From the IMG/VR virus record IMGVR_UViG_3300034177_000015, positions 1-32,023 of that record: a stretch of 32,023 nucleotides of DNA, one strand, 5' to 3'. The position numbers and the translations under genes were made by a program. Shown one piece after another: positions 1 to 32,023 of this stretch. The first letter of the stretch is position 1. Each line of letters starts with the position of its first letter. The notes under the pieces were generated by a model, which had not been told where the DNA came from, did no database searches, and was given only the letters and a program-made list of their open reading frames with translations. This DNA is from a virus.

Positions 1-236
1 CCCCGTCGCACCGCCGCGCCTTCGGCAATCGCGCAGCCGCGACACAGGGTGGAATACTTACTGCGCATTTGGCCACACAGCGCGCAGGCGTTCGTCCCCA
101 TCATGCGCGGCGAGACGTAGGGCGTGGGCAAGGGGTCGTTTTTGCGGTAGCCACAATTCAGGCACCACGTCTCTGACACATTCGGCCACTCGATACAGCG
201 CGTGATGAGGCAGCCTGCACAGCGGGGGCAGCGCAT
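1..236 (-). CDS. Cysteine-rich zinc-ribbon protein, partial (runs off window start)
   Basis: Open frame from an ATG at 236 to the window edge, at least 78 residues, with no stop seen. It is rich in paired cysteines (CPRC at residues 3-6, then CxxC spacings in WCLNCG, ACALCG and LCRGC), the pattern of tandem zinc ribbons. An AGGAGG ribosome site sits 4 bases before the ATG and fixes the start. It lies 8 bases downstream of the 68-residue gene and is the last visible gene of the early minus-strand operon. The cysteine pattern supports metal binding and possibly nucleic-acid binding, but no specific function can be assigned. The C-terminus is missing because the window ends. Confidence 0.6.
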   Translation of the reverse strand, partial: MRCPRCAGCLITRCIEWPNVSETWCLNCGYRKNDPLPTPYVSPRMMGTNACALCGQMRSKYSTLCRGCAIAEGAAVRR

Positions 237-244
237 GAGACCTC

Positions 245-451
245 CTATTTATGTTTATGCGAACTCTTAAACCATTGCTTCGTCCCAGGTCGTCGAAATT
301 CTAGCGGGTGCCGCACGAATAGTGTTTCTCGCAAATCGTAGACGCCGACCAGGCCTTCATCCTGGTCCCCAGGAGCCAGAGAGGCTACGAGATAGGTCGA
401 ACCATCATTGTCTTTGTCTTCGTACACATAGATCACTTTTGATAACGCCAT
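245..451 (-). CDS. Small hypothetical phage protein (68 aa)
   Basis: A 68-residue acidic-to-basic protein. The N-terminal half looks like a beta-rich strand pattern (SKVIYVYEDKD, STYLVASLAPGD) and the C-terminal tail is lysine/histidine rich. AGGAGG is placed 5 bases before the ATG, supporting the start. It follows the annealing-protein gene by 9 bases, so it is almost surely co-transcribed with the recombination pair upstream. I do not recognise the family. Confidence 0.7.
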   Translation of the reverse strand: MALSKVIYVYEDKDNDGSTYLVASLAPGDQDEGLVGVYDLRETLFVRHPLEFRRPGTKQWFKSSHKHK

Positions 452-460
452 AACGTCCTC

Positions 461-1516
461 CTATTTCTTCCCCTTCACCGCCTTCATCACTTTCATGTAC
501 CGCTGATAGAGACTCGCGCGGTCATCGGTAGACAGCCGCTTATCGGCCACGACATCATTCCAAACCTTCTGTCCGCTAATCGGTTCGGTAATGGAATCAA
601 TCGCGGTGTGATGATCGACCACCGCGGATGACTGCTCAAAGAGATTATCGGCAGGAGCATCGCTGACTTGCTGGGTGATGCCCGTTCGCTCGGCTTGGGA
701 AACATCCACTCCCGTGCCAACGTGTCCAGCGCCGTCCTCCTGCCTGTTCTCCGCCTGCGCCACGGGGGGTTCGCGCTTGGCGATCTCCGCTTTGAGCGCA
801 TCGCGCATTTTCTCGTTGAGGCCCTTGTATTTTGCTTTCTCAGGATCAGCGATTGACTTTTCCGCTCCCGCCAAGTAGTAGCGCAATTCCTCAACCGGCA
901 CGGCGGGGTCATCCATTTGCTGCCCCTTGTGCCGGCCATAATTCGGAAGTTTCATGGTGGCATTCGGGTCGCTGTCCCGATATGTCACCTTGCCAACATC
1001 CTCGCGCTTAATCCCTGCGCCAGCCAATTCCTCCCAGGTGAGATTGCGGATACCGAGCAATCGACTGATCCCGTTTCCTAGGCAGTTGGTCATGGCCCCT
1101 TTCTTCACATCATTCCGGTCGATCTCCGAAGGGGGAATGGGTTTATCCTTACTACCTCCAAAGAACGGGTCTTGACTGCCGCGCGTGCCAATCACTTCAA
1201 TTTCGGCGGTGCCCATGGAGAAATAGCCCTTGAATAAATAATCAAAGTGTCCATCGTCGTAGTCCTCGCGCACCGGCGGATCAAGCCGCCACGAAATCCC
1301 AAAGAGCCGCGCCACCTTCTCGGCGCCAGAGACCGCCATGTACGGCTTCCCGCCTTGGTCGTTCCAATCGTGCGCGTTCGTCACCTTGAGTGAGAGAATC
1401 TTGATCCGCATGATCGCTTCCACCCGTCGCTCCGCCGCTGCGGCTACGGCCAACAGTTGATCGTCACCCAATCCTGTCGGCACGACTGCGACGGCTTGTC
1501 CGTTCTCTTCAGGCAT
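461..1516 (-). CDS. Probable single-strand annealing recombinase (Rad52/ERF-like)
   Basis: A 351-residue protein. Residues about 30-175 form the conserved part: a helix rich in E/R, a beta-hairpin region (SLKVTNAHDW, GKPYMAVSGAEKVARLFGI), further strands, then a helix with DVKKGAMTNCLGNGISRLLG near residues 136-155. The last resembles the K-A-x-T-x-x-x-x-x-x-x-R-L-G helix of Rad52-superfamily annealing proteins. The C-terminal third is low-complexity and charged, as in phage annealing proteins that use the tail for partner contacts. The gene starts 8 bases inside the end of a RecB-like nuclease gene, the classic exonuclease plus annealing-protein pair. The nuclease neighbour is strong support; the fold assignment itself is inference from pattern. 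Confidence 0.6.
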   Translation of the reverse strand: MPEENGQAVAVVPTGLGDDQLLAVAAAAERRVEAIMRIKILSLKVTNAHDWNDQGGKPYMAVSGAEKVARLFGISWRLDPPVREDYDDGHFDYLFKGYFSMGTAEIEVIGTRGSQDPFFGGSKDKPIPPSEIDRNDVKKGAMTNCLGNGISRLLGIRNLTWEELAGAGIKREDVGKVTYRDSDPNATMKLPNYGRHKGQQMDDPAVPVEELRYYLAGAEKSIADPEKAKYKGLNEKMRDALKAEIAKREPPVAQAENRQEDGAGHVGTGVDVSQAERTGITQQVSDAPADNLFEQSSAVVDHHTAIDSITEPISGQKVWNDVVADKRLSTDDRASLYQRYMKVMKAVKGKK

Positions 1517-2423
1517 CTGGCAATCCTTTCGTTACGGTCAGTTGATCGATCTTCGTTTTCCAATACTTCGGCTTGTCCTTGGGTTCAATCCATTTCCCTG
1601 TGAGGAGGAAGGGGCCGCACAACACCTTCGGTTTTTCTTTTACCAAATCCTTAATCTCTCCATCTAACTCTTCATACTCCTTTCGCGGGGGGTCCAGTGC
1701 TGCGCGGCGGTGCAGTTTCACTTCCAACTCAGGATCGTTCGTGAGGTCAATCGCCTCCCGCTTCGCTTCTGGCAAACAGATATGCGCGTAGGCACAGCGC
1801 CCGCAAATGTCCTCATCCCATGGAATCGGCGGCGGGGTTTCCTTCTGCGCCACATAGCCATTGATACGCTCGGCTTTTTTAATCAGTTCCTCAGCCATCG
1901 CGTAGTCAAGATCCATCCAGACTTCTTTCAGGAGTCCGCTGCTTTTGTCTTTGAAGATGAACACCCCGCGCTCGCTGTTCGACAAGAGCAGGTACACCTG
2001 CATCTGCGCAGCATAGGCTCGGATATAGTGTTTTTTGGATTGGAGAATATCCTGCGCCGAGTTGATCGTCTTGAAGGTGAATGGATTCATCGACTTGATT
2101 TCGAGCGTGAATGGCTGCTCAAGAATCACCTTGCCGTCCAGGTGCGCGGTGATCTGATATTGCTTCCATTCATAGTCTCGCTGTTGCTCAATCACCTGCC
2201 AGCCCGCGTCAGCTAAGTCTTTGAGCACTTGTGCCTCTTGCAAATTCCCTTCATCGAAAATGAATTGCAGGCCCACATCGTAGAGCGTGGCTTCTTCCCA
2301 GCGCGTGCGATCAAAGACCAGCTTGCGCTCACAGATATGACCCAAGGAGGAGGCGCGGTTCGTATGACAGGGGCGCAGTCGGATCTTCTTCTGCTTGGCC
2401 TCAATGATTTTTTCAATCAACAC
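1509..2423 (-). CDS. PD-(D/E)XK nuclease with Cas4/AddB-type Fe-S cysteines
   Basis: A 304-residue RecB-family exonuclease, expected to resect DNA ends for the neighbouring annealing protein. The nuclease core is visible: D96 in HLDGK, E108 and K110 in LEIKS, then the QxxxY-like helix at about 140. Cysteines at about 31 (GHICERK) and 207, 210 and 216 (CGRCAYAHIC) match the one-plus-three arrangement of the [4Fe-4S] cluster in Cas4/AddB/Dna2 nucleases. I chose the GTG at 2423 because GGAGG lies 7 bases before it. A TTG at 2477 would add 18 glycine/serine-rich residues with no ribosome site and would overlap a small gene. It overlaps the upstream 50-residue gene by 7 bases and the downstream annealing gene by 8. 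Confidence 0.85.
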   Translation of the reverse strand: MLIEKIIEAKQKKIRLRPCHTNRASSLGHICERKLVFDRTRWEEATLYDVGLQFIFDEGNLQEAQVLKDLADAGWQVIEQQRDYEWKQYQITAHLDGKVILEQPFTLEIKSMNPFTFKTINSAQDILQSKKHYIRAYAAQMQVYLLLSNSERGVFIFKDKSSGLLKEVWMDLDYAMAEELIKKAERINGYVAQKETPPPIPWDEDICGRCAYAHICLPEAKREAIDLTNDPELEVKLHRRAALDPPRKEYEELDGEIKDLVKEKPKVLCGPFLLTGKWIEPKDKPKYWKTKIDQLTVTKGLPDA

Positions 2424-2569
2424 TTCCGCTCCTCCAGCCGATCCTGAAGCGCCCGATCCGCCGCCTCGTCTCGACAATGTTCACAGGGCCGCAGCGCGCC
2501 ATGATCGAGACACCACCCGAACCATTGATCGCTCGGCTCGTCGAGCTGGCGGTCGGCGTCGGCGGTCAT
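2417..2569 (-). CDS. Small cysteine/histidine protein (50 aa)
   Basis: A 50-residue frame. Its ATG overlaps the stop of the 64-residue coiled-coil gene (ATGA), and its TGA overlaps the GTG start of the nuclease, so it fills an otherwise empty slot in the operon exactly. It carries a likely metal site, WCLDHG at 19-24 followed by CEHC at 29-32, and ends in a charged helix. Its position suggests an accessory to the nuclease or simply a coupled microprotein. No family is recognised. Evidence is contextual plus the cysteine pattern. Confidence 0.6.
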   Translation of the reverse strand: MTADADRQLDEPSDQWFGWCLDHGALRPCEHCRDEAADRALQDRLEERKC

Positions 2570-2760
2570 GGTGGGGCCTCAGGTCCACCCTTCTTCACAT
2601 ATTCAACCCGATGCGTTTCTTGTTTCGTCATTCCTAGTGCTTCCACGAGCCGATCTAGATCGCTACGTAAGGCCCAGTATTTCTCGCGCGATTCATCGTT
2701 GAGATAATCGATCCGTGTGCTCAGACTCTCAACAGATCGCTTGAGTTTTTTATTGAACAT
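2566..2760 (-). CDS. Small coiled-coil protein (64 aa)
   Basis: Highly charged, helical 64-residue protein (FNKKLKRSVESL, YLNDESREKYWALR) with heptad-like spacing of L/I/Y, ending in a short proline-rich tail. GGGAGG lies 5 bases before the ATG at 2760; an upstream ATG at 2925 has no ribosome site and would overlap the preceding zinc gene. It is linked by a 4-base ATGA overlap to the 50-residue gene and lies 16 bases after the zinc-type gene at 2777. Function unknown. Confidence 0.6.
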   Translation of the reverse strand: MFNKKLKRSVESLSTRIDYLNDESREKYWALRSDLDRLVEALGMTKQETHRVEYVKKGGPEAPP

Positions 2761-2776
2761 CCCCGCCTCCCGCCCG

Positions 2777-2974
2777 TCAGGGCTTAGCCGACTGCCAGGT
2801 GCTACAACTTTTTCCTGCATGAGGTTGGACCGTTGTGACTTCGAGCTCAGAAACAGCGAATGGGATTTGACGTTCAGCCGTGAGGTGCCGCATAAATTCA
2901 ACGACTGGATGTCGGCACAATCCAATCACCCTTGGTCTGTCGTACCACCGGCACGTGCCACACCGTTGGTTCAT
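2777..2974 (-). CDS. Small CxxC zinc-type protein (65 aa)
   Basis: A 65-residue protein beginning MNQRCGTCRWYD with a third cysteine at 20 (GLCRHP) and a fourth near 58. This C-x2-C-x11-C layout is common in small phage metal-binding proteins of unknown role. Tandem ATGs at 2977 and 2974 follow GGAGGGGGG; the second gives a better spacing of 7 bases from GGAGG. The start overlaps the TGA of the membrane-protein gene upstream, implying translational coupling. Function not assigned. Confidence 0.6.
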   Translation of the reverse strand: MNQRCGTCRWYDRPRVIGLCRHPVVEFMRHLTAERQIPFAVSELEVTTVQPHAGKSCSTWQSAKP

Positions 2975-3168
2975 CATCCCCCCCTCCGTATATTCGCCCG
3001 TGGCTTCTCGCCATGCGCCCACTGGTCGAGAAATGGCGAAGTGATAAACCCGATGTGTTTCCGCTTGCGCGCGGCCCGCCAGTCGCTCACCAGCCATGTA
3101 GCTAACCAGGCGAACAGGAGCACCGAGGCGACGATGAGGAGGTCCAGGAAGGGATTGCCAGTAGTCAT
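2974..3168 (-). CDS. Small single-pass membrane protein (64 aa)
   Basis: A 64-residue protein with one strong hydrophobic segment at about residues 7-27 (FLDLLIVASVLLFAWLATWL). A basic stretch (RAARKRKH) follows at once, so by the positive-inside rule the C-terminal half is predicted cytoplasmic. AGGAGA lies 6 bases before the ATG; the longer reading from 3318 has no ribosome site and would cover another gene. It could be a holin-like, exclusion or early takeover protein. Its early-operon location argues against a late lysis role, but this is inference. Confidence 0.65.
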   Translation of the reverse strand: MTTGNPFLDLLIVASVLLFAWLATWLVSDWRAARKRKHIGFITSPFLDQWAHGEKPRANIRRGG

Positions 3169-3185
3169 GGTGCGTCTCCTTTCGG

Positions 3186-3287
3186 TTAGCTGAAAAACAT
3201 CCAGTACAGCAGCCCGCTCCACAGGACTCCGCCAAAAGCCACCCGCCACCACACCATCCCCTTGACGCGCGGCACGTCGGGGGTCAT
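3186..3287 (-). CDS. Hydrophobic microprotein (33 aa)
   Basis: A 33-codon frame encoding a tryptophan-rich membrane helix (residues about 11-32; VWWRVAFGGVLWSGLLYWMF) after a short basic leader. AAGGAG lies 8 bases before the ATG, and the ATG overlaps the TGA of the preceding 56-residue gene (ATGA). The strong ribosome site and the exact fit between neighbours make a real gene more likely than chance. With the next gene it forms a pair of adjacent tiny membrane proteins. Function unknown. Confidence 0.55.
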   Translation of the reverse strand: MTPDVPRVKGMVWWRVAFGGVLWSGLLYWMFFS

Positions 3288-3454
3288 GGCGTGGGCTCCT
3301 TCTGGTGTCCGGCGTCAAGGTGTTTCAGCGCGACCGTGGTGATGGCCTTATCCAACTGGTGCTCAATGCCCTTGAGGTTCCACGTCACGCCAGGGCCCTG
3401 CAGTAACAGAATCAATTCCTCGCGCAAGGCTGCGGCAAAGTCGAAGGTCGTCAT
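3284..3454 (-). CDS. Small helical hypothetical protein (56 aa)
   Basis: A 56-residue protein beginning MTTFDFAAALREELILLL, mostly amphipathic helix. GGAGGAG sits just before the ATG at 3454; the longer frame to 3550 lacks a site and overlaps the 163-residue gene. The start overlaps the end of that upstream gene (ATGA), and its own end overlaps the 33-residue microprotein gene in the same way. No family recognised. Confidence 0.65.
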   Translation of the reverse strand: MTTFDFAAALREELILLLQGPGVTWNLKGIEHQLDKAITTVALKHLDAGHQKEPTP

Positions 3455-3942
3455 CGTCGCTCCTCCTCGTGGCGCGGGGTGGCGGCGGGGGACACCGGCA
3501 ATAGTTTCACGATGGACAAGTCCCAAATACAGCCACTCGCGCAATCCCATCCGTAGTACCAGCTAAATCCAGGCTCCAAGCGCCGTTCCCAGCAATAGGG
3601 CGCAATGATGATGCCCTGATAGGTTGCGGCCACTGTCAGCCAATCGATATACCCAATGAACAAACCACCAACGGCAGTGCCCGTGCGGTACGTGTCGGTG
3701 AATCGGTCGATGTCCGCCACGCCACGCAGGCGAAGAATGTTGGCGGGGTGAGTAAGCTGAATCGTGTAGGCGTATTTCACCCCGTTCAGATTCCATGATT
3801 CTCCCTCGCACCAGGTTCGCCACGCGGCCCCCACCGACACCCACAGCCCGTGAGGTTTGTAGCCTGGCCGTTGCTTGTACACATTCGGCCTCAGCATTTC
3901 GATGCGTTGACTCGAAAAATGGACGAGATCGTTTTGTGTCAT
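3451..3942 (-). CDS. Conserved phage hypothetical protein (163 aa)
   Basis: A 163-residue protein. The second half has a run of residues I know from a recurrent phage protein of unknown function: IDWLTVAATYQGIIIAPY near residues 110-127, then WYYGWDCASGCIWD near 136-149. An earlier part reads WCEGESWNLNG and ILRLRGVADIDRF. The start at 3942 follows a GGTGGAG site and overlaps the stop of the 94-residue gene (ATGA). A longer reading to 4122 would lie wholly on top of that gene in another frame. Aromatic residues and conserved cysteines suggest a folded, possibly enzymatic domain, but no activity is assigned. Confidence 0.75.
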   Translation of the reverse strand: MTQNDLVHFSSQRIEMLRPNVYKQRPGYKPHGLWVSVGAAWRTWCEGESWNLNGVKYAYTIQLTHPANILRLRGVADIDRFTDTYRTGTAVGGLFIGYIDWLTVAATYQGIIIAPYCWERRLEPGFSWYYGWDCASGCIWDLSIVKLLPVSPAATPRHEEERR

Positions 3943-4223
3943 GTCTCCACCCCCGCCGCTGCCTCGACCGGGGGCGGCAGAGCGGCTTTGACATACCCAA
4001 AACTCAAACCAGGGTTTGCGGCTTCTATTTTCAAAATCAGGTTTCGGTCTTTCATGGCATAGAGGTTGTCGATAAACTCCTGCATGCTTTGCAGCGCAGA
4101 TACCAGTGCGTCGTGGTGGCAATAGCGCTTCTCCGCTTCCGTAATGAACTCGAGTAATTCAGGATGATTCGAAACAACCAATCCTTTGAGTGCGTAGAAG
4201 TCAGCATGTGGTGTCCGTGTCAT
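3939..4223 (-). CDS. Small helical hypothetical protein (94 aa)
   Basis: A 94-residue mostly helical protein (LLEFITEAEKRY, ALVSALQSMQEFIDNLYAMKD) with a proline/alanine-rich tail. GGAGGATAGAA precedes the ATG. Its TGA overlaps the next ATG, so the two are translationally coupled. It lies 29 bases downstream of the 91-residue gene. Function unknown. Confidence 0.7.
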   Translation of the reverse strand: MTRTPHADFYALKGLVVSNHPELLEFITEAEKRYCHHDALVSALQSMQEFIDNLYAMKDRNLILKIEAANPGLSFGYVKAALPPPVEAAAGVET

Positions 4224-4252
4224 TTCTATCCTCCTCGGCCCACGGGGCGGGG

Positions 4253-4528
4253 TTAGGGTTTCTTCTTTGGTGCCAGGTATTGCTTCTCTAATTCACCGAG
4301 TGACCGTAGGACGGCCCGCACGTCAGCGAGGCCTGGCTTTGTCCCGTACTTCGAGGTGGACCGACAATTGTGCTGCGTCAAAATCACGATGCCATCAAAG
4401 GTCAATCCATTGGTCGAGAGGCGTTGCACCGCCTGACTGATATTCAGAATGGCCGAGGCCATGACATTGCGCTCCACGGGTCGCTCTTGCTCCTCGATGA
4501 TGCGGACTTTAGTGTGCGGTACTTTCAT
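4253..4528 (-). CDS. Small hypothetical protein (91 aa)
   Basis: A 91-residue protein: a beta-type N-terminus (HTKVRIIEEQERPV), then a helix and a strand (MASAILNISQAVQRL, FDGIVILTQHNC), ending with a lysine-rich tail. AAGGAGGAGACG before the ATG at 4528 sets the start; the frame to 4633 overlaps the regulator gene and has no site. It is second in the early operon, directly after the ribbon-helix-helix regulator. No function is recognised. Confidence 0.7.
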   Translation of the reverse strand: MKVPHTKVRIIEEQERPVERNVMASAILNISQAVQRLSTNGLTFDGIVILTQHNCRSTSKYGTKPGLADVRAVLRSLGELEKQYLAPKKKP

Positions 4529-4565
4529 CGTCTCCTCCTTCGCGGTGCGGGGTGGTCGTGCGGGG

Positions 4566-4721
4566 TCATCGGGCGCGCCCATTCTTTTTGGTGAGCCCCA
4601 CTTCGCGGCGCAAGATAGTGCGGACCCATTCACTAAAGGTCATTTGTTTCTCTGAGGCTTTCGCCTTGCATTGCGCCGTCAGCACGGGTTCCAGCCGAAT
4701 GCACTGTGTCTGTTTCGTCAT
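4566..4721 (-). CDS. Ribbon-helix-helix transcription regulator (51 aa)
   Basis: A 51-residue protein with the Arc/MetJ/CopG pattern: a basic beta strand near the N-terminus (TQCIRLEPVL, residues 5-14), helix A (AQCKAKASEKQ), a turn with MTFSEWV, and helix B (RTILRREV). Such proteins bind DNA as dimers through the strand. It is the first gene of the minus operon. A TTGACA promoter lies upstream, with a TTGT/ACAA dyad on its -10 element, which suggests it represses itself and the early operon. AAGGAG lies 8 bases before the ATG; a GTG 3 bases upstream is also possible. It diverges from a second regulator of the same fold at 4862. Confidence 0.75.
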   Translation of the reverse strand: MTKQTQCIRLEPVLTAQCKAKASEKQMTFSEWVRTILRREVGLTKKNGRAR

Positions 4722-4742
4722 CACGTCGTCTCCTTAAATACA

Positions 4743-4772
4743 TTTGTACGACAAACGCCATACGGTTGTCAA
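4743..4772 (-). promoter_or_regulatory. Early minus-strand promoter
   Basis: TTGACA (complement of 4767-4772) and TACAAA (complement of 4743-4748) are separated by 18 bases, just upstream of the regulator gene. The -35 is perfect and the -10 is four of six. The dyad at 4744-4754 covers the -10, as expected for autorepression. Confidence 0.55.
4744..4754. promoter_or_regulatory. Candidate operator dyad, left
   Basis: TTGTACGACAA has matching arms TTGT/ACAA around a 3-base centre and sits on the early promoter -10. Related TTGTACG occurs again at 4785-4791. Likely bound by one of the two ribbon-helix-helix proteins (inference). Confidence 0.4.
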
Positions 4773-4810
4773 GAGTTATTTTCCTTGTACGTAGTCCCCA
4801 CAACTTGACG

Positions 4811-4834
4811 GTCGTATGACGTTAGTAGTACGTT
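4811..4834. promoter_or_regulatory. Candidate operator repeats, right
   Basis: GTCGTATGAC (4811-4820) has arms GTC/GAC. ACGTT occurs at 4819-4823 and again at 4830-4834, 11 bases apart, which is one helical turn. They lie upstream of the second regulator gene. A TTGACG at 4805-4810 could be its -35, but no good -10 is seen at standard spacing. Confidence 0.35.
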
Positions 4835-4861
4835 CGTCGTCAGAGGAATGGAGGTGATGCC

Positions 4862-5062
4862 ATGATGGCTGGGAAAACCGTGCAGTTAAATGTGCGGGTC
4901 TCGCAGACGATGTATCGGAAGGTGCAGCGGTCGGCCAAGAAATCGGGCTGGGATTGCTCCAAGCAGGTCCGCGCCACCCTGGAGCGGGTGTATGGGGCGG
5001 ACGATGAGCCCTATTTCCCCGACCTGCCCAGTTCTGACGACCCCTCTCGCAAGGATGCGTAG
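4862..5062 (+). CDS. Second ribbon-helix-helix regulator (66 aa)
   Basis: A 66-residue protein. A strand (KTVQLNVRVSQ, residues 5-15) is followed by two helices (YRKVQRSAKKSG; SKQVRATLERVY) in the usual ribbon-helix-helix order, with an acidic tail added. GGAGG lies 7 bases before the first of two adjacent ATGs. It diverges from the early-operon regulator and sits upstream of the integrase on the same strand, so it could act as a lysogeny regulator, like Arc/Mnt of P22, or as a recombination directionality factor. No Xre/CI-type repressor is visible in the window. Confidence 0.7.
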   Translation: MMAGKTVQLNVRVSQTMYRKVQRSAKKSGWDCSKQVRATLERVYGADDEPYFPDLPSSDDPSRKDA

Positions 5063-5095
5063 CGCCTTGTCGAGCGAACTGGGCTAGATGTGGGT

Positions 5096-5171
5096 GCGCC
5101 CGTAGCTCAATTGGATAGATCTTGGTCCAAGGGAGGCTACGGAAGTCGTAATTCATCCCTCCTGTGTGGGG
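5096..5171 (+). pseudogene. tRNA-Arg-like remnant, candidate attachment site
   Basis: The first 24 bases (5096-5119) match the 5' end of bacterial tRNA-Arg: acceptor strand GCGCCCG, TA, D-stem GCTC and loop AATTGGATA. Further tRNA-like traces are CTACGGA at 5137-5143 (like an ACG anticodon loop) and TTCATCCCTCC at 5152-5162 (like a T arm). The T stem does not pair and no 3' acceptor strand complements GCGCCCG, so it cannot be a working tRNA. Its position between a regulator and the integrase suggests a remnant left by integration. The similarity lies mainly in the 5' half, whereas most phages share the 3' half. Confidence 0.45.
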
Positions 5172-5198
5172 TAGTGGTCCCATCGGACGTATGCCATC

Positions 5199-5810
5199 AT
5201 GGCCAGTATGCGCCGACTCATCGCCTGGATGCTGCCGAAGCCGAAGCGCACACGTGCTCGCGCTAGGGAACGCTTTCTCTTGCCCCAGGAATGGCAGACG
5301 CTCAGGCCCATTCTCGCTAGGCACCCGCTGAAAATCTCCGTCTATTTCTCCATCCTGTTGCTCGAAGGCTCGCGTCCCTCGGAGGCGCGACTCATGCAAC
5401 GCGCCCATGTGGATCTCACCCAAGGCCTCTGGCACAAGACGGTCTGCAAGAACGGACGCCGGCAGTTGTTGGCGTTGAGTCCGACGAGCTGCGCCTTGCT
5501 CGCCTCGCTGCCCAATCGGGGGCCGTACTTCTTCCCTGGGGACACGCCACAGGTGCCCTGGTCGAGAACGGCGGCGAGATATCATTGGCGGAAGATCAGA
5601 CAGGAGGCGCATCTGGAAGATGTTCAGCTGCGGGATCTCCGCCGCACGTGTGCGACGTGGCTCAGTATGAATCAAGAGAACCTCATCACCATCCGTGATA
5701 TTCTGCATCATAGCAGCCTCAGTACCACGCAAATCTATGCGCGGGCCGATCAAGCCTCGACCCGAGCCGCCCTCACGCGCCATGCGGCGCGGCTGTTCCC
5801 GGAGTCCTAA
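5199..5810 (+). CDS. int: Tyrosine recombinase / integrase, catalytic domain only
   Basis: A 203-residue tyrosine recombinase that would cut and rejoin DNA at attachment sites. Visible active-site residues are R59 in GSRPSEAR, K84 in CKNGRRQ, R148 in RDLRRTCAT, H171 in ILHHSSLSTTQIY and the nucleophile Y180. The box II histidine of the HxxR motif is replaced by R145. Typical integrases are 300-400 residues. The arm-binding and core-binding domains are absent, and an in-frame TAG at 5172 leaves no room to extend. No convincing ribosome site precedes ATG 5199 or the alternative at 5208, so expression may be weak or coupled. It could be a minimal recombinase using partner DNA-binding proteins, or a decayed integrase. 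Confidence 0.8.
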   Translation: MASMRRLIAWMLPKPKRTRARARERFLLPQEWQTLRPILARHPLKISVYFSILLLEGSRPSEARLMQRAHVDLTQGLWHKTVCKNGRRQLLALSPTSCALLASLPNRGPYFFPGDTPQVPWSRTAARYHWRKIRQEAHLEDVQLRDLRRTCATWLSMNQENLITIRDILHHSSLSTTQIYARADQASTRAALTRHAARLFPES

Positions 5811-5817
5811 TCGCCGC

Positions 5818-6063
5818 TCATGACGTGCCCGTATGTCGGCTGGGCCACGTTTCTTGTTCCATGAGCGCAAAGGCGGTAATCATCATGTCTTGCAGTCGCA
5901 CGGCACGGTCTACGAGTTCTTGGGTGTGCTCGGTGACGCCGGGATAGCATTCGGTCATAATCGCAGACACGGTGAACGCGAGCAGCTCTGAGAGTCGCGC
6001 ATCATGCAGAATGCGTTGCTCCATGGCATCGAAGGCACAGGCGGTAATCGTTAAACTAGGCAT
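5818..6063 (-). CDS. Small helical hypothetical protein (81 aa)
   Basis: An 81-residue predicted all-helical protein (AFDAMEQRILHDARL, ELLAFTVSAIMTE, ELVDRAVRLQDMMI). Two ATGs are possible. I prefer 6063 because GAGG lies 6 bases before it; the one at 6075 has no site. Either start overlaps the end of the 222-residue gene. It is the last gene of the replication operon and converges on the integrase with only 7 bases between the stops. Function unknown. Confidence 0.65.
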   Translation of the reverse strand: MPSLTITACAFDAMEQRILHDARLSELLAFTVSAIMTECYPGVTEHTQELVDRAVRLQDMMITAFALMEQETWPSRHTGTS

Positions 6064-6724
6064 GGATGGCCTCATGATTCATGGCAAGGATACGGACGAC
6101 ATCCGCCTCGGCAATCGTGTTTTTCTTGAGGAGTGACTCCAGTTCGCGTTGACAGGCCATGGCGCGATGCTCGTATTCATCGGCCTGCTTCGCCAATCCT
6201 TTCTCACGGTAGAGCTGTGCGGTCTTGAAGGCTTGAATCGACCCGCCTTGCGCCTTAATGGCGGCGAAGAGATCCCGGCCAAATTCATCGAGCGACAAAT
6301 AGGCTGGCGTCTCAGCGATCACTGGGAGAGTCTCGGGCTTCGGATCGTGAATCCGTTGCCCATGCGCATAGCGCCAATATTCCTCTTGATTGAGGCCCCA
6401 GCTTGATTTCATGTCATAACCTTCAGCCCGTCTCGTCCACCACGCCTCATAGGCGGGTCGTTCAATGCGTTCTTCTAAGGTCCTCGCATCCGCCACTAAT
6501 TGTTTCCAATGGGCATGCCAATGACAGTGGCGTGGCTGTCCGGGCATCTTCCCTGACGCCGGCAAACAACACCGGTCGAGCGTCACCCAGACACAGCGAT
6601 GGAGTCGCAGTCCAGATTTCATCGTTAAGAACTCTTCGCTGTTTGTCTCCAATTGGGGTTTGGGCGCATAGCCGCACACACAGGGATAAGCGTGAATGGC
6701 TTTCAAGCAGGCGTCACAGGTCAT
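6056..6724 (-). CDS. Replication-operon protein with N-terminal zinc motif (222 aa)
   Basis: A 222-residue protein. The N-terminus has CDAC (3-6) and CVCG (15-18), a zinc-ribbon-like pair. A further cysteine/histidine group follows at about 44-71 (HRC, RCC, HCHWHAHW). The rest is charged helix, with AQLYREKGLAKQADEYEHRA toward the C-terminus. Its ATG overlaps the TGA of the replication initiator (ATGA), the place where phages often carry a helicase loader or replication accessory protein. No Walker motif is present, so it is not an AAA+ DnaC-like loader. The role is inferred only from position. Confidence 0.65.
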   Translation of the reverse strand: MTCDACLKAIHAYPCVCGYAPKPQLETNSEEFLTMKSGLRLHRCVWVTLDRCCLPASGKMPGQPRHCHWHAHWKQLVADARTLEERIERPAYEAWWTRRAEGYDMKSSWGLNQEEYWRYAHGQRIHDPKPETLPVIAETPAYLSLDEFGRDLFAAIKAQGGSIQAFKTAQLYREKGLAKQADEYEHRAMACQRELESLLKKNTIAEADVVRILAMNHEAIHA

Positions 6725-7365
6725 TTCGTCACCTCCGCGAGATAGCCTTCGAATTTGGTTTTATTGAAGAGGGTTTCCGGCCGTAAATAGGTCTGCATGT
6801 CCGGTCGGTCTTTCCAGTCATGAATCTTGCGCATGATGAGCGTGCGGCAAGTTTGCACATCGATGCCGGACTTCAAGCGGGCCTGAATGAATCCGAGCGT
6901 GGCGTCCACTTCACGGAAATGCTTTTGAGTCTTGTCATTGAGGAAGGCTAAGACTTCCCTGGATTCCGCGAGGTAGTCACGCCCGTTGGCGAGGGGAGTG
7001 CGCCGCGTGGGTTTGTCTGCCCATCGCTTCAACGCGCCTCGCTGCCCACTTTCACTCAAGACCTCGGTACGTGCCTTCGCTTCAAGCCATTCGGCATAGA
7101 GCCTGACATTCGTGACACGCCCGGTGCGTTTCACTGGTTCAAAGCAGGCGAGCACGGGCTCAAAGTCCCCGTATTTCTCATCGCTCCACTTGCTGAGTTT
7201 TTTTAGCACGTCAGGCTCACTCGGGAGCGTGCAACTCTCTTGCGTCCAACATTGCGCGAGCAACATAATGTAACTACCAACATGTGGCGCTTCCATGAGT
7301 GCGATTTTCTCACTCGTCAACCAGTCCGTGACGTTGAACTTGAAAAATGGGAGTGATAACGGCAC
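6721..7365 (-). CDS. Phage replication initiator (DUF1376 plus conserved C-terminal replication domain)
   Basis: A 214-residue protein. Residues 1 to about 90 match the DUF1376 pattern (FFKFNVTDWLTSEKIALM, GSYIMLLAQCW). Residues about 125-214 match the phage replication-protein C-terminal domain: FLNDKTQKHFR, then FIQARLKSGID, RKIHDWKD, and YLRPETLFNKTKFEGYLAEV. Proteins of this build act like lambda O, binding the origin and recruiting helicase. The start is GTG at 7365, with AAGGA 5 bases before it. It is coupled to the 222-residue gene downstream. The origin may lie inside or near this gene; a 10-base direct repeat lies at 7361-7370 and 7400-7409. Confidence 0.8.
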   Translation of the reverse strand: MPLSLPFFKFNVTDWLTSEKIALMEAPHVGSYIMLLAQCWTQESCTLPSEPDVLKKLSKWSDEKYGDFEPVLACFEPVKRTGRVTNVRLYAEWLEAKARTEVLSESGQRGALKRWADKPTRRTPLANGRDYLAESREVLAFLNDKTQKHFREVDATLGFIQARLKSGIDVQTCRTLIMRKIHDWKDRPDMQTYLRPETLFNKTKFEGYLAEVTK

Positions 7366-7409
7366 GTTATCCTTCTAGCCTAGCTATGGGCAGGCTATAG
7401 GCACGTTAT
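7361..7409. repeat. Short direct repeat upstream of replication initiator
   Basis: GGCACGTTAT occurs at 7361-7370 and 7400-7409. Between and around them are GGCTAT and ATAGCC, which could pair. It may be an iteron or regulatory site for the replication gene, but two copies are weak evidence. Confidence 0.3.
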
Positions 7410-7437
7410 AAGGTGGCGATAGCCATGCAATAGCATC

Positions 7438-7614
7438 TTAGATCCCAGATTCAGATTCAGAGAGAGAATCAGAAGAAGATATACTGTCGAGTTTGGGTCG
7501 ATCCCAATACGCTGACCGACAATTCGGACAGGTCAACGGACGCTCGGACTTCCGAGGTATCCAGGTGTGTTCACAGCGGAGACAGGTGAACTCAGGAAGA
7601 ATGAATGTCGTCAT
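7438..7614 (-). CDS. Small zinc-ribbon protein (58 aa)
   Basis: A 58-residue protein with two CxxC knuckles, CLRC at 11-14 and CPNC at 29-32, about 14 residues apart, the standard zinc ribbon. A serine/aspartate/glutamate-rich tail follows. There is no ribosome site, but a near-perfect promoter upstream predicts transcription starting at the A of this ATG, so it is probably translated from a leaderless mRNA. The longer frame to 7707 would run through the promoter. It is the first gene of the replication operon and could be a regulator (inference). Confidence 0.7.
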   Translation of the reverse strand: MTTFILPEFTCLRCEHTWIPRKSERPLTCPNCRSAYWDRPKLDSISSSDSLSESESGI

Positions 7615-7620
7615 GTGGTG

Positions 7621-7649
7621 CTTATATACAGTACATATACATTTGTCAA
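7621..7649 (-). promoter_or_regulatory. Strong promoter of the replication operon, leaderless start
   Basis: TTGACA (complement of 7644-7649) and TATAAG (complement of 7621-7626) have a 17-base spacer. The start codon of the zinc-ribbon gene lies 6 bases after the -10, where transcription should begin. TGTATAT occurs twice in the spacer and -10, 11 bases apart, a possible operator. Confidence 0.7.
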
Positions 7650-7668
7650 CACTTTTCTTTACATTCAC

Positions 7669-7697
7669 TTGACAATCCGCCCCCACTCCTGTACAGA
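7669..7697 (+). promoter_or_regulatory. Candidate late-operon promoter
   Basis: TTGACA at 7669-7674 and TACAGA at 7692-7697 have a 17-base spacer. The -35 is perfect and the -10 weak (three of six). The ATG of the next gene is 8 bases after the -10 and has no ribosome site, so this mRNA may also be leaderless. A weak -10 suits a promoter needing an activator. Confidence 0.45.
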
Positions 7698-7705
7698 GCG
7701 TACTC

Positions 7706-8071
7706 ATGCCATCCTTAGTCGAATCCTCGACACCAACTCGCTTATTCCGTCAGACACGTAAATCCTCGCTGCGCAATGTGCCCAGCGGAAAAGTCAAGCA
7801 AACCATCATGGCCGTCTTCGATGGCCTCGGCGGATGGGAAGCAATGCTGACGTGGGCACAGAAAAACCAAGACTTGTTCTACGGCACGATCTACCCAAAG
7901 CTCCTCCCCACCGAAGGCTACGAGAAGGGCTCAGGGCCGATCCGCGTCCTCGTCTATGCACCACAGCAATCGCCTACTGATAAACAAGTAGTCCTCCTCG
8001 ATACCGCTTTAGTGCAACCGATGCAAGCAGCCGAGCAAGCTGAGGAGCGCTTGGATGGTAATACTACGTAG
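7706..8071 (+). CDS. Possible terminase small subunit-like protein (121 aa)
   Basis: A 121-residue protein that opens the late operon. A basic N-terminus precedes a conserved-looking helical core (KQTIMAVFDGLGGWEAMLTW, residues 31-50) and NQDLFYGTIYPKLLP (residues 54-68). The pattern of a helix, a Gly-Gly turn, and 'A..N...FY....KLLP' is common in small phage proteins encoded just before terminase, which are often annotated as small terminase subunits. The C-terminus is glutamine/alanine rich. No ribosome site is seen (see the promoter at 7669). The assignment rests on location and this pattern. Confidence 0.55.
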   Translation: MPSLVESSTPTRLFRQTRKSSLRNVPSGKVKQTIMAVFDGLGGWEAMLTWAQKNQDLFYGTIYPKLLPTEGYEKGSGPIRVLVYAPQQSPTDKQVVLLDTALVQPMQAAEQAEERLDGNTT

Positions 8072-8122
8072 ATTATTAGAATTATTGGTGCTTATGAAAC
8101 ATCGAGGTACGAAATATCAAGC

Positions 8123-8190
8123 ACTTACGAGCGCAAGGCCTGATAATAACCATTATGTTAACTCGTACTTACGGAGCGAATGGGCCTGAT
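8123..8190 (+). repeat. Degenerate direct repeat upstream of terminase
   Basis: ACTTACGAGCG followed 5 bases later by CCTGAT (8123-8144) is repeated as ACTTACGGAGCG followed 6 bases later by CCTGAT (8167-8190), 44 bases further on. A shorter related TACTTAC occurs near 8455. Possible packaging or regulatory site. Confidence 0.45.
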
Positions 8191-8202
8191 TCGCAAGTAG
8201 AG
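8162..8202 (+). other. Long imperfect hairpin
   Basis: GCGAAT (8176-8181) pairs perfectly with ATTCGC (8189-8194) over a 7-base loop. TACTT (8166-8170) pairs with AAGTA (8195-8199) across a 5-base bulge (ACGGA), and CTC (8162-8164) pairs with GAG (8200-8202). That gives 14 pairs. No U-run follows, so it is not an intrinsic terminator. Confidence 0.5.
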
Positions 8203-8248
8203 CCATACGCGAGCTGCTTGCACGGTTGGCAGGGGAGCGTGAGGACAT

Positions 8249-8446
8249 ATGGACGCACAGCAGAAGATTTCCCTAGCTAGAAAAAAACTTCTCAGTCCCA
8301 CGCCAGGAACGAGGCCGGGGGCATTGTCGTCAGGCGGGGGCGTACCGAAAGGGAACCCGACGTGTACGGCTAGACACACGCCTAACCCACTCGACGACAT
8401 GGATATTGATTCCATCGACATGAGTTACTGGGGTTGGGTTGAATAA
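8249..8446 (+). CDS. Small hypothetical protein (65 aa)
   Basis: A 65-residue frame. A basic helix (DAQQKISLARKKLL) comes first, then a glycine/proline-rich middle, and an acidic tail ending in aromatic residues (DIDSIDMSYWGWVE). GAGG lies 4 bases before the ATG. Two other short frames overlap its start, so coding status is uncertain; the acidic-aromatic tail and ribosome site favour it. It precedes the 76-residue gene and terminase in the late operon. Confidence 0.45.
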   Translation: MDAQQKISLARKKLLSPTPGTRPGALSSGGGVPKGNPTCTARHTPNPLDDMDIDSIDMSYWGWVE

Positions 8447-8476
8447 CACCTAGGTACTTACTGAAAGGAGTCCCTT

Positions 8477-8707
8477 ATGGCCATCACAAGCGCAGCCCTG
8501 CAAACCGAACTCGGCGAGACCTCGATGCAGAGTCCGCGGGTCTTGCGGCAGTTGCCGCCCTACGGGAGCACGTTGCAGTATTGGCTGATCCATGGGAATC
8601 AGGCGTACCACGGGACGGTGAAGCGGATCAGCACGACGGCGAGTGACGATGCGGCCACGCAGGCGGCGGCGGTGCTCACGGCGCTGGCGTTAGGGAGTCC
8701 GCCGTAG
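8477..8707 (+). CDS. Small hypothetical protein before terminase (76 aa)
   Basis: A 76-residue protein with an aromatic/beta central part (LQYWLIHGNQAYHGTVKRIS) and an alanine-rich C-terminal helix. AAAGGAG lies 6 bases before the ATG. Its TAG overlaps the GTG of the large terminase by one base, so the two are coupled. It may be a packaging accessory or small terminase candidate, but nothing in the sequence proves it. Confidence 0.7.
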   Translation: MAITSAALQTELGETSMQSPRVLRQLPPYGSTLQYWLIHGNQAYHGTVKRISTTASDDAATQAAAVLTALALGSPP

Positions 8708-10137
8708 TGGACATCATATTGCCCTATCAGTGGCAGCCGAGGCCCCATCAAGTGGCGTTGTGGGAGTATCTCAAGGGGGGGGGCACGCGGGCGGTGGCCC
8801 TCTGGCCGAGACGGCATGGCAAGGATGATGTGTTTCTTCGGCACACCTCCTGCCGCATGCCCATTCGCAAAGGGAATTACTGGTATCTCCTACCGGAATA
8901 TGCCCAGGCCCGGAAGTCCATGTGGGATGCGATCAATGAGGAAACGGGGGTGCGTCGGATCGATGAAGCGTTTCCGAAAGAGATTCGCACGATGTACCGT
9001 GAGCAAGAAATGATCCTAGGCTATGCGGGCAGTACCTTTCAGCTCGTCGGGGCCGATAACTTCAAAGCCCTGGTCGGCTCCCCCCCGATCGGGCTCGTGT
9101 TCTCCGAATATGCGCGCACGAATCCCTCGGCCTGGCCCTACCTGATGCCGATCATGGAGAAAAACGGCGGGTGGGTGGGGTTTAATTCGACGCCCTTTGG
9201 CAATAATCATTACAAACGCCTCTGTGCCTTTGCCGCCAAGAAAATGGCGGCGGGAGCCGATTGGTTCTTCGAGAAATTAACGGCGGACGAATGCCGCGTC
9301 TATTCCCCGATGCAATTGCAGGACATTTTAGAGCAGCTGCAGGATACGCATGGGGAGGACTATGGCAAATCGCTCTGGTTGCAGGAATATTACTGCTCAT
9401 TTGACGCCGCCATTCCCGGCTCGATCTGGGGCGATTGCGTGACGAAGGCGGAAGTGGCGGGACGCATTCTGGACTTTGAGCCCGATCATACCAGTCCGGT
9501 CCATACCGCGTGGGACTTAGGCCGCACCGACGACACCTCCATTTGGTTCTATCAGTTCAAGGGGCCCTGGCTCGATATTTTCGATCATCACAGTTCCTCA
9601 CTCAAAGACATCCCCTTCTATATGGACCTCCTGGAGTCCAAGCGCGTGGAGCATGGCATCGCCTATGCCCGTCATCACCTCCCGCATGATGCCCGGCCCC
9701 GCACCTTGGCCGCCGGCGGCCAATCCATTTGGCAGCAATGTCACAATGCCGCGAAGCACAACCCCGCGCTCGGCAGCTTTCAGATTGGGAAGCGCCTCGA
9801 CAAGCAGGAGCACATTCAGGCCGGTCGCGCGACGTTTCCGCATGCGCGATTTCACAAGACGCGCTGCGCTAAAGGGCTGGAGAGTCTGCGCTGTTATCAC
9901 CGCGAGCGTGACGAGGAGAAGGAAGTGTTTAAGGATACGCCGGAGCACGACTGGTCCTCGCACGACGCGGACGCCTTCATGGAGTTGGCGACAAGCTGGA
10001 AGCGCACCGACGCGGCGAAGCCGGAGAGTCCCTTAGTGGATAAATTGTTGGCCCAGAATCCCAACGTCATGGCCTTCAGCGCCTTGAAGGCGCAACACTT
10101 TGCGAAGATGCGTCGGCAGCGTGAGGCGGTGGCCTGA
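8707..10137 (+). CDS. terL: Terminase large subunit
   Basis: A 476-residue packaging motor, ATPase plus nuclease. Visible motifs: a Walker A-like loop PRRHGKDD (34-41), Walker B IGLVFSEYA (128-136) with the catalytic glutamate at 134, and coupling motif FNSTP (159-163). The RNase H-fold nuclease follows, with D270 in AWDLGRTDD, D328 in LPHDAR and D420/D422 in SSHDADAF. Length and domain order are normal for the family. The start is GTG, overlapping the preceding stop. The next gene is portal, overlapping by one base. Confidence 0.93.
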   Translation: MDIILPYQWQPRPHQVALWEYLKGGGTRAVALWPRRHGKDDVFLRHTSCRMPIRKGNYWYLLPEYAQARKSMWDAINEETGVRRIDEAFPKEIRTMYREQEMILGYAGSTFQLVGADNFKALVGSPPIGLVFSEYARTNPSAWPYLMPIMEKNGGWVGFNSTPFGNNHYKRLCAFAAKKMAAGADWFFEKLTADECRVYSPMQLQDILEQLQDTHGEDYGKSLWLQEYYCSFDAAIPGSIWGDCVTKAEVAGRILDFEPDHTSPVHTAWDLGRTDDTSIWFYQFKGPWLDIFDHHSSSLKDIPFYMDLLESKRVEHGIAYARHHLPHDARPRTLAAGGQSIWQQCHNAAKHNPALGSFQIGKRLDKQEHIQAGRATFPHARFHKTRCAKGLESLRCYHRERDEEKEVFKDTPEHDWSSHDADAFMELATSWKRTDAAKPESPLVDKLLAQNPNVMAFSALKAQHFAKMRRQREAVA

Positions 10138-12422
10138 TGGCGGACGAGACCGACACCCCGAAGGACGACACCGAAGCCGTGGGCCGCTGGCTCAAGGAGA
10201 TCACGGCCTGCCGGACGCGGGAGAAGGACTTCCGCACGGATGGGCAGCGGATTCTAGAGATTTACGATGGCACCAAGGCCAAGGACGTGCCCTTCAACAT
10301 TCTCTATAGCAACACCGAAACGCTGCTCCCAGCCTTGTATTCGGCGATTCCGCGCCCCGTGGTCCAACGGCGCTTCAAGGACGAGGACCCACTCGGCAAA
10401 TCGGCAGCCCAAGCGGGCACCCGCTGCTTGGAGTTTCTGTTGGATACCAACACCGACGCCTACGAAACCTTTGACGAAAGCATGCAGCTCGCCACGCTGA
10501 ACGCGCTCTTACCGGGCCGCGCCTTCACGGGGGTGAAATACGATGGGGAAGAGACCGACCAGTACAAAAACGAAACCGTCTGTCTCGACACGAAGAACTG
10601 GAACCGCGTCTACCACGGCTACGCGCACAAATGGAACGACGTGCCCTGGGTGGCCTATGAAGATTACATCGACCGACCTGAAGGCCTACGGCTTTTTGGC
10701 GAGGATATTGTCAAACTCCTCACCTTCAGCGATCAGGAAGAACTCGACGCCTCCGACGACACCAAAGGCAAAAAGGAAGAACCGCACCAAGGCGAGCGCA
10801 AGTTAACCCGCATCTATCAGATCTGGGATAAAGCCGGTGGGCGCATGGTGCGCTACGTGAGCGAGCAGGTCAAGGATCGGTTCTTGAAAGAAGAGGACGA
10901 TCCGCTGGAATTGACGGGCTTCTTCAACTGCCCGCGTCCGCTGTCGTTCTTGAAAAAGCCGCATAGCCTGACCCCCACCGCGCCGTATATTCTCTATGAA
11001 TCGCAAGCCAAGGAATTGAACGAACTCACGCGGCGCATTAAGGCCGTGACGAAATCCATTAAGGCGAAAGGTCTCTACGACGGGGAACTGGGGCCGGATC
11101 TGCAAAAGTTGGTCGATGCGGGCGAAGGGGAATTGGTGGCCGCCGATAAATCGAGTTCGCTGGCCGCCGAGAAGGGTCTGCAAAACGCCATCTGGTTCTT
11201 TCCGGTGGACAAACTCATCGTGGTGGTGCGCGAACTCTACGCCGCGCGCGAAGCCTGTAAGCAGGTGATTTACGAAATTACCGGCATCAGCGACATCATC
11301 CGGGGTGCCTCGAAAGCCTCTGAGACGTTGGGCGCGCAGGAAATCAAGCAGCAGTGGGGGACGTTGCGGCTGAAGCGCTCCCAGAAGGAAGTGGCGCGGT
11401 ACGCCCGCGATCTGCTCCGGCTCATGCTGGAGATTGCCGCGACGAAGTTTTCTGAGGAGACGTGGGCGCGGATGACCGGCTTGCCGTTTTTGCTCTCCGA
11501 GAAGTTCAACGAATTGACCAAATTAGCGGAACTGCTCTCGCAGGACGTGCAGAGATTGCAAGCCTCAATCCCTCCCCCACAGCCCGGTGGTCCACCGCCG
11601 CCCGAGCCGCCGCAGGTCCAGGAATTGGCGAAGATCAAACAACAGCTGCAATCGCCGCAATGGAAAAACGTCCTCGCCATGTTGCGCGACGATCTGCAAC
11701 GCGCCTACCGGATCGACATCGAAACGAACAGCACGGTCGAACCCGAGGCGGTGGAGGATCAAAAGAACATTCAAGAGGTCATGGCCGCGATGGGGCAGGT
11801 GTTGAACGGGATCGGCCCGCTCGTGGCCAAAGGGGTGCTGCCATTTGAAGCGGCGCAAGTCATGTTGTTGACGATTGTGCGCCGCTATCGCTATGGGTCC
11901 GAATTGGAGGACACGATCAAAGCGATGAAGCCGCCGCCCAAAGAGGATGATGGGAAAGCCGCCGAGATGGCGCAGATGCAGCAGCAGATGGCGGCGCAAC
12001 AGCTCCAGGCGCAGCAGCAGACGGCGCAGCAGGACTTGCAAGTGAAGACGATGACGGCGGAGAAAGGGATTCTTGAACAAAAGATCGATCTGCAACTCCG
12101 CGAGATTCAGTTGAAAGCGGAGCAGGATAAATTGGCGCTGGAGCGCCAAGCGTTCGAGAAGCAGAGCGCCATGCAGCAGCAGCTCCAGGCCGCGAAGATC
12201 GGCCCCGAAGCGCAACAGATGGAAATGAGTAAGATGCAAGCGGAGCGGGCCATGGAGAAGATGAAGTGTGCGATGCAGCAGGAGACGGAACTCAAAAAGT
12301 GCATGATGCAGCAAGAAACGGAGATGAAAAAAGCGACGATGGACCACGAGGCAAAGATTGCCGTCGCGCACATCGCCGCCAAGGCGCAAAAAGACAAACC
12401 GCAGCCGGTGGGGGCCGCATGA
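10137..12422 (+). CDS. Portal protein, with long C-terminal coiled coil
   Basis: A 761-residue portal, the dodecameric ring through which DNA enters and leaves the capsid. The family is recognised from context (directly after terminase, before scaffold and capsid), its size, and podovirus portal-like segments such as FNILYSNTETLLPALYSAIP near the N-terminus and ASETLGAQEIKQQWGT in the middle. The last 170 or so residues are an uninterrupted helix rich in Gln, Met, Lys and Glu with QxQQQ repeats, comparable to the barrel helix of P22-type portals. A proline-rich linker (about 480-500) comes before the final helical part. Confidence 0.88.
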   Translation: MADETDTPKDDTEAVGRWLKEITACRTREKDFRTDGQRILEIYDGTKAKDVPFNILYSNTETLLPALYSAIPRPVVQRRFKDEDPLGKSAAQAGTRCLEFLLDTNTDAYETFDESMQLATLNALLPGRAFTGVKYDGEETDQYKNETVCLDTKNWNRVYHGYAHKWNDVPWVAYEDYIDRPEGLRLFGEDIVKLLTFSDQEELDASDDTKGKKEEPHQGERKLTRIYQIWDKAGGRMVRYVSEQVKDRFLKEEDDPLELTGFFNCPRPLSFLKKPHSLTPTAPYILYESQAKELNELTRRIKAVTKSIKAKGLYDGELGPDLQKLVDAGEGELVAADKSSSLAAEKGLQNAIWFFPVDKLIVVVRELYAAREACKQVIYEITGISDIIRGASKASETLGAQEIKQQWGTLRLKRSQKEVARYARDLLRLMLEIAATKFSEETWARMTGLPFLLSEKFNELTKLAELLSQDVQRLQASIPPPQPGGPPPPEPPQVQELAKIKQQLQSPQWKNVLAMLRDDLQRAYRIDIETNSTVEPEAVEDQKNIQEVMAAMGQVLNGIGPLVAKGVLPFEAAQVMLLTIVRRYRYGSELEDTIKAMKPPPKEDDGKAAEMAQMQQQMAAQQLQAQQQTAQQDLQVKTMTAEKGILEQKIDLQLREIQLKAEQDKLALERQAFEKQSAMQQQLQAAKIGPEAQQMEMSKMQAERAMEKMKCAMQQETELKKCMMQQETEMKKATMDHEAKIAVAHIAAKAQKDKPQPVGAA

Positions 12423-13096
12423 CGCCGCTTCGGGTGTTCATTGGATTCGATAGACGCCAACCTATCGCCTTTCAAGTGGCGGCGCAGTCGGTCTGGCAGC
12501 GCACGAGCGTCCCGGTGAGCATCACACGGCTGGATATTGCACAGTTGCCGATTACGCGAGTTGGACTAACTGCATTCACCTATTCCAGATTCCTCGCGCC
12601 CTGGCTCTGCGACTTTCACGGCGTCTCGATCTTCATGGATAGCGATGTGCTGGTCCGCGGCGATGTCGCGGAACTGCTCGCCTATCCGCTCATGGAACCG
12701 AAAACGCCGGTGTTTGCCGTGAAGGGCCAGAAGAAATTTGAGTGGGCGAGCGTGATGGTGTTCAATAACCCCCTCTGTCAAATGCTCACACCGTTGGTCG
12801 TGGAGAAACCGCACTTGAATCCCTTGACATTTTACTGGGCGCATACCGTGGGCGAGTTGCCGACAGCATGGAATCATTTGGTGGGGTATGACGCGTCGAA
12901 CCCTGACGCCAAGCTCGTGCATTTTACGGCTGGCATCCCGATCTGGCCAGAGACCAACGGGTGTGAACATAGTGCAGAATGGCATAGCACGGCGAAGGCC
13001 TCGATGGGGTCCGTCTCCTACGAGGCGTTGATGGGGCGCAGCGTCCACAACGTGGCGATCAAAACGGGGGCCATGAAGTTGCAGGCAGGGGTCTGA
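12419..13096 (+). CDS. GT-A type glycosyltransferase (GT8-like)
   Basis: A 225-residue protein. The N-terminal strand RVFIGFDRRQPIAF (5-18) and the DSD motif at 74-76 in FMDSDVLV, which binds the metal and nucleotide-sugar, point to a GT-A fold near family GT8. Arg/His-containing segments toward the end (HFTAGIPIWPE) suit acceptor or phosphate binding. The ATG overlaps the portal stop (ATGA), and the longer reading from 12266 is out of frame inside portal. It could glycosylate virion proteins or the host surface; the acceptor is not evident. Isolated from the second sugar cassette by the scaffold and capsid genes. Confidence 0.75.
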   Translation: MTPLRVFIGFDRRQPIAFQVAAQSVWQRTSVPVSITRLDIAQLPITRVGLTAFTYSRFLAPWLCDFHGVSIFMDSDVLVRGDVAELLAYPLMEPKTPVFAVKGQKKFEWASVMVFNNPLCQMLTPLVVEKPHLNPLTFYWAHTVGELPTAWNHLVGYDASNPDAKLVHFTAGIPIWPETNGCEHSAEWHSTAKASMGSVSYEALMGRSVHNVAIKTGAMKLQAGV

Positions 13097-13533
13097 TGCC
13101 GCTGTATACGTACAGGTGTGAGAATGACCATCGAGCGGAGACGTATCATCCGGTCAAGCTGCTTGGGGCCTATCTGATGCTCTGTGATGAATGCGGAAAA
13201 ACAATGAGCGAAACAGTTATTCAGGCGCCTCTTCTTGTAAAAGTAGCGCAAGATGTGTGCTATGACTCTCCTGTGACGGGCGCGCCGATCACTTCCTGGG
13301 CGGCCCGTGAAGAGGATTTGAAGCGGAACAATTGCCGGCCATACGATCCCGACGCGAAAACTGACCACGCGAATCGAATCAAGGACTCCGAAGCGGCTTT
13401 AGATCGCACCGTCGATGCCTCCGTGGAAGAGGCGATTGAGAAAATGCCAACCGCGAAACGCGGCAAGCTGTTCAGTGAATTGGTGAACCAGGGAGTCCAG
13501 GCCGACGTGATTCGGAGCACGCCGCATGCGTGA
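13096..13533 (+). CDS. FmdB-like zinc-ribbon protein (145 aa)
   Basis: A 145-residue protein starting MPLYTYRCENDH with CDECG at about 30-34, the pattern of FmdB-type regulatory zinc ribbons (C..H...CxxC). It then continues into a phage-specific helical part with no recognised domain (LDRTVDASVEEAIEKMPTAK). Overlaps the glycosyltransferase stop by one base. Such proteins are common in phage packaging or structural regions with no known role. Confidence 0.7.
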   Translation: MPLYTYRCENDHRAETYHPVKLLGAYLMLCDECGKTMSETVIQAPLLVKVAQDVCYDSPVTGAPITSWAAREEDLKRNNCRPYDPDAKTDHANRIKDSEAALDRTVDASVEEAIEKMPTAKRGKLFSELVNQGVQADVIRSTPHA

Positions 13534-13618
13534 TCCGGCACTCCGTCAGGTCATCATTGATGTACTGAGGATGCTCAAGGGTTTAGAGAAGAAACTGAAA
13601 GAACTACTCGATAAATAA
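13526..13618 (+). CDS. Tiny coiled-coil protein (30 aa)
   Basis: A 30-codon frame starting 8 bases inside the end of the previous gene: a single amphipathic helix (VIIDVLRMLKGLEKKLKELL). It ends just before the terminator. The overlap and heptad pattern favour a real gene, but no clear ribosome site is seen. Confidence 0.4.
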   Translation: MRDPALRQVIIDVLRMLKGLEKKLKELLDK

Positions 13619-13650
13619 TCCGCGTACCCGCGCAGAACACGCCGCGTCAC

Positions 13651-13687
13651 ACGCCTCATGGTCCCAAGGGACTGTGGGGCGTTTTTT
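13651..13687 (+). terminator. Strong intrinsic terminator inside the late operon
   Basis: ACGCCTCATGGTCCC pairs with GGGACTGTGGGGCGT across a 3-base AAG loop, then a run of six T. It separates terminase/portal from scaffold/capsid. Confidence 0.85.
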
Positions 13688-13701
13688 ATTCTGGAGGCTC
13701 T

Positions 13702-14715
13702 ATGGCCGAGGAACCGACCGCCACCGTTGAGGTAGACGAGTCTCAATCCATCGACATCGCTGCTGGGGTGGACAAGATCAGCGCCGACCTCTTTCCTGAG
13801 TCGATAGAGAAGGAGCCGACGCCACAAGAGACCGTGGCGACGGCATTGACTGAGCCAGCCATCCCGACCAAGACGGTGGCACCCCTGCCCACGATCCGTC
13901 AGGCCCCGAAGAGTTGGGCCAAGGACGTGCATCCCCTCTGGGAGAAGATCGATCCGAAGGCGCAGGACTACATTGAAAAGCGCGAGAAGGATTTTCTCGA
14001 CGGATCGGAGGGATACAGAGAGGCGGCCAAGTACGGGAAGACATTGCAAGACGCCATCGCCCCGTTTCAGCAGACGTTGCAAGCGCAAGGGATCGATGCG
14101 CCTACGGCAGTCAAGACGCTCCTCGAAGCGCACTACAAGCTGACGCAAGGGACGATGGAATCGCGTCAGGCCGCCTATAAGGATCTGGGGACACGGTTAG
14201 GTCTCCCCGCCGCGCTGGTCACGAACGGCAGCGAGCCGGTCACGCCGCTTGATCCGCGTCTTCAGACCATCGAGCAACAACTCCAAGAACTCCGGGACGC
14301 GCAAACGCGCCAGCAGCAGACGGCCTTACAGACGGCACGAGAGAAAGCCAGTCAGGAAGTCAGTGCGTTCGTGAGTGAGACGAACAAGGATGGCACACCC
14401 ACCCACGTTTTTTTTGATGAGTGTCACGACGCCATCGTGACGTTCCTCAAGGCCGGGGACTCCTTGCAGGAGGCCTACGACAAGGCGGTGTGGGCGAATC
14501 CTGTGACACGCGAGAAATCGAAGCTCGCTTACTTTCAGACAGAAAGTGAGAAGGCCAAGGAACGGGCGCGACTCGATGCCCTGCCCAAGCAGAAGGCGCG
14601 AGGCGTGAACGTCAGAAGTCAGGACACCCAGCGGCCTCCGACAGATCCGCTCGGGTCAATGGAAGACACCTTACGGGCCACCGCGAAATCCATACGCGAG
14701 CGGACCGTCCATTAA
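13702..14715 (+). CDS. Scaffolding / capsid assembly protein
   Basis: A 337-residue protein rich in charged residues, with no hydrophobic core pattern: an acidic N-terminal region, then helices (LQTIEQQLQELRDAQTRQQQ, residues 190-209) and a basic C-terminal end (KSIRERTVH). This is the composition of scaffold proteins that template the procapsid and interact with coat via a basic C-terminus. It lies immediately before the major capsid gene. A GGAGG site precedes the ATG. It is the first gene after the internal terminator. Confidence 0.75.
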   Translation: MAEEPTATVEVDESQSIDIAAGVDKISADLFPESIEKEPTPQETVATALTEPAIPTKTVAPLPTIRQAPKSWAKDVHPLWEKIDPKAQDYIEKREKDFLDGSEGYREAAKYGKTLQDAIAPFQQTLQAQGIDAPTAVKTLLEAHYKLTQGTMESRQAAYKDLGTRLGLPAALVTNGSEPVTPLDPRLQTIEQQLQELRDAQTRQQQTALQTAREKASQEVSAFVSETNKDGTPTHVFFDECHDAIVTFLKAGDSLQEAYDKAVWANPVTREKSKLAYFQTESEKAKERARLDALPKQKARGVNVRSQDTQRPPTDPLGSMEDTLRATAKSIRERTVH

Positions 14716-14735
14716 CCGAGAAGGAGTAACGCACC

Positions 14736-15695
14736 ATGCCAGCGAATGCCACCTTTACGGAACTGGTCACGACCACGTTCCGCAAACATCGCAGTCAAGT
14801 GAAAGACAACCTGAGTCTCAGGATCGCGCTGCTCAAGTACCTGAAGCGGCGCGGGAACTATCGCCTGGAAGATGGCGGGCTTGAAATTGCTTGCCCGCTC
14901 GACTACGCGTCCAATGGGACCTATCAGCGGTATTCCGATTGGGACCTTCTCAATATCAGTCAATCGGACGTGCTCTCCGCCGCTGCCTATCAGTGGCGGC
15001 AGATCGCCATCAACGTGGTGGCGAGCGGGCGGGAGTTGCGCATCAACAGCGGGGAGACGCAGATCATCAACCTCGCCAAGTCGCGCATTAAGAACGCCAT
15101 TCGGACGTTCAACAATAACTTCAGCTCGGATGTGTATTCCTCGGGCTCGCTCACCAATCAGGTGAACGGGCTGCAAGCGATCATTGCCGACACCAACACC
15201 AATACGGTGGGCGGGATCGATGCGAACGTCTGGACGTTCTGGCGCAATACGGTGCTCGATGCGTCGGACGCCGTGACGACCATTTCGGCGACGAATATCG
15301 AGCATGGCTGCATGTTGCCGCTGTGGCTCGATTTGGACCGTGGCCCGGACGATCAGCCGGATTTGATCGTCATGGACGACGTGTACTACGCACTCTTTGA
15401 AGCCTCGCAGACCTCAATGAAGCGGTACAACGACGCGACGAAGAGCGATGCGGGATTCGTGACGATGAAGTACAAGGGGGCGGACGTGATCTTCGACGGC
15501 GCCTCGGGCATTCCGGCGAGCCACGCCTACTTCATCAATACCAATTACCTGGAACTCGTCGCGCATAAAGATGCGGACATGGAGGAAATGGACGCCTTGC
15601 ATCCCGTGAATCAGGACGGCTCAGTCATCCCGATCCTCTGGATGGGCAATGTAGTCTGTTCTAATAGAGCCCTCCAGGGTGTCATTAAGACCTAA
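14736..15695 (+). CDS. Major capsid protein (HK97-fold, probable)
   Basis: A 319-residue protein, the shell subunit. It sits after scaffold as expected. It has an N-terminal helical arm (FRKHRSQVKDNLSLRIALLKYL), a long spine-helix-like segment (AKSRIKNAIRTFNNNF), and the C-terminal A-domain region that typically reads LIVMDDVYYALFEAS, then YKGADVIFDG and AYFINTNYLEL. AAGGAG lies 8 bases before the ATG. Length is normal for podovirus-type coat proteins. Identity rests on position, size and this pattern. Confidence 0.85.
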   Translation: MPANATFTELVTTTFRKHRSQVKDNLSLRIALLKYLKRRGNYRLEDGGLEIACPLDYASNGTYQRYSDWDLLNISQSDVLSAAAYQWRQIAINVVASGRELRINSGETQIINLAKSRIKNAIRTFNNNFSSDVYSSGSLTNQVNGLQAIIADTNTNTVGGIDANVWTFWRNTVLDASDAVTTISATNIEHGCMLPLWLDLDRGPDDQPDLIVMDDVYYALFEASQTSMKRYNDATKSDAGFVTMKYKGADVIFDGASGIPASHAYFINTNYLELVAHKDADMEEMDALHPVNQDGSVIPILWMGNVVCSNRALQGVIKT

Positions 15696-15746
15696 TACGT
15701 AGTGGCGGGCTTCCCCGTTCACTGCTTGGATAAAGGAGACTAGACC

Positions 15747-16244
15747 ATGGCCGTTGCGAGCAAAATCATCAGTCCGATTGTCACGCCAGCCTTGAACGCT
15801 ACGTCCTCGACGCCGGGAATCACGTTGGGGACCATTGCGCACACGGATATGGGGGGCGTGGCCGAATACGGGTACGCCATCTCGCTGATTTCGCAGTATG
15901 CGTTCAGCATCTTGTACGACGGCGGGTCCGCCGAGATGGCGACCACGACCCTGGCCGCCGACGCGGGCAGTTCCAAGAAAATCGGTTGTCCCCAGGCCAG
16001 CATTGCGTCAGCCTATTACGGCTGGTTCATGCGCCAAGGGACGTTCATCGGGCGCTTTTCCGATGACTGTGCCGATCAGGTGCCGTTGTTTACGACCGCG
16101 ACGGCGGGCGAACTCGACGACGCCACGGTGTCGAATTGTCTTGTGGCGGGGGTGTATCTGAACACGACCGCCTCGCTGGCGACCGCGTTGACCTGTTACG
16201 CGGCCACGCCGATGTACGTGCATCCGTACACGAACCCGGCGTAA
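15747..16244 (+). CDS. Probable head decoration / accessory structural protein (165 aa)
   Basis: A 165-residue beta-rich, small-residue-rich protein (Ala/Thr/Ser/Gly; TTTLAADAGSSKKIG) with a few cysteines. It lies directly after the coat gene, where decoration or head-fibre proteins are usual. AAAGGAG precedes the ATG. No specific family recognised. Confidence 0.55.
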   Translation: MAVASKIISPIVTPALNATSSTPGITLGTIAHTDMGGVAEYGYAISLISQYAFSILYDGGSAEMATTTLAADAGSSKKIGCPQASIASAYYGWFMRQGTFIGRFSDDCADQVPLFTTATAGELDDATVSNCLVAGVYLNTTASLATALTCYAATPMYVHPYTNPA

Positions 16245-16246
16245 GC

Positions 16247-17035
16247 ATGGAGACCGCGATCCGACAGCGCCTCCATCTCGATGTGGGTCAGTTTGGCGTG
16301 GCCGCGCAACATCGGCCCGCCATTCTGGCCGCGATGGCGCGCGGACTCCCGGAGTTTGCGCCGGCGCTGGTGGCCCACGACGGGACCATGGTGATTGCTG
16401 GGAGCGGCCCTTCGCTCCCGGCCTTCATCGACGAGATCCGCGCGGAACAGCAGCAGGGCCGCCCCATTTGCGCGGTCAACGGCGCACACGATTTCTTGTG
16501 TGAACAGGGGATTGTGCCGGAGTTGTTCCTGACCGTGGACCCACGCGACCTGCGGCATAACCTCCGGCACAAGAACGAGGACACAATCTATCTTCTGGCG
16601 TCGCGTGTCGCGCCGGAAGTCTTTGACCATTTGAAGGACTGCCGGGTGATGCTCTGGCATTCGGCGGGGCATCCCAGTGAAATGCCGGTGTTTGAAGGGA
16701 CGGGCGTGAAGAAGATCGGCGGTGGGTCTACGTCCGGGCTCCGGGCGATTGCCGTGACCTATCTCATGGGATTTCGGAAGATGCTGTTATTCGGGTTTGA
16801 TTCGTGTAATGACGCCGAGGGGCGCAAACGCTTTGACAGTGGCACCGTGACGGTCAATACCGATGTGATCGTGGGCGGGCGCACCTTCGTTTGTAGCATG
16901 GCCATGGCGGCCCAAGCCAACGAATTTCAGATGTCCACCTACGGCATGCTGCCAGGGTTGCACCTGGAGGTGAAAGGCGATGGCTTGATTGCCGCGATGT
17001 TGGAAGAGAGGCGGAAGGCGGGATATCGGGTATGA
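16247..17035 (+). CDS. DUF115 / Maf-like Rossmann-fold protein
   Basis: A 262-residue protein of the DUF115 (MptE/Maf) type. The first strand-loop, VIAGSGPSL (49-57), is the nucleotide-binding glycine turn. CAVNGAHDFL (75-84) and LTVDPR (95-100) are diagnostic, followed by GGGSTSGLRAIAVTYLMGF (158-176) and LLFGFDS. Maf proteins attach nonulosonic acids to flagellins, while MptE is a pyrophosphokinase, so the reaction is open. The ATG is 2 bases after the previous stop. It starts a four-gene run with a glycosyltransferase and two methyltransferases, which supports a glycan role. Confidence 0.8.
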   Translation: METAIRQRLHLDVGQFGVAAQHRPAILAAMARGLPEFAPALVAHDGTMVIAGSGPSLPAFIDEIRAEQQQGRPICAVNGAHDFLCEQGIVPELFLTVDPRDLRHNLRHKNEDTIYLLASRVAPEVFDHLKDCRVMLWHSAGHPSEMPVFEGTGVKKIGGGSTSGLRAIAVTYLMGFRKMLLFGFDSCNDAEGRKRFDSGTVTVNTDVIVGGRTFVCSMAMAAQANEFQMSTYGMLPGLHLEVKGDGLIAAMLEERRKAGYRV

Positions 17036-17877
17036 AGGCCGTGTTCGTACATAGAATGGGCCCCACGTTTGCGAGTTTCCGCTACCGCGCCCAGATTCCC
17101 GCGAAGGCGATTGGGGCCTCCGTGAACGGCGGTGAAGGCTCCGTCTACATCTTCAGTAAGCCGACGCCGGATGACATCGTGTTGGCGAAAGAGTGTAAGG
17201 CTGAAGGCGTCAAGGTGGTGGCGGATCTGGGCGATGATCATTTTCGGCATCCCACCTGGGGGCCGATCTATGTCGAGATGGCCACACTCTGCGATGCGCT
17301 GGTGGTACCGACCGAGAATATGGCGGGCCGCATTATGAAGTATCTCGGCAGGAAGGCAGATACGATCATTCCCGACCCCTACGAGGAAGCGTTGACGGCC
17401 CCTCATGCGAACGGGAAGGACGCCCGCTATTGCTGGTTCGGGAGTCCGGCGAATCTGAAAGACTTGGATGTCTATTGGCACTTTCTGCAGAACATGCCGT
17501 TGACGGTCGTGACGGGACAGAACCCGCGCAAGAACTTCAACTATATCAGGTGGTCTCCCACGGCGCAGACCGAGCAATTGCACGCGGCGAATATCGTGGT
17601 GCTCCCGATCAGAAAAGGCGTCGAGTACAAGAGCCCCAATCGGTTGGTCAACGCGCTGCGTGCGGGCTGCTTCGTCGTCACCGATCGGCATCCCGCGAGC
17701 CTGGCCTTTCGGCGCTACGTCTGGGTGGGGAATGTGATGACCGGCGTGAAGTGGGCGCAATACTACCACGACGAATTGAACGACATGGTAGCCGAGGGGC
17801 AAGCGTACTGCGAACAGTTTTCACCGGAAAACGTAGGGAAGCAATGGACACAACTTCTCAGCAGCCTGTCCGCATAA
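17032..17877 (+). CDS. GT-B type glycosyltransferase (GT4-like)
   Basis: A 281-residue protein. The N-terminal half has a Rossmann core (KAVFVHRMGPTFASFRYRAQ, VVADLGDDHF) and the C-terminal half the donor-binding domain, with CWFGSPANLKD (134-144), VVLPIRKG, and KSPNRLVNALRAGCFVV (200-216), the family's C-terminal acidic/loop motif. It is a little short for GT4 (usually about 350). ATG overlaps the DUF115 stop. It likely transfers a sugar to a glycan or virion protein; acceptor unknown. Confidence 0.75.
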   Translation: MKAVFVHRMGPTFASFRYRAQIPAKAIGASVNGGEGSVYIFSKPTPDDIVLAKECKAEGVKVVADLGDDHFRHPTWGPIYVEMATLCDALVVPTENMAGRIMKYLGRKADTIIPDPYEEALTAPHANGKDARYCWFGSPANLKDLDVYWHFLQNMPLTVVTGQNPRKNFNYIRWSPTAQTEQLHAANIVVLPIRKGVEYKSPNRLVNALRAGCFVVTDRHPASLAFRRYVWVGNVMTGVKWAQYYHDELNDMVAEGQAYCEQFSPENVGKQWTQLLSSLSA

Positions 17878-18350
17878 ACGTCGGCAGCGGCCTGGCCCAC
17901 TTCCCTGGCAAGTCGTGGATTAACTGCGACCGCCACGGTGACCCTGATGTCCAATGTGACGCCTACCCCTTGCCCTTCGACACGGACTATGCGGATGAAG
18001 TGTGGGCCATTCATTTGCTGGAGCATATCCATCGCTCGGAAGCCGGGCGCGCCCTGTATGAATGGTTTCGCGTACTGAAGCCAGGCGGCAAGCTGGTCCT
18101 TGAAGTGCCATGCCTCGATAAGATTGCGCAGCTCATTGTGAACGGCGAGAAGAACATTCGCTTGACGACGATGGGGCTCTTCGGCGATCCGCGTGACCCG
18201 AAACCTGACATGCTGCACAAATGGTGCTGGTCGAAAACGGAGTTGACCGATACCTTGGTCGGCGTGAACTTTCAGGACATTACCGTGATGGAGCCTATCT
18301 TCCATCTGGCTGCACGGGACATGAGGCTGGAGGCCCGCAAACCATGTTAG
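17844..18350 (+). CDS. Class I SAM-dependent methyltransferase (168 aa)
   Basis: A 168-residue methyltransferase: motif I INVGSG (11-16), an acidic loop then HLLEHI (57-62), and LKPGGKLVLEVP (78-89), all hallmarks of the Methyltransf_11 group. It overlaps the glycosyltransferase gene by 34 bases and the next methyltransferase by 7. A small or sugar substrate is likely given the cassette, but the substrate is not visible in the sequence. Confidence 0.8.
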   Translation: MDTTSQQPVRINVGSGLAHFPGKSWINCDRHGDPDVQCDAYPLPFDTDYADEVWAIHLLEHIHRSEAGRALYEWFRVLKPGGKLVLEVPCLDKIAQLIVNGEKNIRLTTMGLFGDPRDPKPDMLHKWCWSKTELTDTLVGVNFQDITVMEPIFHLAARDMRLEARKPC

Positions 18351-19432
18351 CCTGTCGCCTCTGCTGTGGCCCCACCCGCACGATGCTGTCGCTCACGCCG
18401 ACGCCGCTGGCGAACAGCTTTCCCGACCATCCTGACACCGATGCCGAACGCTTCCCGTTGGACGTGACGCAATGCATCCTCTGCGATCATGTGCAACTGG
18501 GCTCGGCGCCGGCGGTCGATTGGGTGGATTATCGCTATGCGACCCCAGAGGCTGTCAGGCCGCACCTGGCAGCAGCGGCCAGTGTTCTACGTGGAACATA
18601 TCCCGAGGCCAAGACGGTGCTGGAGATCGGCTGCAACAACGGCTTGTATTTGGAGGAATTGCGGCGGGTCGGCTTCAGTGCCGTTGGGATTGATCCTAGT
18701 ACCACGGTTGGAATCGCACGGCCATTCTCTCATTACTATGCAAAGATGTTCCTTGAGCCCGTGGACTTGATCGTGGCGAACAACGTGCTGGCCCATGTGG
18801 ACGACCTCTGGGATGTGTTTCGCGGGATCGACCATCTCTTGAAAGACGATGGGGCGCTGGTGTTTGAGGTGCAATACTTCCCGTATATGGTGCGCGATGG
18901 ATCATTTGACATGATTTACCACGAGCATCGGGACTACCACACGCTGGCTCCGTGGCCAGCCTTCCTGAAACGGTTTGGGTTGTTCATCACGAAAGTGGAA
19001 CCGATTCCTACTCATGGCGGGTCCGTGCGGATCTTCTGTGAACGTCCAGGTGTTGGGGTGTGGTGCATACCGAATGAAGCCACAGACTGGCGCGCCTTCA
19101 AGCACCGCATCGCCGACGCGAAAGCGGTGGTGTTTGCACAGGTGGCGGCGGCTGATGGCCCTATTGTGGCCTTTGGGGCGACGGCGAAGGCCTGTACGCT
19201 GATTCATCACTTTGGGCTGGCGGATCTGATTGACTATTGCGTGGATAGTACGCCAGGGAAACGGCAACGGTATATTCCTGGCACGTCGATTCAGATTGTC
19301 TCGCCAGATGTGATCGGGCCAGAGATCACGATTCTCTTGACCGCCTGGAACTTTGAAACCGAAATCAGAGCGCAATTCACGCATAACAAATTCATCGTCC
19401 CCTTCAGCAAGGAGGTTGTATGTCCGGTGTAA
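18344..19432 (+). CDS. Sugar C-methyltransferase-like protein
   Basis: A 362-residue protein resembling deoxysugar C-methyltransferases (TylCIII/NovU type). Its N-terminal zinc-binding part has CRLCCG (4-9) and CILC (44-47). The SAM core contains LEIGCNNG (93-100) and YHEH (192-195), which is conserved in the family. The C-terminal domain has FGATAKACTLIHHFGL and PGKRQRYIPGT near 277-313. It is slightly short compared with the usual 400 or so residues. With the DUF115 and glycosyltransferase genes it suggests a modified, methyl-branched sugar. Ends 13 bases inside the next gene. Confidence 0.8.
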   Translation: MLACRLCCGPTRTMLSLTPTPLANSFPDHPDTDAERFPLDVTQCILCDHVQLGSAPAVDWVDYRYATPEAVRPHLAAAASVLRGTYPEAKTVLEIGCNNGLYLEELRRVGFSAVGIDPSTTVGIARPFSHYYAKMFLEPVDLIVANNVLAHVDDLWDVFRGIDHLLKDDGALVFEVQYFPYMVRDGSFDMIYHEHRDYHTLAPWPAFLKRFGLFITKVEPIPTHGGSVRIFCERPGVGVWCIPNEATDWRAFKHRIADAKAVVFAQVAAADGPIVAFGATAKACTLIHHFGLADLIDYCVDSTPGKRQRYIPGTSIQIVSPDVIGPEITILLTAWNFETEIRAQFTHNKFIVPFSKEVVCPV

Positions 19433-20130
19433 TGGAAATGGCGACGGAACTCCTCGGCAAGACTGGCAAGCCGGCCTATGTCGAATTTTCTCAGGTGGCG
19501 AAGCATCTGCCCATCCAAAGCGAAAAAGAAGGCCGCTATGTGGCGATCGACGTGGATATCGTGACGGTGCGGCAAATCGGCTCGGCGGACTCGGCAATCT
19601 TTGAAGTGGACCGCTGGCACAAGCAGAACCAGGCAGAGGTCAAAGGCGGGCGGCTGCCGCGCGAGCATGCCGACTACTACGAGCGGGCCTACAAATCCTG
19701 GAAGGCGGGGCAGGAGCTGCCGCTGGAAGGGACGCCGATCAAAGGCTGGCCGGTCATTGCCCCGTCGCAATGCGAGGCGATCATTCGGGCGGGCATCCGC
19801 ACCGTGGAGGACTTGGCCCAGATGAACGGCGAAGCCATGCAGCGCATCGGGATGGGTGCGGTGATGCTCAAAAACAAGGCGCTGGCCTGGGTGGCGCAGG
19901 CCAAGGATAAAGGCCCGCTCACGATGCAGATGGCGGAACTCCAGAAGCAGAACGATCTACTGAAAATGAATCTGGAGAATCTCACGGAGCAAATGGCGGC
20001 CTTGCAAACGGAGAAGCCACGCAGCCAGACGGTGTATCAACCCATCGAGGAACCTCAACTTGGTATTGGCTTGAGCGACATTCTGGACCCTGAACCGTCC
20101 AAGCGGAGCCATCACCGCAAGGAGGCGTAG
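19420..20130 (+). CDS. Structural-region protein with helix-hairpin-helix-like motif (236 aa)
   Basis: A 236-residue protein: a beta-rich N-terminus, a central helix-hairpin-helix-like stretch (CEAIIRAGIRTVEDLAQM, residues about 112-129, then MQRIGMGAVMLKNKA), and a coiled-coil C-terminus (LQKQNDLLKMNLENLTEQM). AAGGAGG lies 4 bases before ATG 19420. It lies between the sugar cassette and the connector genes. Possibly a minor head protein; the role is not established. Confidence 0.6.
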   Translation: MSGVMEMATELLGKTGKPAYVEFSQVAKHLPIQSEKEGRYVAIDVDIVTVRQIGSADSAIFEVDRWHKQNQAEVKGGRLPREHADYYERAYKSWKAGQELPLEGTPIKGWPVIAPSQCEAIIRAGIRTVEDLAQMNGEAMQRIGMGAVMLKNKALAWVAQAKDKGPLTMQMAELQKQNDLLKMNLENLTEQMAALQTEKPRSQTVYQPIEEPQLGIGLSDILDPEPSKRSHHRKEA

Positions 20131-20841
20131 ATGTCGGTCCTCACCACGATCCAATACGTCTGCGGGCGGACCAATGTGCCGGTGCCGGCCACCGTCCTTG
20201 GCAATACGGATACGCAGGTCGTGCAGATGCTGCGGCTCCTCGAGGAAATCGGAAACGACATGGCGAAACGTGGCGATTGGGAAGGCGTGACCCGTGAGGC
20301 CACCCATACGAGTCTGGCCGATGAGGATCAGGGCACCATGGTCAGTATTGCTACGAACGGCTTTCGCAATCTCAAAAACGGCACCTTCTGGGACCGCACG
20401 AATAAGCTGCCCATCCTCGGGCCGCTCAACGATCAGCAGTGGCAAACCTTGAAAGGCATGGCCACGACAGGCCCGCGCTATCACTTCCGCATTCGCGGCG
20501 GGAAACTCCTCATCAATCCCACGCCCACGGCGGGCCATACCTGGGCGTTTGAATACATGAGCAAGAATTGGATGCTGGGCGTCGATGGCACGACCTATAA
20601 GCAATACGCCACGCTCGATAGCGATACCATCCTCATCCCCGAAGACGTGCTGATTATGGGGCTCAGGTGGACGTGGAAGAAGGAAAAGGGCATGGACTAC
20701 GCCGAAGATATGGCCACCTACGAAGCGCAAATCAAGGACTCACTCGGGCGCGACGGCGGCAAAGCTACGCTGCACATGGACGGCGGGGTGCGGGATGCGA
20801 GACCTGGGATCTTTGTACCAGATATGAGCTTGGATCTATAA
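20131..20841 (+). CDS. Head-tail adaptor (gp4/tail tubular A-like)
   Basis: A 236-residue protein. An N-terminal helical bundle (VVQMLRLLEEIGNDMAKRGD) is followed by a beta domain (LPILGPLNDQQW, YHFRIRGGKLLINPTP, WAFEYMSKNWM). This is the shape of podovirus adaptors that dock under portal (P22 gp4, T7 gp11). The start is directly after the previous stop. Position after capsid and before the large tail protein agrees. Family level only. Confidence 0.7.
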   Translation: MSVLTTIQYVCGRTNVPVPATVLGNTDTQVVQMLRLLEEIGNDMAKRGDWEGVTREATHTSLADEDQGTMVSIATNGFRNLKNGTFWDRTNKLPILGPLNDQQWQTLKGMATTGPRYHFRIRGGKLLINPTPTAGHTWAFEYMSKNWMLGVDGTTYKQYATLDSDTILIPEDVLIMGLRWTWKKEKGMDYAEDMATYEAQIKDSLGRDGGKATLHMDGGVRDARPGIFVPDMSLDL

Positions 20842-20851
20842 GGAGGAGACG

Positions 20852-21001
20852 ATGGCTAAAGAATCCATGAAACTGGGTGAGACGTTTTCCGCAACCAAAG
20901 TGAGCGGCGTCAGTGGACCGCTCCCACCTGAGCCCCCCAAGCCTCGGCATTATGCGATCGGCTACGGCGTCATTGCCGCGATCATCGTGGCGCTCAGTTA
21001 G
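20852..21001 (+). CDS. Small protein with C-terminal membrane helix (49 aa)
   Basis: A 49-residue protein with a proline-rich middle (PLPPEPPKPRH) and a hydrophobic end (AIGYGVIAAIIVALS). AGGAGGAG precedes the ATG, and it fits between the adaptor and the large tail gene. It is too short for automated calls but well supported. Function unknown; a membrane or virion role during DNA entry is possible. Confidence 0.6.
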   Translation: MAKESMKLGETFSATKVSGVSGPLPPEPPKPRHYAIGYGVIAAIIVALS

Positions 21002-21010
21002 GGAGATTAC

Positions 21011-22579
21011 ATGAGAACCGCTGTCCGCCAAGGCCGCGTGGCCAAGCAAAAGATCTCGATCACGCAGACGTACCCGGCCCCCATTGCTGGATGGAACGCG
21101 CGCGATGGGCTCGCCTCGATGAAGCCCACTGATGCGATCGTGCTCAAGAACTGGTTTTGCCGCCCGTCCTATGTCGAGTTTCGCGGCGGCTGGGCCGAGC
21201 ATGCGACCGGCACCACAGGCACAGTGAAAACGATTGCCGTCTATAACAAGATGACGGGCAGCAATCAGCTGTTCGCCTATACCGCGAGCGGGATTTATAA
21301 CGTGAGCAGTGCGGGCGCGGTCGCCGCCTCGGTCCTCGCCCGCACGAACGGCAAGCACCAGTGGGTGATGTTCGGGGACGGCACGAGCAATTGGTTGATC
21401 GCGGTCAACGGCGTCGATAAACCAGCCTACTACGACGGCACGACCTGGACGGCGGTGACAGAAGCCACGAGCCCGGCCTTGACGGGCTACCCTGCGAATG
21501 CCGTAGAGCAGTTCATCGCCGTCACGGTGTTCAAGGGCCGCCTGTTTCTCATTCCGATTAACAGCCTCTCATTCTGGTATCTGGCGGCAGGCGCAGCCGG
21601 TGGGGCCTTGACGGAGTTTGATCTGTCAGGCGAAGCCACAAAAGGCGGCTACTTGCTCGCCATGGCCACCTGGACGAGGGATGCGGGGAGTGGCCCGGAC
21701 GACTTCGCCGTATTCTTCACATCCGAGGGTGAGGCGATTGTCTATCAAGGGACGAACCCCAGTGCGGTGAATACCTGGGCCAAGGTGGGCAGCTATACGA
21801 TTGGGAGACCGCTCGGGCGGCGCTGCGTCATGCAGTACGGCGGGGACTGCGTGGTGCTCACGGAGAACGGGGTGTTTCCGTTGTCGGCGCTCCTCCAGTC
21901 TGGTGACGAGCGGGCGAAGTTCGCGCTGTCCTATAAGATCCAGAACGCCGTGGTCGATGCCGCACGCAGCTATGGGTCCACGTTTGGATGGAAGGCGATC
22001 ACCTTTCCCGCCTATGACGCGATGCTGGTAAATGTTCCCATTGCCGAGGACGGCGAGCATGAGCAGTACGTGATGAACACCCTCACGAAGTCGTGGTCGA
22101 AGTTTACCGAATGGGACGCAGAGGATTTCGCGGTGTTCAACGGCGAACTCTATTTTGCGGTGGGCACGGAAGTCCGCAAATGCTGGACCGGCACGATCGA
22201 CGGCGCAAACGATATTGTCTACTACGGCAAGCAGGCGTTTCAGGACTTCGGTGATCCGCGCAAAAAGCACTGTCAATTGTTCATGCCGATGCTTGCGGTG
22301 AGTGGGAATGTGGCGTATGGCGCAGATATCGACGTGGATTTTGAAGATGAAGAAATCTCCGGGACCGCCTCCTACACCGTCACTGCCGGGGCGCTCTGGG
22401 ATGCCAGCAATTGGGATGAAGCCTATTGGGCGGAAAGCACGGTCACAGTGAAGCAGTGGAGTAGCCCTGCGACGTGGGAGGGGCGCTGGCTCTCCACGAA
22501 GCTCAAGATTGCCTCTAACGCGCTCACGGGGCAATGGAATGCGTCGGTCCTCGTCTACGAACATGGGGAGGGGCTATGA
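21011..22579 (+). CDS. Large tail / connector protein (tail stabilisation-like)
   Basis: A 522-residue protein rich in beta strands and Gly/Asn/Tyr/Trp, with the repeated short patterns seen in beta-propeller-like podovirus tail hub proteins (FAYTASGIYNVS, YYDGTTWTAVTE, ENGVFPLSALLQSGDE). Podoviruses place such a protein after the adaptor (P22 gp10, T7 gp12). The N-terminus has a basic arm. The gene is coupled to a GNAT-like gene by ATGA. Fold inferred from pattern and order. Confidence 0.7.
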   Translation: MRTAVRQGRVAKQKISITQTYPAPIAGWNARDGLASMKPTDAIVLKNWFCRPSYVEFRGGWAEHATGTTGTVKTIAVYNKMTGSNQLFAYTASGIYNVSSAGAVAASVLARTNGKHQWVMFGDGTSNWLIAVNGVDKPAYYDGTTWTAVTEATSPALTGYPANAVEQFIAVTVFKGRLFLIPINSLSFWYLAAGAAGGALTEFDLSGEATKGGYLLAMATWTRDAGSGPDDFAVFFTSEGEAIVYQGTNPSAVNTWAKVGSYTIGRPLGRRCVMQYGGDCVVLTENGVFPLSALLQSGDERAKFALSYKIQNAVVDAARSYGSTFGWKAITFPAYDAMLVNVPIAEDGEHEQYVMNTLTKSWSKFTEWDAEDFAVFNGELYFAVGTEVRKCWTGTIDGANDIVYYGKQAFQDFGDPRKKHCQLFMPMLAVSGNVAYGADIDVDFEDEEISGTASYTVTAGALWDASNWDEAYWAESTVTVKQWSSPATWEGRWLSTKLKIASNALTGQWNASVLVYEHGEGL

Positions 22580-23109
22580 GCCTCGTCTTTTCGATTGAGC
22601 CGATTGCCACGTGTTGGCCTGATTTTCTGGACTTGGCGAAGATTCACTGGCAGGGCACTACGAGCTATCGGCGCCACGAACCGTTTGACTTGTCGCTCGC
22701 CCGATACCAGGCCTGTAACGAATCTGGGTTTCTCCAATTCTGTACCGCACGGGATCAGAGTCGCTTGGTTGGCTACCTCATTTTCTACGTAACGACTTCC
22801 ATGCACTCGCAATTAAGTCTTGCGGTCGAGGATACATTTTTTCTTCATCCTGACTATCGGAAGGGCCGCAACGCCCTCCGGTTCTTGCAGTATGTTGAGC
22901 GCCTGTGTCGGGAGTGGGGCATTTCTGAAATGATGTGTTCCTGCGAGGTAGACCATGCGTCCGGGATTAAAGGTCTGCTGACATTGCTTGACTATCGTGA
23001 GGTTGTCGTGCAATATAGCAAAAAGCTCGCCAATTTCTCACCAGGCAGCGACACTGCCATAGCTCCTACGGAGCAGCGCAGTGTCGAAGCTCACACCCCT
23101 TCAATCTGA
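22576..23109 (+). CDS. GNAT-like acetyltransferase domain protein (177 aa)
   Basis: A 177-residue protein with the GNAT pattern: LVGYLIFYVTTSMHSQLSLAV (beta strands 4-5), then DTFFLHPDYRKGRNALRFLQY (87-107), where the R/K-G-R-N-A segment resembles the acetyl-CoA pyrophosphate loop (Q/RxxGxG/A), and MMCSCEV. T7-like phages carry a GNAT-like protein (gp13) near their internal virion proteins, so a morphogenesis role is plausible rather than metabolism. It ends 29 bases inside the next gene. Confidence 0.65.
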   Translation: MSLVFSIEPIATCWPDFLDLAKIHWQGTTSYRRHEPFDLSLARYQACNESGFLQFCTARDQSRLVGYLIFYVTTSMHSQLSLAVEDTFFLHPDYRKGRNALRFLQYVERLCREWGISEMMCSCEVDHASGIKGLLTLLDYREVVVQYSKKLANFSPGSDTAIAPTEQRSVEAHTPSI

Positions 23110-24232
23110 CGGAACCTGTACCATCAACTTTCATCGACGGCGCACAGTCTTGTCCTGTGCGCCATCACCACCACCAGCCCCCGATGTGATTGGTGCCGCC
23201 AAGCAGCAGGGCATCGAAAATAAAGAAACGGCCATCACGCAAGGTCGGATCAATAACCCCAACGTTATCAGTCCCTATGGGACGCAAACGACGACCTGGG
23301 GCACGGTGGATCAACCGGGCTACGACGCCGCGCTCGCTAAATACCAGACCGACCTGGCCGCCTACAACGCGCAACCGCTGACGGCCCAGCCTGGTGCCAG
23401 GACGTGGGTGCCGAGCACGACGGGGAGTTATACCGACGCGCGAAGCGGCGGCGGAACGCCAGGTGGCCAATGGGTGACGGCGCCCAGCACGGGCATTCGT
23501 CCTGGCACGGCCCCCGTTGCGCCGACAAGAGCCCAATTCACTCGGAACCCAGATCAGCCCACCATCACCCAGGTCTTTTCCCCTGAACAGCAAGCCCTCT
23601 ACGATCAAAGCACGACCACGCAGCAGCAGCTCGGGCGCGTGGCCGGACAAGGGGCCACGGCCCTCGAAGGCGTGGTCGGCACCCCCGTCGATTTCTCCGG
23701 CGCCCCTCAAACCGGCAACTACGACGCCACGCGCAAAGCCGTGATTGACGCCATGATGGGGAGGGTGAATGAGGATTACGACAAGCGCACGGATACCGAC
23801 CGCTCCAATTTGATTGCTGCCGGCATTCGCCCAGGGAGTAAAGCCTATGCCGATAATCAGCAGATGATCGAGCGGAGCCGCAACGACGCCTATCAGCAAG
23901 CGGAAATCGCGGGAGGCAACGCCGCCTCTCAGGCTTACGGCATGGATGAAGCCCGAAGACGGCAGGCGATCACCGAACTGTTAGCCGAGCGGCAAACCCC
24001 CATCAACGAAATCAGCGCCCTCCTGTCCGGCTCACAGGTCAGCAATCCGTTCAGCATGCCGGGGTATGCGCAAAATACGCAAGTCGCCCCGACGCCCTAT
24101 TACAACGCGGCGCAGGCGGCTGGGCAGTACGGCACCGATATCTTTAATCAGCAGGCGGCCAGCGCAGGGAACACACAGAGCGGCCTGATGGGCCTCGGGG
24201 GGACGGCCATCATGGCAGGAGCGATGCTATGA
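23081..24232 (+). CDS. Probable internal/ejection protein A (383 aa)
   Basis: A 383-residue protein of small, Gln/Ala/Gly/Thr-rich composition, with a long helix region (DYDKRTDTDRSNLIAAGIRP, about 228-247, then EIAGGNAASQAYGMDEARRRQ) and a Gly-Met C-terminus. This composition and its place after GNAT fit podovirus virion core proteins. The start is GTG at 23081, with GGAG 7 bases before it; it lies inside the end of the GNAT gene. The CAPSPPPAPD near residue 26 resembles the true N-terminal motif of related phage proteins, so a later start is possible. Confidence 0.6.
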   Translation: MSKLTPLQSDGTCTINFHRRRTVLSCAPSPPPAPDVIGAAKQQGIENKETAITQGRINNPNVISPYGTQTTTWGTVDQPGYDAALAKYQTDLAAYNAQPLTAQPGARTWVPSTTGSYTDARSGGGTPGGQWVTAPSTGIRPGTAPVAPTRAQFTRNPDQPTITQVFSPEQQALYDQSTTTQQQLGRVAGQGATALEGVVGTPVDFSGAPQTGNYDATRKAVIDAMMGRVNEDYDKRTDTDRSNLIAAGIRPGSKAYADNQQMIERSRNDAYQQAEIAGGNAASQAYGMDEARRRQAITELLAERQTPINEISALLSGSQVSNPFSMPGYAQNTQVAPTPYYNAAQAAGQYGTDIFNQQAASAGNTQSGLMGLGGTAIMAGAML

Positions 24233-24894
24233 AGGCGCTCGCGTTCTCCGGGGGCAAAGATTCGATGGCGTGCCTCCATCTGCTCAAGGACGAATTGGAC
24301 TGCGCCATCTACGTCGATACGGGTTACACGTACCCCGAGACGCACGCCATGGTCGCGTATGCCAGTACCATGATTTCGATGCACCGCGTCAAGAGTGACC
24401 GCCAAGGTCAGCAAGCGTTGAATGGGCTCCCCTCCGATGTGGTGCCGGTGGAATGGACGGTCACCGGGCAATCTATTACCGGGAAGAAAGCGACGACCAT
24501 TCAAGCCTCCCTGCAATGTTGCTACGAGAATCTGTCTCGCCCGTTACTGGATCGTGCCAAAGCACTGGGCGTCACGGAGCTGGTCTATGGGCAGCGGAAG
24601 GAAGAACTGTACACGGCCCCCTCGAAGCACGGGGAGGTCGTGGAAGGCATGACGCGCCTGTATCCCATTGAGGACTGGACCACCAGGCAAGTACTCGACT
24701 ATCTGGCGACGAAGATGCAAGTGCCAGACCACTACACACTCACCCGCTCCTCGCTCGATTGCTACGACTGCCCGGCCTATCGGCGCGTATCGCAGGATCT
24801 CCATGCCTGGACCAAGGACCGCTATCCCCACTATTACGCCGCCTTTCAGCAGAACTGTAACACCGTCTATGCGGCCATTCAGGAGGCGCTGTAG
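24229..24894 (+). CDS. PAPS-reductase-family protein with Fe-S type cysteines
   Basis: A 221-residue adenine-nucleotide alpha-hydrolase-like protein. SGGKDS (7-12) is the P-loop-like motif that binds ATP, APS or PAPS. CC at 97-98 (QCCYENLSRPL) and CYDC at 178-181 give the CC...CxxC arrangement that in assimilatory APS reductases ligates a [4Fe-4S] cluster. The catalytic C-terminal ECGLH cysteine of true reductases is not seen. It could instead act in thiolation or a DndC-like reaction. It lies between two ejection-protein genes, an unexpected site for sulphur chemistry. Overlaps the previous stop (ATGA). Confidence 0.75.
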   Translation: MKALAFSGGKDSMACLHLLKDELDCAIYVDTGYTYPETHAMVAYASTMISMHRVKSDRQGQQALNGLPSDVVPVEWTVTGQSITGKKATTIQASLQCCYENLSRPLLDRAKALGVTELVYGQRKEELYTAPSKHGEVVEGMTRLYPIEDWTTRQVLDYLATKMQVPDHYTLTRSSLDCYDCPAYRRVSQDLHAWTKDRYPHYYAAFQQNCNTVYAAIQEAL

Positions 24895-26498
24895 TGGCGA
24901 CGAATCAAATCTCCACCTCGCCCTATCTCCTCTCCGACTCGAATCAAGCGTCCTATCGCTATAACGGAGAACTGCCACCGGAAGAGTCGCTTGAACAGCA
25001 GGCCCTCAATCGCCGCCAACATATTGCGAATCTGCTCATCCAACAGGGCTTGGCGGGCGCGGGCGGGAATCGCGGGCAGATGGTGGGTCGGTTCTATGTG
25101 CCAGGCTCGCCGCTCCAAGGGCTGGGCGACATGGCCAAGATCGGATTGGGGGCCTATGGCACCCATATGAACGATCAATCGCGGCAAGAACTCGCCGCCT
25201 CGAATCAGCAAATGCTCGCCGATGCGGTGGCGAACTATAAACAAGGCACGAGCGACGTGCCGGCGGTGGCGGGCAGTATGCCGCCTCCACAGTCCGCCGT
25301 GGCCGACTCAATGGCCGCGCCACAGGCCACGCCGCCATCCATGGAGGCCATGCCGATGGGGCCGCCAGCCTCGCCGTTAAGTGGGGGCTATCAAATGGGG
25401 CTTGACGAATCAGGTTGGGCTCCCAAGGGACCTATCCAAGACTTGAACGCGGGCGCTCCACCGATGCCAGTTCCACAGCAGGCCGTGGCGCAAGCGATGG
25501 TGCCGCAGATGCAAGGGCCGGTTAGTCCAGGGACGCCAGGACGGGCACGGACACCGGAGGAGCGCAAGATTGCGCTCATCGACCTCATGGCAAGTCAGCA
25601 TCCACAGGCACGGCAGTTGGGGACGATCTTGGAGAAGCAGGAGGCTGATGCTGCCGAGCGGGCGACGAATCGTGAATTTATGGGCGAGCAGCGGCAACTC
25701 GACCGTGATGCACGGCTGCAAGGACAGGAGATTCAACTGAACCAAGCCATGATGATGGGCCTCATCACCAAAGAACAAAAAGATCAAATGCTGGCGTTAC
25801 AGAAACAGCAAATCGAGCAGACTGGCAGCATCGCCAAGATGCACGATCAAACACAGAAGTCGATTGCGGCGATGAATAAAGAGACCGGCAAGACGCCGCC
25901 GGGCTATCGCGCCACACCAGAAGGAAATTTGCAAGCCATTCCTGGCGGGCCTGCCGACCTCAAGCAGCAAGGCAAACGTGAGCAAGCAAGTGCGGCGCTG
26001 CAAAGCATGTCGTCCGACCTCGATCGGCTGGCGGTCTCGGCGACTCAGATTCTCAATCATCCTGGCTTGGCTGGCATTACCGGCCTCCGTGGGGCGGTGC
26101 CGGATATTCCAGGGACGCAGGCCGCCGATGCCCGCGCGTTGCTCAATAAGCTGAAATCGCAAGTGGGCTTTACGGTGCTGCAGAACATGCGGAACAACAG
26201 CAAGACGGGCGGGGCGCTCGGCCAAGTCTCGGACAATGAAGGGAAGCGCCTAGAAAACAATCTGGCCTCGGTGGAATCCGCGCAATCCATCGACCAAATG
26301 CGGCGCGAGCTCCAGGGCATTGTGGATTATGTCAATGGCTCGAAGGACCGGCTCAGTGCGGCGTATGAGTCTACCTATGGCGAAGGCACACCGGCGGCTG
26401 CACCACAACCGGAAGGCATGACGCCGACCGTGCCAGCATTCCACGATCCTGAGAAACAGAAACGCTATGAGGAGTTTCGCAAGAACCATACACCATGA
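24894..26498 (+). CDS. Probable internal/ejection protein B (534 aa)
   Basis: A 534-residue protein. Residues 1 to about 90 carry a conserved-looking start (EQQALNRRQHIANLLIQQG, then GSPLQGLGDMAKIGLGAY). A disordered Pro/Met/Ala-rich stretch (about 115-225) follows, then a long charged Gln-rich coiled coil (about 235-330) and a C-terminal helical domain. This is typical of podovirus internal core proteins ejected with DNA. GTG start overlaps the TAG of the PAPS-like gene by one base. Confidence 0.65.
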   Translation: MATNQISTSPYLLSDSNQASYRYNGELPPEESLEQQALNRRQHIANLLIQQGLAGAGGNRGQMVGRFYVPGSPLQGLGDMAKIGLGAYGTHMNDQSRQELAASNQQMLADAVANYKQGTSDVPAVAGSMPPPQSAVADSMAAPQATPPSMEAMPMGPPASPLSGGYQMGLDESGWAPKGPIQDLNAGAPPMPVPQQAVAQAMVPQMQGPVSPGTPGRARTPEERKIALIDLMASQHPQARQLGTILEKQEADAAERATNREFMGEQRQLDRDARLQGQEIQLNQAMMMGLITKEQKDQMLALQKQQIEQTGSIAKMHDQTQKSIAAMNKETGKTPPGYRATPEGNLQAIPGGPADLKQQGKREQASAALQSMSSDLDRLAVSATQILNHPGLAGITGLRGAVPDIPGTQAADARALLNKLKSQVGFTVLQNMRNNSKTGGALGQVSDNEGKRLENNLASVESAQSIDQMRRELQGIVDYVNGSKDRLSAAYESTYGEGTPAAAPQPEGMTPTVPAFHDPEKQKRYEEFRKNHTP

Positions 26499-28015
26499 CG
26501 ACCGCGATTGACGAAAAAGAGGAGTTTGAATTCCTCTACCAAATGGAGCAGGACGCCAAGGCGGGCATTCCACCGCCTAATCCCGCACCAGTGAAAGCCT
26601 CGATGGGCGACGTGATCGCGGGCACCCCGCTGGCACGCCTTGGAATGGGCTTGGCCTCACCATTGATCGGCGCGGCTCAGATCGGCGCGCATGTCGGCGA
26701 TGTGGCGAACCGCGCAATGGGTGTCGAGCCAATGGTGAGCCCGTGGATCGACAAGAAATTGTCAGAGTATGAAGCCGCCAAGCAACGCGGCATGAAGGCG
26801 TCTGGCACCGAAGGCTTTGACGCGATGGGCCTGATCGGGTCCTTGCTGCCTGGATCATCTATCGCCAAGGGTGTGACAGCCGCGCTGCCAGCCGCCAAGA
26901 ACATCGGAGGGAGAATCTTGCAAGGGGCAGGCATTGGGGCAGCGACGTCAGCCGCGCAACCCGTCGTCAACTCGCCTGAGTTTTGGAGCGACAAGGGCAA
27001 GCAGGCTGGGATCGGAGCGGTAACAGGGGCAGCGGTGCCAGCGGTAGCGGAAGCCTTACGGGCGGCACGCGGGATGCCGCAACTCAATCCTGTGAAGGCA
27101 CAGACGCTCAAAGAAGGCCAGGCGGCTGGCTACGTCGTGCCGCCGTCCACGGTCAATCCATCGTTCCTCACCAATCGACTGGAAAGCGTGGCTGGGAAGG
27201 CGGCAGTGGGACAGGAAGCGGCGAAGAGGAACCAAGAAGTGACAAATGCGCTGGCGGCGAAATCGTTAGGCCTTCCGAAAGAGACGACCTTGACGCCTGA
27301 AGTGTTGAGCGAGTTCAGAACGCAACAAGGGAAAGTCTACGAACAAGTGGCCGCACTCTCCGACACGGCGAAAACTGCATTGAACGAACTCAAGCAAGCG
27401 CGCCATGACTCCAAAGTGCAATGGAACTTTTACAACCGCTCAGGCAACCCGGAGGCGCTTGCGACTGCGAAGAATGCCGATGCGATGGCAGAAATGTTCA
27501 CGGACGAGTTAGGCACTGAAGCCACAAAGGTGGGTCGGTCTGATCTGATTCAATCCCTGACGGATGCCCGTACAAAAATCGCCAAGTCGTTCGATGTGAG
27601 CCGCGCACTCAATGCGTCATCTGGTGAGGTGAATGCGCCGACGTTGGGAAAGATATTTGCCAAGCGAGGCGACAAGGCGATGACAGGTGAACTCGCCACG
27701 ATAGGGAAAATGGCGGGCGCGTTCAAGGGATCGATGCGCGAAGGTGGGAACGTCCCAGTCTCAGGCGTCAGTGGCACTGATGCCGCAGCCTCAGCCTTAC
27801 TGGGAGTCGCGGGAGCAGCTGGAGGAGGGCCAATGGGGCTCCTTGCTGGTGGATTGCCGCTACTGCGTGGACCTGCCCGCAACTTGGTGCTCTCGAAGGC
27901 CTATCAGAACTTCGCGACCAGCGACCCCTCAAAGTATCAGGCGCTCATTGATGCGCTTTCGCAGCGCGGCGCGGGGGCAGCAGGGACCATCGCCGGACGA
28001 GGAGTACAGCCATGA
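26495..28015 (+). CDS. Probable internal/ejection protein C with glycine-zipper segments (506 aa)
   Basis: A 506-residue Ala/Gly-rich protein. An acidic helix opens it (EEFEFLYQMEQDAKAG). Gly/Ala hydrophobic segments near 40-66 and 110-150 (GRILQGAGIGAATSAAQ) and near the C-terminus (AASALLGVAGAAGG, GLLAGGLPLL) could span a membrane, as ejection proteins do when they form a channel. Helical middle. The start overlaps the previous stop (ATGA), and its stop overlaps the tail-fibre start. Confidence 0.65.
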   Translation: MTTAIDEKEEFEFLYQMEQDAKAGIPPPNPAPVKASMGDVIAGTPLARLGMGLASPLIGAAQIGAHVGDVANRAMGVEPMVSPWIDKKLSEYEAAKQRGMKASGTEGFDAMGLIGSLLPGSSIAKGVTAALPAAKNIGGRILQGAGIGAATSAAQPVVNSPEFWSDKGKQAGIGAVTGAAVPAVAEALRAARGMPQLNPVKAQTLKEGQAAGYVVPPSTVNPSFLTNRLESVAGKAAVGQEAAKRNQEVTNALAAKSLGLPKETTLTPEVLSEFRTQQGKVYEQVAALSDTAKTALNELKQARHDSKVQWNFYNRSGNPEALATAKNADAMAEMFTDELGTEATKVGRSDLIQSLTDARTKIAKSFDVSRALNASSGEVNAPTLGKIFAKRGDKAMTGELATIGKMAGAFKGSMREGGNVPVSGVSGTDAAASALLGVAGAAGGGPMGLLAGGLPLLRGPARNLVLSKAYQNFATSDPSKYQALIDALSQRGAGAAGTIAGRGVQP

Positions 28016-29145
28016 GCTTTAACGGCAGTGGAGTATTCGTGGTCAACAGCGCTGGCCAACCTGTCGTGGCTACTACGCTCATTACGGCAGCGGCGATGAA
28101 TGCCCTCACGGCTGATCTGGCTACAGGACTATCAAATTGCATTCTGAAAGACGGCACACAGACCCTCACCCAAAACATCCCTTTCAACGCCAAGAAGATT
28201 ACGGGCCTCGGCGCGGGATCTGCGCGCACCGATGGGGCCTCCTTAGCGACCATTCAGGACGGGACCGGCGTGTACGTGGCGACGGTCGCTGGCACGGCGG
28301 ACGCCATTGAACTGACGCCCTCCCCCGCGATTACGGCGTATGTCGCGGGGCAGACCTTCAGGTTCTTGGCGAGCGGGGCCAATACCACAGCCGTGACCGT
28401 CGCGGTCTCAGGCTTAGTCGCCAAAGCCCTCACAAAGAATGGCACGACGGCCCTCGTGGCAGGGGATATTCCATCGGCGTCGATGGTGTCCGTCACCTAC
28501 GACGGGACGCGGTTTATCATCGTGACCGCTGCCTTGTCGTTCTCGATTCTCGATACGGCGGGCGATCTGATCTATGCGTCGGCGGCGGATACCGCCGCGA
28601 AGCTGGCCATCGGCACAGCGCGGCAGGCATTGACCGTCAACGCCGGAGCGACGGCGCCCGCATGGGCGAACCCTATCACCATCGGGACCGAGCAAGCCTC
28701 TACCTCGGGCACCTCGATCGACTTCACCGGCATTCCCGCTGGCGTGCGGCGGATCACGATCATGTTTGTCGGAGTGTCTACCAACGGGAGCGCAGAACCG
28801 TGGGTTCAATTGGGCGATGCAGACGGGTTCGAGGCGTCTGGATATACGAGTACGATTGCCGTCTTATCGAATGTAAACACGGTCGTTGTCACAGATGAAA
28901 CAAACGCCTTTCAGGTAAGTACGCAAGGCGCAACCGTCGCATTGACAGGAACGCTGGTCTTGTGTTTGGAGGATGCGGCACAATTTACTTGGATGGCGTC
29001 AGGGAATTTTAACAGATCCGACACTGTTTTCAATGTTGTTGCAGGCTCCAAGTCACTCAGCGCCGAACTCACACAAGTACGGATTACCACAAGCAACGGG
29101 AGTGACGCCTTTGACGCGGGAGCGATCAACATCAATTACGAATAA
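28012..29145 (+). CDS. Tail fibre / tail structural protein (377 aa)
   Basis: A 377-residue, Thr/Ala/Ser-rich beta protein. Segments such as DGTQTLTQNIPFNAKKITGL (47-66) are the standard tail-fibre shaft signature, and the C-terminal part (GIPAGVRRITIMFVGVSTNGS) resembles a receptor-type beta domain. It has no signal peptide, as expected for a cytoplasmically assembled fibre, unlike the three genes that follow. Located after the ejection genes, as in podoviruses. Confidence 0.8.
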   Translation: MSFNGSGVFVVNSAGQPVVATTLITAAAMNALTADLATGLSNCILKDGTQTLTQNIPFNAKKITGLGAGSARTDGASLATIQDGTGVYVATVAGTADAIELTPSPAITAYVAGQTFRFLASGANTTAVTVAVSGLVAKALTKNGTTALVAGDIPSASMVSVTYDGTRFIIVTAALSFSILDTAGDLIYASAADTAAKLAIGTARQALTVNAGATAPAWANPITIGTEQASTSGTSIDFTGIPAGVRRITIMFVGVSTNGSAEPWVQLGDADGFEASGYTSTIAVLSNVNTVVVTDETNAFQVSTQGATVALTGTLVLCLEDAAQFTWMASGNFNRSDTVFNVVAGSKSLSAELTQVRITTSNGSDAFDAGAININYE

Positions 29146-29156
29146 TAAGGAGCCCT

Positions 29157-29339
29157 ATGCCAGCCACCTATCAAGTCATCACGGCCACGGGGCGCGTGGC
29201 GCTGGACATCCAGCTGAACGAGCAAGCCAAGAACTTCTATCGACCCATCTTGTTCGCCCAGTCCGAAGGGATTCTCGCAAGTGGAGAAACCCAGAAGAAC
29301 GTGCATTACACGGTGATTCTGGAGCATAGGCCATCATGA
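29157..29339 (+). CDS. Small hypothetical protein (60 aa)
   Basis: A 60-residue beta-rich protein (YQVITATGRVALDIQLNEQA) with AAGGAG 6 bases before the ATG. It lies between the fibre and the first signal-peptide gene. No family recognised; perhaps a fibre chaperone or accessory. Confidence 0.6.
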   Translation: MPATYQVITATGRVALDIQLNEQAKNFYRPILFAQSEGILASGETQKNVHYTVILEHRPS

Positions 29340-29353
29340 CAAAGGAGACGACC

Positions 29354-30313
29354 ATGTGGACACGACGACTCCTCACTGGGCTGCTGCTGGTGGGCCTCTG
29401 GGCCTTCTATAGCCCGCATGTCCACGCCTCCTGCGAGGTGCAAACATCCACCGCGACCTACGCGAACGGGACCTTTATCGGGGGTGATCTCTGCGATGAG
29501 AACGGTAACAAAAAGACCACGACCAACGGGTCTTTGGGTGGCAGCGGCACCGCCACAGAAGTGGCGCCAACCTTGGCAGAAGGCGCTGGTGCCGCCTTCT
29601 CCTTCGACCTCTCCGGACAACTCCGCACGACGCCCGCGCTGGCATTCTTTGAAGATTCGACCAACAGCCTGGCCCGGGTCAGCGGTGGGGCCATTCGCAC
29701 TTCGACCGTAATGACCGGCGTGACCACCAATACCACCAGCGCCACGACGCCCGTGTTCAGTGGAGCCAAGACGCCGATGGCGAGCGTGACCGGCACCGGA
29801 GCCCAGACCGCAACGGTACAGTTTTATGGGGACATGGAGAACACGACGACACACGGGGAAGTGTTGTGTCCCGCCATCGTATTGAGTGGGACCACCAAGG
29901 CGGTCGGATTTTGCCCACAGGTCAGCAAGGATTACCCGTATGTGCACGCGGTGACTACGGCAGTCACCGGCACCGGGGCGACCGTGGAAGCGGTGATTGT
30001 CACGGGGTTAGCGAGCGCCTCCAAGGACGAGTGGCTGTCGTCGGGCATTAAGACGGCGGACGCGCTCATCAAAACCGGCGCCGGGAAATTGCAGTGCATC
30101 ATTATTGCCCAAAACGACGCGGCCCCGACCGCTGGCACGATCAGCGTGAACGATGCGGTCTCGGCAGGCACGGGCACCGCGCTGTTCACCTGGGTGCTGA
30201 CCACGGCGGTGTTCTCGCCGTTTCAAGTGTGCCCGCAGGTGCCGTTTACGACGGGGCTGTATATCGACAACACAACTGTTGGTGACGTGAATATTTCGTT
30301 GTCGTACAGATGA
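29354..30313 (+). CDS. Secreted beta-rich protein 1, Sec signal peptide
   Basis: A 319-residue protein. The N-terminus is a clear signal peptide: basic WTRR, hydrophobic LLTGLLLVGLWAF, then a V-H-A cleavage site before SCEV. The mature part is Thr/Ala/Gly/Val-rich and beta-predicted, with several cysteines that could form disulphides outside the cytoplasm. The opening resembles phage structural proteins (TYANGTFIGGDLCDENGNKK). I use ATG 29354 because AAGGAG lies 7 bases before it; ATG 29336 overlaps the previous stop but lacks a site. First of three such genes. Confidence 0.65.
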   Translation: MWTRRLLTGLLLVGLWAFYSPHVHASCEVQTSTATYANGTFIGGDLCDENGNKKTTTNGSLGGSGTATEVAPTLAEGAGAAFSFDLSGQLRTTPALAFFEDSTNSLARVSGGAIRTSTVMTGVTTNTTSATTPVFSGAKTPMASVTGTGAQTATVQFYGDMENTTTHGEVLCPAIVLSGTTKAVGFCPQVSKDYPYVHAVTTAVTGTGATVEAVIVTGLASASKDEWLSSGIKTADALIKTGAGKLQCIIIAQNDAAPTAGTISVNDAVSAGTGTALFTWVLTTAVFSPFQVCPQVPFTTGLYIDNTTVGDVNISLSYR

Positions 30314-31074
30314 TACTTAATGGTTATAAAATGACTGACGAGCATAAGAGGAAGATCAGTCTGGCTTTGATCGGACGGAAGAATCCAAAGATCAGTCTTG
30401 CCAAGATGGGCCACAGCGTCTCCGAAGAAACGAGACGCAAGATCAGCCTTGCGAAGAAAGGCGTTCCTAGTCCTACCAAAGGCAGGAAATTTCCCCCAGA
30501 GTTCGGAGCGAAAATCAGCGCGAGATTGAAGGGCCGAGTTGGTACCAACAAAGGAAAAACTTTCTCAGCCGAAGCACGCGCCAATATGAGTAAGGCTCGC
30601 AAGGGTCACTCTGGTCCCAATAAGGGCAAAACATTTTCACCAGAATACCGAGCCAAATTACGTGAGGCCCATCTTGGTCAGGTGGCGTGGAATAAAGGGC
30701 TCAAGGGCGTTCAGAAATCGTGGAACAAAGGAAAACCGTCCCCGTGGATGAAAGGTGAGAAGAACTGTCGCTGGAAAGGCGGCGTCACGGCTGCGCACCG
30801 ATTGGAGCGTGCAAGTATCCAAGCGCGAGAATGGCGCGAAGCCGTCCTCGCCCGTGACGCCTTCACCTGTCAGCACTGTGGCCAGATTGGCGGCAAATTA
30901 CAGGCTGACCATATCCGTATCTGGGCACACCATCCAGAACTTCGATTCGATGTGAGTAATGGACAAACACTCTGCAAGTCCTGTCACAGCAGAAAAACCA
31001 GCACCGACATGAAGGAATATTGGGTGACGACATTTTCAAAACAATCAGTTCAGGTGAGCGCGATGAAGCCATGA
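30310..31074 (+). CDS. HNH endonuclease with NUMOD3 repeats (homing-type)
   Basis: A 254-residue free-standing homing-type endonuclease. The first 125 or so residues hold about five NUMOD3 DNA-binding repeats (S/T-x-E-x-R-x-K-I-S-x-A-x-x-G; e.g. SEETRRKISLAKKG at 38-51). The HNH domain has zinc cysteines CQHC at 187-190 and CKSCH at 222-226, with D200-H201, N217 and H226 as the catalytic set. The start overlaps the stop of secreted protein 1, and its stop overlaps the start of secreted protein 2. Its base use is more A-rich than its neighbours, a sign of recent transfer. Confidence 0.88.
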   Translation: MILNGYKMTDEHKRKISLALIGRKNPKISLAKMGHSVSEETRRKISLAKKGVPSPTKGRKFPPEFGAKISARLKGRVGTNKGKTFSAEARANMSKARKGHSGPNKGKTFSPEYRAKLREAHLGQVAWNKGLKGVQKSWNKGKPSPWMKGEKNCRWKGGVTAAHRLERASIQAREWREAVLARDAFTCQHCGQIGGKLQADHIRIWAHHPELRFDVSNGQTLCKSCHSRKTSTDMKEYWVTTFSKQSVQVSAMKP

Positions 31075-31772
31075 AGAAATACCTCCTCCTGATTCCGCTC
31101 CTCTGCCTCCTGGCCTCGCCGGTCTGGGCCTTCCCCGACAACGGCCTACTGGACGACTTTACCGGCTGCACCGATACCACGACCCCGCCGAACGCCAACT
31201 GGACCAATACCGTGTTGCGTGGTGCTACGTCGAGCACGGTGGACTGTGAAGATACGGCGGCGACTGCCACGACCACGGGCACCGAGGCGGATATGTATTG
31301 GCACGCCACGACCTTCAACGCCGACTCCGAAGCCTACGGCACCGTCGTCGGGACGTTGGCTGGCTTTGTCTCGGCGGCAGTTGGAGTTCGCATGGTGAAT
31401 ATTGGTGCTAGCACCACGGACGGCTACATGGTGAAGGTGAGCGATGGGCTCGCTACGATTGTGATTGAACGCATTGACAACGGTACATCAACTGAAATTG
31501 CAACAGAGGCGCAAACGATCACCTCTGGGGATAGTTTCGGGATTCGCGCCGAGGGCTCGTCTATTTGTTCTTGGTACAAGCTCGCCGCTGGGGGCTGGAC
31601 ACAAATTGAATGCGCTACGGATGCCACCTACACCGCTGGAGGGAATTTGGGTGTGATGGTCCAAGGCAACGGCGCGGTTGGGGCGTTAGACGACGTGGGC
31701 GGTGGCAATCTTGCGGCGGCGGCGGGTGTGCTGCAATCGCCTGCGCTCCCGAGTGTGCTCTTTCAAGAATGA
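31071..31772 (+). CDS. Secreted beta-rich protein 2, Sec signal peptide
   Basis: A 233-residue protein. MKKYLLLIPLLCLLASPVWA is a textbook signal peptide with a V-W-A cleavage site before FPD. The mature part (NGLLDDFTGCTDTTTP...) looks like a concanavalin-type beta-sandwich with aromatic and Thr/Gly-rich strands (GSSICSWYKLAAGGWTQIEC). I chose ATG 31071 because a longer reading puts 17 hydrophilic residues before the signal. It overlaps the endonuclease stop (ATGA). The ribosome site is weak, suggesting coupling. Function unknown; a sugar-binding or virion-adhesion role is possible. Confidence 0.65.
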   Translation: MKKYLLLIPLLCLLASPVWAFPDNGLLDDFTGCTDTTTPPNANWTNTVLRGATSSTVDCEDTAATATTTGTEADMYWHATTFNADSEAYGTVVGTLAGFVSAAVGVRMVNIGASTTDGYMVKVSDGLATIVIERIDNGTSTEIATEAQTITSGDSFGIRAEGSSICSWYKLAAGGWTQIECATDATYTAGGNLGVMVQGNGAVGALDDVGGGNLAAAAGVLQSPALPSVLFQE

Positions 31773-31780
31773 GGTCCAGG

Positions 31781-32023
31781 ATGCTGCTGAAATTTGTGCT
31801 CGCGTTGGTTCTCCTGAGCTTTCCCTCTCTGGCCCAGGCCACGACCTACTATATCTCCCCCACTGGCTCTGATGCCGCGGCTGGCACTTCGACAGGTACC
31901 GCCTGGCAAACATGGAGCAAAGCATTGGGGGCCAGTTCTGCTTGCGGTGATACCATCCTTGTCATGGACGGCACCTTCACCACGGCGACACATGGCAATC
32001 CCTCGCTCACCAAGGTCTGCACG
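31781..32023 (+). CDS. Secreted probable beta-helix protein 3, Sec signal peptide, partial
   Basis: Open frame to the window end, 81 codons seen. The signal peptide is LLKFVLALVLLSFPSL with an A-Q-A site before TTYYISPTGSD. The mature start, YYISPTGSDAAAGTSTGTAW, then KAL..., GDTILVMDGTF, matches the opening of parallel beta-helix proteins of the pectate-lyase/DUF1565 type, which often bind or cut polysaccharide. GAGGT lies 7 bases before the ATG. The rest of the gene lies beyond the window. Confidence 0.65.
   Translation, partial: MLLKFVLALVLLSFPSLAQATTYYISPTGSDAAAGTSTGTAWQTWSKALGASSACGDTILVMDGTFTTATHGNPSLTKVCT

Follow-up and report, generated by a model that had tools for sequence, protein, structure and literature searches.

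Tailed-phage assembly is taught as wholly cytoplasmic. Why, then, do genes at the end of the tail region of a short-tailed phage encode proteins that open with Sec signal peptides, and are their products really exported? The genes in question lie at the right end of the window, by which we mean the whole stretch of DNA analysed, a complete IMG/VR virus record of 32,023 bases and 33 genes. Distant kin of this phage include Bradyrhizobium ppBjS10J-1, Sulfitobacter pCB2047, Myxococcus Mx8, and the cave-spring phage MW202489. The structural genes begin on the left with the terminase (8707) and portal (10137) and extend rightward to the tail fibre (28012–29145, plus strand), and the three genes of interest, named A, C, and D, are situated after it. 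The fibre has the conserved N-terminal anchor of podovirus fibres: residues 1–74 match the virion structural protein family phrog_13989 (E 1.7e-7), and this N-terminus is kept in seven related phages at 38–74% identity. It has no signal peptide, in agreement with an earlier sequence-only reading of the same DNA, and neither does a 60-residue open reading frame between the fibre and gene A (29157–29339, plus strand). Elsewhere in the window, the structural operon includes genes of sugar-modification type (12416–19432; glycosyltransferase-8-like, MptE-like, and two methyltransferases, one of them a C-methyltransferase) that possibly alter host surface glycans or the virion. A gene with a PAPS reductase domain (24229–24894; PF01507, E 5e-11) is flanked by tail structural genes, and the minus strand at 1509–2477 encodes a weakly matching Cas4/DUF83-like nuclease (PF01930, E 8e-6).

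The three signal-bearing starts at 29354, 31071, and 31781 were confirmed: each lies behind a ribosome-binding site and is of the classical Sec type, with a basic n-region, a hydrophobic core, and an A-x-A type cleavage site. Signals were ranked with a home-made score that combines n-region charge, the hydrophobic stretch, and the A-x-A motif, on which A reaches 5.04, C 5.37, and D 5.74. When the N-termini of the other genes in the window are shuffled, a score of 5.0 is reached at a rate of 0.00017; shuffles of A, C, and D equal their own real score at a rate of at most 0.00005; and no other gene of at least 90 residues in the 33-gene window scores above even 4.0. All three signal genes fall within the last four of the 33 genes (p = 0.0007). 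An earlier, stricter threshold missed visible signals and gave weak clustering, and the calibrated score was used in its place. None of the three signals has a lipobox with a cysteine at +1: the cleavage sites read HVHA/SC in A, VWA/FP in C, and AQA/TT in D. Lipidation of A on its cysteine at +2 was also considered and ruled out, with histidine at −3 of that cysteine and glutamine adjoining it in a signal-bearing homologue. The classification of A, C, and D as predicted signal peptidase I type Sec-exported proteins is well supported.

The sequence-only reading had described three successive genes. They are neighbours, and strict succession is broken by a 254-residue homing-endonuclease-like gene of the NUMOD3-HNH type (30310–31074, plus strand), which overlaps A and C by a few bases each and matches PF07460 (E 2.1e-20, 72.8 bits) and PF01844 (E 8e-8, 32.8 bits), both above cut-off. 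This gene is an insertion that stands outside the export module. A chimeric contig end or host DNA was ruled out because adjacent genes overlap or are almost contiguous, homologues of A and C are found in phages, and modules of the same type occur in other phages. Among direct relatives whose contigs extend beyond the fibre, lysis or unrelated genes follow and no signal-bearing adhesins were found, with the exception of one truncated signal-bearing open reading frame in L033; L004, whose tail hub is 79% identical to that of this phage, stops within the fibre. A tblastn search of 50,697 phage records with A, C, and D returned zero matches, and a scan of IMG/VR with A and D gave no confirmed match. 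Matches in L043 and L045 were weak.

Gene A (29354–30313, plus strand) encodes a beta-type protein of 319 residues with six cysteines in its mature part. Its 25-residue signal peptide (29354–29428, plus strand), immediately preceded by the ribosome-binding site AAAGGAG, reads MWTRRLLTGLLLVGLWAFYSPHVHA and is followed by SCEV. The protein is built of three pieces. The first 28 mature residues are 54% identical to the signal-bearing protein L127:4512, with both cysteines retained; the middle domain shares 47% identity with a small phage open reading frame in L044 that has no signal; and the C-terminal domain bears a weak likeness to the virion structural protein family phrog_30830 (E 0.0047). 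No close homologue was found over its whole length. Gene C (31071–31772, plus strand; 233 residues, four cysteines) has a 20-residue signal peptide (31071–31130, plus strand), MKKYLLLIPLLCLLASPVWA, followed by FPDN. The only close homology found for it is to the N-terminal domain of a Dit-like tail protein in L002, an unrelated siphovirus (31–35% identity). Its low-confidence model (mean pLDDT 51) is an all-beta sandwich that best matches CBM66 (Foldseek E 3.5e-4, VIA Z 8.9), also matches the receptor-binding domain of phage TM4 gp23 (Z 8.3), and lies near receptor-binding or fibre domains of Douge, like TM4 a mycobacteriophage. Pfam gave no match for A or C; no beta-barrel of the Ail/Lom family was found, and C modelled as a ConA-like sandwich. 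These matches fit a putative carbohydrate-binding fold of the ConA/CBM66 type for C. Gene D (31781–32023, plus strand) is cut by the record end after 81 codons; its 20-residue signal peptide (31781–31840, plus strand) reads MLLKFVLALVLLSFPSLAQA and is followed by TTYY. An alternative in-frame ATG at 31769 overlaps the preceding stop codon and would merely extend the n-region. The 81 readable residues resemble the start of a right-handed beta-helix, with a match to the Pel9A-like family PF22842 that falls under its cut-off (E 0.0017), 46% identity over 48 residues to the signal-bearing L046:1511, and likeness to the signal-bearing beta-helix L071:6007. The description of all three mature proteins as beta-rich holds for C by its all-beta model and for D by the sub-cut-off beta-helix match, and for A by homology and composition only, its structure model having a pLDDT of 38. 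The idea of polysaccharide binding or cleavage fits the low-confidence fold of C and, for D, the sub-cut-off match and the likeness to signal-bearing beta-helices.

Comparison with homologues suggests how the signals arose. Homologues without a signal start exactly where cleavage of the signal-bearing forms is predicted. In L139:2947, the residues after the cleavage site (AQA followed by ARINIIGFESG) align with the N-termini of the minor tail protein gp13 of Streptomyces phage Hiyaa (M-ARLWTCGFESQ) and of L092:5249 (M-AILNFYGMETG). Likewise, C (VWA followed by FPDNGLLDDFTG, or at the junction itself VWA followed by FPDNG) aligns with L002 (M-AFPTTGILETFTG, beginning M-AFPTTG), which starts at the cleavage point of C. 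L002 does have an N-terminal hydrophobic segment, ambiguous as a homologous signal; it was placed with the signal-less forms, as the cysteines are missing from its domain and as a second start, preceded by a ribosome-binding site of its own, follows the hydrophobic segment, exactly at the start of the domain. The tail region of the same siphovirus also encodes a GDSL/SGNH esterase with a signal-like N-terminus (L002:13129–13738). In L071, the adjacent genes at 2494 and 2903 have in common a 57-nucleotide signal-coding stretch with one silent change, followed by unrelated mature parts, and we read this stretch as the trace of signal duplication or copying between genes. Homologues without the N-terminal segment had been named in advance as what would argue against a conserved signal. 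Such homologues do exist; they do not weaken the case for the signal, because their starts coincide with the cleavage point and the cysteines are missing from them. These comparisons strongly support the view that A, C, and D are relatives of tail or decoration proteins with an added, predicted Sec signal peptide.

The cysteines offer a line of evidence apart from the signals themselves. Of 26 complete signal-bearing proteins, picked by eye with cysteines not a selection criterion, 23 have a mature part with an even cysteine count and three have odd numbers; in the same loci, 39 of 91 signal-less genes that encode any cysteine have even counts (Fisher p 3.5e-5). Cysteine density in the signal-bearing proteins is ~2.0 per 100 residues versus 0.24 in signal-less family members, a difference of ~7-fold (p 1e-12); with every signal-less gene in those loci as the comparison, the difference in the complete-gene set is modest (p 0.02). 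An automatic census of 80 loci gave the same direction, with even counts in 14 of 20 signal genes versus 116 of 318 others (p 0.004) and densities of 1.67 versus 0.56 per 100 residues. When signal-bearing and signal-less versions of a domain are paired, they have zero cysteine positions in common. The counts, signal-bearing versus partner, are four versus one for C, six versus two for L139:4601, two versus one for the middle domain of A, two versus one for L127 and its partner in Caulobacter phage KSC, and two versus three in two further pairs. Folding in an oxidising compartment would lead one to expect even and dense cysteines, and on this ground we infer that export and oxidative folding are probably real.

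Is the arrangement peculiar to this phage? The middle domain of A led to contig L044/L126, where the next gene encodes a signal-bearing virion-like protein, and a scan with that protein yielded 80 viral loci. About 70 of these have signal-less members, usually starting MADN, and a minority have true signals; the neighbours of signal-bearing members are often signal-bearing as well. The automatic census counted 12 same-locus pairs of signal genes versus 2.8 expected (p 0.0002). In all, runs of two to five neighbouring signal-peptide genes were found in the structural or adhesin region of ~10 phages with at least five unrelated head types, and their products are virion-like beta domains, ConA/LamG lectin folds, and right-handed beta-helices. 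L139/L046 has five signal genes consecutively (virion-like, beta-helix, LamG, small, and TIG/fn3); L127, L052, and L137 have three each, L055 and L131 two each, and L071 and L126 several in the region. The trio of L137, the complete podovirus MW202554, consists of a virion-like protein, a ConA lectin, and a GH28 beta-helix, the same fold types as the trio of the window. The head and portal families of these phages vary (phrog_212, 3437, 9953, 334, 12, and 156); therefore, the pattern does not belong to one phage lineage. Signals may also be hidden by gene callers that choose a later start: the database start of the MW202554 GH28 gene, 8691, omits a clear signal that begins at GTG 8653 (MRLLAIVTTLLVVMPALVEA; L137:8653–10250, MW202554.1). 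The search for like signals in homologues, proposed with the sequence-only reading, found the pattern recurring in ~10 unrelated phages. The case for export of tail-type proteins is good: such signals occur in unrelated phages, exactly in front of proteins that elsewhere have none, and with them go even, disulfide-type cysteines that the signal-less homologues do not have.

One further feature of these regions is a C-terminal LLLGVG(x) sequence, which ends many jelly-roll or lectin-type proteins of the tail region in unrelated phages, with or without signal peptides. It is present in L139:2947–4140, L137:7864–8655, L052:4299–5069, L127:5188–5934, L066:1872–3347, L105:4940–6142, and ~15 more loci, and may be a common docking or assembly tag.

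What would exported tail-type proteins do? The sequence-only reading had offered secreted surface proteins or adhesins built outside the cytoplasm, and its interpretation is partly supported. Our leading reading, which we put at somewhat short of an even chance, is that A, C, and D together make up a module of export-type adhesins and that a periplasmic pool of adhesins, freed at lysis, docks on virions. The three proteins would be produced when the late structural genes are expressed, pass through the inner membrane via Sec, be cleaved by signal peptidase, and fold in the periplasm with disulfide bonds. With less certainty, the folded adhesins may be held in the periplasm until lysis and then bind virions released into the same space, which might thereby gain disulfide-stabilised appendages, glycan-binding in the case of A and C and glycan-cutting in the case of D. 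Two observations favour docking: homologues that agree in start, length, and C-terminal tail are tail proteins, and the LLLGVG-like tail is common to signal-bearing and signal-less proteins of many phages. Against docking stand the absence of that tail from A and C (the C-terminus of D lies beyond the record end) and the absence of phiCbK gp103, a signal-less homologue in the adhesin slot, from the eight virion proteins detected by mass spectrometry (PMC3556154, Table 2). No virion-anchor domain was identified in A, C, or D. The phiCbK result also suits the main rival, that the proteins are exported and stay free: A, C, and D would pass through Sec as soluble lectins and a polysaccharide lyase, be released at lysis or via a host outer-membrane route, and act on the capsule or matrix of the infected cell, aiding progeny spread and never entering the virion. 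This explanation draws on the same export and disulfide evidence, on enzyme-like partners (the GH28/pectate-lyase beta-helix of MW202554 and a beta-helix with PF13229 in L071), and on the likeness of C to CBM66 in a low-confidence model. We consider it unlikely, if a serious contender, since the correspondence with signal-less tail proteins from start codon to C-terminal tail and the presence of virion-like domain proteins in nearly all runs suggest a role in the tail.

Export might also serve receptor masking or superinfection exclusion, in which the adhesins, from outside the infected cell or from its periplasm, would bind its receptor glycan and block further adsorption, like envelope proteins of the Lom, Llp, or Ltp type. 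Exported phage proteins encoded beside tail genes are indeed known, both Lom of lambda, encoded between tail genes (PMC12309495), and the Ltp lipoproteins (PMC11480721), and adhesin folds would bind the receptor of the fibre. However, A, C, and D lack a surface anchor, be it a lipobox, a beta-barrel, or any other kind, they would be kept periplasmic by a Gram-negative outer membrane, and runs of three to five differing large adhesin-type proteins exceed what masking needs, which leaves this explanation improbable. Least probable of all is that no export takes place in the infected cell, either because translation starts downstream or because the N-termini are remnants of captured host genes for secreted proteins, so that A, C, and D would be ordinary cytoplasmic tail components. 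The second start of L002 past its hydrophobic segment and the database start of the MW202554 GH28 gene are of the kind that this explanation predicts. Yet ribosome-binding sites precede the signal starts, cysteine density and parity track the signal across several independent domain families, and the signal segment in L071 was copied between genes with a silent change only.

Among known systems, lambda Lom and other tail-region morons are likewise signal-peptide proteins encoded among the tail genes of tailed phages and exported to the envelope; Lom, however, is a single outer-membrane beta-barrel, whereas the present genes, several side by side, encode soluble, cysteine-paired proteins of lectin, beta-helix, and virion-like type that are homologous to tail proteins. 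The superinfection-exclusion lipoproteins Llp of T5 and Ltp of TP-J34 are exported phage products as well, but A, C, and D lack their lipobox, are larger, are encoded by several genes, and have predicted adhesin folds. The same putative folds or homologous sequences, in the same slot near the tail genes, are found in ConA-type minor tail or central fibre proteins (TM4 gp23, Douge gp20, Dit with CBM, and Hiyaa gp13), of which Hiyaa gp13, like L092:5249, has no signal peptide and none of the cysteines, while C and L139:2947 have both. D opens with what may be the beta-helix entry motif of Pel9A-like tailspike and pectate-lyase beta-helices; unlike phage tailspikes, which normally have no signal peptide, D has one, as do secreted bacterial lyases. 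Inovirus coat proteins such as M13 pIII and pVIII are virion proteins with Sec signals and are finished outside the cytoplasm; those filamentous phages are extruded through membranes, whereas the phages here are tailed. Exported phage proteins near tail genes are already known; for tail adhesins in clustered, cysteine-paired, and signal-bearing form, a literature search, with most subscription journals outside its coverage, found no report.

More generally, some tailed phages may complete their virions outside the cytoplasm: Sec-exported, periplasm-oxidised adhesins would attach after lysis, partly by a shared C-terminal docking peptide, and the signal peptide would be a mobile add-on that makes a cytoplasmic tail protein an exported one, with cysteine pairs gained later. 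We regard this generalization as possible, with the balance leaning against it. Parity of cysteines offers a sequence-only route to more cases, and lyase or glycoside hydrolase genes of this kind may carry auxiliary metabolic gene labels in virome surveys. If true, the recurrence of exported tail-type proteins would mean either a post-lysis step in assembly or a set of secreted, glycan-targeting phage proteins.
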